Below, piece after piece: positions 1 through 64,000 of a DNA stretch of 64,000 nt (positions within the stretch are counted from its first letter, which is position 1; the number at the start of each line of letters is the position of its first letter). The position numbers and the translations under genes were made by a program. The stretch is from Sediminicoccus sp. KRV36. Lineage in GTDB: Bacteria > Pseudomonadota > Alphaproteobacteria > Acetobacterales > Acetobacteraceae. The stretch is from the NCBI RefSeq assembly GCF_023243115.1, contig NZ_CP085081.1, positions 806,001-870,000 of the forward strand, read 5' to 3'. The notes below the pieces were generated by a model. The model was not told the origin of the DNA and ran no database searches. It saw only the letters and a list, made by a program, of their open reading frames with translations.

Positions 1-1845
1 CAGGAACAGCCGCTGTTCACCCAGGAGGCGGAGGAGGCCGGCTTCACCGCCGCGCTGGATTTCGTGAATATCCGCGAGCATGCCGGCTGGGGCGCCCAGG
101 GGGATGAGGCCGGGCCGAAGATGGCCGGGCTCCTGGCCTCGGCCGCGGTGCCGCTGCCGGGCATTTCGCTGGTGTCCATGACCAGCCAGGGCATCGCGCT
201 GGTCCTGGGGCGGGACGCCGTGGCGCTGGAGGCGGCGCGCGCCCTCGCGGACAAGCTCGACATCACGGTGCTGCTGACGGGCGAGGAGGCGGTGACGCCG
301 GCCCGCCGCGTCGAATTCCCCGTGCTGCGTGGCCGCGCGCGCTCGGCCACCGGGTTTCTCGGCGATTTCACGGTGACCGTGGATGACACGGCCGCGGCCT
401 CCCCCGCCTCCCGCGCGGCCTATCTCTGGGGCGAGGGCAAGAATGGCACGCAAAGCCGCTGCGATGTGATCCTGGACCTCTCCGGCCGGCCTGCGCTGTT
501 CCACGAGACGCGCCAGGGCTATCTGCGCGCCGACCCGGGCGATGCCGCCGCCGTCGCCCGCGCCATGGCGGCGGCCGGGGAACTGGTCGGCACCTTCGAC
601 AAGCCGCGCTTCGTGAATTTCGACCAGGGGCTGTGCGCGCATAGCCGGAACAAGAAAGTCGGCTGCACCCGCTGCCTCGATCTTTGCCCGACTGGCGCCA
701 TCACCCCATCGGGCAAGGATTGGGTGAATGTCTCGAACGAGATCTGCGCCGGCTGCGGCGCATGTGCCGCCGTCTGCCCGACCGGCGCCATCCAATACGC
801 GCTTCCCACCGCTGATGCCCTGGCGCGGCGCATGCGCGCCATGCTGCTGGGCTTCGCCGAGGCCGGTGGGCGCGATCCCATCCTGCTGATCCATGACGAT
901 GCCCATGGCGAGGCGCTGCTGGACGCTCTGGCCCGGCATGGGGATGGCCTGCCCGCCCGCGTGCTGCCGCTGCGGGTGAATGAGGTGAGCCAGCTGGATC
1001 TCTCGCTGCTGGTGGGCGCCTTTGCCTGGGGGGCGGCGGGGCTGCGCCTGCTGATGCCGGCGCGGCGTGGCCATGGCACGGAGGGCGTGTTTCGCAATCT
1101 GGATTATCTCAACGCGGCGCTGTCCGGCCTCGGCCTCGGCCTCGGCCCGCGCGCCCTGGCGATCGAGACGGATGATCCCTTCACCCTGGGCGAGGCGCTG
1201 GGCGCCACCGCGCCGCTGCGCACCCACTGGACCGCCGACAGCTTCCTGCCCCAGGGCGCCCCGCGCGAGGTGATGCGCCAGGGCTTCCGTGCCCTGCACA
1301 GCGCCAGCGGCGCGGCCGTCACGCAGATCGCCATGCCGGCGCAGGCACCCTTCGGCATCGCGCGGGTGGCGGCCGAGGGCTGCACCCTGTGCCTCGCCTG
1401 CACCATGGTCTGCCCGACCTCCGCCTTCACCGCCAATCCGGACACGCCGCAGCTGCGCTTCCTGGAGGAGGCCTGCGTGCAATGCGGCCTCTGCGCCGTG
1501 ACCTGCCCGGAAAAGGTGATCACGCTGGAGCCGCGCCTGAACTTCGCGCCCGAGGCGAGGCAACCCGTGGTGGTCAAGGAAGAGCCGCCCGCCGAGTGCC
1601 CTTCCTGCGGGAAGCTGTTCGGCGTGAAGTCGAGCGTGGAGCGGGTGAAGGCGAAGCTCACCGCCAGCGGCCACTGGATGTTCCAGGACCCCGCGCGGCT
1701 GGCCATGCTCGATCTTTGCGAGGATTGCCGGGTGGGTGCGGCGACCAATGCCGCACTCGACCCCTATGCCACCACGGAACGCCCCAGGGCCAAGACGACC
1801 GAGGATTTCCTGCGCGAGGCGGAGCGGGCGAAGAAGCTGAATTGA
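1..1845 (+). CDS. Multi-cluster 4Fe-4S ferredoxin-type protein (5' end outside window)
   Basis: The frame is open from base 1, so the true start lies to the left; the GTG at 64 is only an internal codon. Four ferredoxin-type cysteine motifs are visible. Two lie around 660-800 (CxxCxxxCP followed by PTGAI, then CxxCxxCxxxCP) and two around 1380-1510 (both CxxCxxCxxxCP). The protein could therefore carry up to four [4Fe-4S] clusters and act in cytoplasmic electron transfer. Near the C-terminus a CPSCGK and a CEDCR pair could bind a further metal. In alphaproteobacteria, proteins of this build often sit beside molybdopterin formate dehydrogenase-like genes, but that context is not in the window. 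The gene ends 6 bp from the convergent rnhA stop. The family assignment is firm; the pathway is not. Confidence 0.85.
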   Translation, partial: QEQPLFTQEAEEAGFTAALDFVNIREHAGWGAQGDEAGPKMAGLLASAAVPLPGISLVSMTSQGIALVLGRDAVALEAARALADKLDITVLLTGEEAVTPARRVEFPVLRGRARSATGFLGDFTVTVDDTAAASPASRAAYLWGEGKNGTQSRCDVILDLSGRPALFHETRQGYLRADPGDAAAVARAMAAAGELVGTFDKPRFVNFDQGLCAHSRNKKVGCTRCLDLCPTGAITPSGKDWVNVSNEICAGCGACAAVCPTGAIQYALPTADALARRMRAMLLGFAEAGGRDPILLIHDDAHGEALLDALARHGDGLPARVLPLRVNEVSQLDLSLLVGAFAWGAAGLRLLMPARRGHGTEGVFRNLDYLNAALSGLGLGLGPRALAIETDDPFTLGEALGATAPLRTHWTADSFLPQGAPREVMRQGFRALHSASGAAVTQIAMPAQAPFGIARVAAEGCTLCLACTMVCPTSAFTANPDTPQLRFLEEACVQCGLCAVTCPEKVITLEPRLNFAPEARQPVVVKEEPPAECPSCGKLFGVKSSVERVKAKLTASGHWMFQDPARLAMLDLCEDCRVGAATNAALDPYATTERPRAKTTEDFLREAERAKKLN

Positions 1846-1851
1846 GGGCGC

Positions 1852-2298
1852 TTAACCCAGCGCTTCCCGCGCCTGCGTCGCCAATTCATCCGCGCGCTCA
1901 TTCATTGGGTTGCCCGAATGGCCGCGCACCCAGAGCCACTCCACCTCATGCGGCTTGGCGGCGGCCAGCAGGCGCTGCCACAGCTCGAAATTCTTCACCG
2001 GGTCCTTGGCCGCGTTGCGCCAGTTGTTGCGCACCCAGCCCTTGATCCAGCGCTCCATGCCGTTGCGCACATATTCGCTGTCGGTGTGCACCACCACGCG
2101 GCAGGGGCGTTTCAGCGCCTCCAGCGCGGCACAGGCGGCGGTGAGTTCCATGCGGTTATTCGTCGTGGCCGGCTCGGCGCCGGTGAGTTCGCGGGTGACC
2201 TCGCCGAAGCGGAGAATGGCCGCCCAGCCGCCCGGGCCGGGATTGGGCTTGCAGCCGCCATCCGTCCAGATTTCCACGCGTTGCGGCGCCTCGGTCAT
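1852..2298 (-). CDS. rnhA: Ribonuclease HI
   Basis: This 148-residue protein has the usual length of bacterial RNase HI, which cleaves the RNA strand of RNA-DNA hybrids in the cytoplasm. The catalytic carboxylates are all recognisable: Asp in [14 protein letters not shown] near residue 12, Glu in NNRMELTA near 51, Asp in HTDSEYV near 73, and the late Asp in NERADELA. The basic segment [10 protein letters not shown] matches the substrate-handling region of the E. coli-type enzyme. Its ATG overlaps the thrB stop by 4 bases (ATGA), so translation is probably coupled. It is the last gene of the ispH-thrB-rnhA operon. Confidence 0.95.
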
Positions 2299-3272
2299 GC
2301 GCCGATCGCCTCGGGGCCAGTCGCATGGCCAAAGAGGCGCAGCTTGTGCAGGTATTCCAGCGGGTCCTTGCGCGTGACCATGGCGCCCGGCGGCGTGTTC
2401 ACCCAGTCATAGAGGCGCGTCAGCAAAAAGCGCAGCGCCGCCCCGCGGCAGAGCACCGGCAGGGCCGCCATCTCCGCGGGTGAGAGCGGGCGCAGCGCCG
2501 AATAGCCACGCAGCAGGGCGCGCGCCTTGGTCACGTTGAAGCTGCGATCCGCCTCGAAGCACCAGGCGTTCAGGCAGACCGCGACGTCATAGGCAAGCAG
2601 GTCCGTGCAGGCGAAATAGAAATCAATCAGCCCCGAGACGCGCGGCACGCCGGCTTCCTCCAGGAAGAAGACATTGTCGGGGAAGAGATCGGCGTGAATC
2701 TGCCCGACCGGCAGCGCGCCGGGTTGCGGCCAGGCAGCGAGAATGCCGGCCAGCGCCGCATCCAGCTCGGCGATCAGGCCGGGCTGCACCGCTTCGCCAT
2801 CTGCCCGGCATCGTTCCAGCAGCGGGGGCCAGGCGGCGGGGCCCAGCCCGTTCGGGCGAATCTCGTCAAAGCCCCTTCCGGCCAGGTGCAGCCCGGCCAG
2901 GGCAGCCCCCAGTGGGCCGCAATGCTCGGGCCGGACACGGCGCGGCCAGACGCCGGGGAGAAAGGTGCAGATCGCCGCCGGACGGCCGGCCAATTGGCGC
3001 AGCGCCTCGCCATCGCGCCCCGCCACCGGGGCGGGGGCCGAAATCCCATGCGCGACCAGATGCCGCATCAAGCCGAGGAACCAGGGCAATTCGCGGGGCT
3101 CCACCCGCTTTTCGTACAGCGTGAGCACGAAATCGCCCGCATCGGTCTTCAGCGCGTAGTTGGAATTCTCAACCCCCTCGGCGATGCCGCGAAACGCCAG
3201 CAATCCGCCGATCTCGTACTCCGCCAGGAAGGCGCGCAGCGCCTCATCGGAAACTTCGGTGTAGACCGCCAC
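2295..3272 (-). CDS. thrB: Homoserine kinase, aminoglycoside-phosphotransferase fold (ThrB type II)
   Basis: The 325-residue protein has the alphaproteobacterial ThrB architecture (APH/choline-kinase fold) rather than the GHMP-kinase fold of E. coli ThrB. It phosphorylates homoserine for threonine synthesis. The N-terminus carries the glycine-rich ATP-binding part ([15 protein letters not shown]), [11 protein letters not shown] is the catalytic loop with its Asp, and [11 protein letters not shown] holds the metal-binding Asp. It starts 3 bp after ispH and overlaps rnhA by 4 bases. This order is common in alphaproteobacteria and supports the assignment. Confidence 0.93.
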
Positions 3273-3275
3273 AAA

Positions 3276-4229
3276 TCAGGCCGTGGCGAGGGCTGCCGGA
3301 AGCTTGAAGATGATCTTCTCCTCCGCCACCACGATTTCCTGGATGGTGAGGTCGTAGCCTTCGCGCAGCCGCTCGATCACTTCCTCCACCAGCACTTCGG
3401 GCGCACTCGCGCCCGCCGTGATGCCGATGCGTGCCACGCCCTGCACCGTCGCGAGATCGAGGTCCCGGCCGCGCTGCACCATCACCGACTTGGCGCAGCC
3501 CGCCCGGCCGGCGACCTCGACCAGGCGCACCGAGTTGGAGGAATTGGGCGCGCCGACCACGATCATCATATCCACCTGCGGCGCGATTTCCTTCACCGCC
3601 GCCTGGCGATTGGTCGTCGCGTAGCAGATATCCTCCTTCGCGGGGGCCGAGATCTCCGGAAAGCGCGATTGCAGCGTGCGCACGATCTCGGCCGTGTCAT
3701 CCACCGAAAGCGTCGTCTGGGTGATGAAGGCGAGCGAGGCGCCCTCCGGCGGCATGACGCTCTGCGCCTGCGCCTCATCCTCGACCAGGGTGACGGCGCC
3801 CTCGGGCAATTGCCCCATGGTGCCGATCACCTCGGGGTGGCCCGCATGGCCGATCAGGAAGATGTGCCGCCGGCGGGAGAAATGATGCTCCGCCTCGCGA
3901 TGCACCTTGCTGACCAGGGGGCAGGTGGCGTCGAGGAAGAACATGTCCCGCCGCTGGGCTTCGGTCGGGATGGATTTGGGGACGCCATGCGCCGAGAAGA
4001 CGACGGGCTGGCCGTCATCGGGGATTTCGTCCAGCTCCTCGACGAAGACGGCGCCCTGGCGTTCCAGGGCCTCGACCACGAAGCGGTTGTGCACGATCTC
4101 GTGCCGCACATAGACCGGCGCGCCGTGGCGCTTCAGCGCCTCCTCGACGATCTTGATCGCGCGGTCCACGCCGGCGCAAAATCCGCGCGGGCCGGCGAGA
4201 ATGACATGAAGCGAGGGCTTTGCGGCCAT
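3276..4229 (-). CDS. ispH: 4-hydroxy-3-methylbut-2-enyl diphosphate reductase
   Basis: This 317-residue iron-sulfur enzyme makes IPP and DMAPP in the last step of the non-mevalonate isoprenoid pathway. The three cluster-ligating cysteines are visible in [12 protein letters not shown] (near residue 18), [11 protein letters not shown] (near 102) and [10 protein letters not shown] (near 203). The active-site motifs SAHGVPKS and [11 protein letters not shown] are also present, and the length is typical. It is the first gene of the ispH-thrB-rnhA operon. The 124 bp between its start and the divergent lipoprotein start must hold both promoters. Confidence 0.96.
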
Positions 4230-4353
4230 GCGTTGGGGTATCCGGGCGCGGGTTGCGGTTTGCCCAGACTATCGCTTTGCGCGGTTCGGTGCCAGACGGA
4301 GGGGCGCCCGCGAAGCGGCGATTGAGGCCATGGGACGTGCAGGGAGCGAGCGA

Positions 4354-4887
4354 ATGAGGCTTCGGGGTCTGGTTATTCTGGTTGCGCTGGCCTTGGCGGG
4401 CTGTGGCCAGCAGCGACTCGATGATCTGCTGGTGCCTTGCCCCACCCTGGTGCTGCCGGCCGACCTCGCGGATCTGACGCGCCATCAGCCCGGCGCCCAG
4501 CCCGACCTTTCCACGCTGATCCTGGATGCGCGGGTGACGGGGATCGAGGGCTCCTGCCGCCGCGGCCGGCGCGACCTGAGCATCGATTCGACGATCTCCG
4601 TCCGGTTCCAGATGGATCGCGGGCCGGCCGCCGAAACGCGGGCCGTGCAATTGCCCTGGTTCATTGCCCTGCTGGACGCCCAGACCAACCAGGTGCTGAC
4701 GCGGCAGAGCTTCGTGATGAACGGCCAGTTCGCCGTGAACACCACACGCGCCAATGTCACCTCCCAGGCGGTCGAAATCAGCTTCCCCGTCAGTGCGGAT
4801 CGCCGCATCCAGGATTACCGCGTGATGGTGGGCTTCCTGCTGACCGAGGATGAGGTGGCGCTGAACCGCCGGCGCGGCCCCCGCTGA
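4354..4887 (+). CDS. Small predicted lipoprotein, function unknown
   Basis: I chose the ATG at 4354 because an AGGGAG ribosome-binding site lies at about 4341-4346 and the start leads directly into a lipoprotein signal peptide: a basic n-region, a hydrophobic stretch, then the lipobox LAGC with Cys at residue 17. An in-frame ATG at 4330 would give a slightly longer n-region. The 177-residue product has no motif I recognise. The mature part (about 160 residues) is rich in beta-type sequence and contains two cysteines beyond the lipobox. It is probably anchored in the inner or outer membrane. It is divergent from ispH. Confidence 0.75.
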   Translation: MRLRGLVILVALALAGCGQQRLDDLLVPCPTLVLPADLADLTRHQPGAQPDLSTLILDARVTGIEGSCRRGRRDLSIDSTISVRFQMDRGPAAETRAVQLPWFIALLDAQTNQVLTRQSFVMNGQFAVNTTRANVTSQAVEISFPVSADRRIQDYRVMVGFLLTEDEVALNRRRGPR

Positions 4888-4946
4888 TGACAGGCGGCTG
4901 AGAGAGGCCAGGTCGCGAAAGGGCCTGACCCTCTCGCGCTCTCTCA

Positions 4947-5047
4947 CCAGGAAACCCGGTTTCCTGGATCTTCGACGGCATCAATCCCCCGAATGAAGGT
5001 GCAGGAAATAAGTTTCCTGCCGGGGAGCTCGAGGGGCTGGCCCCTCG
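4947..5047. terminator. Cluster of three short palindromes between convergent genes
   Basis: Three perfect inverted repeats follow one another between the lipoprotein gene and the convergent Bug-type gene. The first pairs CCAGGAAACC at 4947-4956 with its complement at 4958-4967. The second pairs GCAGGAAA (5001-5008) with TTTCCTGC (5013-5020) around TAAG. The third pairs CGAGGGGC with GCCCCTCG at 5030-5047. No long T-run follows any of them. Bidirectional termination is the simplest reading. Confidence 0.45.
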
Positions 5048-5076
5048 ACCCCACGCGGCGCCTTCCGGCAGCCCCC

Positions 5077-6057
5077 TCAATCCGCGAATTGCCCCGCCGC
5101 CAGGATGAGCGGCCGCAAGCGCGCGATCTCGCTCGCGAGGAATCGCGTGTGATGCGCGGGGTCCGCCTCGCTTTCGGCGGCCACGGTCGTCAGCGTCTCG
5201 GCGTAGCGCGCGCGCAGCCGGTCCTCGCGCAGGGCGGCGCGCATCGCCTGGGACAGCCGCGCCTGGATTTCGACCGGCGTGCCGGCGGCGGCATAGAGCC
5301 CGTGCCATGCGGACATGATGAGGTCCACGCCCTGCTCGCGCGTTGTGGGCAGATCGAGGCCGGGGATCCGCTCGGGCAGGGTGACGGCATAGCCCTTGAT
5401 GCGGTTGTCGCGCAGGAAGGGGGCGGTGACCGTCGCCTGGTCGCAGCTGATATCCAGGCGGCCGGCCATCATTTCCGTCATGGCGGGTGCCGAGCCGCGG
5501 AAGACGATGGTGGTGGCACTCCGCCCCGCCGCATGTTGCAGCAGCATGCCGCACAGCTGGTTGGAACCGCCCAGGCCGCTGTGGCCGAGGTTGAGCGCAT
5601 CGCCGCGCTCACGCAGCTGGGCCATGTAGCCGGCGAGGTCGGTCGCCGGGAAATCCGGCCGCGCCACCAGCGTCATGCCCGTATGCGAGACAACGCCCAG
5701 CGGGGCCAGGCCGCGCTCGATGCTGAAGGGCAATTGGCGATAGAGCGTGGCGGCGGCAGCGAGGCCGATATGGTGCAGCAGCATCGTGTGCCCATCCGGG
5801 CGGGAGGCCGCGACGCGCGCCGCTGCGATGGTCCCACCGGCCCCCGTCACATTCTCGACCGCGACGGGCTGGCCCAGATCCTTCGACATGCCCTCGGCCA
5901 CCAGGCGCCCGATCATGTCCGTCGGGCCGCCGGCGGCGAAGGGGATCATCAGGGTCAGGGAGCGTGTCGGGAAATTGCCCTGCGCCAGGGCGGGGGTCGC
6001 GAGAAGAGCGGGCGTGGCCAGAAGAGGCAGGGCGAATGTCGCGCGGCGGGTGATCAT
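5077..6057 (-). CDS. Bug-family tripartite tricarboxylate transporter substrate-binding protein
   Basis: The 326-residue protein has a signal peptide ending near ATPALAQG and then the family signature (SLTLMIPFAAGGPTDMIGR), with GAGGTIAAARVAASRPDGHT further on. These periplasmic proteins bind carboxylates or other small organic ligands for TctAB-type transporters or for sensing. No tctA or tctB gene is nearby, so it is an orphan, as is common in bacteria with many Bug paralogues. The signal peptide contains a small internal duplication (LLATPALLATPALA). The ligand cannot be predicted. It is divergent from the AhpD-like gene across about 196 bp. Confidence 0.9.
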   Translation of the reverse strand: MITRRATFALPLLATPALLATPALAQGNFPTRSLTLMIPFAAGGPTDMIGRLVAEGMSKDLGQPVAVENVTGAGGTIAAARVAASRPDGHTMLLHHIGLAAAATLYRQLPFSIERGLAPLGVVSHTGMTLVARPDFPATDLAGYMAQLRERGDALNLGHSGLGGSNQLCGMLLQHAAGRSATTIVFRGSAPAMTEMMAGRLDISCDQATVTAPFLRDNRIKGYAVTLPERIPGLDLPTTREQGVDLIMSAWHGLYAAAGTPVEIQARLSQAMRAALREDRLRARYAETLTTVAAESEADPAHHTRFLASEIARLRPLILAAGQFAD

Positions 6058-6253
6058 GGGGCGTGTCCTGGACGGTTATTGGTTACCAGGACGGATAGCC
6101 TCCGCCAGCGCGGGCGTCACCCCCTTTGTGGCTGCCGGCGTTGCCTCGCTGTTGCCGCCCCTGACCTGCCTCGGCACCGGCCAGCGACCCGCCATGTTGA
6201 ACCCAGTGCCAGCCCGGTCCACGCTCACGCCTCATCTTCCGGCAGGAGCAGCC

Positions 6254-6793
6254 ATGGCCCGCGTGCGTTCCATCCCCTCGGCCGAATTGCCGCCCGATCT
6301 GGCCGCGATCTACGAGGATTTCGCCGGCCAGTATGGCCCCTTCCGCAACCAGGTCGCGGTCATCGCGCATGTGCCGGCGGCGCTGCGCCACCTCATGCCG
6401 CTGCTGATGGAATTGCGCACGGCGGCGACGCTGCCCAAGCGCTACCTGGAGATCGCCATCGTCGTCGTCTCGCGGTTGAACGAGTGCCATTACTGCGTGG
6501 CGCATCACAAGCCCTTCCTGATGGTGGCCGGCGTCTCGGCCGAGGCGGTGGACCGCATCATGGAGGCCGAGCTTCCCGCTGAATTCGACGCAGTGGACCG
6601 CCTGGTCATCGCCTATGCCAAAGTGGCGTGGGAGACGCCCAACCGGGTCACCGCACGGATGCATGAGGCGCTGCTGGAGCATTTCACCGAGGCGCAGATC
6701 GTCGAGCTCACGCTGCGCATCACGCTCTGCGGCTTCTTCAACCGCTTCAACGATGCGCTGCAGATCGAGGAGGAGGCCGAGCTCCACGCCTGA
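6254..6793 (+). CDS. Carboxymuconolactone decarboxylase / AhpD-like protein
   Basis: The ATG at 6254 has an AGGAG at about 6244-6248, which makes it a better start than any upstream codon in frame. The 179-residue product carries the CxxCxxxH redox motif of the AhpD/CMD family in NECHYCVAHHKP, inside an all-helical domain. Members act as alkylhydroperoxidase partners or as decarboxylases; the CxxC form favours a peroxidase or thiol-redox role. The upstream gene is divergent and the downstream one converges on it with no gap, so it is probably a single-gene unit. Confidence 0.88.
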   Translation: MARVRSIPSAELPPDLAAIYEDFAGQYGPFRNQVAVIAHVPAALRHLMPLLMELRTAATLPKRYLEIAIVVVSRLNECHYCVAHHKPFLMVAGVSAEAVDRIMEAELPAEFDAVDRLVIAYAKVAWETPNRVTARMHEALLEHFTEAQIVELTLRITLCGFFNRFNDALQIEEEAELHA

Positions 6794-7669
6794 TCACAGG
6801 TTGAAGGCGACGCGGCCCGTCGCCGTCACGTCATAGCCGCCCATGCGCGCGGCGCGTTCGGCAAAGAGCGGCGTGCGCGCGAAGGCGAGCAGGCCTTGCA
6901 TGGCAAGCTCGAACGCCTCGCGCCGATGCATCACCAGGTCGAAGCGTTCGCGGATCAGGGGCACGAAGCCGAGGCCTGCGCGCAGCGCCTCGGCGCGGAT
7001 GCCGAAGCCGATATCGGCGGCACCGGCCAGGACGGCGGCGGCGACCTCATCCTCGGCCAGTGCCGGCTCGGGCAGGAAGGCGATGTCGCGCAGGGCGACG
7101 CCCGCATCGCTGAGCAAGCCCACCAGCAGCACATGGCTGCCGGCGCGCGGCTGCCGTCCCATGACCCGCAGGCCGGGGCGGGCGAGATCGGCGATGGCGG
7201 TGAGTCCGGCCGGATTGCCCGGCGGGGTGATCAGCCCCTGCTCGCGCCAGGCCCAGGTGATGCCGACCAGCGGCGCGCCGGGCATGGCGGCCCGCACCGC
7301 CGCTTCATTGAAGCCGCCGCCCTCCGCATCGCGCAGATGCAGCGAGGCGGCGAGGGCGTGGCCCGCTGCCAGCGCATCCAGCCCGTCCAGGCTGCCGCCG
7401 GCGCGCAGGGCAAGCCCGCAGCCCGATTGCCGCACCGCCCAATCCAGCAGCGGATCATGGCTGCCGGCCAGGATGGCGGGCGGGGCGGGGCGGCCGCCCG
7501 CCTCGGCCTGGGCCGCCACCCAGCGGCGCAGCGCCTCGGCCGGGAAGATCCATTTGCCGCCGATCAGCGCCGAGGGCAGGCGCCGGGCCCGCGCCAGCTC
7601 ATACAGCGCGCGTTCGGAGAGGCGCAGGAAGGCGGCGGCTTCCTTCAGGGTCCAGATCTTGGGGTTCAC
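6794..7669 (-). CDS. Excisionase-type HTH regulator with periplasmic-binding-protein-like sensor domain
   Basis: The N-terminus is a MerR/Xis-type helix-turn-helix (PKIWTLKEAAAFLRLSERAL, then a wing with GGKWIFPAEALRRWV). The remaining 220 or so residues resemble the PBP-like domain that accompanies such HTHs in molybdate/tungstate regulators. It is divergent from tupBCA and is probably its oxyanion-responsive regulator. I prefer the GTG at 7669, which begins MNPKIWTLKEA as in family members and leaves the 10-bp repeat array outside the gene. A TTG at 7696 would add nine residues and put the array inside the coding region. Neither start has a clear ribosome-binding site. Regulation of tup is inferred from position. 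Confidence 0.75.
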   Translation of the reverse strand: MNPKIWTLKEAAAFLRLSERALYELARARRLPSALIGGKWIFPAEALRRWVAAQAEAGGRPAPPAILAGSHDPLLDWAVRQSGCGLALRAGGSLDGLDALAAGHALAASLHLRDAEGGGFNEAAVRAAMPGAPLVGITWAWREQGLITPPGNPAGLTAIADLARPGLRVMGRQPRAGSHVLLVGLLSDAGVALRDIAFLPEPALAEDEVAAAVLAGAADIGFGIRAEALRAGLGFVPLIRERFDLVMHRREAFELAMQGLLAFARTPLFAERAARMGGYDVTATGRVAFNL

Positions 7670-7670
7670 T

Positions 7671-7700
7671 CGGCAAATATCGGCAAATTCCGGCAAATGA
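7671..7700. promoter_or_regulatory. Three tandem 10-bp direct repeats, candidate operator
   Basis: Three head-to-tail copies of a 10-bp unit, CGGCAAAT plus two variable bases, occupy 7671-7680, 7681-7690 and 7691-7700. They lie directly upstream of the preferred regulator start and about 52 bp upstream of the tupB start. The spacing of one helical turn would put repeated DNA contacts on one face, as expected for cooperative binding by the small HTH of the adjacent regulator. The repeats are seen directly; the operator role is inferred. Confidence 0.6.
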
Positions 7701-7752
7701 ACAAGTAACGACCCGATGGACGCTAGCCTGCGCCAGGATTAGAGCGGCACCC

Positions 7753-8457
7753 ATGGGGGATCTCGGCAGCGCGTTTCAGCAGGCGATGGGCCTGGTCGTC
7801 GCCGGTGATCCGGCGCTGTGGCGCATCATCATGCTCAGCCTGGGCGTGTCGCTGACGGCAACCCTGATCGCGGCCTGCATCGGCCTGCCGCTGGGTGCGC
7901 TGCTCGCCATCTCGCGCTTTCCCGGGCGGCAGGGGCTGCTGGTGGCGCTGAACGCGCTGATGGGCCTGCCGCCCGTGGTGGCCGGGCTGCTGATCTACCT
8001 GCTGCTGTCCCGCTCTGGCCCGCTCGGTCCGCTCGGGCTGTTGTTTACGCCGACGGCCATGGTGATCGCGCAGGCGGTGCTGATCATGCCCATCCTGGCC
8101 GCGCTGGCCCGCCAGGTGCTGGAAGGCCTGTGGGAGGAATATGCGGAGCAGTTGCGCTCCCTCGGCGCGGGGCCGTGGCGCTCCATCGGCACGCTGCTGC
8201 GCGACGGGCGCCTGGCTCTGCTGACCGTGCTGCTGGCCGGGTTTGGCCGCGCCTCGGCCGAGGTCGGGGCCGTGATGGTGGTGGGCGGCAATATCGAGGG
8301 CTTCACCCGCGTCATGACCACCGCCATCGCGCTGGAAACCAGCAAGGGCGATCTGCCGCTGGCGCTGGCCCTCGGGCTTGTGCTCATGGCCATCGTGCTC
8401 GGCGTGAACGCGGCGGCGCAATGGCTGCGCCAGGCCTCCGCCCAATGGTCTGGCTAG
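7753..8457 (+). CDS. tupB: Tungstate ABC transporter permease
   Basis: The 234-residue integral membrane protein has about five or six hydrophobic segments. The cytoplasmic coupling segment (EEYAEQLRSLGAGPW) and the following GFGRASAEVGAVMVVGGNI are typical of TupB/ModB-like permeases. It would form the inner-membrane channel for tungstate uptake, which supplies tungsto- or molybdo-enzymes. It begins the tupB-tupC-tupA operon; tupC starts 5 bp after its stop. The cassette is recognised mainly by this gene order and by the TupA signature downstream. Confidence 0.9.
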   Translation: MGDLGSAFQQAMGLVVAGDPALWRIIMLSLGVSLTATLIAACIGLPLGALLAISRFPGRQGLLVALNALMGLPPVVAGLLIYLLLSRSGPLGPLGLLFTPTAMVIAQAVLIMPILAALARQVLEGLWEEYAEQLRSLGAGPWRSIGTLLRDGRLALLTVLLAGFGRASAEVGAVMVVGGNIEGFTRVMTTAIALETSKGDLPLALALGLVLMAIVLGVNAAAQWLRQASAQWSG

Positions 8458-8462
8458 GGGGG

Positions 8463-9149
8463 ATGAGCGGGCCCGTTCTCTGCGCCGAGGGGTTGGGGTT
8501 CTCCGCCCGTGGCGTGACGATCCTGGAGGATGTCAGCTTCACGCTGACCGCGGGCGCGCCGAGCCTGATCATCGGGCCGAATGGCGCCGGCAAGTCCGTG
8601 CTGCTGCGCCTGCTGCACCGGCTGCTGGCGCCAGGGGCGGGCAGCATCGCCACCGCCGGGCTCGGCCGGCAGGCCATGGTGTTCCAGAAGCCGGTGCTGC
8701 TGCGGCGCAGCGTGGCGCAGAACATCGCCCATGCGCTCTCGCTCGCGGGCATGGCCGGGCCCGCGCGGATCGTCGCGGCGCTGGAGGAGGTGGGCCTCCC
8801 TCACTTGGCCGACCGTCCAGCGCGCAAGCTTTCGGGCGGCGAGCAGCAGCGCGTGGCGCTGGCCCGGGCGCTCGCGCTGCGGCCGGAGATCTTGTTCCTC
8901 GATGAACCCACGGCCAGCCTTGATCCGGCCGCGACCCGCGCGGTGGAGGCCATTGTCACCCGCGCGGCGGCGCGCGGCGTGAAGATCGTCATGACCACGC
9001 ATGACCTGCATCAGGCGCGCCGGCTGGCTGGCGAAATCCTGCTGCTGCATCGCGGCCGGCTGGTCGAGCAGGCGCCGGCCGCAACCTTCTTCGCCCATCC
9101 CCGCACCACTGCCGCCCAGGCCTTCCTGCGCGGCGACATCCTGGAGTGA
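8463..9149 (+). CDS. tupC: Tungstate ABC transporter ATP-binding protein
   Basis: The 228-residue ATPase has a complete nucleotide-binding domain: Walker A GPNGAGKSVL, signature LSGGEQQRVALARAL, Walker B ILFLDEPTASLD and the switch histidine in TTHD. It would energise the TupB channel from the cytoplasm. I chose the ATG at 8463, which gives a normal N-terminus just before the first strand; an in-frame ATG at 8445 would overlap tupB and add six residues. The run of G directly against 8463 is too close to act as a standard ribosome-binding site, so translation is probably coupled to tupB. Confidence 0.88.
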   Translation: MSGPVLCAEGLGFSARGVTILEDVSFTLTAGAPSLIIGPNGAGKSVLLRLLHRLLAPGAGSIATAGLGRQAMVFQKPVLLRRSVAQNIAHALSLAGMAGPARIVAALEEVGLPHLADRPARKLSGGEQQRVALARALALRPEILFLDEPTASLDPAATRAVEAIVTRAAARGVKIVMTTHDLHQARRLAGEILLLHRGRLVEQAPAATFFAHPRTTAAQAFLRGDILE

Positions 9150-9154
9150 CGCCC

Positions 9155-9976
9155 ATGCTTCGCCGTTCCCTGCTGGCGCTGACGCTGCTGGCAACACCCG
9201 CCATCGCGCAGGAGCGGGTGATCACCATCAGCAGCACCACCAGCACCGAGCAATCGGGGCTGTTCGGCCATATCCTGCCCCTGTTCCGGGAGGCGACCGG
9301 CATCACCGCCCGCGTCGTCGCACTCGGCACCGGCCAGGCGCTGGATGTAGGGCGGCGCGGCGATGCGGATGTGGTCCTGGTGCATGACCGCGCGGCGGAG
9401 GAGCGCTTCGTGGCCGAGGGTTTCGCGACGCGCCGCCAGCATGTGATGTTCAACGACTTCGTGATCATCGGCCCCGCCGCCGATCCGGCGCGCATTGCGG
9501 GCTCACGCGATTCGGTCGCCGCGCTGCGCCGCATCGCCGAGGCGCGCGCGCCCTTCATCAGCCGGGGCGACCGCAGCGGCACCCATGCGGCCGAACTGCG
9601 CCTTTGGCAGATGGCGGGGGTGGACCCGGTGCCGGGCCGTGGCGCCTGGTATCGCGAGGTGGGCCAGGGCATGGGGCCGGCCTTGAACACGGCCGCCGCG
9701 CAGGACGCCTATCTCCTGGCGGATCGCGGCACCTGGCTGGCCTTTCGCAACCGGCAGGGGCTGCGCATCCTCACCGAGGGCGATACGCGGCTGTTCAACC
9801 AATATGGCGTGATGCTGGTGAACCCGGCCCGGCACGGCCATGTGAAGGCCGCCGATGGGCAGGCCTTTGTGGACTGGATCACCTCGCCGGCCGGGCAGGC
9901 CGCGATTGCCGGCTACCGGATCCATGGCGAGCAGCTGTTCTTTCCGAATGCGGCGCAGCCGGAGCCGGTGTCCTAG
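9155..9976 (+). CDS. tupA: Tungstate-binding periplasmic protein
   Basis: The 273-residue product starts at the ATG at 9155, preceded at good distance by GGAG (9143-9146); a GTG at 9146 is less likely. A signal peptide ends near TPAIAQ. The mature N-terminus ISSTTSTEQSGLF contains the TTS-type oxyanion-binding signature of the TupA family, and RGDRSGTH further on matches its second phosphate/oxyanion loop. It would capture tungstate, possibly also molybdate, in the periplasm for TupBC. It ends the operon and converges on the racemase-like gene. Confidence 0.9.
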   Translation: MLRRSLLALTLLATPAIAQERVITISSTTSTEQSGLFGHILPLFREATGITARVVALGTGQALDVGRRGDADVVLVHDRAAEERFVAEGFATRRQHVMFNDFVIIGPAADPARIAGSRDSVAALRRIAEARAPFISRGDRSGTHAAELRLWQMAGVDPVPGRGAWYREVGQGMGPALNTAAAQDAYLLADRGTWLAFRNRQGLRILTEGDTRLFNQYGVMLVNPARHGHVKAADGQAFVDWITSPAGQAAIAGYRIHGEQLFFPNAAQPEPVS

Positions 9977-10163
9977 CCGGGCCGGGAAAGCCGGGCCGGA
10001 TCAGGGGGCGTGAAACCAGCGGGCCGGCGCCCGCGTGGTGGGCCCTTCTGCCGGGAAACCGCCCGGGGGAAAGGGCAAGCGGCCCATCCGCCGAACAGCC
10101 CGGCTTCCTGGCCCCGCCAGATCTCAGCCGAACCGACGCGTCCCGGGTCTGCCGAAAGCTGAT

Positions 10164-10194
10164 GGCCCGGCAGGCGGGTCTTCCCGCTCGGGCC
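10164..10194. terminator. Hairpin between convergent tupA and racemase-like gene
   Basis: A two-part stem is visible: GGCCCG (10164-10169) pairs with CGGGCC (10189-10194), and GCGGG (10174-10178) pairs with CCCGC (10183-10187) around a TCTT loop. It lies 18 bp past the racemase-like stop in that gene's direction and in the 236-bp region downstream of tupA. There is no T-run. A shared terminator is likely but not proven. The rest of 9977-10212 is GC-rich and shows nothing else I can name. Confidence 0.4.
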
Positions 10195-10212
10195 AGCCTC
10201 TCCCGCCCGCCC

Positions 10213-10932
10213 CTATCCCACCAGCGCCGCCGCAAGGTGCTCTGACAATCCGACGCTTGGGGCGATCCCGCCCAGGGCCCGGGCCGCCGTCGCGGTTTCC
10301 GCCGCCTCGATGGCGCAGCGCAGCCCATCTAGCACCGGCACGGGCAGGTTGGGCGCGACCAGCGCATCCAGCCCCACCAGCCCCGCCCCGCCCAGCAGGA
10401 TCACCCCCGCGCCACGGGCGATCTCGCCGCGCGCGGTTTCGGCCAGCAGCCCGGCGGCGCGCTCCGGCTCGCGGGCGATCATGTCGCCAGTGGGCGGGAT
10501 GGCGGCGACGCGCACGCGGTCGGGCCCATGGCCGCGGAGCAGGAAGAATTCCTCCAGCATCGGCACCCAGGCGGCGCCGCCCGTCAGCACGGAGACGCGG
10601 GGTGACACGCGCAGAGCGGCCAGGATGGCACTATCCGCCATGCCGATGATGGGGATGGGGAAGCATTCGCGCGCCGCCTCCAGCCCGGGATCGCCGAAGC
10701 AGCCGATGATGGCGGCGTCGAAGCCCTGGCGGTTGTCGCGCCCGATCTCGGCCGCCAGCGCATCCAGCACGGCATGCGCGGCAACGGCTGCCGCAGCGCG
10801 CGACGCGATGTAGCGGGCGCCGAAACGGGCCGTCACGGGAATGATCTCATGCGGGCACATCCGGCGGGCGCCCTGGGCCATGCGCTCGGTGATGGTGGGA
10901 TCGGTGTTGCCGTTGAGGAGGAGAAGCTTCAT
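10213..10932 (-). CDS. Asp/Glu/hydantoin racemase-family protein lacking the second catalytic Cys
   Basis: Translation from the ATG at 10932 gives 239 residues beginning MKLLLLNGNTDPTITERMA, the typical N-terminus of hydantoin racemase-like proteins; upstream codons in frame encode only basic low-complexity sequence. The first catalytic cysteine is present in IIGCFGDPGLEAA (Cys78). At the second site the usual LGCAG reads LGGAG (Gly182, codon 10387-10389). Normal two-base racemisation therefore looks impaired; a one-cysteine isomerase, a decarboxylase-like activity or loss of function are all possible. It is divergent from a peptide-type ABC operon, so it may act on an imported amide or amino-acid derivative. 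That link rests only on position. Confidence 0.82.
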   Translation of the reverse strand: MKLLLLNGNTDPTITERMAQGARRMCPHEIIPVTARFGARYIASRAAAAVAAHAVLDALAAEIGRDNRQGFDAAIIGCFGDPGLEAARECFPIPIIGMADSAILAALRVSPRVSVLTGGAAWVPMLEEFFLLRGHGPDRVRVAAIPPTGDMIAREPERAAGLLAETARGEIARGAGVILLGGAGLVGLDALVAPNLPVPVLDGLRCAIEAAETATAARALGGIAPSVGLSEHLAAALVG

Positions 10933-11078
10933 CGGCGGGCAGTAGTGCCCGGCCCTTGGGCAAAGGCAAGGGGGCCAAAGGGGGGCGAGGGGCAATCGGG
11001 GCGCGCTTGGCGCTTGCTCCGAGGGCCGGCATCGGGGCTTAGTAGCGCCCGAGGAAACCCCAGACAGGGACAAAGAAC

Positions 11079-12692
11079 ATGCGCTTGCGTCATTTCATCA
11101 TGGCGGCGATTCTGCCGCTCAGCCTCGCCGCCACGGCGCCCGCGCTTGCGCAGGGCACGTTGCGCATCGGCATGACGGCGGCCGATATCCCGCTGACCCA
11201 TGGCCAGCCCGACCAGGGCTTCGAGGGCAATCGCTTCACCGGCATCCCGCTCTATGACGGGCTGACCGCCTGGGACCTGACCGCCGCCGACCGGCCCTCC
11301 ACCGTGATCCCGAGCCTCGCACTCGAATGGGCGACGACAGCCAGTGACCGCACCCGCTGGGTGTTCCGCCTGCGCCCCGGCGTCACCTTCCATGACGGCA
11401 GCCCGTTCAACGCCGATGCGGTGGTCTGGAACGTCCGCAAGGTGCTGGACCGCGAGGCGCCGCATTTCGACCCGCGCCAGGTGGGCGTCACCGCGACCCG
11501 CATGCCCACGCTGCGCCGCGCCGAAAAGATTGACGACATGACGGTGGCGCTGATCACCAGCGAGCCGGACAGCCTGCTGCCGATCAACCTCACCAACCTG
11601 TTCATGGCCAGCCCGACCCATTGGGAGGCGCTGCGCGCGCGCAACCCGACCGCCGAGGCCACCTGGAACGCCTTCGCCGCGGCCCCCTCCGGCACCGGCC
11701 CCTTCCGGCTGACGCGGCTGGTGCCGCGTGAGCGGGCCGAGATGGCGCGCAACGACAATTACTGGGGCACCAAGGCCAAGCTGGAGCGCATCGTCCTGCT
11801 GCCCATCCCCGAAGCCAGCGCCCGCACGGCCGCCCTGCTCTCAGGCCAGGTGGACTGGATCGAGGCGCCCTCGCCCGATGCGGTGCCGCAGCTGCGCTCG
11901 CGCCAGATGCAGATCGCTTCCAACCCGCAGCCGCATGTCTGGCCCTGGCAGCCCTGCTTCCTGCCTTCCTCGCCGCTTTCGGATGTGCGGGTGCGGCGTG
12001 CCGTGAACCTCGCGATTGATCGCGAGGGGCTGCGCACGCTGCTCGGCGGCATGATGCAGCCGGCACTCGGCACTTATCCGGCCGGCCACCCCTGGGCGGG
12101 CAACCCCTCCTTCAACATCCGCACCGACAAGGCCGAGGCGCGCCGCCTGCTGGCCGAGGCCGGCTACGGACCGCAGCGGCCCTTGACCCTGCGCGTGCAG
12201 ATCAGCGCCTCCGGCTCGGGCCAGATGCAGCCGCTCTCGATGAATGAGTTCCTGCAGCAGGATCTGCGCAGCGTCGGCATCAATGTCGAGTTCGACGTGA
12301 TCGAGTGGAACGCCTTGTTCACCAATTGGCGCAATGGCTGCGGGCATGCTTCGGCCCGCGGTGCCCACGCGACCAATGTGAGCTTCTCCGCGATGGATCC
12401 CTTCTTCTCGCTGGTTCGCTTCTACGACAGCAAGATGGCGCCGCCGGTCTCCAACAACTGGGGCATGTTCAACGATCCGCGCTTCGACCAGATGGTCGCC
12501 GCCGCCCGCAATGCCTTCGACCCGGCCGAGCGCGACGCCGCCCTGGCCCGGCTGCACGCGGCCGGCGTGGATGAGGCGCTGTTCATCTGGATCGCGCATG
12601 ATGTGGGCCCGCGCGCGATGAGCCCTCGCGTCCGGGGCCATGTCCAGCCGCAAAGCTGGTTCGTGGACCTGCGGCTGCCTTACATCCAGTGA
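11079..12692 (+). CDS. Family 5 ABC transporter substrate-binding protein (peptide/nickel type)
   Basis: The 537-residue protein has a signal peptide ending near APALAQ and the SBP_bac_5 hallmarks WVFRLRPGVTFHDGSPFNADAV, GTGPFRL, RRAVNLAIDREG and EARRLLAEAGY. Such periplasmic proteins bind oligopeptides, glutathione, opines or related ligands for Dpp/Opp-type transporters. The ligand is not predictable. Two Dpp-type permease genes follow on the same strand after a 91-bp gap with a strong stem-loop. A divergent racemase-family gene starts 146 bp upstream; the promoters must lie between them. Confidence 0.92.
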   Translation: MRLRHFIMAAILPLSLAATAPALAQGTLRIGMTAADIPLTHGQPDQGFEGNRFTGIPLYDGLTAWDLTAADRPSTVIPSLALEWATTASDRTRWVFRLRPGVTFHDGSPFNADAVVWNVRKVLDREAPHFDPRQVGVTATRMPTLRRAEKIDDMTVALITSEPDSLLPINLTNLFMASPTHWEALRARNPTAEATWNAFAAAPSGTGPFRLTRLVPRERAEMARNDNYWGTKAKLERIVLLPIPEASARTAALLSGQVDWIEAPSPDAVPQLRSRQMQIASNPQPHVWPWQPCFLPSSPLSDVRVRRAVNLAIDREGLRTLLGGMMQPALGTYPAGHPWAGNPSFNIRTDKAEARRLLAEAGYGPQRPLTLRVQISASGSGQMQPLSMNEFLQQDLRSVGINVEFDVIEWNALFTNWRNGCGHASARGAHATNVSFSAMDPFFSLVRFYDSKMAPPVSNNWGMFNDPRFDQMVAAARNAFDPAERDAALARLHAAGVDEALFIWIAHDVGPRAMSPRVRGHVQPQSWFVDLRLPYIQ

Positions 12693-12700
12693 TTCCCATG

Positions 12701-12752
12701 AAGCCGCGCCACCCCGCCCTTGCTCTTGCTCCCGATCGGGTTGGCGCGGCTT
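12701..12752 (+). promoter_or_regulatory. Intercistronic stem-loop between binding protein and permease genes
   Basis: A perfect 11-bp inverted repeat pairs AAGCCGCGCCA (12701-12711) with TGGCGCGGCTT (12742-12752). The loop contains a further palindrome, CCCGATCGGG (12731-12740). In ABC operons such hairpins after the binding-protein gene often cause partial termination or protect the upstream mRNA, so that more binding protein than permease is made. The structure is seen; the function is inferred. Confidence 0.55.
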
Positions 12753-12783
12753 TGACTGACATGTTTTCCGGAGGGTGGGCCTG

Positions 12784-13737
12784 ATGTTCTTCTATCTCAT
12801 ACGCAGGCTCATCTATGCGGTGCCGATCGCGCTCGCGGTCGGCTTCGTCTGCTTCATGCTGGTGCAGATCGCGCCCGGTGATCCGATCAACGCCATCGTG
12901 CCGCCCGATGCCCCGCAGGAGGTGGTGGAGCAGGTGCGGCGTGATTACGGGCTGGACAAGCCCTTGCCCATCCAGTTCGGCCTGTGGCTGCTGAAGGTGG
13001 TGCAGGGGGATCTGGGCCGTTCGCTGGCGACCGGCCGCCCGGTCTGGAGTGACCTGCATTCGGCCATCGGCAATACGCTGATGCTGGCGCTGGCGGCCTC
13101 CATGATCGGCTTTGTGCTGGGCTGCGTCCTGGGTGGGCTGGCGGGCACCTTCCGCGGCTCCCTTCTCGACCGCATGGCGGTGACCACGGCGGTGGCCGGC
13201 GTTTCGGTGCCGCATTACTGGCTCGGTATGGTGCTCGTCGTGATTTTCTCGGTGCAGCTGAACTGGCTGCCGGCCATGGGGGCGGGCCCCGGCGGCAGCG
13301 CTGACTGGGCATGGAACTGGGAGCATGTGCAGCACCTGGTCTTGCCGGCCATCACCCTCTCCGTCATTCCGATGGGCATCGTGACGCGCACGGTGCGTGG
13401 CATCGTGGCCGAGATCATGAACCAGGAATTCGTGGTGGCCCTGCGCGGCAAGGGCCTCACCTCCTGGAATGTCTTTATCCATGTCGTGAAGAACGCCGCC
13501 CCCAATGCGCTGGCGGTGATCGGCCTGCAGCTCGGTTACCTGATGGGCGGCTCGATCCTGGTGGAGACGGTGTTCTCCTGGCCGGGCACGGGGCTGCTGC
13601 TCAACAGCGCCATCTTCCAGCGGGACCTGCCGGTATTGCAGGGCACCATCCTGGTGCTGGCGATGTTCTTCGTGGCACTCAACCTTTGCGTGGATTTGAT
13701 CCAAACCGCGCTCGACCCGAGGATCAAGCGCGCATGA
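12784..13737 (+). CDS. Dpp/Opp-type ABC transporter permease 1 (DppB-like)
   Basis: The ATG at 12784 follows GGAGGG (12770-12775) at ideal spacing and gives a 317-residue protein. The N-terminus FFYLIRRLIYAVPIALAVGF and the early motif QIAPGDPINAIVPPDA are typical of DppB-like subunits. The cytoplasmic EAA-type loop (VVALRGKGLTSWNVFIHVVK) contacts the ATPases, and the C-terminus has LDPRIKRA. About six membrane segments are visible. Its last four bases overlap the start of the next permease (ATGA). Confidence 0.93.
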   Translation: MFFYLIRRLIYAVPIALAVGFVCFMLVQIAPGDPINAIVPPDAPQEVVEQVRRDYGLDKPLPIQFGLWLLKVVQGDLGRSLATGRPVWSDLHSAIGNTLMLALAASMIGFVLGCVLGGLAGTFRGSLLDRMAVTTAVAGVSVPHYWLGMVLVVIFSVQLNWLPAMGAGPGGSADWAWNWEHVQHLVLPAITLSVIPMGIVTRTVRGIVAEIMNQEFVVALRGKGLTSWNVFIHVVKNAAPNALAVIGLQLGYLMGGSILVETVFSWPGTGLLLNSAIFQRDLPVLQGTILVLAMFFVALNLCVDLIQTALDPRIKRA

Positions 13738-14633
13738 GCACCTCCGCCGCCACCGCCGAACTCGCCATCCAGGCGAAGGCCGCCGTCGCCCGGTCCGAGG
13801 GCTATTGGGCCGGCGTCTGGAAGCGCCTCAAGCGCGACCCCGTAACCATCGGCTGCGCCAGCGTGCTGCTGCTGATGCTTCTGGTCATCATCTTCGCGCC
13901 ATTCATCGCGCCGCATGATCCCTTCCAGGGCAGCATGATCCGCCGCCTGCGCCCGATCGGCACCGAGAACCACATCCTCGGCACCGATGAACTGGGCCGC
14001 GACATGCTGACGCGCCTGATCTTCGGCGGCCGCCTCTCCTGGTTCATGGGCATCGTGCCGGTGGCCATGGCCTTCGTCATCGGCACCTTCCTCGGTGTCG
14101 TCGCGGGCTTCACCGGTGGCAAGCTGAACATGCTCATCATGCGCGTGACCGATGTGTTCTACGCCTTCCCCTCGGTGCTGCTGGCGGTGGCGATCTCGGG
14201 CGCGCTCGGGGCGGGCATCCTGAACGCCATCCTGGCGCTGACGCTGGTCTTTGTGCCGCCGATCATCCGCGTGGCGGAATCGGTCACCACCGGCGTGCGC
14301 AACCTCGATTTCGTGGATGCGGCGCGGGCGTCCGGCGCCTCGGCCTTCACCATCGTGCGGGTGCATGTGCTGGGCAATGTGCTGGGGCCGATCTTCGTCT
14401 ATTCCACCTCGCTCATCTCGGTCTGCATGATCCTCGCTTCGGGCCTTTCCTTCCTCGGCCTGGGCACGCGGCCGCCGGAAGCCGAATGGGGGTTGATGCT
14501 GAACACCCTGCGCACGGCGATCTATGTGCAGCCCTGGGTGGCGGTGCTGCCGGGTGCCTGCATCTTCGTGACGTCGATCTGCTTCAACCTCGTCAGTGAC
14601 GGGTTGCGCCAGGCGATGGATGTGAAGGGCTGA
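13734..14633 (+). CDS. Dpp/Opp-type ABC transporter permease 2 (DppC-like)
   Basis: The 299-residue product starts at the ATG at 13734, overlapping the preceding stop by 4 bases. It has an N-terminal cytoplasmic stretch, a first membrane segment (CASVLLLMLLVIIFAPFI), the family motif LGTDELGRDMLTRLIFGGR, the EAA-like loop FVDAARASGASAFTIVRVH, and the end SDGLRQAMD. It should pair with the DppB-like subunit. No DppD or DppF ATPase follows; the next 770 bp contain only remnants, so the ATPases must be supplied from elsewhere or have been lost. Confidence 0.93.
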   Translation: MSTSAATAELAIQAKAAVARSEGYWAGVWKRLKRDPVTIGCASVLLLMLLVIIFAPFIAPHDPFQGSMIRRLRPIGTENHILGTDELGRDMLTRLIFGGRLSWFMGIVPVAMAFVIGTFLGVVAGFTGGKLNMLIMRVTDVFYAFPSVLLAVAISGALGAGILNAILALTLVFVPPIIRVAESVTTGVRNLDFVDAARASGASAFTIVRVHVLGNVLGPIFVYSTSLISVCMILASGLSFLGLGTRPPEAEWGLMLNTLRTAIYVQPWVAVLPGACIFVTSICFNLVSDGLRQAMDVKG

Positions 14634-14899
14634 TCCAGCCGGAGTTCGGCAGGGCGTAGGGCGGTGCGGGGGGTGGCGATGACGCTCCCGCATCATGCCT
14701 GGGGCGCGAGATGACCGCTCGCCGAAGCCTGCGCGCCGGCATCGCGGCGCCCTCCCTGGCGCAATGTTGTGATGATTGGGTGCCGGGAAGGGCCAGGGGG
14801 CGAGTGGGCCTTGCCCTCTCGCGCTCTCGTTTACCGCGCGTTGAGTGGTCTGATTGATGAGTTGGGCTGCCTGTGTGGTGAGGTCCGGTTGGGCGGCCT
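14634..14899. other. Non-coding stretch downstream of permease genes
   Basis: I find no supportable gene here. At 14806-14828 lies a 23-bp sequence matching 4921-4943 at 21 of 23 positions, with the shared core CCCTCTCGCGCTCTC. No obvious terminator directly follows the permease stop. Confidence 0.5.
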
Positions 14900-15271
14900 T
14901 CAGCATGGCGGCGAACTGGCCTTCGATGGCGATGCCTGGGGGTTACGCGGCGGTCCGGGATGGATGACGACGCGGGCGATGAGCGCGCGTGCCGTCTCCA
15001 CGGCCTCAAGGTTGTCGCCGGCGGTGATGGCGTCGTGGAGGTGAACCAGGGTGGCGCGATAGGCATGTCCGAGGTTCGGCATCAGGCGAATATTGATAGG
15101 CTTTGCGTCGGCCAGCGCCTGTCGCAGTCGATCCCGCTCCGTCTCCAGCGCTGAGAGTTTGGCCTGCAGGCTGGGGCTTCGTAGCCCGTTGGCGATGGCA
15201 TCCACCAGATGGGCCAACGGCCTGCCCACCGCGTCGCGGAATCCCTTTTCCGATTGAGAGACGCACTGACA
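14900..15271 (-). pseudogene. C-terminal remnant of a large serine recombinase
   Basis: In one minus-strand frame the translation reads as the C-terminal tail of resolvase/invertase-family large serine recombinases. It has the helical, coiled-coil-like segment LVDAIANGLRSPSLQAKL and LSALETERDRLRQALADA, then RLMPNLGHAYRATLVHLH and a final ARALIARVVIHPG. The catalytic N-terminal domain, recombinase domain and zinc ribbon are absent: only about 120 residues remain and the frame runs into the 107-bp element. It is most likely a decayed piece of an integrative element. The remnant sits between an ordinary transporter operon and the giant-protein cluster. Confidence 0.6.
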
Positions 15272-15275
15272 GACT

Positions 15276-15382
15276 CTAGAGCATCATCCGTTCAAACGGG
15301 ATCGCTTTCGTGGATAAAGATGCTCGAAAATCAATGGGCTAGAGGTTGTGTCGTGAGCCCTCGCGAACGGAACAAGCTCTAG
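15276..15382. repeat. 107-bp palindromic intergenic element with inverted CTAGAGC ends
   Basis: The element begins with CTAGAGC (15276-15282) and ends with GCTCTAG (15376-15382). Inside, GAGCATC (15280-15286) is complementary to GATGCTC (15319-15325), and an imperfect hairpin ATCCGTT/AACGGGAT lies between them. Its base composition is lower in GC than its surroundings. Short intergenic elements beginning TAGAGCAT are familiar from alphaproteobacterial genomes. It lies 25 bp past the stop of the last gene of the minus-strand cluster, so it may also end that transcript. Confidence 0.6.
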
Positions 15383-15407
15383 GCCACCGGGATCGCGCGT
15401 TGCCTGG

Positions 15408-17249
15408 TCACATCCAAAGTGCCAGCCGCAGGTAGTCCACCAGGCGGTGGCTGATGATCCAACCGAGCGAACGGTGGCCGGCGTTGATCCGGGCCACGCC
15501 GCTCATGCCCGGGCGCCACCAGTCGGGCGGCAAGGCGTCGGCCTCGGCCTCGGCCCGCACGGGGAAGGTGTTCACACCATCCTTCACCGCCGCGGCCGGA
15601 ATCACCCGGGTCACCCGCATGTGCCAGGCTGTGTGCGGGTCGGCGGTCAGGGTCACCTCGGTGGTCATGCCCTCGCGCAGGCGGTGGATGTCCCGCTCAT
15701 CCACGGCCAACTGTGCGAACAGACCGGCAAGTGCGGCGACCTTCACCACCATTTCGCCGCGCCGCACCGCGCCACCAAGGCTCTTGCCGGGCTCGCCTTC
15801 CACCACGATGCCGTCGCTGGGCGCCACCACGGCCGCGCTCCGCAGGCGGTACTCCACCTGGTCCAATCGGGCCTGGGTCTGGGCCACCTGAGCCTCGGCG
15901 ATCCGCATCTCCACCAATTGCCCGGCGGCAAGGCGCTTCTCGGCTTCCCGCACATATTGGGCGATGTCAGCCAGGTGCGAGACCCGCTCCAGCTGCAGCT
16001 CCTGGGTCGCCAGCGCAAACAGCGGCGCACCGGCGCGCACCGTGCTGCCCAGCGTCACCGCGCTGGATTCGATATAGCCGTCGAACGGCGCGCCGACGAA
16101 GGCGATGCGGTCGGTGCGGATCTCCACCGGCGCGTGGATCCGGTAGGGCACCGGCAAGGCCAGCAGCAGCAACGCGGCCAGCGCCAGTCCGCCGGCCAGC
16201 CAGCGGCCGGGCCGGGTGGTGGCGGATAGCCGGCGCGGCAAGCTGCGGAACACTTCGCGCGGCAGGCGGCGCCACAACGGCGCGGCCTGGCGATGCAGGT
16301 CCCGCAGCGGCCGCGCCATCTGGTCGCACAACAGGCGCAGCGCCCATTGCTCGGACTGTGAGAACGCGGCAGGCCGGCGTTCCAGCACGACCGCACCGAC
16401 CCCCTGGTCGCCGATGACCAGCGGCAGGCTGAGCAGATGGCCAGGGCGGACCGCCTCGGCATAGGCCTGATGGGCACGGGCGCCGCCGCCTTCGGTGGGC
16501 CACGCCACTTCCTGCCACTGGGTCAGCGCTTCCTGCCCGGCATCCTCCAGCAATTCGGTCAGTTCGGTGCGGCGGTCCAGCTTGTCTCCGTGGCTGACGG
16601 CGCTCAGCCGCAGGCCCGCGCGCTTCTGCCACAACAGGGAGACCTGCTCGCAGCCGAACCGCTCACACAGCTCATTGGCGAAGACCAGGCTGGCCTGGTC
16701 GAAGCGCTCTGCCTCGAGCACGCGCCACAGGGTTTCCTGCAGCGCCTTCTGGCGGTCCAGGTCACGCGCCACGCGGCGGTGATTGCGCGTCAGCTCGTAG
16801 CTGTGCGGCGCCATGGCCAGCAGGCCGAGCCAGTGCGCCGTGTGGTCGGCGCGCACCGCCGCCGGCACATGGACGCTGAGCAGGAGTTCCTGCGCGGCAC
16901 CTTCCGGACGAACCGAGATCAGCCGCAGGTTCCAGTTGCCTTGCCGCGCCACGCCGGACGCCATGCGCTGTTGGCGGGCCTGTGCGAGCAACGCCGGGTC
17001 AACCGTGGCGGCCAGGCTGGGCAGGGCCTCGGGCCGGGCGGCGGCGGCTTCGGGCGCCGCGAGGAGGACCGTCCAATCGGCCAGCGGGTCCTGGCCGGGC
17101 TCCCCCAGGGGGCGCAGATACAGCACCGCAAGCTGGCCTTGCAGCTGGTCCAGGGCAGCCTCGGTCCAACGGCGCCAGAACTCGGCCGGGGTGCCGGCGA
17201 ACTCCAGCAGCCCCTCCAGCGGCTGCGGTGCTGATGTCAGCGTGTCCAT
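15408..17249 (-). CDS. GAF-domain protein fused through one TM helix to an HlyD-type adaptor
   Basis: The 613-residue protein has three parts. Residues 1-160 form an uncharacterised N-terminal region. Residues about 170-310 look like a GAF domain (FANELCERFGCEQVSLLWQ, LSLPLVIGDQGVGAVVLERR). One membrane helix follows at 351-369. Residues 376-613 are an HlyD/membrane-fusion-protein module: lipoyl-like half motifs (APFDGYIESSAVTLGSTVRAG and VVAPSDGIVVEGEPG), a short coiled-coil hairpin at about 416-470, and beta-barrel sequence with RPGMSGVARI. The GAF part should be cytoplasmic and the adaptor periplasmic. It starts 3 bp after the SecA-like stop and is the last gene of the cluster. A signal-gated adaptor role is inferred. 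Confidence 0.82.
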   Translation of the reverse strand: MDTLTSAPQPLEGLLEFAGTPAEFWRRWTEAALDQLQGQLAVLYLRPLGEPGQDPLADWTVLLAAPEAAAARPEALPSLAATVDPALLAQARQQRMASGVARQGNWNLRLISVRPEGAAQELLLSVHVPAAVRADHTAHWLGLLAMAPHSYELTRNHRRVARDLDRQKALQETLWRVLEAERFDQASLVFANELCERFGCEQVSLLWQKRAGLRLSAVSHGDKLDRRTELTELLEDAGQEALTQWQEVAWPTEGGGARAHQAYAEAVRPGHLLSLPLVIGDQGVGAVVLERRPAAFSQSEQWALRLLCDQMARPLRDLHRQAAPLWRRLPREVFRSLPRRLSATTRPGRWLAGGLALAALLLLALPVPYRIHAPVEIRTDRIAFVGAPFDGYIESSAVTLGSTVRAGAPLFALATQELQLERVSHLADIAQYVREAEKRLAAGQLVEMRIAEAQVAQTQARLDQVEYRLRSAAVVAPSDGIVVEGEPGKSLGGAVRRGEMVVKVAALAGLFAQLAVDERDIHRLREGMTTEVTLTADPHTAWHMRVTRVIPAAAVKDGVNTFPVRAEAEADALPPDWWRPGMSGVARINAGHRSLGWIISHRLVDYLRLALWM

Positions 17250-17252
17250 GGC

Positions 17253-19253
17253 TCAGAATCCGGTCCGGTCGAGGTGAAGGTCCTGCTCGAGAATCCGCTT
17301 GCGCTGGTTATAGCTCAATCCTTCGGCGCGGCGCTGCGCCCGCACCAGCAGCGCCGGCGCCAGCCGTTGGGCGAGGCCGGAGGGCAGTCTCGGCCAGGCC
17401 GCGCGCACGAAGGCGGGCAGGAAGCGCCGGATCACCTCGTCCTGCGGGCAAAGGTAGAGCCGGTAGGAGCCGGGGTCGCCCTGCCGGGCGCAGCGGCCGA
17501 TCAGCTGGCGGTCAATGCGGCGATAGTCGTTCGGTTCGCCGATGATGACGTGCAGCCCGCCGCCCGCCCGCACCGCCGCGTCCAGCGCGATGTCGGTGCC
17601 GCGCCCGGCCATGTTGGACGCGATGGTGATGGCGCCGGCCTGCCCCGCTTCGGCGACGATCCCGCTCTCCTGCGCGTGATTCACCGCATGCAGCAGGCGG
17701 ATGCCGGCGGCGCGGGCAGGGCTTCGGGCGGCGAAGCGAGCCAGCAGGGCCTCACCGCTGCGGACGCTGCGGATGCCGACCAGCACCGCCCTGCCCGTTT
17801 CCGCCAGCGCCAGCGCATCGGCGACGATGGCGTCGAACTTCGCGGCCTCGGTCGGCAGGAGGCGCAGCGGCAGCCGGGCGCGGCGCACCGGGCGATGGGT
17901 CGGGATGGCGACGCTGCGCTGGCGATACACCCGGGCCAGCTCGCCCCGCGCCTCCCGCGCCGTGCCTGTGGTGCCGGATAGCAGGGGGAACAGACGGAAG
18001 AAGCGCTGGAAGCTGAGCCGGGCGGAGACCTCGGCCGGCGGGGTCAGTTCCAGCCCGGCGGTGGCTTCCAGCACCTGCTGCAGGCCGAGCGAGAGGGTGC
18101 GCTGTTCGGCCAGCCGGCCGGTGAGTTCATCGACCAGCACCAGCTTGCCTTCGCGTACGACGTAGTGCTGGTCGCGCTCCATCAGGTACTTCGCGTGCAG
18201 CGCCTGCCCGGCCAGCTCACGCGCGCGTTCGGGGCTTCGCCAGAAGGCAGAGAGCCCGCCGGTCAGCGCGGCCAGCCGATCCTTGCCGATGGCGGTCAGT
18301 TCGACATGCCGCAGTGCGGGCTTGAGGGTGAAGTCCTCGCCCTCCCGCAGCTGCGCCGCCAGCCGCACCGCGTCCATCGCCGCCGCCTGCAGGGACGCAT
18401 CGGGACGCGGGCTGGAGATGATCAGCGGTGTCACCGCCTCATCCACCAGCACGCTGTCGGCCTCGTCCACGATCACCTGGTGCAACCCGCGCATCACCGG
18501 CTGAGGGCCGCCGACCGTGCCATGCATGGCGCCCAAGGCCAGTGCCACCGGGCTGGGCTGGCGTCCGAGCGCCAGGCGGTCACGCAGGAAATCGCCCAGC
18601 AGGTCGCGGGCCGTGGTGTAGACCACGTCATGCGCATGGGCGGCGGCCCGGCTGGGCAGCGGTGTGTCCCCGGTAATGGCCGCGACCGAAAGGCCGCACA
18701 GCGCGTAGAAGGTGGTGAACAGCTCGGCGTCGCGGCGGGCCAGGTAGTCATTGGCGGTGACCACATGGCAAGGCCGACCGCGCCAGGCCACCACGGCCGC
18801 GGCGGTGGCAATGGTCAGCGTCTTGCCCTCGCCGGTCGCCATCTCGGCAATGCCGCCTTCCGCGAGCAGCAGCGCGCCCATCACCTGCTCGGGGTGCGGG
18901 GTCAGGCCGGTGACCAGGCGCACCGCTGCGATGCTGCCGGCGAGGCAGGGCTCCAGCGCTGCGGCCAGCGGGGACCCGCGCATGCGCAGCGCGAGGCCGG
19001 TCAGTTTGTCGCGCAGCGTGGCTTCGTCCAGTGCGAAGAGCGGCTGGGCCGCGGCCAGCACGCGAAGCGCGCGGCGACGCAGCCTCGGTACCGGGCGCTG
19101 CACGGCGCCGTGCAGCCAGCCGCCGGCGCGCTGGCCGGCGCGGTCCAGCCAGGGCATCGCCTCGGGATCGCGATGCGCTTCGAGCAGGAACAGCCGGCTG
19201 AGCGGTGCCGGCGCGGCCAGCGCCTGCGGCGGGTGGGTCGCGGCCTGCGTCAT
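17253..19253 (-). CDS. Short SecA-like translocation ATPase lacking the C-terminal third
   Basis: I take the ATG at 19253, which overlaps the M50 stop by one base (TGATG); 666 residues result. All SecA motor motifs are present: Walker A ATGEGKT (139-145), VTANDYLA, Walker B DEADS (263-267) followed by LVDEAVTPLIIS, a preprotein cross-linking region with VDELTGRL, GTTGTA, SNMAGRGTDIAL (546-557) and GRCARQGDPG (586-595). The protein stops at QRKRILEQDLHLDRTGF, where SecA enters its long scaffold helix. The two-helix finger, helical wing and zinc-binding C-terminus are therefore missing (E. coli SecA has 901 residues). It is unlikely to be the housekeeping SecA. Its position suggests it energises export of the giant protein. 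Confidence 0.88.
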   Translation of the reverse strand: MTQAATHPPQALAAPAPLSRLFLLEAHRDPEAMPWLDRAGQRAGGWLHGAVQRPVPRLRRRALRVLAAAQPLFALDEATLRDKLTGLALRMRGSPLAAALEPCLAGSIAAVRLVTGLTPHPEQVMGALLLAEGGIAEMATGEGKTLTIATAAAVVAWRGRPCHVVTANDYLARRDAELFTTFYALCGLSVAAITGDTPLPSRAAAHAHDVVYTTARDLLGDFLRDRLALGRQPSPVALALGAMHGTVGGPQPVMRGLHQVIVDEADSVLVDEAVTPLIISSPRPDASLQAAAMDAVRLAAQLREGEDFTLKPALRHVELTAIGKDRLAALTGGLSAFWRSPERARELAGQALHAKYLMERDQHYVVREGKLVLVDELTGRLAEQRTLSLGLQQVLEATAGLELTPPAEVSARLSFQRFFRLFPLLSGTTGTAREARGELARVYRQRSVAIPTHRPVRRARLPLRLLPTEAAKFDAIVADALALAETGRAVLVGIRSVRSGEALLARFAARSPARAAGIRLLHAVNHAQESGIVAEAGQAGAITIASNMAGRGTDIALDAAVRAGGGLHVIIGEPNDYRRIDRQLIGRCARQGDPGSYRLYLCPQDEVIRRFLPAFVRAAWPRLPSGLAQRLAPALLVRAQRRAEGLSYNQRKRILEQDLHLDRTGF

Positions 19254-21424
19254 CAGACCCGGTACCGGCGCTGGAAGAACTGTTGGAGGCCGGTCCAGGC
19301 CTGGGCCGCCGCCGGGCGCCACGGCAGCGGGATGCGGATCCAGCCGGAACGGCCGGTGCGCACGCCCTGATCTTCCCCCGGGGCGTCGCCCTGCCATTCG
19401 GGGTCCTCGATCCGCGCTTCCAGCAGGAAGTAGGGCTCCACGCTGCGCCGGCCGCTCGGGTCATTGGCCTCGACCGGGATCCGGCCGCCTGCCGCCGGGC
19501 CTAACGCCGCCGAGGGGAGCTGCGTGCTGGAATGCGGCACCAGCGTCAGCCGGACGGCGTGCAGCACGCGGCTCCGCTCGCCCTCCAGCCGCACCTCAAG
19601 CCGTTCCTGCTGGGCGCCGTAGAGGATGGCGCCGGCATCCTGCCCGATGACGGCGCGGAACAGATGGGCGCGGTCGTCCACCAGCCGGCCGAGTTCCACC
19701 CCGCGGCCGAGCCAGCTGTCGCGCTTGGTCGAGACGTCCGGCGCCACCCAGATGCCAGCCTGCCGGGCCACCACGGCCAGGCTGGCCAGCTGGGCTTCCA
19801 GCGATGCCTGCATCACGGCGAGGGTGCGCAGGCGTTCCAACTGCGGCTCCAGGTCCACGGCGCCGCCTTCCAGCGACTTGCTGGCCTGCAGCTCCGCCCG
19901 CGCAACCTGCGCCATGACCCCGACCAGTTCCAATTCCAGTTCTGGGTTGGTCATCGTCACCAGCGGGGTGCCGGCTTCCACCCAGGCGCCGCTTCGAACA
20001 TGGACCTGTTGCAGCACCCCGGCCGCCGCGGTGAAGACCGGCGCCTGGTCAATCGCCTCCGCCACGCCGTGCAGCACACGATTGTCCGGCAGCGGCATGA
20101 GCACCAGCACCAGGACCAGCCCTGCCGCCGCCGCCGCACCCTGGCGCAGCGGCCGGCCGTGGCGGGCACGAAAGAATGGGTCGCCCAGCCGGCGCAACTG
20201 CTGGCCCAGTGGCCGCAGGAAGGATGTGAAAGCCAGCGCCATCGCCACCACCAGGCCAAGGCCTAAATAGGCATCGGCGATGAACAGCACGATACCGCCC
20301 ATCACCATCAGGCGGTAGATGTTGGACGCCAGGAAGAAGCCCGCCAGGCTCCATTCGGTGCCGGGCGTATGCTCGGCGGCCTTCTCGTCTTCGGCCTGGG
20401 GCAACGCCAGTGCGCGAAACCGCCGCCCGGCCGCGCCGCGCGCCTGTTCATACAGGTTCGGCACGCCCAGCAGATCGGCGAGGATGTGGTAGCCGTCGAA
20501 GCGCATCAGCGGATTGATGTTGAACAACAGCGTGTAGACCACCGTGGTGAACATCAGGTTGTGGCACAGCTCGCTGAGCAGCCCGGGCGGCGAGCGGGTC
20601 CAGACCAGCGTGGCTGCGGCGGCCACCAGCAGGTCCACCAGCATGCCGCCGGCGCCGATGGCGGCGCGCTGCCAGCGGCTGCGCAGGCCCCAGCTGGGGG
20701 TGACATCCACATAGGGCAGCGGCGTGAAGAGCAGCAGCATGATGCCGGCGGTACGGACCTCGGCGCCGAAGCGATAGCTGAGCGCGGCATGGCCGAACTC
20801 GTGCAGGCCCTTGGAGATGAAGATCGCGGCGAACAGCAGCAGCAGGTTGTTCGGTTGCAGGATATCGCGGACCTGTTCCACGGCGCGGCCACTGTGCAGC
20901 AGGAACTCGGCAAAGCCCCAGCCGAGGAACAGCACCGCCAGCACCGCCGCTGCCGGGCTGAACAGCAGCCGGATCAGCGGCCCAAGCCGACGCAGAAGCG
21001 GCTGCGGGTCGAACATCGGAACACGCATGAACAGCAGTTCCGCGATGCGGGCGGAAAGCGGCTTGCGCGCCCGCGTCTCGGCGCGTTCCAGCAGGCGGCG
21101 CTCATCGGCGCCACCATCCACGTACAGCATGTTGCCAGCGGACAGTGCCACGAGCAGCTGGAACACCTCCTCCTGGCCCGGTGTCTCGGTCGGCGTTGCC
21201 TCGATCGCTTCGCGCCAGACCTGGTCCACAGTGGCTTCAGGCCGCAGCCGATCGATGAAGGCCCAGCCAGCCAACGGCACGCGGAAGAAGCCGTTCTTGA
21301 TCCGCTCATGCAGGACATACCAGGGCGCGCCACGGCCCTGGTGCAGCCGCACCCGCACCGTGGGCCGCAGCCCCACCCGGAGCGCCGAGACGCGGTGCCA
21401 GTTGTCGGAGAAGGTGCGGCCCAT
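19253..21424 (-). CDS. M50 (site-2-protease-like) membrane peptidase fused to an HlyD-type domain
   Basis: The 723-residue protein begins with a PqqD-like winged-helix region (about 20-105). A multi-helix membrane domain follows with the zinc motif HEFGH (208-212) and the second M50 motif NINPLMRFDGYH, whose Asp310 is the expected third ligand. After a last membrane helix near 430-447 comes a periplasmic adaptor-like module (AAAGVLQQVHVRSGAWVEAG, then NPELELEL and a short coiled-coil). Both metal-site motifs are intact, so it may be an active intramembrane or juxtamembrane protease. It starts 6 bp after the HlyD gene and overlaps the SecA-like gene by 1 base. Processing or gating of the giant substrate is an inference. 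Confidence 0.88.
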   Translation of the reverse strand: MGRTFSDNWHRVSALRVGLRPTVRVRLHQGRGAPWYVLHERIKNGFFRVPLAGWAFIDRLRPEATVDQVWREAIEATPTETPGQEEVFQLLVALSAGNMLYVDGGADERRLLERAETRARKPLSARIAELLFMRVPMFDPQPLLRRLGPLIRLLFSPAAAVLAVLFLGWGFAEFLLHSGRAVEQVRDILQPNNLLLLFAAIFISKGLHEFGHAALSYRFGAEVRTAGIMLLLFTPLPYVDVTPSWGLRSRWQRAAIGAGGMLVDLLVAAAATLVWTRSPPGLLSELCHNLMFTTVVYTLLFNINPLMRFDGYHILADLLGVPNLYEQARGAAGRRFRALALPQAEDEKAAEHTPGTEWSLAGFFLASNIYRLMVMGGIVLFIADAYLGLGLVVAMALAFTSFLRPLGQQLRRLGDPFFRARHGRPLRQGAAAAAGLVLVLVLMPLPDNRVLHGVAEAIDQAPVFTAAAGVLQQVHVRSGAWVEAGTPLVTMTNPELELELVGVMAQVARAELQASKSLEGGAVDLEPQLERLRTLAVMQASLEAQLASLAVVARQAGIWVAPDVSTKRDSWLGRGVELGRLVDDRAHLFRAVIGQDAGAILYGAQQERLEVRLEGERSRVLHAVRLTLVPHSSTQLPSAALGPAAGGRIPVEANDPSGRRSVEPYFLLEARIEDPEWQGDAPGEDQGVRTGRSGWIRIPLPWRPAAAQAWTGLQQFFQRRYRV

Positions 21425-21430
21425 GCCGTG

Positions 21431-22300
21431 CTACCGGGCGGGCAACAGCCGGGCCTGCAGGCCCGGGCGGATGCCGGCGGCCAGGTTGGACTCGAGTTCC
21501 ACCTTCACCTCGGCCAGGCCGCTGGCGGCATCGGCGACCGGCGAGACGAAGATCACCCGGCCTTCCACCGCGACCGGCCCGGCCCCCGCCTGCACGATCA
21601 CCCGGGCCGGCATGCCGGCTTCCAGGCTGCCCAGTGCCGCAATGGGCAGGTTGGCCACGAACAGGATCTTCGAGAGGTCGCAAAGGCGGATGGCGGTTTC
21701 GTTGACCTGCACGCTTTCCCCGACGTGGCGGATGATGCGCGTGACCACCCCGGGAGAGGGCGCGCGCAGGATGCGCCGGGCCACCATCTCCTGCGCCATG
21801 CGGAAGTCCACATGTTCGATCAGCTTGGCATTGCGCAGGCGCAGCACTTCAGCCGCGGCCAGCGCGCTGGCGAGCTCCTTGTTTTCCAGCTCCTCGCGGC
21901 TGATGCCGCGGTTCTGGCTGAAGATGACGCGGGCAGCATTGGCTTGCGTGGCGGCGGTGGCGGCGCGGGCGTTGGCGGCGCTCAGCTCGGCCTCGCTCTG
22001 CCAGACCAGGCGGCGGCGCTCCACCTCCAGCTCCTCGGCCACCAGTTCAAAATTCGCCAGCACATCGCCGGCATTCACCACGCTGCCTTCCTGCACCGGC
22101 AGTGCCGCGATGCGGCCGCTGACCGGGAAGCCAAGGCTGAGGTCACGCAGACATTGGGTCAGGCCGCGCACGCCGGCATCCGGCGGCATGGCCAGCGGGC
22201 GCGGCTGCGGCTGTGCCAGGGCGGGCTGTCCCGAAGCGGGCAGTCCCAAGGCCGGCAGGGCGCAGCAGGCCAGCGCCAGCAGCAGGCGAAGACGGTTCAT
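21431..22300 (-). CDS. Periplasmic HlyD/RND-type adaptor protein
   Basis: The 289-residue protein has a signal peptide ending near GQPALAQ (residue 29), so it is exported rather than TM-anchored. The first lipoyl half motif is visible (LGFPVSGRIAALPVQEGSVV), then an alpha-hairpin at about 85-165, the second half (RRILRAPSPGVVTRIIRHVGESV), and a beta-barrel region with IRPGLQARLLP. Such adaptors bridge inner-membrane transporters to TolC. It overlaps the TolC-family stop-start by 4 bases and precedes the M50-HlyD gene by 6 bp. No cognate RND pump or ABC exporter is encoded nearby. Confidence 0.88.
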   Translation of the reverse strand: MNRLRLLLALACCALPALGLPASGQPALAQPQPRPLAMPPDAGVRGLTQCLRDLSLGFPVSGRIAALPVQEGSVVNAGDVLANFELVAEELEVERRRLVWQSEAELSAANARAATAATQANAARVIFSQNRGISREELENKELASALAAAEVLRLRNAKLIEHVDFRMAQEMVARRILRAPSPGVVTRIIRHVGESVQVNETAIRLCDLSKILFVANLPIAALGSLEAGMPARVIVQAGAGPVAVEGRVIFVSPVADAASGLAEVKVELESNLAAGIRPGLQARLLPAR

Positions 22301-24087
22301 TCCAGCTCCAGCCGGCGCAGGATATCGCCGCGCGAGAGCGAGGCAACGTAGCCGGCGCGGTTCGCCAGCATGACGCTGTCCAACATCTGCTCCTGCGCCT
22401 CCAACGCCTCGATCTGGCGGCGGATCACCTCCACGCGGGACCGCCTGCCCTGGCGCAACAGATTCTCGTCCAGCGCGACGAGGCGGCGCTGCTGGTTGTA
22501 TGCGGTCTGTTGCTGCTCGACCATTTCCATCACGCGGTTCAGCACGTTGATGCTGCTGGTCACCTCGTTGACGATGCGCTGCTGCACCGCGCGCTGTGCG
22601 ATGACGGTCTGGCCCTGCCGCAGCCGGGCCTGGCTGAGTTCCGCCTGCCGCCGATTGTCGCCGTACAACGGTGCCCTCAGCTGTAGTCCCACCATCCAGC
22701 CGCCGTAGTTGACGCCGTTGCCGACGGCGTATTCGCTGATCGCCCGGTAGCGGTTGTTGGTATTGAGATCTTCGATGCCGGCGCGAGCGATGAAGTTGAG
22801 TTCGGGCAGCGTCTGGTTGCGGGCGAAGCGCACCTCCACGTCGTCGCGCGACAGGCGATTGTCCATGAAGCGGCTTTCCGGTCGCTGGGCCAGGCTTTCG
22901 GCGAAAAGCCGAGGCAGTTCGCCGGTGCCGGGGGCCATCTCCGGCAGCGGGATGCGCTGCGCGGTCAGCACCAGCGCATCCGTGGCAGCATAGCGGCGCG
23001 GGCGTTGCGGCTGGCCGCTCGGCAGATCTCGCGCGGAGAGCCGGGCCTGGAGGTCGCCCATCTGCTCCTCGAGGTCCTGCTGGGCCTGCTGCAGCGCGGC
23101 CTGCCGCTGGGCGACCGACACGTCGATGCCCATCACCTCCCCGCTTGAGCGCAGGCCGCTATCCTCCTGCGCGCGAAGGTCGCGCGCCAGGGTCTCGGTC
23201 AGCTCCACGATCCGGGCCCGGATGCGGACCCTGCCCTCTGCCCTTTGGGTCGCAAGGTAGGTCGAGATGCCTTCCACCACGCGCTGCGCGGAGACCTGCC
23301 GCACGGCCTCGCGCGCCATATCGCGTTCAAATTGGGCGACGTGGATCGGCCGGTTGGTGGCATCGGGGCCGGCATTGGCCAGCAGCGGTTGGGTGAGGCG
23401 CATGCCGAACCACGCCCTGTATTCCGGCGACCGCGCCCCAACGATCGGCTGAAGCGTGTTCCGGATACGCCCGACATTATAGCCGATTTCGACATCCGTA
23501 CCCACTGGCAACCTGGTCGTGATGCTGCTGTTGACCTGGTAGATCCGCGCACCATAGGTGGCCTGGTTGGCGCGCTGAAGGATTTCGTTGGATGTATTGA
23601 GCACGTAGCTGGAATCGTAGCTCGTGGTCAGGTTGAAGACCGGCTCGTACAGCGCCTCGGCGCCGCGCACCCGCTCACGCGCGATTTCGGCCTCAAGCCG
23701 CTGCACCAGGATCTGCTCGTCGGCGCCGAACAGCAGGCGAGCGAAGTTGCGCAGCGTCAGCGGCTCGGCGGACTGGCCGCGCGCCGGCGCCGGCACAGTC
23801 AGGCCCGACACCGATCGGTTCGGTGCCGGGGGCGGCGGGCCAGTGCGCACTGCGGCCGGTGGCGGCGTCCCGGTCCGCGTCGCCGCCGGCGGCGGCATGC
23901 CCACGCGGTCCACTGGTTCGGTACGGCCCTGCACGGGCTGCGCCAGGGAGGGCGCCGCCAAGCCGAGCAGCAGGGCAGCGAGGGTAGCCTGGCCCAGCGC
24001 AGGCCTCATATCCCGGCTGACGCGAACCGCGGGGCCGTGATCAGGCGCCGCGCTGGCTGGACCAGTAGCAAAGGAGTTCTCGCTCAT
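22297..24087 (-). CDS. TolC-family outer-membrane efflux protein
   Basis: The ATG at 24087 has a GAGGAT-type ribosome-binding site and starts 31 bp after the giant gene stops; 596 residues result. A signal sequence lies at about 27-49 (ending APSLAQ), behind an unusually long n-region; an internal ATG at 24009 is the alternative start. A proline-rich linker with three PPPA-type repeats (65-92) leads to two outer-membrane-efflux repeats rich in amphipathic helices (LEAEIARERVRGAEALYEP, VAQRQAALQQAQQDLEEQM, AELSQARLRQGQTVIAQRAV). It should form the trimeric channel-tunnel of an exporter. Its position directly behind the giant gene suggests that protein is the cargo. Confidence 0.9.
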   Translation of the reverse strand: MSENSFATGPASAAPDHGPAVRVSRDMRPALGQATLAALLLGLAAPSLAQPVQGRTEPVDRVGMPPPAATRTGTPPPAAVRTGPPPPAPNRSVSGLTVPAPARGQSAEPLTLRNFARLLFGADEQILVQRLEAEIARERVRGAEALYEPVFNLTTSYDSSYVLNTSNEILQRANQATYGARIYQVNSSITTRLPVGTDVEIGYNVGRIRNTLQPIVGARSPEYRAWFGMRLTQPLLANAGPDATNRPIHVAQFERDMAREAVRQVSAQRVVEGISTYLATQRAEGRVRIRARIVELTETLARDLRAQEDSGLRSSGEVMGIDVSVAQRQAALQQAQQDLEEQMGDLQARLSARDLPSGQPQRPRRYAATDALVLTAQRIPLPEMAPGTGELPRLFAESLAQRPESRFMDNRLSRDDVEVRFARNQTLPELNFIARAGIEDLNTNNRYRAISEYAVGNGVNYGGWMVGLQLRAPLYGDNRRQAELSQARLRQGQTVIAQRAVQQRIVNEVTSSINVLNRVMEMVEQQQTAYNQQRRLVALDENLLRQGRRSRVEVIRRQIEALEAQEQMLDSVMLANRAGYVASLSRGDILRRLELE

Positions 24088-24118
24088 AACAGATCCTCGT
24101 GACTGAAGTTCGGCGCCG

Positions 24119-27100
24119 TCATTCGCTAGCCACCGGGACAAAGCCGCCGGCGGGGAGCAGCGGGGCATCCAGCGTGTCATCTGCCGCCTCAAGTATGCGG
24201 GCCATCTGCGGCCAGTTGGCCGGCGGCGCTTCATCCAGGCGGGCCTGCGGCTGGCCGCCATTGGCTTCCAGTTCCTCGAAGAGCTGACGGACGGTACGGC
24301 CAACCGCGTCGGGTGGGATGCCAGCCGGGTTGCGACTGCCTTGGAGCCCGAGATCGACCGGCGACTGTTCCAGTTGCCGCAGCTGCTCCTCGATCCAGCG
24401 GCCGAGCGGGGCTTCGCCGGTCAGGCTCGACGGCGGCAGCGTCAGGCCCGGTCCGCTGAACGGATCAAGGCCGAGCAAGTCGAGGATGGACCTTTCAGGC
24501 TGCGGCTCGGGCTCCACCACCCGGATCGGCCGATGGATCTCGCCACGGCCGAGCCGGGTGTAACCCTGCCCCAGCCAATTCGATGTCCCAGACCAATTCG
24601 ATGCCCCAGGCCAAGTCAATGTCCCAGGCCACTGGGCGCCCCAGGGCACGCCGTCCAGCCACCACAGCGCCGGGTCGTAGGGGTTGGGGCTCATCAGATA
24701 AGCCAGTTCCGCCGCACCGATGCCGGCAGTCTGCGGGAAGGGTGCGTCGTTGCTGGCCACGAACACGCCCTGGCGGATGCCATTCACCACCATCCGCGGG
24801 AAGGCGCCCTGCCGGTCGGCCAGGTACAACACGGCGTCGTAGCCGATGGGGCCGCTGCTATACAGCGTGATGTCGCCGGTGCCCCGGTTGACCACGCCCA
24901 GCGCGCCCACCTGCAGCCCGCCGTCGCCACGCAGGTTGATGCCGCCCTGGGTCACCACGGCGGCATTCAGCACCTGGGCCGAGATGTTGAGGTCCTGGGA
25001 TGGCACGCCAATGCCGTTGGCCGCGGCCAGATTGACCAGCGGTGCGATCACCAGGGCCTGCTCGGCCGCGGTGTTGTCCAGCAGCTGGCCGCCGGTGCTG
25101 GTCAGCGTGGCGCTGGTGCCGGCAACCACCTGGTTCAGCAGCATGGTGCCGGCGGTGGTGATGGTGACGGTGCTGGTGCCGATGATCAGCGCGTTGCTGT
25201 CGGCCTGCGTCAGGCCGCCGGTGGCGACCGAGATCCCGACCAGCCCACCGCCGAGGATTGCGGCATCCGCCATTGTCAGCTGGCCCTGGCTGACGCCGAG
25301 CAGCAGCATGCCGCCCGGCACGTTCACCTCGGCATTGCCGCTCAGCGCCACGTCGCCGGTGACCTGGGCCAACAGCACGCCGGCGCCGCTGCCGACGACC
25401 AGCGCGGATTGGTCGCTCATCACCAGTTGCCCGCCGACCGCCAGCACCATGCTGCCGCCGACATCGATTTGGGCCTGACCGGACATGGTGAGGTCGCCGG
25501 AGACCTGCAGCGGCGACAGGTCGCCGCCGATATCCACCAGCATGCCATCCACCAGCCGGACACTGCCGCGCACCTGAATCTGGGCATCGCCGTCGGCCTG
25601 GATGGTGGCCATGCCGGCGTTCTGGAGGTCACCGGCCGAGAGGGTGATGTCCAGCGTCTGGCCCGAGATCGATGCGCCGGTGGCCAGCGAGAGGTTGCCG
25701 GCGTCGACGGTGAGCGCCAAGGCGCCATCCGCACGCATCCGCGCCCCGGTCGTCAGCGTGACCGGCCCGCCGATGGCGGCATTGAGCGCGCTGACGGTGG
25801 TGATGGTGGCCTGGCTCGCCAGCGAGAGCGCGCCATCCGAAACCCGCAGGTCCAGGCTTGCGGCGTTGACGCTGGCGCTGGTGCCCAGCGTGGCATCGCC
25901 CTGGCCGGCCAGAATGGTCAGCGCGCCGGCAGCATTCACCGCAGCGCCGTCGGACAGCGCCAGTCCGCCCTGCGGCATCCGTAGCGACATATCTGCCAGC
26001 GAGGCCAGGGTGGCGCCGCTGCCGGCCAGCAGGTCGCCCCGGGCCACGTCGATCGAGACCGAACCTGCCGCGCTGAACAGCGCCTGGCTGCCCATGCCGA
26101 AGTCGCCCTCGCCGACGCTGACCGTGGCAGCGCCGCCCACGCGGATGGCGGCGCTGGTCGTCAGCGTCACCGGCCCGCCGATGACGGCGTCGAGCGCGTT
26201 GACGGTGGTGATGGTCGCCTGGCTCGCCAGCGAGAGCGCGCCATCCGAAACCCGCAGGTCCAGGCTTGCGGCGTTGACGCTGGCGCTGGTGCCCAGCGTG
26301 GCATCGCCCTGGCCGGCCAGAATGGTCAGCGCGCCGGCAGCATTCACCGCAGCGCCGTCGGACAGCGCCAGTCCGCCCTGCGGCATCCGTAGCGACATAT
26401 CTGCCAGCGAGGCCAGGGTGGCGCCGCTGCCGGCCAGCAGGTCGCCCCGGGCCACGTCGATCGAGACCGAACCTGCCGCGCTGAACAGCGCCTGGCTGCC
26501 CATGCCGAAGTCGCCCTCGCCGACGCTGACCGTGGCAGCGCCGCCCACGCGGATGGCGGCGCTGGTCGTCAGCGTCACCGGCCCGCCGATGACGGCGTCG
26601 AGCGCGTTGACGGTGGTGATGGTCGCCTGGCTCGCCAGCGAGAGCGCGCCATCCGAAACCCGCAGGTCCAGGCTTGCGGCGTTGACGCTGGCGCTGGTGC
26701 CCAGCGTGGCATCGCCCTGGCCGGCCAGAATGGTCAGCGCGCCGGCAGCATTCACCGCAGCGCCGTCGGACAGCGCCAGTCCGCCCTGCGGCATCCGTAG
26801 CGACATATCTGCCAGCGAGGCCAGGGTGGCGCCGCTGCCGGCCAGCAGGTCGCCCCGGGCCACGTCGATCGAGACCGAACCTGCCGCGCTGAACAGCGCC
26901 TGGCTGCCCATGCCGAAGTCGCCCTCGCCGACGCTGACCGTGGCAGCGCCGCCCACGCGGATGGCGGCGCTGGTCGTCAGCGTCACCGGCCCGCCGATGA
27001 CGGCGTCGAGCGCGTTGACGGTGGTGATGGTCGCCTGGCTCGCCAGCGAGAGCGCGCCATCCGAAACCCGCAGGTCCAGGCTTGCGGCGTTGACGCTGGC

Positions 27101-30100
27101 GCTGGTGCCCAGCGTGGCATCGCCCTGGCCGGCCAGAATGGTCAGCGCGCCGGCAGCATTCACCGCAGCGCCGTCGGACAGCGCCAGTCCGCCCTGCGGC
27201 ATCCGTAGCGACATATCTGCCAGCGAGGCCAGGGTGGCGCCGCTGCCGGCCAGCAGGTCGCCCCGGGCCACGTCGATCGAGACCGAACCTGCCGCGCTGA
27301 ACAGCGCCTGGCTGCCCATGCCGAAGTCGCCCTCGCCGACGCTGACCGTGGCAGCGCCGCCCACGCGGATGGCGGCGCTGGTCGTCAGCGTCACCGGCCC
27401 GCCGATGACGGCGTCGAGCGCGTTGACGGTGGTGATGGTCGCCTGGCTCGCCAGCGAGAGCGCGCCATCCGAAACCCGCAGGTCCAGGCTTGCGGCGTTG
27501 ACGCTGGCGCTGGTGCCCAGCGTGGCATCGCCCTGGCCGGCCAGAATGGTCAGCGCGCCGGCAGCATTCACCGCAGCGCCGTCGGACAGCGCCAGTCCGC
27601 CCTGCGGCATCCGTAGCGACATATCTGCCAGCGAGGCCAGGGTGGCGCCGCTGCCGGCCAGCAGGTCACCCCGGGCCACGTCGATCGAGACCGAACCTGC
27701 CGTGCTGAACAGCGCCTGGCTGCCCATGCTGAAGTCGCCCTGGCCGACGCCGACCGTGGCCGCGCCACCCACGCGGATGGCGGCGCTGGTCGTCAGCGTG
27801 ACCGGCCCGGCGGCGTCGATCCTCAGCTCTCCGGTCGTGCCGACCTGGGCGCGGTCGGCGAAGCTGACGCCGCCGGCCCCGGTGGCGATGCTGAGCTGGC
27901 GGGCCTGGACCGAGGCATCGCTGCCGAAGCTGACATCGCCCAACCCGGCGCTGATGATGGCAGGGCCGGTGACGTTGGCCGCGGCGCCGCTGGCGAAGCT
28001 GACCGCCTGGCCGGCGGTGATGGTCGCCGGGCCGGTGACGTCCAGTCGGGCCTGGCCGTCGAAGCGGGCCGAGCCGAGGGTCGCGGTAAGCATCAGGCTG
28101 GCGGCGTCCAGTTCTGCCAGCTGGCCGAAGGTGATGTCGCCCCCCGCTGCGGTCAGGCTGGCGGCGCCGCCTATCTCGGCCAGCGCGCCATCGGCGAAGC
28201 TGATGCCGCTGCCAGCCTGCACCGTGGCATCGCCCGCGATGCGGAGGCTTGAATTGCCACCGAAGCCGACCGAGCCGGTGGTGGCGGCGAGGGCCAAGGT
28301 TTCGGCACTGACCTGCGCCCCGTTGCCGAAGCCGATATCGCCACCGGTGGCGGTGATGTCGAGCAGCGTGCCGACCTGGACCCTGGCGCCATCCGAGGCG
28401 GTGAAACCGCCGCCCGCGAGCGTGGCGATGAGATCCTGCGTCGCGGTGACCTGGGCGCCGGCGCGGAATGCGATGTCGCCGGCATTGGAAGTCAGGAGGA
28501 TCCGGTCACCGCTCATGCTGTCCGTGACGGTCAGGTCAGCCTCCATCACGGCGGAGCCTGTGGTGGTGGCGCTGAAGCCCTGGATGGTGGTGTCGCGCAG
28601 CAGGTGGATGTAGGCGGCGCCGCTGCGGGCCTGGACCTGGTCCAGCAGCGCCGCCGAGATGTCGATGGCGCCGATATCGGTGATGTTGCCGATGGCCTGG
28701 GCGGTCATGCTGGCGATGCGACCGCCACCGATCACCTCGATATTCGGGCGGCTGAGCAGCTCGTCGACCGTGTTGTCGAGGATGTCACCGGTGCGGGAGT
28801 TCAGCGTCAGCGTCCCGCCATCCACCAGCAGGTGGCTCAGCAGGATGTTGCTGGCGGCGGTGATGCTGGCGTCGCCGGCCACGCGCATCTCCGCCGCATC
28901 GGCCATGACCAGCCGGCCGAGATCCACGGTCAGCACCGTGGCGCCCGCGCTGAGCGGACCGTTCAGCGTCAGATCGCCATCGAGGACGGCAAGCTGCAGC
29001 GGCCCGGCCAGTGTGACGGCGCCGAGGCCGAGGGCCTGGGTGGACACGAGATAGACGCCAAGCTCGCCGCCCTGCAGCTGGTCCAGCCGGTCCACCGCGA
29101 TGCTGACGGCGCCGCCCGGGGCCGCCGTGCCGACGCCACGGGCGTTGATGCGCAAGGCGGTGCCGGTGCCGGTTGCGTAGATGTTCTCCAGCGGGCTGTT
29201 GGCGCCGTCGAGCACCCGGCCCCCGGTGGAGGTCAGCGAAATGATGCCGCTCTCGGTGGAAAGCTGCGTCAGGGAGATGTCGTCGCGGGTGGCGATGGTC
29301 AGGTCCGCGACTGCGGCCACCGAGCCTTCGCTGGTCATGCCGAGGCCGCCGGCCGCCACCCCCAGGCTGGCGCTGCCGACCGTCATTGCGCCAGCCAGCG
29401 TCAGGTTGCCGCTGTCGAGGCGGAGCGCGAAGGCGCCGGTGCCAGTGCCGATGGCGCCGAGCACGAGGCCCGAGGTGCCAGGATAGGTGCTGGCCACCAG
29501 ATAGGCGTCGCCCGAAGTGGTGGTCACGCCGGCAAGCCGGCGGGCCGAGAGCGTGATGGCGCTGCCGGCACTGCCGATGCTGCTGCCGGACAGCGTCAGC
29601 GCCCCGCTGCCGGTGAGGTTCGTACCAGGTGCGCCCAGCCCGTTGATGATGGCGCCGCCGGCCAGGACACTGGTTCTGCCGCCGCCGAAATCCACGGTGC
29701 CGAGCGTGATGTCGCCGCTGGCCGCCATGCCGAGCGCGTTGATCGTGGTGAGCGAGGCGGTGGCACTCATCGAGATCGTGCCGGCCAGCGCGTTGATCTG
29801 CGCCGCCCGGGCCTTGACCTGGCCTTGCAGCAAGATGTCGCCGCTCTGGGCGGTCAGCTCGACCGTGCCGTCGCTGGTCAGGTCACGCAGCGTGATGCCG
29901 CCGGTCAGTCCAAGCCGCAGGTCGCCAATGTGGCCATCCGCCTTCAGCACGGTCGCGGTGTCGATGTCGATGTCGCCATCCGTGACCGCGGAGCCGATCT
30001 GCTGCGCATCCAGGCTGATGCCCTTGGTGGCGTCGCTGGTGGTCAGCAGGGCGTTCTCACGCCCCGCGGTGCCGTCCAGGATGGCGCCCGCGGTGCTGAG

Positions 30101-33100
30101 CAGGGTGATATTGCCGCCGAGGCTGGTGAGGTTGGTGAGGGTGATATTGCCGGTCGTGGTCACGCCGATGTCGCCATCGGCGGTGACGGAGGCGCGGCCG
30201 GACTGGGTGAAGCCGCCGGCGCCGACCACCAGGTCCAGCGTCTCCACGGAGGAGGCGCCGGTCATGGTCACGCTGCCGCTCGTCTGCGCGAAGCTGACGG
30301 CGGCGGCGGTGTTGAAGGTGCCGATGCTGACATCGCGGCGCGAGATGAGGTTGATGCCGGTGGCGCCGGGGCCGCGGGCGGTGCTGGCCAGTTCCGAAAT
30401 GGCGGGCGTATCCACCACCACCGCCTTGGCCAGGCTGCCGATATTCGCCGCGGTCAGGCCGAGCGTGCCGTTGGCGACGATCAGGTTGGTGCCGGCATCG
30501 GCCAGGGTGTTGATGATGTCGGCATCCGTGCGGAGCGTGACGTTGCCGTCGGCAGCGCTGATCCGCGTCAGCAGGATATCGCCGGATGCATGGATGGAGA
30601 CCGTGCTTCCGGAGACGATGCTGGAGCCGGACTCCTGCACGAAGCGGCCATCCCTGACCGCGATCTGCACGGAACCGGCACGGATCGGCCCCTGCACGAA
30701 CAGGTCGTCCGCCATCACGTCCAGCACCAGCGCCGTGGAGATGTCCACGCCGCTCAGCACGGGGTCTATCGCGAAGGCGACATAGGCCGCGCCGGTTGCG
30801 GCGTACAACTGGGTGACCCGGGCGACCGCGACCTGCAGCATGGCATCGCCCGGCGCGCCGATGGAGCCGGCGGCCATGGCGAGCGTGCCCTTGGTGGCGA
30901 TGTTGGTCGCCCCACGGGCGGCATTGGTGATGGCGCCGCTGCTCGCCAGCGTGATCACCTGGCCGGACCCGGCGGTGGCGTCGCCGATCACCCGCGCCAG
31001 CGAAAGGCCGGCCGTGGCGCTGAGCAAGATATCGCCCTGCACGGCGATGGTCGCTACCGAGGCCATGTCGAAGCGGCCGCCGAGGTTCAGCGTCAGCGTG
31101 GCAGCGGTGATGCCCTGCTGGAGCGTGGCGCTGGCAGCGCCGGAGGTCAGGCTCAGCCCGCCGCCGGTCTGCAGGCTGCCCAGCGCCACCCCCGGCGCAC
31201 CGGCCGCGTTCTGCAACGCCACCCAGGCATCGCCGGTCACGCGAAGCAGGCTGATGGCGGTGGCGTCCACGCCGAGCGCGCTGGTCGCGCTGCCCAGGCT
31301 GGCGGCGGTGACGCGGAGGTCCCCGGCGGCCAGGTTGGCCTGTTGCCCCACCCCGGTCAGCGCCTGCCCCGCCGCCTGCACCGTCAGCGTGCCCAGCGCC
31401 GAAAGGTTGCTGATGGCAGCGGCGCCGGTGGTGGTGAGCACGAGGTCGCGCGTCGCGGCCAGGCTGGCCCTGGCTTCCATCTCAAGCCCGGAGCTGCCGA
31501 CGGTCAGGCTGGCGTCGCGGCCGGCGGTGGCGGTGCCGGACAGCCGCAACAGGCCGGGCCCGGCGGTGGCGATGACGAGGTCCTGCCCGGCGGCGAGGTC
31601 GCCGAGGAGAAGGTCGCCCGCGCCGATGAAGCCGGCGACCACCACGCCAAGGCTGCCGCCCGCGCTGAGCGTACCGACTCTGCCGGCGTTGACGTTGATG
31701 TCGCCAGGCTGGGTGTTGCCGTGGTCGGCGGCGTCCGACCGCAGCGTCACCGCCAGGTTGCCGCCGCTGGCCAGGGTCACGCCGCCCTGGGTGATGATGT
31801 TCGCAGTCTCGTCGGCGCGCGCGTCAACCAGTGTGCCGGCGCTGCTGGTGATGCTGATGCCGCCCTGCACCGCCTGCACGCGGCCGAGCGAAATGTCGCC
31901 GGTGGCGGTGAGCGTCACGCCGGCGGCAAGGCTGGTGCCGGCGGCGGTGCTGCTCAGCACGCGGCTGCCGGCCATGCCGATGCCGCCGCCGGTCACGCCG
32001 ATGGCGATGCCCTGGGCGGTGATGTCGGCGTTGAGGGCCAGGTCGCCGCCGCTTGCGGTCAGCGTGAAGGCATCGCGCACCGCAACGCTGCCCAGACTGG
32101 CCCGGCTGGCGCTGATCGTGACGGTGGCCGCTCCGAGCGTCGCACTCAGCGCATCCAGCGCCACTGCGCCGGGATTGGTGACGGCAAGCCACAGGCTGCC
32201 GCTGGTGGCGGTGGCGGAAGCCAGCTGGGCGGTACCGAGGCTGAAGGCTTGCGTGGCGCTGCCGATGCTGGCGGCGCGCAGCGTTGCAGCACCGCTACCG
32301 GCCAGGTTGACCGCGCCGGCCGAGACATCGGCGGCGCTCAGCTGGCTGAGCAACGCGCCGTCGATGGTCAGGCTGGTGGTGAGCGTGCCGGCATTGATCC
32401 GGCTGATCCGCGCGTCACCGCCGGCCGTGATGGTCAGCGGGCCCGTGGTGGCGGCGGCCGTGGCGGTGGCGGCCATTGTCAGGTCGCCGGTGGTGCCGAT
32501 GTCTAGGCTGGCGCCGCTGACGCTGCCGTTCAGCAGCAGCGTGCCCCCCGCCCGCAGCACCGCGGCGCCGCTGGCATCCAGCAGGGCGATGGTCAGGGCG
32601 TTGCTGTCGGTGATGCGGATATCGGCGCCGGTCACGCTGACGGTGCCGAGCTCGTTGGCGGCGTTGGTCAGTGTCACCGACTGGCGGTTCAGCCCGGTGA
32701 TGGCGGTCAGGTCCAGGCTGCCCTGGGCGCGCAGTGCGCCCGTCTGGCTGACGGCGCCGGCCGCGCGCAGGACGGCATCGCCGCCGATGCTAAGCGCACC
32801 AAGGCTGAGCGCACCGCCCGCGGTGAGGTCGAGCGCACCGGCCAGGCTGCCATCCAGCGCCAGCGCCGTGCTCGTCGCCAGCCGCACATCCTGCGCCTCG
32901 ATGAGACGGACGCTCCCCAGCGCATTGCCGGCATCGCCGAGCCGGACATCGCCCTGCGCCGAGAGCCGCAGCGTGCCGATGACAAGGCTGGTCGCGTCGC
33001 GCTGGCTGATGCCGCCGCCCGCGGTGAGTGTCGCGGTGCTGGTAACGATGAGGCCGCCCAGACGCAGGGCATCGGCATCCACCAGTGTCAGATTGGCGGC

Positions 33101-36100
33101 GGCCCCAAGCAGCGCGCCGCCCAGCGCGATGCCTCCATCCAGCGTCACGTCCTGGCCGCTGGCGGCGAGGCTGAGGTCGCCCCCCACGGCCAACCTGCCG
33201 CTGTCGGTCACGGCGCCGCCGGCGGCCAGCATCAGGTTGCCACCGACCGACAGCGTGCCGAAATCCACCGCCCCGCCAGCGGTCACCTGCGCCGCACGGT
33301 CCACGCTGCCCAAAAGCTGAAGGCCGGTCGCGTCACGCAGCGCCAGCGTATCGGCCGCGAGGAGCCGGACGGTGGCAAAGTCGTTGCCGGCATTGTCCAG
33401 GGTCACCGCCTGGTTGCGCTGCCCGCCGCCGCTGCCGGTATGGGCGTCCAGCGTCAAGGTGCCGCCGACCACCATCTGGGTCCCAGCCTGCTGGGTGATA
33501 CGGCCCGCAGCGGTCAGGCTGACGGCGCCCCCGACGTTCACGCCAGCCATCTGCAGGGCCAGGTTGTTGACCAGCACCACCGGCCCGGCACCGGTGAGTG
33601 CGACGCTGCCGGCCAGCAGGTTGGTGCCGCCCAACTGTATGCCGCCGGCGGTGGCAGTGAAGCTGGCGTTGCCGCCCACGGCCAATGGCGCCGTTTCGGC
33701 AATTCCGCCGCTGCTGGTGCTGACGGAAAGGTCGCCGCTGAGGGCGAGGCCGCCCAGCGTGACAAGGCCACCGGCCGCAAGCGCCAGGCTGCGCCCGGCA
33801 CCGGAGATCACCAGGCCCGTGCTGGTCGTCAGCCGCGCATCCTGCACCGCCTCCAGCACCACTGCGCCGAAGCGGTTGGCCGCTTCTGCCAGCGTGATGT
33901 CCTGGGCCACGCCATTGGCCAGCGCGCGCAGGCGCAGCGTGCTGCCGCTGCCCAGCTGGATGGCGCCGCCCGCCGCCTCGGTGATGGTGCCGGCCACGTT
34001 CAGCGTGAGATCGCCGGCCGCCGTCACGGTACCGAGGGTGAGCGCGCTGCGGGTCGCAAGCCGCACCGCCTGCGCCCCGGTGACGCCCAGCACGCCACCG
34101 AAGCTGTTGTTGCCCGTCAGCGTGATGGCACCGGCAGCGCCGAGCGTGACATTGCCGCCGATGCTCAGCGCGCCATCCTGGCTGATGCTGCCTGCCGTGG
34201 CCGTACCGGTGAGCGAGGCGGCATCGGCGATGCCGGCCAGCACAAGGTCAGTGCCCGCGGTGGCACTGACGGCGCCGGCCTGGATGACGGAGAGGCGCAG
34301 CGCGCCCGAATCCCGCAGCGTGGCACTGCCGGCGGCGATGATGCCGACGCCCTGCGCGAAGCGGTTGCCCGCATTGGCGAGCGAAACCGCGAAGCCGGCA
34401 TTGCTGACAGTGGTGGTGCCGCCGATGAGCAGCGCGCCACTGCCCTGCAGGGCGCCGGCCGCGTTCAGCACCAGCGCGCCGGTGGCGGCAATGGCGCCGA
34501 GCGTCATGGCGTTGGCATCGGTCAGGCTGACGTTGCGGGCGGCCTGGATGGAGACGGCGCCGCCGAAGTCGTTGGCACCCACGAGGATGACGTCGGCCGT
34601 TCCGGCGTTGAAGCCGGTGGTGCCGGTGACCACCAGCGGCCCGGTGCCGCCGATGCCGGCCGCCGTGGCCAGCAGCGCGCCGCCGACCCCGGTGGCACCG
34701 AAGGTCAGCGCGCCACCGGCGGAGAGGCTCAGCGCACCGGCCAGCTGCCCGGAGATGCCGAGGGCGCCGGACTCCACCAGCGTGACGTTGCGGGCCGAGA
34801 CGATGGCGACGCCGCCGGCGAAGCGATTGGCGGCGCTGTCCAGCACGGCGTCATTGCCGCCCAGCGTCAGCGTGGTCAGGCCGGCGACCGTGGTCGCGCC
34901 GGTATCGGTCACGGTGCCGCCGGCATTGAGGCCAAGCGTGCCGCCGACCGAGAGGCCGCCCAGCGCCAGGGCCGCACCGCTGGTCAGGCTGGCATTCCCG
35001 TCGGCCGTCAGGGTAGCGGCAAGCTCGTCGCGGTCGCGCAGCGTCAGAGCGCCGCCTGTCGCGACCAGGCTGCTGAAGTCGTTACCCGCTTCGGCAAGGC
35101 TGATGTCGTAGCGGCGCGTCGCGGCGCCGCTGCCGGATTGGGCGGTGAAGCTGGCGGTGGTGCCGACGCCATCCACCAGGATCGCGCTGCCGGCCTGCTG
35201 GATGATGGTGCCGCCGGCCGTCAGGGTGAAGTTGCCCGAGGCCGTGATATTGCCGAGCAGGATCCCGGTGCTGTCGGCCAGTTGCACATTGCGCGCCGCC
35301 AGAACGGTCAGGCCGGCGATCCTGTTGGTGCCGCCCAGTGTCACGTCGTGGTTGGCATCGTCGATGGTCAGCATGCCACCCACGGCCAGCCCGGCGCTGC
35401 CGGTGATATCGCCGCCGGCGCTGCGCAGCAGGAGGTTGCCGCTGACCAGGCTGCCGCCGAGTTGCAGCGCACCGGCCGCACCCAGGGCGGCATTCTGCGC
35501 CCGCAGGATGCTGACCGTGCCGCCGAACTGGTTCGCCACCGCGTCCAGCAGCGCGTCGCCGCCGGCACTCAGGATGGCTCCGCCGGAAAGGTTGAGCGCG
35601 GTGCCACCGGCCTGGGTGATGTTGCTGCCGGCCGTTGCGCCCAGCGACGTGGCGCCGAGGTTGCCGAGTTGCAGCGACGTCGCATCCACCAGGATCACGG
35701 CGCCGGCGGTGCCGCCGACCGCGCCCTGGAAGTCGTTGCCCGCCTCGTCCAGCGTGACCGAGGCACCGCCCGTGTGCAGCGTCAGCCCGCCGGCGATGCT
35801 GGAGGCGGCACTGTCGGTGATCGCGCCGCCGGTGGTGAGCGTCAGGCCGCCGGTTGCGATCACGCCCGCCAGGTCAATCCCGTCGCGGTCCGTGACGACC
35901 AGGCTGGCGCCGTCGAGCGCGAGGCGGCCGAAGGCGTTGTTCGGCTGGTCGAGCGTGATGTTCCAGGTGGTGCTGCCGTTGCGCGCCATGGCGCGGGTTG
36001 TGGCATTCGTGGTGGTGACGATCGCGGTGCCGGCCTGCTGCACAATCGCGCCATAGGTGGAGATCAGCTCCAGGTCGCCGCCGGGGTTCAGGTTGCCGAG

Positions 36101-39100
36101 CACCAGGCTGTTCGTTACGCCTGAGCCATTGGCGCGCAGCGTCAGCTTGCCGCTGGCATCGGCGCGGCCCACGGCCAGGCCGCCGCCCTGCTCGTTCACC
36201 ACGGCGTCGCCGCCCTGGGCGTCGAGCAGGGTCAGCTCCGTCATCTGGCCGGACGGCCGGCTGAAGGTGAGGTAGAGGCCGCCGCCAGTGGTCTTGACCA
36301 GCGAGGCCAGCGGCGTCGAGAGGTTCACGTCGTCCAGCGTGGTGCCGAGGCTCCGCCCCGTGACGGAGAGGCTGATGCTGGCGGTGACATTGGGGGTTTC
36401 CAGCCCGCCCAGGACGCTGGTGTCCGCATCGGTCACGGCGCCGCCGGCGACGATGGTGACGTTGCCGCCCTGGACCTGGCCCAGCGCCATGTCGGCGCCG
36501 GATGTCAGGAACACGCTGCCGCTGGACCCGGCCGATGCGCCATCGCCCATGGTCAGCGCGCCGCCCGCGGTCAGGCGCAGGTCGTTGCCGTTGCCGGCGG
36601 TGACGCTGGCGCCGCTCTCCACCCGGATGTCACGCCCTGCCGTTGCGGTCAGTGACGTGGCGGCCGTGGTGGCGCCGGAGAAGGCGATGTTCTCGGCACC
36701 GAGCGTGATAGCACCACCCTGCGTCGCGAGGCCGACCACGTTGAGCCGGCCGGTGACGCCGGTGATGGTGACCGGCCCGAGGAAATAGCCGGCCAGGGTG
36801 AAGTCGCCATCCAGCTGCGTGATGGTCAGCGTCGGCACGCCGCCGACCGAGGCATTCGTGGCAACGAAGCCGGTGGCCGGGTTGCTGACCAGCCCTGCCA
36901 GCAGGGTGCGGGAGAATTCGAGGTTGGTGCTCTCCAGCCCCTGGTTGCGGGCATAGGCGTGGAAGGCGCCGGCCGAGACGTCGATGGAGCGCGACAGGTC
37001 CAGCCCGTAGAGCGTGTCGAGGAAGGTCGCGACGGCGGCGCCGTTGGCGCTGCGTGCCGGCCAGCTGGCCTGCGGGATGTCCAGCCGGTCTATCGAGGCG
37101 CTGCCCGGGTCTTCCTTGACCTCGCCGCTGGTGAAGATCCGTACCAGGCCCTTGGTGCCGGCGTTGATCTTGTCCACCAGCACGCCACCGTCACCGGCGC
37201 GCAGCTCCATGGTGTTGCTGGCCAGGTCGCTGTCGAACTGCGCCTGCGCGACGGTCAGCTGGCCGCCGGTCTGCACCGAGAGGAAGCCGGCATTGAGCCG
37301 GGCCGCAAGCACCAGGTCGCCGACATTGTCGAGCCGGATGCCGGTGCCGGAATAGGCCGTGAGGTAGGCCGGGTCGCCAGTGCCGGCGATGCTGCGGCTG
37401 GTGACGCTGCCGGCCGTGCCGGTGGTCAGCGTGGCGCTGGCCACCTCGGTGCGCAGGTCTATCGTGGAGGCGGCGTTGACGGTCAGGCTGCCAGCGACCA
37501 GCCGGGTGGCGCTGTTGAAGATGGCACCGCCGGTGCCGGGTGCCACCAGCAGCTTGCCGGCATCGGTCGGATCCACCGCAGGCGTGCCGGGTTGGCTCAG
37601 CGCGGCGACGCGCAGATCCACGCTGCGGCTGACCTGGGTGGCCTGGCCATTGGCGCCGGTGGCGACGACGCTGATGGTCTTGCCAGCGCCGATGCCGAGG
37701 GCGAGGTAGTCGGCGTCGGTCAGCGTGTAGCTCCAGCTTGTGCCGGTGACGTTGGCCTGTGCCGTGCTCCCGGGCAGGCGCACGGTCACCGTGGCACCGG
37801 GCTCGACATCACCGGTCAGCACCACGCCGGCCGCGCGCTCGGTCAGGTTGACCACATCGTCGCCGGTCACCTTGCCGAAGGAGATGCCGGGGGCCTGGGT
37901 GTTGATGGTCAGGGCCAGCGCGGCGCTGGCTGGGCTGAGGTTGCCGGCGCCATCGGTGGCACGGGCGACCAGCGAGTGGTCGCCATCCGACAGTGCGGTG
38001 GCGGGGCGGAAGCTCCAGCTGCCATCGGCGCCGGCCAAGGTCTCGCCCAGCGCCACGGTGCCGCTGAACAGCTGCACCCGCGCGCCGGCATCGGCGGTGC
38101 CGGTCAGTGTGGGCCGATCATTGCCGGTGGTGCCCGCAACCGTGGTGAAGCTGGGGGCAGCGGCGGCCGTGCTGACCGTGAAGGCGTAGCTGGCCGAAGC
38201 CGTCGCATTGCCGGCCGCGATGGCGGTCACGGCGTAGGCGCCGGGCGCGAGATCCGCCGCGAAGCCATACTGCCAGCGGCCATCCGCATCGGCGGTGACC
38301 GTGGCGATGCTGCCGCCCGTGGCGAAGGCCAGGCTGACGCTGGCGCCGGCATCGGCGAAGCCGCGCAGCGTCGGCCGCAGCGCATTGGTCGCGCCATCGC
38401 CCGGGCGCCCGCCATCCTCGACGATGCCGGCGATGCTCGGCACTGCGGTGGTGACGGGCGGAATGGTGACGGTGAGCGTGGCGGAGGCCGTGCTGGCATT
38501 GCCCTGGGCGTCCACCGCGACGGCCAGGATGGCGGTGTCGCCGGGTGGCAGCGCGCGCGTCAGTGCCGTGCCGTCCAGGCTCCAGGCGCCGGTCGCATCG
38601 GCGGTGGCGCTGCCCAGCAGGTCGGCACCAGTGACGGCGTAAAGCCTGACCGTGGAATTGGCCGGCGCCTGCCCGCCAATGGTGGGCCGGCCATCGGCCA
38701 GGTTGCCGCTTGCCACCAGGGCGGTGGGCGCGACCGGCGCCGTGCTGGCGACCGGGATGGTCGTGGCGAAGGACGCCATGGCGGTCCCGGCGCTGGCGGT
38801 GATCGTGAAGGCCAGCGCCCCCTGCGGCAGCAGCGCGGCGCCGGCGGCATCAATGCTCGCGCTCCAGGCCAGGCCACGCGCGCTCGCGGTCAGCGTGGCG
38901 GCATAGCTGTGTGTCGTCCCGCTGGCATCGGTGAAGGCGATGGCGAGGGCGGTGGTGCCCAGGCCGGCCGTGCCGGTGAGGCGGAAGCCCTGGGCGGCAC
39001 TGGCCAGCAGGCTGCCGCCTGGGACGGCGTCCAGCGTCGCGGCAGGTGCGGCGGCGTGCACCACCACGGGCAGCGAGGCCGGGCTGGCATTGCCGTTGGC

Positions 39101-42100
39101 GTCCACGGCACGGAAGCTCAGCGCGGTTCCATCAGCGATGCTGACGGTGGCGTTGCGCGGGTCGAAGAACCAGGAGCCGGTGCTGCCGGCCCGCACGCTG
39201 CCGACCAGCGTCGTGCCGTCATAGGCACGGACCAGCGAAAGCACCTCGGCGGTGCCGGCGACCCCATAGGCCGAGCCGGCGGAGGCGCCGGCAATGCTGG
39301 TGATGACCGGCGCGGCGGGCGCCGCGGCATCGCCGGCGACCGGCCCCGGCAGGGTGGCGCTGCCGCCATCCCATTGCACGCTGCGGCTGATGATGGATTG
39401 CGCCGTGTCGAGCGTCGCCGCGTCCAGCACCAGGAAGCTGCGGCTGGCGCCGAGGCCGGCGTTCAGGGCCGTTACCGCCTCGGCGGGGAGGCTCGCGCTC
39501 CACGCCCCTCCCTCGACCGTCGCGGCGATCGGGTTGAAGGCGAAGCTGGCGACGAGATCGGCGGCGCTGCCGGTGGCGCTGGTGATGCTGACCGTGGGCG
39601 GCGTGACGTAGCCGGCACCCGCATCGGTGAGGATGACGCCGGTGACCACGCCGCCGGTGATCTCCAGCGTGCCGGTCGCGGTGCGCCCGCCGGCCGGCGG
39701 CGGGCTGAAGGTCACGGTATCGCCGGCCACATAGCCGCTGCCCCCGGCGGCGACCGTGACCGCATTCACCTCGTCGGTCACGAGCCAGACGGCGGCGGCG
39801 CTGGTTGTGCCGCGCAGCACCAGGCCAGCGCGCGTCTGCGGGGAGACCGCGTCGGTGCCGGCCACCGGCTCGAAGCTCAGGCCTTCGCCGATGGTGGTGA
39901 GGAGGAGCTCGGCCGAGGCGGCGCCCTGGTTGCCCACGGCATCCGTGGCCCGGGCGGTCAGGGCGTGGTCCCCTGCGGCCAGGGCCTGCTCGGGGAGGAA
40001 GGTCCAGCTGCCATCCGCCGCGGCGGTGGCGGTGCCGAGCAATTGCGTGCCGTCGAACACGGCGATGATGGCATTGGCTTCGGACGTTCCGCTCAGCACG
40101 GGACGCGACGGGTAAAGCCCGGCGCCGACCTCCTGCGCCACATCGGCCAGCAGCGTGGGCGCGGCCGGGCCGGTGATATCGAGGGCGAGGGTCGCGCTGC
40201 CAGCGGCGCTGGCGGTGCCGCCGTTGCGCGCCGTGAGCTGCACAGCGTAACTGCCATCCGCCGTCTGGGCGGGCAGGCTGGCGGTCCAGCTGCCGGCATA
40301 GCGGTCCAGGCTGGCGGTGACGCTGCCGGTGGAGATGGCGCCCGCGACCGGGGTGAAGGTCCAGCCGACCGTGACCTCGGTCACGCCGGGCTGCACGCTG
40401 CCGGCCAGCACGGGGGCGAGGCTGGCGGTGACAAGGCCGGGTGCGAAGGCGGCGCCATCCACCGTGGTCGGCACTGGCGCCGTCGGCAGCAGGGTGATGG
40501 CGCGGGTGACTGTGGTGGCCAGGCCGGCCGCAGTGGCGACCACGTTCAGCGTTTGCGGGCCGCTGCCAAGGGCGGCCAGGTTGTCGGCCGTCAGCGCATA
40601 ACTCCAGCTTGCGCCGGTGACGGTGGCGGTGAAGGCCGCCTGGGTGCCGGGGACGACGATCTGCACGGTGGCACCCGGGCTCACCGTGCCGCTCAGCACC
40701 AGGCCGCTGCGCTCGGCTTCGCTGACGACATCGTCGGCCGCCACAGGGTCCATGCCCAGGCTGGGTCGCGTGGCGCCGAGGGTCAGGGTGGCGGTGGTGC
40801 TGGCGGTGGCGCCCGCGGCGGTGGTGGCGGTGATCCCCAGCACGCCCGCGGCTGCCTCCAGCAGCGCGACATCGGCATCGGTCAAGCGATAGGACCAGGC
40901 GCCAGCCTCGACCCAGGCGGTGCGGAGGGTGCCGCCCAAGCTGAGCGTGACGTCGGCGCCGCGTTCCGCCGTGCCGGCCAGGATGGCACCCGCGAAAAGC
41001 TCGGCCTGCCCGAGCGTGAGGTTGGCGGCGATGGTGGCGTCGCGGCCGGCGATGCTGTCCAGGGTCGGCGCCGCGGTGGTGCCGGCCGCGATGGTGACCT
41101 GCCGCGCGCCGGAGAGCCCGCTGACCAGCCCGAGCGCATTGGTCGCGGTGGCGCGGAAGGCATGCGTCCCAAGCGCGAGCGGCGTGGCTGAAAGGTCGAT
41201 GCTCCAGTTGCCGCCAGCATCGGCGGTGACCTGGCCCGCGGCCGTTGCCGCGCCATCCAGGTACAGCCTGATGGTGGCGTTGGCTGGCCCCTGGCCTGCC
41301 AGCACCAGCCCGGTCGCGGTGGTGATGCCATCGCCCAGCGGCGCGGTATCGGTGGTGAAGCCGGTGATGACCGGAGCGGCCGGCGGCTGGGCGGCGATGG
41401 TGAAGGCGATGCTGGCATCGCTGGTGCTGGCATTGCCGGCCAGGTCCACCGCGCGGGCCGTGACCATGTGGCTGCCATTGGCCAGCGCCGGCAGTGCTGC
41501 GGTCCAGGCGCCGGATTGGTCGGCCTGCGCGGTCGCCAGCAGGGTCGTGCCCTCGCGCAGTTGCACGCGGGCATAGGCTTCGGCGGTGCCGGTCAGCACC
41601 TGTGCGGCATCGGCCACCGTGGTGCCGCCCGGCGTGGTGATCACCGGGGCGGCCGGCGGCACGGTGTCGCTGGCACCCGGGCCGCTGCCACCGGTCAGCG
41701 CCTGGCCGGAGCGCACGGCATTGCCATAGGCATCGCGGAGCACGGCAAAGAGCTGCCAGGCGCCGCTGGGGAGGTTGGCCGGGCGGTCGAAGGTGACGTT
41801 CCGGCCGAGGTCGGCCGTGGTGAGGGTGTGGCTGGCGTAGACCACGCCGTCGGCATCCTCCAGCGTCAGCACATCGCCCGGCACCACGCCGGAATCGGTG
41901 GTGAGCGAGACGTTGCCGCTGGCGCGGATGGTGATGCGGTCGAGGTCGAGCTTCTGGCTGGCGTCCAGCACCACGTTGCCGGCGGGGCCTGCGGCGCTGA
42001 TGCTGATCAGGTTGTACGGGATCTGCCCCTGGTGCAGCGTGACCGTGCTGCTGCTGTCCAGCCGGGTGACCAGCGCGAGGGAGGCTTCCGCCGTGGCCTG

Positions 42101-45100
42101 CACGGTGGCGTCCACGCTGCCGCGGCTGATCACCAGCACCGGCCTGGCGGGGTCCGGCACCGCCACCGCGGCACCCACGGACCAGCCATCCGTCACGTTG
42201 CCGGCCAGGGCGAACATGGCGCCGGTGCCATCGGCATTGGCGGTCAGCACCTGGACCTGCTGGCCGGCCTGGTTGCTGCGGTAGTCGATGGCGTTCTGGA
42301 CGAAGCGGCCGCCGATGATGCTGGCCAGGTAGCTGCCGGCGGCGGTGTAGCCGATGTCGTTGCCGGTGTTGGTGGCCGGCAGCGTGACCTCGACATATTG
42401 CGCACCGGAGGCGCCCTGCACGATGCGCCCGCCCGCCGCGCCGTCCCGCGCGATGACGCTGCGCGGATTGTCGCCGGTGGCGTCGAGGATGATCTGCTGC
42501 ACCGGGGAGCCGGAGGCGCGCGAGATCGCCGCATCGAGCGTGATGTCGCGGCCGGAACGCAGCTCCACCCGGTCCGTGATGGCGGCCACGCCGTTGATCT
42601 GCAGCGGCGCGTTGGCGTTGATGGATTCGCCCGAGGACACCACCAGCACCGGCGTCTCGTAGCCGCGCGGCACCACCAAGCCGTTCACCAGCTGGGTGGT
42701 GGGGATGGTGAAGCTGGCGCCGGCCCGGAAGGTCACGCTCTGCGGCGCATCCACCCAAAGCGTGGGGTCAATGGTCAGGTTGACGCCGGCATCGAGCACG
42801 ATATGCGCGCTGGTGCTGACCGCGCCGCCCTCGGCCGCACTGCGCAGGGTGACGTCGCTGGCGCTGGAGCGCAGCGTCAGCGTGGCATCGCTGCCCGCCG
42901 CACTGGCCTTGAACACGTCCAGCGCGGCATTGGAAACGATGGTCAGGCTGCCGGCCAGCGCGGCAACATCGGTGACGCGCAGCTGGTTCCGGCCGCTGCC
43001 GGCGGCGTTACTGTCGGTGATGGCGATATCGCCGGTGGTGCTGCGCACCAGCCGCAGTTCCGCCACCGAGACACCGAGCCCGGCGATGCCGGTGGCCGCG
43101 CTGAGCGCGATTGCGCCGCCGGTCAGGGCCTCGGCCGCCGTGCCATTGAACGGGCCGTTGAATAGCGGCGGCACCACGGTGGCCAGGTTCACGCCCGTGC
43201 CGGTGCCGCTGATGCGGCCCGTGGCCGTCAGCGAGACATCGACAGGCTGCGCCGTAATGTCCAGCAACTCGCCGTCCGGCGGCACAACGACGCGCAGGCT
43301 GGTGCGGCCGGCGACCAGATCTTGCACCACCACGTCACCCGGGACCGTGACGGTGATGGCGCCGTCATAGGTCCGCAACCGGCCGAGCGTGACCGAGCGC
43401 GTGGTGGCCAGCGTCATCGCGCCGGCCTGCTGCACTTCGGCGTTCAGCAGGGCGACATCGAGGTTGCCAAGGCCCATGGCCCCGGCGCTGGTGAGGCTCA
43501 GCGCGGCGGCCGAAACCGCCGAGCCGTCGAGCTGGCTGATGACGCCACCCGAGGTCAGGCTGGCCTCGCCGGCCGTGATGGTGCCGATGCGAAGGTCGCC
43601 CTGCACGACGGTCACCGCCAGCGCGGCACGCGCGCCGGCGGTGACGCTGCGCAGGATGACCGCACCCGGGTCGGTCGCGGTCGGGCTGGCGATCAGGCTG
43701 ATGCTGCCCGACTGCGTTGCCAGCTGCGTGATATCCACCGCGCCATAGGTGGCAAGGTTCACCAGGCCGCTGCCGGTGCTGCTGGCCGAAAGCCGCCCGG
43801 TGGCGATGGCCAGCCCGGTGCTATTGGCCGCGTCGCCGCTGATGTCGCCGAGGGCCACGATGCTGGCCTGCCGCGCCGCGGCGGCATTGCCGGAAATCAG
43901 CACGCTGCCGCCGGCAGCCGTCAGGTTGAGCGTGCCATCGCTGCCGGTATCGCCAAGCGCGGTCAGCCCGGCGCCATACAGCACGATGCTGCCGCCCTGG
44001 GCGCCGGCAGCCAGGGTCACGGAGCCGGCGCTGGCCAGGATATCGGTGGTGACAGCCCCGGTGATGCCGCCGCTGCCGCTGGTCCCGGCGATGACCGAGA
44101 CCAGGGACGTGGCCTGCAGCGTGCCGAGCACGGCGGCATCCTGCCCGGCGCTCAGCAGCGCCTGGCCGGTGGCGCGCAGGGTGCCGCTGGCGCCGATGCT
44201 GCCGCCGGCGGTCAGGCTCAACACCTGCGCCGCGTTCATGATGCCCTGGCTGGTGCCCAGCGTCGTGCCATAGCCGGCGGTGACAAGCGTGGCGGCATCG
44301 AAGCTTGCGTTACGCCCCGCCACCAGGGTCAGCGCGCCGGCCGAATGCAGCTCGGTCAGGATGCCATCGAGCGGGGCGCCGGAGGCGGAGGTCAGGCCCA
44401 GCGTGGTCAGCCCCGTGGCGGTCAGGTCCCGCCCGGCGAGAATGGTCTGGCCGGACAGCGCGCCGCTGCCGCTGGCGGCCACCACGCCGGTCAGCGAGAC
44501 GTCGCGCCCGGCATCAATCAGCACCTGGGCGGCGGCGACCGTCTGGTCCGCGAAGGCGCCATAGTTCAGCGGGGTGCCGCCATCCACGCGGGTGGCGCGG
44601 TTGAGCACCTGATCCGCGGTGATCGGCACATCCTTGTACAGCGTCAGGCTGGCGGCCTGCACCACCTTGGACTGCGTGTCATAGGTGCGGAACTTCGGGA
44701 CGTTCTCGAACCGGTCAGTGGTGTTGCTGACCCATTGGTAGTCCAGCGTGGAGCGGTTGTCGTAGATGCCGCTGTTCTTGCTCAGCCAGTTGAAGGTGAC
44801 GTCCTTCTGGGTCTCGGTCCGCTGGGCACCAGTCCACAGTGTGTCGATTTGGTATACAAGGTATTGGTTTACGCCAGCGAAGTATGGAAGTGGAAATTTA
44901 CCACTAGTATCCAATTTTAGAGTCAATGGAAATGTTACGACACCACCATTATATACAATATTTCTACTGACTTCGTTGTGATTCCCATCGATGCCAATAA
45001 CTATAATTTCAGCTCTGCTACCGCCTGGATCTGGCGACCGGAAAAATGGACCTCCGATCTTAATGCCTTCGCGCGTAGTGGAAACCTTTTCGCCAATGAA

Positions 45101-48100
45101 AGCTTGGCCCTCTCGACTTGTATCATGGGCATCAAAGCCCACCGGCACCCCATAGCGGGGGGCAAAAGAGACCGGGCTCAACGACGCTGTGGCCAGGTTG
45201 TAGCCGTTCTGCTGGTAGGCGTAGTTCCAGGAGCCCGGAGCGTAGGTGTTGGAAGATGCCTGATAGGTCGTGTCCCGCACGCCGTTCCAGAAATTGGTAC
45301 CGAGGATATCGGTGCCCAGGCTGTAGGTGGTGGAATAAGCCCATTCCGGCTTGTCGGCCACCTGCTTCGGGCCATCAACCGTCAGGTTGAACACCTGCTG
45401 GCCGTCGCCGGCGTAGTTCACCTGCCACTGCGCCGGCGAGTTGTCGTAGTCCTGGGTGAGGTAGCCGAAGCTGTTATACCAGGACGTGAAGCTGGACTTG
45501 GTCTGGACGTACTGCACTGTCGCCGAGTTGCGGTAGGTGCCGACGAAGTCCTGCGTCACCTTCGGCACGCCCTGGGAGATCACCTTGGCCACATCCGCCT
45601 CGGCGCCCAGCGGCATGGTGATGTACTTGTCCTCCCAGCCGGAGACGGGGATGCTGACGTTCACCATCGGCTTGGTGGTGCCGGCGGGCGGCGGCAGGCT
45701 CCAGCTCGGCACCCAGGCGGCCACGGTCTCATTGCCGCGCAGCACGGTATGGGTGACCAGATTGGCGTAGCTGAAGTCGTAGAGCTTCTTGTAGCCCAGC
45801 TGCGCCAGCACCGCGTCCTTCTGGTTGTCGCTCAGCTCGCTGAACATCTGCTGGCGGTTGTTGATCAGGTCCGGTGCCCGCACGCCGTTGGCAGCCCAGT
45901 CGATCACCGGGCCCTCGCCCGGCGCGCTGGCCGTATTGCGGTAGTCGGCGCCGGAAACGAACCAGGTGCGCTTGGTGGTGCCGTTGAAGTAGCCGGTCTG
46001 CGTCAGCGTGACGTCCATGGTGTGGTAGAAGTAGCCCGCCTTCACGGACTCCACGCCGATCTGCTCGGTGACGGTGGTGCTGATCCAGGACACCACGGGC
46101 ACCTGGATCACCTGGTCCACCACCTTGGTGTAGCCGGTGATGACGGGCACCGTGACCTGGCCGTTGCTGATGATCGGCGTCAGCACGGCGATGCTGTCGT
46201 TGCCGGCGGCGGTATTGGCGCTCAGCACCACGTCGTTGCCGGCCAGCAGGCTGGCCACGCCATCCGCCTTCACGCTGCCGGCGTTGAAGATGCGGATGCT
46301 GCCACCAGCCAGCGCGCTGCGCGCCACGCTGCCGAGGGCGGCCTCATCGGTCGTGCCGGCCGCCAGACCCGCGCGCACATCCACCGCGCCGGTGCCGCCG
46401 GTGGCCAGCAGCGTGCCGAACAGTGACACATCGGCGGCCGCGTTCAGCAGCACGCGATTCTGTGCCTGCACCAGGCCGGAGACCTGGATGGCCTGGGCGC
46501 GCAGATGGGCCAGGCCGGTGGCCAGCAGCTGCGCCTGCGGCAGCAGGCCGGTCGCTGCATCCACCAACAGGTTGCCGCTGGCCGTCAGCAGGATATCCCC
46601 GCCCGGCGCACGCGTGGCGAGCATGCCGCCCGCCAGCACCGAGAGGTTGACGCCACCAACCTGCACCAGGCTTCGGGCGTTGACGTCGCCCTGCAGGATC
46701 ACATCGCCCTGGCCGGCGATGGTGACCTGGTCCACCTTGGTCGTCAGCGTGCCGGCCGTGGATTGCACCTGGCCGATGCTGCCCGAGAGCACCATCATGC
46801 CGCCGCCGCTGATGGAGACCGTGCCGCCGGCGCCCGTGTCGATGGTGGCGCCGGAGAGCCGCACCGGGTCGCCGCCCGCCACCCGCGCCGCGCCGCTGGC
46901 CAAAACGGCGCCAGCGGCATCCACGTATTGGCCCGTAGCATCGACCAGCCAGCCCTCGGCGGTCATCAGCCGGCCATTGGCGTCCACGAAATAGGTCGTC
47001 GGCACCATGTTGCCGGTGCCGTCATCCATCGTCCCGGCGCTGGTCTGGTAGACCAGCGTGGTGGTGAGGACCGAGATGCCGCTGGCATCCGTCAAGCCGC
47101 CCCGCAGCGTCACGGACCGATCGCCCAGCAACAACCCGTTCACCGTCAGCTGGCGGTCGGCGCTGATCGCCAGGTTGCCGCCGGCGCCGGAAGCATCCAC
47201 GAAGCCATCCAGCCGAACATCGCCCGGGGCACCAAGGGTGATCGCCCCACTGCCGGTGCCGGCCAGGTTCAGCGTGGCAACGCGGCTATTGGCATCAAGC
47301 AACAGGCCGACGCCCTGCGCCGACCCGCCGGTGCCGCCCATGAGCGTCACCGAGCCGGTGGCCAGCACGGTGCCGCCGCGGGTGACGCTCGCCCCTGGCA
47401 CGCCATCCGTGCTGAGCACGCCAAGCCGCAGCAGGTCGCTCGCGGTGATGACGACGCTGCCGCCATCGGCGCTGCGCACCAGGCTGCCGCCCACAAGCAT
47501 GGCGCCGGCACCGACCGTGCCGATGATGGTGACGCGCGCGGCCTGCATGGCAATCGCCGAGCCTGCACCGCGGCTGACGAGGTTCACGGCGGCATTCACG
47601 GCGATGGAGTCGGTGGCGGACAGGTTGAGGGCGGTATCGACGTCGAGCAGATAGCCGCGTTGCAGGCTGGCATCGGTGCTCACGGGCGTGCCGAAGCCGA
47701 TATCCGCAGCGCTGGCCGTGAAGCTGCCCGCGCGCAGCACACCGTCGCGGGCGAGGATGCTCGCCGCCGAGACGGAGACATCGCCGAGCGCGGTGAGCGA
47801 GCCGACAAGCCTCAACGTATTGCTGGCGTTGGCCTGCACCTCCGGCGTCGCATCGGCGGCCAGGAAGGTGCTGCTGATCACGCCGCCCAGCACCAGGTCC
47901 TTGCCCGAGATGTCGAGCTGGCCGGCGCTGGTGATGCGCCCGCTGGCGTCCTGCACCGTCAATGTGCCCAGCGTGGAGGCGAGCGCGATGCGGGCCACAT
48001 CCGGGCTGGCGGTGCCGATGGCGCCATCGATGCTGACATCATTCGTACCGGTCAGGCTGATGCTGCCGGCCGGGCCGGTGCTGTCGATGAAGGCGGTGTT

Positions 48101-51100
48101 GCGCAGCGTCAGGCTGACCTGGCCGGGCGAAGCGGGGTCCAGGATGGGGGTGCCGTCGCCAGCGCGGAGCGTGACGTTGCGCTCGGCCTGGATCAGGCCG
48201 CCCACCGTCAGGCTGCGGCTGGAGGCGATGGTGATGTCGCTGCCCGCACCCCGGGCGATGATATTGCCCTGCAGCCAGCCATCGCGCCCGGCGTCAAAGG
48301 CGATGGAGCCGCCCAGCGTCTCAAGCACGCCGCTGGCGTCGAGTTCGATGTCGCGGCCATCGGCCGAATTGCCGGCGTTGAGGGCGATGGCGGTGAAGGC
48401 GCGGACCTTGCCGGCGATGTACAGCTTGTCGTTCGGCCCGCCGGCGCGTCCGATATTGACGACCGAGCCCGCCGCCGCGGCATCCACCGCATAGCGCCGT
48501 TCTGAGACCATCTGCGTGACGCCGGCGGCGTAGGTGAAGCCGATCTCGTCGGCGGTGCCGTCGGGTGCGGCCGTCATCGTCATGGCATAGGGGCCGGCCA
48601 GGAGCAGATGGCCGTCGCGCAGCTTGGCCTGCACGTCCGGCACGCTGGTCGCCGCGAAATCGGTATAGGCGGAGCCGACGGCGTATTGCGCCGGAACCTG
48701 GCTCGCCGTCACGGTCCAGGCAGTGTTGGCCAGTGCGGCCGTCAGCTGGATCATCAGATCCGCGATCGAGCTGTTGCCGACGGTATCCGCCGCGCGCAGC
48801 GTGACCGTGCCGGCGATCTGGAAGCTGATCAGGTCCACCGCCAGGTTGAAGCTGGCGTCGCCGGTCAGCCTGCCATCCGCCGAGATGGGCCAGCCGGCCG
48901 ACGCCAGCTGGTGGATGTCGGCGGGTGCCAGGATATCGATGCGGCCGGGCGCGTCGAGCGAGACGACGCTGTTGGCGCGGCTGGTCGAGACGCTCGCCGA
49001 GCCATACAGCACCATGCCGCGGCCCGTGTAGGGCGAGCCGACACTCTGCGCACGGTCGTCCACCCCGCCGATCAGATGGACGTCCTTGCCGGCGGCGATA
49101 TCGGTGCCGATGATCAGCTGGCGCCCGGCCGTGGCGGTGATGGTGCTGTCCACATCGTAGCGCTGCACGTCGCGGCCGATGATGCGGCCGAGCGCGTCGC
49201 GCACCTGCACCACGCGGCCGCCGCTCAGCAGCAGACCCTGGATATTCACGTCCTGCACGCCGGACAGCGTGATGGTGCCGGCCTCGCGCACGCTGCCATC
49301 CGCGTTGCGCGTGCCCTGCACGACGACCTCGGTCGCCGCATGCACCAGCAGGCCGGTGCCCGAGATGTCGCTGCCTCCCGCGGCGTCAATCAGCCGGCTG
49401 GCATAGAGCCTGCCGCCGGTCTCGATCGGCTGTCCGGCCTGGTTGACCGCATGGCCGCCGAGATAGGCCTGCAACGTCGCTGTGATGCGGATGTCGCTGT
49501 CGCGCCCCGACCAGACCACATCCTCGGACACCAGGTTGCCGGCCAGGTCGAAGACCTGGCTCAACTGCCCGCCGCTGATGACGCTGCCGATGGTTTCCAG
49601 CCGCGCGCCGCTCTCGATCAGGACGGTGCTGCCGGCCCCACCGAAGCCAAGCCCCGCCGCGGCGATGCCGCCCGCGGTGCCGATCCGCACGCCCAGCAGC
49701 CCGTCATCCGGGCCGGCGGAATTGCCGAGGACGGTGATGTCGCCGCTGGCGTTCAGGCCGGATTCCAGCTGCACCTGCTGGCCAGCGACCACCAGGATGC
49801 TGGCGCCACCATCGCCATCGGCATCCCGCGCGTAGATCGTCCCATTGGCGCCGGCGATGCCGCCCGCGGTAAGGACGCCCATGACGTCCACATCCTCGGC
49901 GCCCTTCACGACGATGGTGCTGCCGACATCCAGTGTGCGGATGGAGCTGAGATCCGCGATGTAGACGCTGCTGCCATGCTGGTCGGTGCGCCGGCCGGGG
50001 CCTTGCAGCGCGTCGCCGGTCAGGCCCAGCCCGCCATACAGCGCAATGGCCTCGCTGACCTGCAACGCGCTTTCGACATAGAGGAAGCTGTTGGATTGCA
50101 GCGTCAGCGTCACATCGGCGCCGAGGACGTTGATGTTGCCGCGAGTGATGACGTCCTGGTCGGATCTCAGCACCAGGCTGCGGTTGTCGCCGAGGCTGGT
50201 GATGGTGCCCGTCTGCAGCATGCCGTAGCCGGTATTGTGGTCCACCAGGTAATTCCTGGGGCTCACGCGGGCGATGTTCTGGAAGTAGGCGGTCTTGTTG
50301 AAGATGGCGTATTTGGTCTTGCCGCCGTTCAGCGGGTCACCGAAGGCCGCACCATCGTATTTCTGCGCGCCGGAGTTGAAGGTCATGGCGCCGGAGCCGT
50401 AGATCGCCCCACCCAGCAGCATCTCGTTCACCGCAGTCAGCGTCACGGTGCCGTTGCTGCCGGAAATGGATGGGATGATGCCTGTCACCGCGACACCGGC
50501 GCGGATGGCGCTGCCCGGATTGACCGAGATCGCATCGGCACTGGTGAGGTTCAGCACCGAATTCGCGCCAAGCCCACGGATGTCGCTGTTCTCCAGCACC
50601 AGCAGCGGCCCGCCGGCATTGACGTCGAGCCGGCCGTTCGTGCCACCCACGTCGATGACGCCAGCCGATTCGATTGCGTGGCTGGTGGTGATGACGATGT
50701 GGCCGCGGTCGTCGCGCGTCGAGATGAGGCCGACACTGTCGAGGATCAGGCTCGCGCCGCCGTCATAGGGCGTGATGAGATAGGCATCGGCCTGCGGGTC
50801 CCCGGTGACGGTGATCGTCACCGCATCCAGCCCCTTCACCCAGCCGGTGATCTGCGCCTGCTCGGCGACGTTCAGCGTGATCGTGCGGCCTGAGATGCCG
50901 CTGTCCGGCAGCCCGGCCGGAACCTTGATGTTGGCGCTGGCGATATTCAGCAGCCGCGTAAATATGGTGATGGTGTCTGCCGGCGCCTGTACGTTGCCGC
51001 GCACATCCATGATGTCCGAATACAGCGTGACCGTGTCGCGGAAGGCCGCAACACGTGAATCGGTGGAACGCAGCGTGTCCGGGAAGAACTTCAGGTAGTC

Positions 51101-54100
51101 GGAATTCTGCACGTCGCCGAACAGCATCGTGTTGCCGGCATCGGCGCGGCCGATCTTCAGATGCGCGAAGCCATCCGCCAGCGCCGCCAGGTCACGGCTG
51201 GAGAAATAGAAGCCGGGCGTGCTCTGGAAGAAGCTGTCTTCCTCATAATCCAGGCCGGACTGGTACTCGGCCGCCGTGCCCATGATGTAGGCCCAGGCCA
51301 GCTGATGCGCCTGAAGGGTCAGAATGCCGGTGCCGATGACCTGCGACGGACCGCTGCGGAAGTTGATGTTGTCGGCGGTGATCGTGATGTTCTTGCTGGC
51401 CTCGAGCGTCTGCACACGGCCGCTGTCGAGGCTGAGCAGCGACCCGCGCGCGTTCAGGTCCAGATTGAGAACGCCATGCGAAACCTCGACGGCAACCCCG
51501 GTGCGCCGGCCGGTCAGCAGCGAAAGCCAGTCGCTCGGCGCCGTGGCCAGCCATTTGACGCCGCTCTCCCAGTTGGAATCGGTCACGCTGCCGCCGATCA
51601 CGAAGCCCGGGTTCTCCGGGCTGGTCAGCGCGCGTTCCTCCTCCAGCGTCAGGCTGGTCGCTTCCTGAATATAGATATCGCCGCGGCCATGGCTGGCGGT
51701 CGCGAGCGTCACGCTGCCGAGCGCGGTGATGATCGGCTGTGCCGCGGTGCCGATGGCGTTCTTCACCCGCACCAGCATGTAGGAGGCTTCGCCGGCGATG
51801 CGGTTGTTGCCGGCGTTGACCAGGCTGCCATCGGCCGCCTGCAGCCGCAGCCAGCCATTGCCGCCGATATCGCCGCCGCCGCCACCCGAGCCGGCAGCGA
51901 CGATCAGGTCACCGCCGTTCAGCCTGATATCGGCCTTGTCGCCATAGGTGCGCAGGTCAATGAAACCATTGTCCAGCGCGACCAGGCTGTGCTTCACATC
52001 GAGCGTCTTGATGGTCTGGACTGTGACATTGAGCGCGGCCATATCGGCCTTGCCGGTCACGCTGCGGCCCACTGCCATGAAGCCCGTGCTGCTGAGCAGC
52101 GACGCAGCACCGGATGTCAGACCATCATAGACCACGTCACCACCGAAGGTGAGCACGCCGGTTGCGTCGTAGCTGGCGCCCTTGCCCTTGAGCGTGACGC
52201 GATCCACGCCCGAACCGGCGGTGTTGTAGTTGATGATCTCACGCCCGTTGGTGATGATGTTGGTGCCGAACAGCACGGTCGCGGAGCTGCGGGTCTGTTC
52301 GAGCACGGTCTCGTCGAACTCGCCCTCGTCATCATTGATGGCGAGGGTGCCGATAGGCTGCGTCCCGCCGGGGTCGCCCAGCGTCACGCGATACTTGTCG
52401 TTGCCGCCGACATCGCCGATTTCGACGCGCCAGGAGGGGAAATCCTTCGCGAAGAGGGTGTCGTCGCCCTTGCCGAGCTTGACGCTGATCACCTGGACAC
52501 CTGAGGCCCGCAGTTCGAAGCCTTTGGAGGTGCCGGAAACGCCCGACTGCGCCATCGTCACCGACGCCGCCTGCGTCATGTCGGAGAAGTCGAAGTTGCT
52601 GCCGCCAAGGCTGTCCGAGACGTTGTTGTTGCCGAAGCTGTCGTCGAAGGCATAGGTGTCGGCGCCAAGCCCGCCCTTCAGGGCATTGGTGCCGGCGCCG
52701 CCGTTCAGCCGGTCATTGCCGCTGCCGCCCGTGAGCGTGTCATTGCCGGCACCGCCCAGCATCGTGGCGTCGCCGCTGGCGGCGGTGATCTTGTCATTCC
52801 CAGCGCCGCCCTTCAGCAACCAACTGCCGGACTTCAGCGAGGCCCCGACCTTGCTTTCGTCAACATAGATCAGGTCGTCGCCGCCGCCGCCATCCAGCGT
52901 GCCGCCGCCCTTGCCGCCGATCAGCGTATCCTTGCCAGCCCCGGCCTTGGCCAGGACCTTCACGTCCAGCAGGCGGGAGGCATCCAGCAGGTTGTTGCCT
53001 TCGCCCAGGTCAACCACCACCGAGGTCACGCCGCTGAAGGTCTTGTAGTAGCGGTCGAACTCGACACTGACCGTGCCGCCCTTGCCATAGAGCGTGAAGG
53101 CTTCGTCACTGTCCGCGGTGTTGAAATACAGCCGCTTGGATGCGAGCGCGCCGGCGTTGAGGGTCAGGACGCCGCCTTCCTGCTTCGCCAGCACCGGCTC
53201 GATATTCGGGGCCAGGATGTCGAGGTTGAAGAGGTGGATGCGGAAGATTTCCTCTTCGACGATCCTCTCGTCGAAGAGGTCAACGAAGATGTCGCCAACG
53301 AAATCGGCACCCATATGGATGTCGAACAGGTTCTTGAAGCCGCCATCCTCGTAGTTGTAGAGGGTGACGATCTCGCTGCCGCGCACCTTGCCGTCGGACT
53401 TGAAGGTGGAGTTGGTGACATAGCCCAGATCGTCCTTGGTCAGGATCGGGAAGGCGATGTCGTGCAGGTGGAGGTTGGTGAAGAATTCGATGCCGGCTTG
53501 CAGCCCGCCGGAGATAGGACCGATAGCCACCCCGGCGTTCAGGCTGACCTCCGCGGTAATCTTGACCTGCGGCTTCTCGACGCCGCCCGTGCCCGGCACG
53601 ATCTTGCCCTTGGCGAAGGTCGGCAGCGTCACATTGTACATGAAGAAGCCGTCGAGCACGTCCACCGGATCACTCGACGCGATGGCCTTGCGGATGCCGA
53701 AGGTGTCGAAGCCCACCGCCAGATCGGCGAAGGCGCTGAATTTGGCCCGGGCACCCAGAATGAAGTCCAGCGGCGGGAGGATCGGTATTGCCACCTTGAA
53801 GCCGGTGACGACCTCCTTGCCCAGCAACGGAAATTCATAGCTGAACAGGGTCGCGTCGCCGCCCGTCAGCAGCTGCTTCCAGTTGTTGATGTCCTTGACG
53901 TATTCGAGGAACTTGAAGCCGCTGCGCGGCGCGCCGCCCTTGGGCTGGCTGCTTTTCGGCGCGATCAGCTTGGCAGCGACGTCGTTCAGCGCGTTGGTCA
54001 GGCCCGGCGGCAGATCTATGCCGGCCAGCTTGGAGATCGAGCCGGCCGGGTCGGCCGCGTATTTCAGATACTGGTCCGGGATTCCCTGCGCCCGCATCGC

Positions 54101-57100
54101 CGCTTCGCGGTCCGCCGTGCTCCTGTAGGCGGGGTCCTCCAGGATCGCGAGCGCCTTTTCGGCCATGTCGGCGTCGAGGCCCTCGGCGGAGACCTTGCCG
54201 CTGCCGAAGCCACTCAGGTCGCCAAGCAGGATCTCGCCGGTATCCGACCAGCTCTTCACCATGTCCGGCAGCTTCAGGACGAAGGTCACCGCATCGAAGA
54301 ACTCTTTCGGGATCTCCTTCTGGCCGCGCAGCTTGAGGAAGGCGTTGATCAGGCCGAGCGGGTTGGGCTCCACGCCAAGCTCGCGCAGGAAGCCGAGGCC
54401 CTCGATCTCGGCGGTGAGGAACTCCACGAAGGGCTTCACCGGATCAAGCAGATCCGCCATCTTCTGCGTGATCGGCAGCAGCAGGTTCTGCACCAGCGAG
54501 CCGATGTCAACGCGCAGGTTCTCGAGCGAGACGGTCGGCGCAACGACCTTCTGGTTCAGCGCCCAGCTCCAGCCGAGCACCAGATCCGCCTTCAGCGTCG
54601 GCACGCCAGGGATGGCGGGCGCATCCAGCTTCAGCGCAAGGTGGACATCGGCATTGGCGACAAAGCTGGCCGCGACCTTCAGCTTGGAGAAGGCCATGCG
54701 CCCGCGGCTGTCGCCGAGCAGATCGAGGCCCAGCGTGGCGTTGACACCGCTCGGCTTGAAGGCTGCCCCGGCGGCACCGATGCCGCTGTCCTTCACCTCG
54801 GCCTGGAAGAACAGCACCGTACCCGTGGCGGAGAAGGGCGAGGTATTGCCTGCGTCCTTCGGCGACCCGTCCAGCGTCGCCGTCGCAACCAGCCGGACCT
54901 CGGGTGTCTTGTCCAGATTGGTGACGAGGTAGACGCCGTCCGCCGCGCTGATGCCGAAGCCGAAGTCAACGGCCCAGGCGACGCCGAGCTTGAAGCCGCC
55001 ATTGACCTGCAGGGTGAAGCCCGGGATGTCGAGGCTGAGCGGTATGTCGATGCCGGTGGCGAGCAGCGTCTTGCCCATCGGTGCGCTGAACTGCACCGCA
55101 TCCGCGCCAACGGGTGGCGTGCCACCAAGTGCCCAGACGCCAAGCTCGCGCCCGCTGCGGTCGAACCAACGCACCGAGACATCATCGATGGTGATGCGGC
55201 TGTCGCGGTTCGCATCCAGCAGGATATTCGCCTTGCCGGGGCCGAAAAGGTCATAGAGCGTCTGCTGGATGACGCCGATGACGCCGCCATTGGACGACAG
55301 CTTCGCGCGCAGGTCGCCCAGCAGGTCGACGCGGATGTCCTGGATGAAGTTGCCGGTTTCCGCCAGCTTGCTGCCGATCAGCGGAATGGACTGCGAAAGG
55401 TTGTCGCTCAGCTCGTCCTGGATGAAGCCGAGCACGTTATCAATCCCGTCGATGATCCGTGACGGGTCGTTCAGCATGCCGAGAACCGAGAAGTCCTGCT
55501 CGAATTGCGTCAGCAGGCCGCGCACATCCGGGACGGTGATGTTCAGCACGCGGGCAGCGGCCGCCTTGCCCGCCGCCGCGTCCATCAGCGCCTTGAGGCC
55601 GCCGGCGCCGGTCGCGATGGTCAGGGCGCCGACCGATCTGTTGCCGATGCCGGAGACGTTGACGTCCAGCGGCAGATTGGCGCCGAAGGCGCCAGAGACC
55701 TGGTAACCCACATTGTCGGCCAACCGGTCGCGGCCGAGGATGAACACGCCGTCATTCGCGCTGCCGGACAGGGTTGGCGCCAGCTTCAGCGTGAGCGTGG
55801 CGTAGTCGTTGGTCGAGGCGATGCCGTCGCGGTCCAAGGCCACCCAGCCGCCCTTGGCGCCGATATCCACCGGGCCGGCCTGGAAGTTCAGGTTCAGGTT
55901 CTGCCCGTTCACCTGCAGCCCGAGCACGAGGCGAGTGCCGGAGGCCTGCTCGGGTGCCACGCTGACGCTGCGGGTCACCGCCACGTCACGGAACAGCTGG
56001 ACCTTGGTCAGGTCCGCGACGCTGAGTTGCGCGCCGGCATAGAGATTGACCTGCAGCTTCAGGTCGGTGGCCAGCCGCGAGGCCAGCGCCAGGATGTTGC
56101 TCTGGCGCAGCCCGAGCAGCTTCCCAGCACCTTCCTCCGCATCGATGTTGCCGGCTTCCGTCGTCGCGTTGGTGAAGCTGTCCACGGTGGCGGTGATGGC
56201 GGTGACGCCGGTGCCGGCCGTGGCCAAAACGCTGCGGAACTCCTGCAGCAGCCTGGCATACTGGTCGTTGGTGACCCTGCTGCTGTTCTGCGCGAAGCCC
56301 ATCGCGCCGAAGGCGGCCATGGCCGTGGTCACCGCCTGGGTCGGGTTGTAGTCGTAGAGGAAGGCCTGCGGCTTGCCGCTCACCAGGCGAAGCCCGGCCT
56401 CGACCTGGAGGCTTGCCAGCGCGGAGAGCGCGACATTGCCGGTGGCGCCGGGGTTGATCACGTCGGTCAGCGAGGAGATGAAGTCGAGCCCATCGGTGCC
56501 GCCGCCAGCCAGGGCGGCAAGGCTGGTCAGGTCCAGGTTGAAGCCGAAACGCTGCGACAGGACCTTGGTCAGGTTGAAATGGATCTTCAGCGCTTCGCCA
56601 TCCAGCGAGAGCGAGAAGGCCTGCTGGCTCGCCGGCAGGTTGTTGTTGTCCTGGATGCCCAGCGCTTTCTCGACCACCGCCTCGACCGCGCTGATCACGC
56701 CGGCGGGATTGTTGGCCGCGTCGTCCAGCTGCGCGAGAAGGCTGTCCACGAAGGGGAAGATCTCGGCGAGCGAACTGCCGACCACCGGGATCTCGGTGTT
56801 GTAGAAAGGCTGGGTGGAGAGCGCATTGCCCACCGCCTCGATGCCCTGCCGCACCGCGCCGACGACGTCGGCGAAGCTCATCTTGCTGAAGCTGAAGGCG
56901 GCGCCGAGGTCGGGCAGCACCAGGACGATGCTGTTGGCATTCACCGCGCCGGTCTTCAGCAAGGCTGCGTAGTCCGGCAGCAGCGAAGGATTCTGGTTGA
57001 CCACCTTCACCACGCCCGGATTGAACGGGTCCAGCATCCGGATTTCGATCAGCGCATTCGGCGCCATCGGGATGCTGGAGCCGATGCCGGGGTTGACCTT

Positions 57101-60100
57101 CAGGCCGCGCAGCGTCGCATAGGCCTCGCCCGTCAGCGCGAACTGGACTGCCGAGCCGGTGATATCGGCGAACTGGAACTGCCGGTCCGACAGCGCGGTG
57201 GAGCCGGCCTTGCGGTTGAGCGAGATCGTGGCATCGGCCGACACATGCACCGTGGACCCGGTGCCGGCGCCGCCGATGGTGGCGCCCAGGAAGCCGAGTT
57301 GCACGCCGACCGTGAGATCGCTCGCATCGAGCGCGAGCACGCCCTGAAGCTTCACGTCCTGGATGCCCAGCGTCAGCTGGTTCTGGCGCAACTGATAGGC
57401 GCCGGACAGGCTGGCGGTGGCGGCCTTGTCCAGCGTCACGGCATGGGCGTTGACGAGGCCGGTCACGGTGAACCGGCTGGTGCCGATCTGCAGCTGCATG
57501 CCCAGCATGCTGGCGTCGAAGGTGAAGTTCGTATCGCTGAACAGCCTGGTGCCGGCCGCGATGCCGCCGGTATTGCCGACCAGGCTGCGGCCGTCGAGGT
57601 CCACGAAGAAGCTCAGATTGCCGGCGACATGGCCCGTCAGCCGGGCGGTCGCAGTGGTGCTCAGCGCAACGCCGTCCACCCCCATGTCCAGCTGGAGCGG
57701 CAGGTCGATCGGCGTCAGGTCGTCGCGGAAGGCGAGCGGCACGACGAAGGCGCGCTGCACCGGGTCAAAACTGATCTGCAGGCCGGGCGGCAGGACGCCC
57801 GCATTGTTCACCGCGATGATGAACTCCTGCAGCGTGGTGATCTGCTCCCGCGGCAGGTGGATGGTGGCTTGCACGCCCTTCAGCCCAACCGGCGGCGTGC
57901 CGGACAGCACCAGCGTATTGCCGTCCAGCACCTGCTTGACGGTGTAGGTGCCGATGATCCGCGTGACGCCGCTGACGGTGGTCGAGAGGGTCACCTGGGC
58001 CGTGCCCAGCGCGGCCGCGGTGAAGCCGCCGAGCGGATTGACCAGCACGATTTCCTGCTGACCGCTGATGGAGGCGGTGGCGGTGCTGACAGAAGCCAGC
58101 GTCAGCAGCGTCACCATCGGCTTCAGGAAATCGATCTTGTCGTAGACGTTTTCCTGGAAGCCGGTGGCGAAATCGAGCGCCTGGTTCAGCGTGCTGGCGA
58201 CGAAGGGGATCGAGGTGGCGAAGTTGTCGCCCGCCGTGATGTCCTCCAACGCGCCGACGAAGGCTGGGAACATGGTGATCAGGTCGATCACCGACATGTT
58301 CTTGAAGTCGGCCAGCTTGTCGAAGTTGCTGGTGGTGATGGTCACGGCCTTGCCCAGGAGCGGGCTGGCGGCAAGCACCATGGTCGGCACCGCACTGCCG
58401 GAAAGGTCGAGCCCCGCCAGCTTGGCATAGACCGGCAGCGTGGCGGTCACGCTGTCCGTCGTGGTGGTATAGCCCAGCACGCCGCCGGCCCCCTGCACGA
58501 CGTTGCCGGCAAGCTTCACCTGAAGGCTGCCGGTCTGCCTGGACGGGTCGCCCAGGTTGACGGCCAGCGGGCCGATGGCGGCGCCGAGGGCGATGTTGCT
58601 GATCGCCGCCGTGGCCTCGAAGGCCAGGGTATCCAGCTTGAAGCTGGCGGTGGCGTTCCGCCAGTCCACCGAAAGGCGGAAGCCCACGCGGGCCTCTGCC
58701 GCGAGCGTCAGCCGCAGGTCGGAATCCAGCGTCAGGCCCAGCTCGGTGGCGGCGGTGCCCAGGTCCAGCCTGGTGCTGGTGCTGGCCCGCAGCGTGTCCT
58801 GGAACACGAGATCGAGGCCCGTGCTGGTCATCGAGATCGCGAGGCCGTCGGTGCCGACGCCAGGCAGCGTCGGCAGCCAGTTCGCCTTCAGGCTGTCGAT
58901 CAGCCCCGTCAGGCTGGGCGGCGTCATCTCGGGCAGCGTGGGGTCGGCGCTGAAGCTCTGGGTTCCCACCTTGTCGCCCAGGGTCACGCCGACGATCAGC
59001 CCGACAGGCGTCTCGGTCAGATTTGCGGCGGTGACGATGCTCGCCCAGCTGTTGAAGCCCTCCTGGATCACGCCCGGCGCCAGCACGACCTTGCTGCCAT
59101 TGGCCATCACCGCGGTCCAGGCCAGCTCGGCGCCGGCGAACTGGGTGGTCACCTTGATCCCGGCACCCTCGGGCTTCGTCACGTCGGGCCCGGGGTCGAG
59201 CAGCACCAGCACGGCGTTGTCCGCCAGATACTGCTTCACGAAGCCGCCGATGCCGAACAGCTTGTCGAGCGAGAGCAGCTGCGTGATCGAGACATTGACC
59301 ACCGGCAGGGTCTTGGCCAGCGCGTTGAGGTTGGTCTGGGTGCCGCGGTCGTCGAAAGTTGGCGTGATATCGGCCCGCAGCTCGTCGAGCGTATTGCTGG
59401 CGGTGATCATGGCCGCGCCGAGCGCCCCGGCCAGCTGCGCGTTCAGTTCGCCGAGGTTGAAGCGCGGCGGCAGCAGGGCGGCGCCGAACTTCACCGCAAC
59501 AGGCTGCGACGCCACCTGCAGGGTCTGGTCTATCGCCCGGCCCAGCGTATTGGCCTCGATCATCACCTGCCCGCTGAGCGGCAGCTGGAGCGTGGAGCTG
59601 AGGCTGACCGTCGCAGCACCCTGCAAGGCATAGCCCGCGGTGCCATCGGCCTTCTTCGCCGCCAGCAGGGCCAGGCGGCCGCCGGACAGCGTGGCGCCCA
59701 CCCCGTTGACGCCGACCGTCGCCGTGACATTGCTGGCGGCGATGCTGACCTGCTCGGCGCCGGCCACGACGCTGCGCGTGATGGTGAGGTTGCCGGTCAG
59801 GGTTGCCAGCGAAGCCAGCGTCAAGGCAGCCTGCCCGCTCAGCACCATGTCGTTGCCACTGCCGAAGCTGGCGGCGAGGCGACCAGAGAGACTGACCTGG
59901 TCGAGCCCGGTCAAAGTGACATCGCCACTGACCGAGCCGCTGCGCTGCCCCCCGGCGCCGAAGCCGAGGCTACCGCCGACATTGGCCAGGGCGAGCTCAA
60001 TCCCGACGGCCTTGAGCACCAGCCTGGCGCCGGCCACGTCCAGCTGCCAGCCGCCGTCGGTCAGCCGCGACAGCTGCAATGCGCCGCTGAGCTGCGTGGC

Positions 60101-63100
60101 GCCGAGGTCGATGCTGCCGGTGGCGGTGAACCGCGTCAGCGGGACCGCGGCGGCGATGTTCAGCGCCACATCCTTGCTGACGCTGATGCGCGCCGGCGCG
60201 GCCGACCAGTTGATGACCGCCGCATTCGCCGCTGCCGCGACATTGCTGGCCGAAGCGAGCGCCTGGTTGAGTTGCAGCACCCCGCCGGCCAGCTGGCTGA
60301 GATTGTAACCCGCGAGGGTGGCACTCCCGACCGTGGCGGTGCCGGACATCCAGCGGCGCTTGCTGCCGGTGGTTTCCGAGTTGACCAGCAGCGCCAGCTG
60401 CACCCCGGCCATGACCAGGCCGAGGCCATCGGTGCCGTTCCCGACCCGCAGCGCGAGACCCATGCCGGTCAGGACCAGCTGGTCCACCGTGGCGGCGGTC
60501 GCATCGCTGAGGCTCACCTGCTGGTTCTTGACCAGCCCGATCGAAAGCGCGCCCTCGGCGCTGAGCACGCCGGCGATGCTGGCCTTCATCTGGCCGCGCA
60601 GCCGGGTCTCCCCATCCAGCAGGCTCAGGTCGTAGCGGCCGGAGCCATTCGCCACTGAGGTGTCGAGGTCGGCACCCCAGCGATTGAGCGCGACCTGCAG
60701 CCGTTCGGCGGTGACCTGCACCGCCCCGCCGGCGTCGAAGGCGACATTGCCATCGGCCTGCACGGCATGGCGCGAGGTGACGCTGCCATCGGCGGCCTGG
60801 ATGGAGCGCAGCACCACGGCGCCTGCGCCATGGGTCAGCGTGGCCGGCAGCTGACCGCCGAGGCTCAGGCTGCCCTGCACGGCCGAAAGGCCGATCTGCA
60901 CGTCGGTGACCGTGCCGCCGGCCTGCGCGTGCTGCTCAACCCGCAGCGTCAGCCCGCCGGAGACGGTGCCGAGGTCGGCAATGGTGATGCTGCCCTGGGT
61001 GACGACCAATTCCCGCAGCCGCAGCCCGTCGCCGAAGCTGACCCGCACCGGGGTGGTGGCGATACCGCTCGGCACCTCGATCGAGACGGCGCGCCCCAGC
61101 GTGTTGACCTGGACCAGGGCGGCGGCGGTCATCGAGACACCGGTGAAGCCGGTCAGGGACGCCGTGCCGCTGGCGTTCAGCGCGTAGCCGGTGCTGCCCG
61201 TACTGTCGCGCGAGATCACCAGGCCCAGGCTGCCATTGGTGAGACGCACCCCGGCGTTGGCGGAGCCGAAATCCCCGGTGACGCCAGTGGCGCCGATCAG
61301 CAGGTAGCTTGGCGGCTGCACCACCGCGCGCGAGAGGCCGAACACCACGCCCGGCAGCGCCTGGCCGGCCAGGGCGCCGCTGCCGTTTAGCGTGAAGGAC
61401 CCTGGCGCGCCGGCCACCGCCTGCACCGCCACATTCCCGACCCCGATGCCCGGCAGTTGTTCGAGCGCGGCCTGCAATGCGGCGCGCTGCGCTTCCGCGC
61501 CCAAGCTGCCGAAGCCGAGGCTGCCCAAGCCGAGGCTGCTGGCCCAGTCGGTGGCGCTCGCCGCGCGCAGCCGCACCGTATCGGCCAGCTTGCCGTCGGC
61601 GAGACGCAAGTCGATGGTCTGCACCGCCGCCACGCGCAGCACCGGGATATCGGCGCCGGCGCGCGCACCGATGAAGCTGATGTCGTATTTGCCGGCGCCA
61701 GCCTGGACCACCGCAACATTGCCAGCGCCGATGCCGGCCAGCGCTTCGAGCGCGGCCTGCACCACGGCGGCACTGCTGTCGGCCGCCAGCGCGGCGGTGC
61801 CGGCCCCGGCGAAGCCCAGCGCAAAGGGGCCGGTGCCGCTGAGTTCCAGGCGCTGGACGGCGGAGGTGGTGGCGCCGGCCTGCACCAGCGTCAGGGCCGC
61901 AGCCGGCGCCCGCACCGGCGTCAGCGTGGCCTCCAGCAACGGAATCGCCACGCCGAGCGCAGCACCGCCGAAGGCGATCCGCCATTGCCGCGCCGAAGCG
62001 TCGAGCGTGACCGCCACGGTGCCGCCGAGGGCGCCGAAGCTCTTGCCCGCCGGGTTGGTGGCGGCCTGCAAGGCGGCCTGCACCTGCTCCACGGCGGCAT
62101 GCGCATCGAAGGCAGCGGTCATGAAGGCCTGACCCTGGAAGGAGAACTCCAGCTGCAGCTTGCCCTGCACCCCCGCCGGGATCAGGTCCATCCGCTGCAC
62201 CGCGCCGGTGGCGGTGCCGCCGGCCTTGGTCGGCAGCAGCGTATAGACGACATCCCGCCCCGTGCCGGTGACGCTGAGCGTCAGCGTCCCCAGCGCCGCC
62301 GCCGTCGGCGCGAGCGAGATGGCATAGCCCTGCGTCATCAGCCCGGTGCTGGTGTCGCGCGTCACCGCCGCATTGCCGCGGCCAAGCATGCTGTCCAGCG
62401 CCGCCTGGATCGCCGCTTTCTGGGCGGTCGGGTCATGCAGGAAGCGCACCTCGGCCGACCGGCCGCCGAGCGAGAGCGTGAACTTGTTGGTGGTCGTGTT
62501 GGGCTTGGCGGTCTGGACCTCGAGCCGCAGATAGGTGGCGCCGGCAGCGGCCGCGATCGCCTGCTGTTCCAGATAGGTGCTGCCCATGCTGGCGGTGGAC
62601 GGGTCGGCGGGCGGCAGCATGGTGGGCAGCGGCACGGCCTGGCCATCCAGCGCGCCGATCAGGCGAAGGCTGAAGCCTTGCTCCCGCCCGCCGCTGACCT
62701 CGACATTGCCGGCGCCGTACAGCGCCACCAGGCCCGTCTGCAGCGCCGCGGCCAGTTGGGCATCGCTGCGGGGCGTGCCGCCCAGCCGCGTATCCACCGT
62801 CACGCTCGCGCTGCCGGCGGTGAAGACGTAAGCGCCTTCGCGGAACCGGCTGCCATCCGCGCTGGCGCCGGTCAGCAGGAACAGGGTCTGCGTCCGCGCC
62901 CCGCCCTGGGTGGTGACGAAGACGCTGCCGCCGCTGCCCTGCTGCGCCGCCACGCTCACCACGGGCGCAACCACTTCCGCCACGCCCTGCTGCGTGACGG
63001 CGACGTTGCCGGTGAGCGAGGCGAAGCCCGCGACCGCCACGGTCGCGAGGCCGGCGATCTGCATGTTGCCGGCGCTGTCGAACTGCGTGGCCAGCGTGCC

Positions 63101-64000
63101 GCTCAGCGTCAGGCCCGCAACCCCGGTCAGCGAGGCGGTGCCGCTGACGCTGCCGGAGCGCTGGCCATTGGCGCCGAGAGTGAGCGTGCCGGTGCCATTG
63201 CTGAGCCTGACCTCGGCCCCCTCGGCCGCCACGCTGGCCAGGCCGTTGCTGACCGCGATGGTCCAGCTGCGCGCGGTGCCGGCCTGGGTGAGCGCGATAT
63301 CAAGGTCGCCGCCGAGGCTGACCGACCCGAAATCCAGGCTGCCGGAGAGCGCCACGCGCAGCGTTGCCGCGTTGAAGCCGATCGAGAGCGGCGCGGCGGT
63401 GCCGACCGCGATGGCCAGTGGCGCGCCGCTCCAGTCCAGCGCCGCGCCGGCATTGGCCAGCGCATCGCCCGCGGTGCCGAGCGCGCGGTTGATCTCCAGC
63501 CGCGAGCCCAGCAGGCTGCCGACGCTGTAGCCCTGCACCGTAAGCCCCGAGAGGTCACCCAGCGCGGAGAGCCAGCGCCGGCCGCTGCCGCCGGCCTCGC
63601 TGCTCAGCACCAGGCCGAGATCGGCCAGCTCCAGCGTGGCGCCGACCGCGGCATCGCCCAGCGTGGCGGCCAGCCCGGCGCCGCCGAAGACCAGCTGGTT
63701 GACCGCGACGCTGCCGCCACCGGCGAGGCTCACCGATTGGCCGGTCCGGCTTTCCAGGAACAGCTCGCCCCGGACATCCAATACGCTGCCGACCGCGAGG
63801 TGCATGTTGCCGCGCAGCCGCGACTCCTGATCCGCCAGGCGCAGGGCGTAGCTGCCGCTGCCGGTGGCGACGCTGGTATCCAGCGCGGAGCCCCAGCGAT
63901 TCCACGCGAGTTGCAGCCGGTCGGCGGTCAGTGTCAGGCCGGAAACCCCGGTCAGCGCCACATTGCCATCGGCTGCTACCGCATAGCCGCTGGTGACCGC
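24119..64000 (-). CDS. Giant repetitive RTX/Ig-like surface adhesin (N-terminus outside window)
   Basis: One frame is open for 39,882 bases, giving at least 13,293 residues, and continues past the right edge; the GTG at 63961 is internal. From N to C it shows: a diverged 1,072-residue repeat (64000-59500) with [12 protein letters not shown] modules; a long less repetitive part with an EF-hand loop at 55181-55216; RTX nonapeptides at 52610-52950; beta-strand repeats; a non-repetitive aromatic domain (44600-46130) with an AT-rich patch; about 13 Ig-like domains (37590-41675); a second long beta-strand repeat stretch; five near-identical 136-residue repeats (25747-27800); and a Pro-rich tail. 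No autotransporter barrel is present. It is probably a cell-surface or biofilm adhesin and the first cluster gene seen here. Confidence 0.9.
24575..24628. repeat. Three imperfect 18-bp tandem repeats in the giant gene's C-terminal tail
   Basis: Three 18-bp units (24575-24592, 24593-24610, 24611-24628) sharing CCAA, TC, ATG and CCCAG encode a short W/S/G/N-rich run containing [12 protein letters not shown]. This looks like a young microduplication in a tail that is otherwise not repetitive. Confidence 0.7.
25747..27800 (-). repeat. Five tandem 408-bp (136-residue) near-identical repeats
   Basis: The marker CTGGCTCGCC recurs at 25811, 26219, 26627, 27035 and 27443, exactly 408 bp apart. The inner copies look identical base for base, while the outer edges of the first and fifth diverge slightly. 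Each unit encodes 136 residues, including [20 protein letters not shown] and [20 protein letters not shown], in a beta-strand-repeat pattern. The period is a multiple of three, so copy number can change without breaking the frame. Confidence 0.95.
37590..41675 (-). repeat. Array of about 13 bacterial Ig-like domains
   Basis: I count about 13 consecutive units of 85-110 residues with the pattern AP-I, then LTGTAE/LSGT-ANA, a short V-L/V-V strand and GSW--LP or WSYTL near the end. Several carry the DDVV--AE signature seen in LapA/BapA-type biofilm adhesins. The units have diverged from one another, unlike the 408-bp array. One unit has an extra 70 or so residues inserted (39545-39765). Confidence 0.85.
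44838..45130 (-). other. AT-rich patch inside the giant gene
   Basis: Within a gene of roughly 70% GC, bases 44881-45000 contain only 42 G or C of 120 by my count (35%). The frame stays open, encoding sequence such as [20 protein letters not shown] and [19 protein letters not shown] with codons such as AAT, AAA, ATA and TTA that are rare elsewhere in the gene. The edges are fairly sharp. Import of a segment from a lower-GC homologue is the simplest reading. Confidence 0.85.
52610..52950 (-). repeat. RTX-type calcium-binding nonapeptide repeats
   Basis: Glycine/aspartate-rich repeats of the GGxGxDxLx type are clear: [56 protein letters not shown] and [14 protein letters not shown]. They fold into a parallel beta-roll on binding extracellular calcium and are characteristic of secreted proteins. 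Here they lie far from the C-terminus, with about 9,500 residues following them. Confidence 0.93.
55181..55216 (-). other. Single EF-hand/dockerin-like calcium loop in the giant protein
   Basis: The 12-residue segment [12 protein letters not shown] has Asp, Asn and Asp at positions 1, 3 and 5, a hydrophobic residue at 8 and Asp at 12, as in a calcium-binding EF-hand or dockerin loop. Only one copy is seen, so it is not a full dockerin domain. Confidence 0.65.
59500..64000 (-). repeat. Diverged long tandem repeat with a period of 1,072 residues
   Basis: The segment starting VTS near 63997 (ADGNVALTG, then [20 protein letters not shown]) recurs starting near 60781 (ADGNVAF, then [20 protein letters not shown]). 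The offset is 3,216 bp. Similarity continues through RRWLSALG / RRWMSGTA and GQRSGSVSG. The first copy begins at or beyond the window edge, so more copies may lie to the right; the second copy is shorter and gives way to unrelated sequence near 59500. Confidence 0.75.
61340..62900 (-). repeat. Five [12 protein letters not shown] modules within the long repeat
   Basis: Five consecutive modules of about 80-100 residues share the pattern VQ--L (or a variant), a Phe/Leu strand pair, then [15 protein letters not shown] and a closing strand with GA-AG--IP. The clearest is at about 61640-61860 ([20 protein letters not shown]). From memory, similar modules recur in other giant bacterial surface proteins, including planctomycete ones. 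Their fold and role are not known to me. Confidence 0.65.

Follow-up and report, generated by a model that had tools for sequence, protein, structure and literature searches.

Five adjacent genes of Sediminicoccus sp. KRV36 are proposed here, from their sequences and with a probability of roughly 0.6, to encode a leader-peptide-guided, ABC-free, type I-like exporter for giant proteins, which is predicted both to bind and to cleave the leader of its cargo. This proposal addresses the question of how proteins of many thousand residues are exported when they have neither a Sec-like signal nor a neighbouring ABC exporter. If it is right, LEPR-XLL, a curated motif of unknown meaning, could be read as a secretion signal; an exporter would be assigned to giant surface-type proteins of many proteobacteria and some planctomycetes; recognition of leader peptides, familiar from small RiPPs, would also apply to proteins that are among the largest in bacteria; and a SecA/HlyD locus of unknown role described in 2015 would become a testable pathway with a named cargo.

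The window (the whole stretch of 64,000 nucleotides that was analysed) holds the five genes and the 3' part of a giant gene, the leader of which is encoded past the window edge:

15408..17249, minus strand, GAF-TM-HlyD adaptor (613 aa; GAF at 23.3 bits, cut-off 22.4, and HlyD_D23)
17253..19253, minus strand, SecA2, a SecA-like protein (666 aa; SecA_DEAD, SecA_PP_bind, P-loop_SecA)
19253..21424, minus strand, M50-HlyD, an RRE-M50-HlyD fusion (723 aa; Peptidase_M50 and weak HlyD_3)
20789..20803, minus strand, HEFGH zinc motif of the M50 protease (residues 208-212; D310 completes the motif)
21110..21382, minus strand, RRE-like domain of the M50 protein (residues about 15-105; model pLDDT 88.9)
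21431..22300, minus strand, separate HlyD-type adaptor (289 aa; HlyD_3/HlyD_D23; Sec-like hydrophobic N-terminus)
22297..24087, minus strand, TolC-type outer membrane protein (596 aa from the ATG at 24087; OEP; Sec-like hydrophobic N-terminus)
24119..64000, minus strand, giant gene, 3' part (frame open through the window edge)
genome C1:883543-883602, outside the window, LEPR-XLL leader (NF012209 match)

An earlier note on this DNA had described five tightly packed minus-strand genes at 15408-24087, with spacings of -4, +6, -1 and +3 bp and a gap of 31 bp to the giant frame, and this layout holds. Family matches also bear out its statements that neither an ABC exporter nor an RND pump is encoded among the five genes and that the SecA-like protein is the only NTPase of the unit; SecY and a C39 peptidase fused to an ABC exporter were likewise not found among the five. 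The OEP and HlyD families present in the unit correspond to the TolC-type outer channel and the HlyD-type adaptor of type I secretion. In the GAF-TM-HlyD protein, an N-terminal GAF region is followed by a hydrophobic segment at about residues 345-365 (n = 1, by eye) and an HlyD part at 372-573, and a homologue of this protein adjoins many M50-HlyD genes in relatives. For the ABC genes that flank the unit in the window, the families matched are those of importers (tungstate TupA type and nickel/peptide type). In the approximately 22 kb upstream of the giant gene, Walker A and ABC signature patterns were found in 0 of 13 non-overlapping frames of at least 150 aa, a set of longest frames in which a gene could be hidden, and the KRV36 genome as a whole holds no LssB match over the cut-off and one weaker ABC match.

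The giant gene comprises 17,842 codons in all, starting from an ATG at extended coordinate 77647 (genome C1:883647), and its frame is bounded upstream by a TAA that lies past the window edge in the same genome. A protein of more than 13,293 residues and of secreted type had been claimed; the size stands, whereas "secreted-type" calls for a correction, as no Sec-like hydrophobic core was found at the N-terminus, which instead matches NF012209 (LEPR-XLL) at residues 16-33 with 25.4 bits (cut-off 17). The giant protein is the only one in the KRV36 genome with a LEPR match over the cut-off, three weaker matches falling below it, and the last 8,000 residues, which were scanned against Pfam, match DUF5649, Big_13 and Big_6 repeats. 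Across genomes, a mean Kyte-Doolittle value of 2.0 over 12 residues is reached by 6 of 67 LEPR leaders; by the same measure the window's own TolC and HlyD score 2.24 and 2.47.

The M50-HlyD protein is built, in order, of a PqqD/RRE-like domain, an intramembrane metalloprotease and a periplasmic-type adaptor. Because the best 50 rows of a fold search with the full model held adaptor proteins, the N-terminal domain was modelled alone; in a Foldseek search against the PDB, its best six chains were the leader-bound RRE proteins TbiB1/TfuB1 (E 0.025-0.10). The domain is predicted to have the winged helix-turn-helix fold of leader-bound RRE structures, a fold that by itself is not RRE-specific. PqqD Pfam matches at E ≤1 were obtained for 13 of 48 M50 family rows (best 1.3e-08), the window's own row being without a match, and for 9 of 17 full-length M50 rows (best 7.6e-08). 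H208, E209, H212 and D310 are invariant in 17 aligned M50 rows, and 54/54 M50 frames from the loci retrieved have kept HExxH, 12 of these frames also being part of the 17-row alignment (profile A2); HExxH and the distal Asp lie in transmembrane helices, as in M50 site-2 proteases.

The link between leader and M50-HlyD protein extends well beyond KRV36. Among 200 Pseudomonadota genomes, LEPR was found in 43 and M50-HlyD in 77, the latter including all 43 LEPR genomes (p = 7e-23); at the genus level, the 26 LEPR genera all fall inside the 39 M50 genera of 110 (p = 7e-16). The 43/43 and 31/31 counts were read off the LEPR, SecA2 and M50-HlyD genome lists. A mostly new sample of 369 genomes, which overlaps the first in at least G003, G019, G023, G031, G082, G102 and G114 and was searched with an M50 profile (A2) built in part on LEPR loci of the first sample, showed M50-HlyD in 30 of 34 LEPR genomes and in 54 of 369 overall. 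In the new genomes, 15 of 42 LEPR genes share a contig with M50, and 15/15 of these lie within 15 kb. LEPR giant genes recur beside the unit across genera and with both exporter types described below, and M50 directly adjoins SecA2 in 28 of 30 SecA2 loci.

SecA2 itself coincides strongly with LEPR, which is present in 28 of 31 SecA2 genomes as opposed to 15 of 169 others; from the SecA2 list, G103 and G106 were dropped (941 and 919 aa, matching to about position 580 only and read as housekeeping SecA), and the partial G069 was kept. In the three SecA2 genomes without LEPR (G034, G081 and G165), the unit lies on contigs of 21,112, 6,795 and 10,302 bases, respectively; a large frame beside the unit of G034 runs off the fetched stretch, and the contigs of G081 and G165 leave no room for a giant gene. 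LssB and LEPR are weakly associated (LEPR in 21/62 LssB genomes vs 22/138; OR 2.7, p = 0.008). We rejected the idea that LEPR merely follows any type I secretion, as the LEPR-SecA2 link holds both with LssB (LEPR in 16/17 SecA2 genomes vs 5/45 others) and without it (12/14 vs 10/124).

A pattern search of 84 loci gave 67 distinct leaders, for which protein starts were chosen within 90 residues where possible (a choice that biases the distance figure towards short values), and these fall into class S (E-x-LEPR-xLLSAD; n=36) and class D (LEPR-xLFDGA; n=31). Class S leaders adjoin type A exporters, usually with SecA, and class D leaders adjoin type B exporters, without SecA, the M50 type being assigned from the first matched profile position. 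Among the M50 matches listed, 17/17 S leaders lie by a type A M50 and 6/7 D leaders by type B. This pairing test used 46 of the 67 leaders, 24 of which lie within 20 kb of a listed M50 on their contig; leaders from L222-L236, whose discovery had depended on neighbouring M50 genes, were excluded. On the M50 side the test drew on the opening part of the list, and 24 further listed rows share no contig with these leaders. The lone D leader by a "type A" M50 is that of G082, the protein of which was among the profile's own rows and, judged by eye, looks like type B. In G105 both leader-exporter pairs are present, on different contigs. SecA2 genomes hold 23 of 26 S leaders but 5 of 28 D leaders, a comparison that drops the 13 of 67 leaders without a genome in the 200-genome set. 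We consider it about an even bet that LEPR leaders form a general N-terminal sorting code for an ABC-free pathway in which an RRE-M50-HlyD membrane protein recognises the leader, removes it and delivers giant proteins to TolC; the pathway would exist in two insulated versions, each with a leader dialect of its own, a SecA having been recruited as motor in one of them only.

The role of SecA2 separates this proposal from the alternative of a SecA-driven type I-like machine, in which SecA2 would be the essential motor and M50 the membrane pore, the leader serving only for docking of the cargo to SecA2. SecA2, for which the ATG at 19253 was used although the frame is open to a farther ATG at 19397, consists of NBD1, a preprotein-binding domain and NBD2, i.e., a DEAD motor and preprotein-binding domain with intact motifs. 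The best alignment covers SecA residues 66-600 only, stopping at chain residue 600 of 778, where approximately 8 residues of SecA2 remain, so that wing, two-helix finger and C-tail are missing from it. The housekeeping SecA of KRV36 is encoded apart from the unit (C1:519789-520937). TGEGKT, DEAD, AGRGTD and GRxxRQGD are kept in 28/28 SecA2 rows, which, together with its standing as the sole NTPase of the unit, its place directly beside M50 and its tracking of class S leaders, favours the SecA-driven machine. On the other side, the parts that SecA2 lacks are those that work with SecY, and 15 of the 43 LEPR genomes are without SecA2 (14 of these show housekeeping-type SecA only and one shows none). 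When the LEPR regions of eight SecA2-less genomes were read, M50-HlyD was near the LEPR gene in seven and on another contig in G142; the complete set of GAF-HlyD, HlyD and TolC could additionally be recognised in three genomes (G082, G054 and G037). Within type A, the SecA slot of G010 and G002 holds a SecA relative without ATPase motifs. No SecA gene was seen in the type A unit of G186 or in the type B loci read, as judged from lists of longest non-overlapping frames, in which an antisense frame can hide a gene in G+C-rich DNA. We regard the SecA-driven machine as somewhat unlikely. SecA2 as a universal motor was rejected in view of the SecA2-less LEPR genomes, the type B loci and the two relatives without ATPase motifs; SecA is probably the ATPase of type A. 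The earlier suggestion that SecA is the motor survives in part: the data do not support SecA2 as what defines the machine.

An unlikely alternative is export in two steps, in which SecYEG with SecA or SecA2 would carry the chain across the inner membrane, and M50-HlyD/TolC would remove the leader and serve the crossing of the outer membrane only. The preprotein-binding domain kept in SecA2 is consistent with such a route, and the housekeeping-type SecA of 14 of the 15 SecA2-less LEPR genomes would explain how type B is powered. The paucity of leaders with a Sec-like hydrophobic core argues against it, as does the RRE-like domain, which is expected in the cytoplasm, so that the leader would be recognised before the membrane is crossed. 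It is highly improbable that the M50 proteins act as regulators, through regulated intramembrane proteolysis, or as proteases that mature RiPPs, with HlyD/TolC exporting a small product and the giant protein a passenger: among curated families, the daptide intramembrane metalloprotease comes closest (NF041824; 150-165 bits, below the cut-off of 300), but the recurrence of LEPR giant genes beside units of both types speaks against this, and no recurrent RiPP precursor or modifying gene was noticed among frames of at least 120-150 aa, a listing that excludes short precursor ORFs.

In the leader-guided exporter that we favour, the N-terminal LEPR leader of the cargo would be the sorting signal and would be read in the cytoplasm, the RRE-like domain of M50-HlyD being predicted to bind it, and the M50 intramembrane protease would release the leader while the chain passes to TolC. 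M50-HlyD and GAF-HlyD would form the inner-membrane parts, the separate HlyD would bridge the periplasm, and TolC would be the exit. In type A, including KRV36, SecA2 may hydrolyse ATP so as to unfold the giant chain or drive it forward; type B would draw on another power source, most simply housekeeping SecA/SecYEG or proton motive force.

Several known systems share parts of this design. Type I secretion (HlyB-HlyD-TolC) and the LapB/LssB-type adhesin exporters have the TolC channel, the HlyD adaptors and very large, repeat-rich cargo in common with the KRV36 unit. The signal of type I cargo is C-terminal and uncleaved; the KRV36 unit has no ABC exporter, and the leader is N-terminal. As in accessory Sec systems (SecA2, SecA2-SecY2), a second SecA lies beside a likely dedicated cargo, but SecA2 of KRV36 is without wing and two-helix finger, the unit has no second SecY, and it is coupled to HlyD/TolC. 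PqqD, TbiB1/TfuB1 and the daptide protease offer an RRE-like fold or a related M50 protease; in contrast to RiPP systems, the M50 protease is here joined to an HlyD adaptor, and the proteins associated with it are thousands of residues long, not small peptides. PCAT exporters (C39 peptidase, double-glycine leaders) recognise and cut the leader by a protease built into the exporter (PMC8277102), and for active C39 PCATs that paper describes cargo up to about 10 kDa; the KRV36 unit has no ABC part, pairs an RRE-like domain with an intramembrane protease of M50 type, and is predicted to cut the leader.

The locus itself is already published: Kamneva et al. 2015 (PMC4452313) described a secondary SecA_DEAD, type I-related locus with SecA, HlyD, M50 and GAF, in which a short SecA without wing/scaffold accompanies M50-HlyD, GAF-HlyD, HlyD and sometimes OEP, and suggested SecA as ATPase and M50 as pore. 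In that paper, operon META1p2402-2399 of the laboratory strain Methylobacterium extorquens AM1 carries the unit. The paper names no cargo, and its main text does not mention adhesin, giant, LEPR or PqqD. To this the present analysis adds a leader on the cargo, an RRE-like domain, a division into two exporter types, relatives that lack SecA, and conservation of the protease motif as a pointer to function. Of the "new kind of secretion machine" envisaged in the earlier note, the locus and SecA as ATPase were already in print; the analysis supports a conduit of TolC/HlyD type that lacks an ABC ATPase and is associated with giant proteins. Among the papers listed in our literature search for the locus, the leader or the RRE-M50-HlyD protein, PMC4452313 alone describes the locus, and the two that contain "LEPR-XLL" do so for a giant protein of Vibrio and for the name of a transcript, one case each. 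The earlier note had missed the leader as well as the RRE-like domain and the 2015 paper.

In Planctomycetota, LEPR was found in 9 of 149 genomes, and SecA2 at ≥500 bits in 6 of these 9 vs 10 of 140 others. Pseudomonadota show a stronger link, and variants of planctomycetes may escape the LEPR model. One Phycisphaerae genome holds nine LEPR proteins on nine contigs together with one SecA2 match, and its LEPR cargo architectures include subtilase and C25 peptidase.

In the window, five tightly packed genes (spacings of -4, +6, -1 and +3 bp) and, 31 bp ahead of them, a giant frame were found as the earlier note had described; the ABC genes close to this unit match importer families.

24087-15408, minus strand: TolC, HlyD, M50-HlyD, a short SecA relative (SecA2) and GAF-TM-HlyD (frames and family matches)
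7818-14633, plus strand: ABC importer genes (tungstate TupA-type binding protein and ATPase; nickel/peptide-type binding protein and two permeases)

The giant frame is open to the window edge and, read onward in the same genome, comprises 17,842 codons in full. No Sec-type hydrophobic core was found at the N-terminus of its product by 12-residue Kyte-Doolittle means (best value 1.42, versus 2.24 and 2.47 for TolC and HlyD of the operon, respectively); the same N-terminus carries the only match above cut-off in the genome to the LEPR-XLL motif NF012209 (LEPR), and DUF5649, Big_13 and Big_6 repeats match the final 8,000 residues. In the listed translation, several near-identical long tandem repeats lie near the C-terminus (window about 25400-28600), and immediately upstream of the giant gene start (genome C1:883882-884445, i.e., L003:17882-18445 of the fetched locus) there is a weak match to an IS5-family transposase (28 bits; cut-off 110). 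The housekeeping SecA is encoded elsewhere in the KRV36 genome, away from the unit, and no LssB-type exporter was matched over cut-off in this genome.

Among 200 tool-drawn Pseudomonadota genomes, LEPR was found in 43 and SecA2 in 31 (after removal of two housekeeping rows), and 28 genomes had both (odds ratio 96, p = 4e-20). The M50-HlyD family, found in 77 genomes, took in all 43 LEPR and all 31 SecA2 genomes (LEPR within M50-HlyD genomes, p = 7e-23; by genus, p = 7e-16). A second sample of 369 mostly new genomes yielded 34 with LEPR, 54 with M50-HlyD and 30 with both (p = 4e-25); among the four LEPR genomes without M50-HlyD, two had LEPR frames of just 99 and 168 aa, one was highly fragmented, and the fourth (G571) had a 7,373 aa frame, with no M50 among the few candidates scored. 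LEPR was also present in 11 of 14 named genomes that have SecA2 beside M50. With counts limited by contig breaks at giant genes, 20 of 49 LEPR genes of SecA2 genomes in the first sample were on the contig of SecA2, 18 of these within 13 kb, and 15 of 42 LEPR genes in the new genomes were on an M50-bearing contig, all 15 within 15 kb.

The locus itself is not new. Kamneva, Poudel and Ward (2015, PMC4452313) described, in several phyla, secondary SecA_DEAD proteins that lack the wing/scaffold domain and are encoded next to HlyD, M50-HlyD, GAF-HlyD and OEP genes, proposed that SecA provides ATPase activity and the M50 protein a pore, and called the broader role unknown; the terms adhesin, giant, LEPR and PqqD do not occur in the main text of that paper. 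The central idea of the earlier note, a SecA-powered exporter, had therefore already been published; what is new is the cargo and its signal.

The proposal that SecA is the motor was supported in part. The TGEGKT, DEAD, AGRGTD and GRxxRQGD motifs were all present in 28 of 28 aligned SecA2 proteins. SecA2 aligns to SecA residues 66-600 and thus has lost the wing, two-helix finger and C-tail. Against SecA as a general motor stand LEPR genomes and exporter units without SecA2 as well as two motif-less SecA relatives, and SecA is not universal in LEPR/M50-HlyD systems. Among 15 LEPR genomes without SecA2, 14 had a housekeeping-type SecA alone, and none was shown in G149. M50-HlyD was near the LEPR gene in seven of eight regions fetched from such genomes (on another contig in G142), three of the eight also showing GAF-HlyD, HlyD and TolC. 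The SecA relatives that lack all four ATPase motifs occupy the SecA slot at L231:3946-5811 (G002) and L282 about 5600-7738 (G010); they could be a non-catalytic scaffold or decaying copies. Both adjoin other parts of the exporter version termed type A.

The exporters fall into two versions by M50 protein (types A and B), and 67 distinct leaders, the N-terminal segments carrying the motif, split into classes S (n = 36; consensus E-x-L-E-x-R-x-L-L-[SA]-[AG]-[DE], with LE preceded at position -2 by E in 35 and an acidic last position in 32) and D (n = 31; [LM]-x-L-E-P-R-x-[LM]-[LF]-D-[AG]-A). The median distance of the motif from the chosen start is 28 residues, and a stretch rich in basic residues precedes it. 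SecA2 genomes held 23 of 26 class S versus 5 of 28 class D leaders (p = 1e-7). For 24 of 46 leaders tested, a listed M50 protein was encoded no more than 20 kb away on the leader's own contig; the 17 S leaders among these were all by type A proteins (14 with SecA2), and six of seven D leaders were by type B proteins. Genome G105 carries both leader/M50 pairs, on separate contigs, and this speaks for cognate leader-exporter pairing over an effect of lineage.

Of 20 M50 loci whose genomes gave no match to NF012209, nine had a large neighbor bearing a variant of the leader, for example LEPRMLFDGAVAAT or LEQRMMFDAAGAAT (two of the nine by eye), and in seven of the remaining eleven a large frame was cut by the stretch end; no recurrent Walker A gene was seen beside type B units in these 20 loci. 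SecA-free units with class D leaders (LEPR-xLFDGA type) lie beside large genes in many proteobacteria (e.g., L184/L285 in G142, L187 in G054, and L222-L230), and many of these leaders are missed by the LEPR-XLL model. By eye, leader-like variants that the model or search pattern may miss (LEERRLFSGG; FESRILYSADP) also start frames L056:12866-13921 and L074:12607-21093 beside SecA2 units.

We propose that the RRE-like (PqqD-like) N-terminal domain of M50-HlyD, a predicted fold, would bind the LEPR leader in the cytoplasm, that the leader would then enter the intramembrane protease and be cleaved there, and that the chain would pass on through M50-HlyD, GAF-HlyD, HlyD and TolC, assembled in the envelope. 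ATP-driven unfolding or pushing would probably come from SecA2 in type A, and type B would need another power source in its place. The five-gene unit contains no ABC exporter and hence does not belong to type I secretion; it may still work like type I secretion at the outer membrane. If confirmed, export of giant proteins that is guided by a leader and free of an ABC exporter would be a kind of secretion without a match among named systems or in the literature searched.

In one Phycisphaerae genome, which has a single SecA2 match, nine different extracellular-type LEPR proteins with a common leader are encoded, each on its own contig (L289-L297), and range in length from 510 to 3,744 residues; SdrD_B repeats occur in eight of them, a dockerin domain in six, a subtilase domain in two and a C25 peptidase domain in two.
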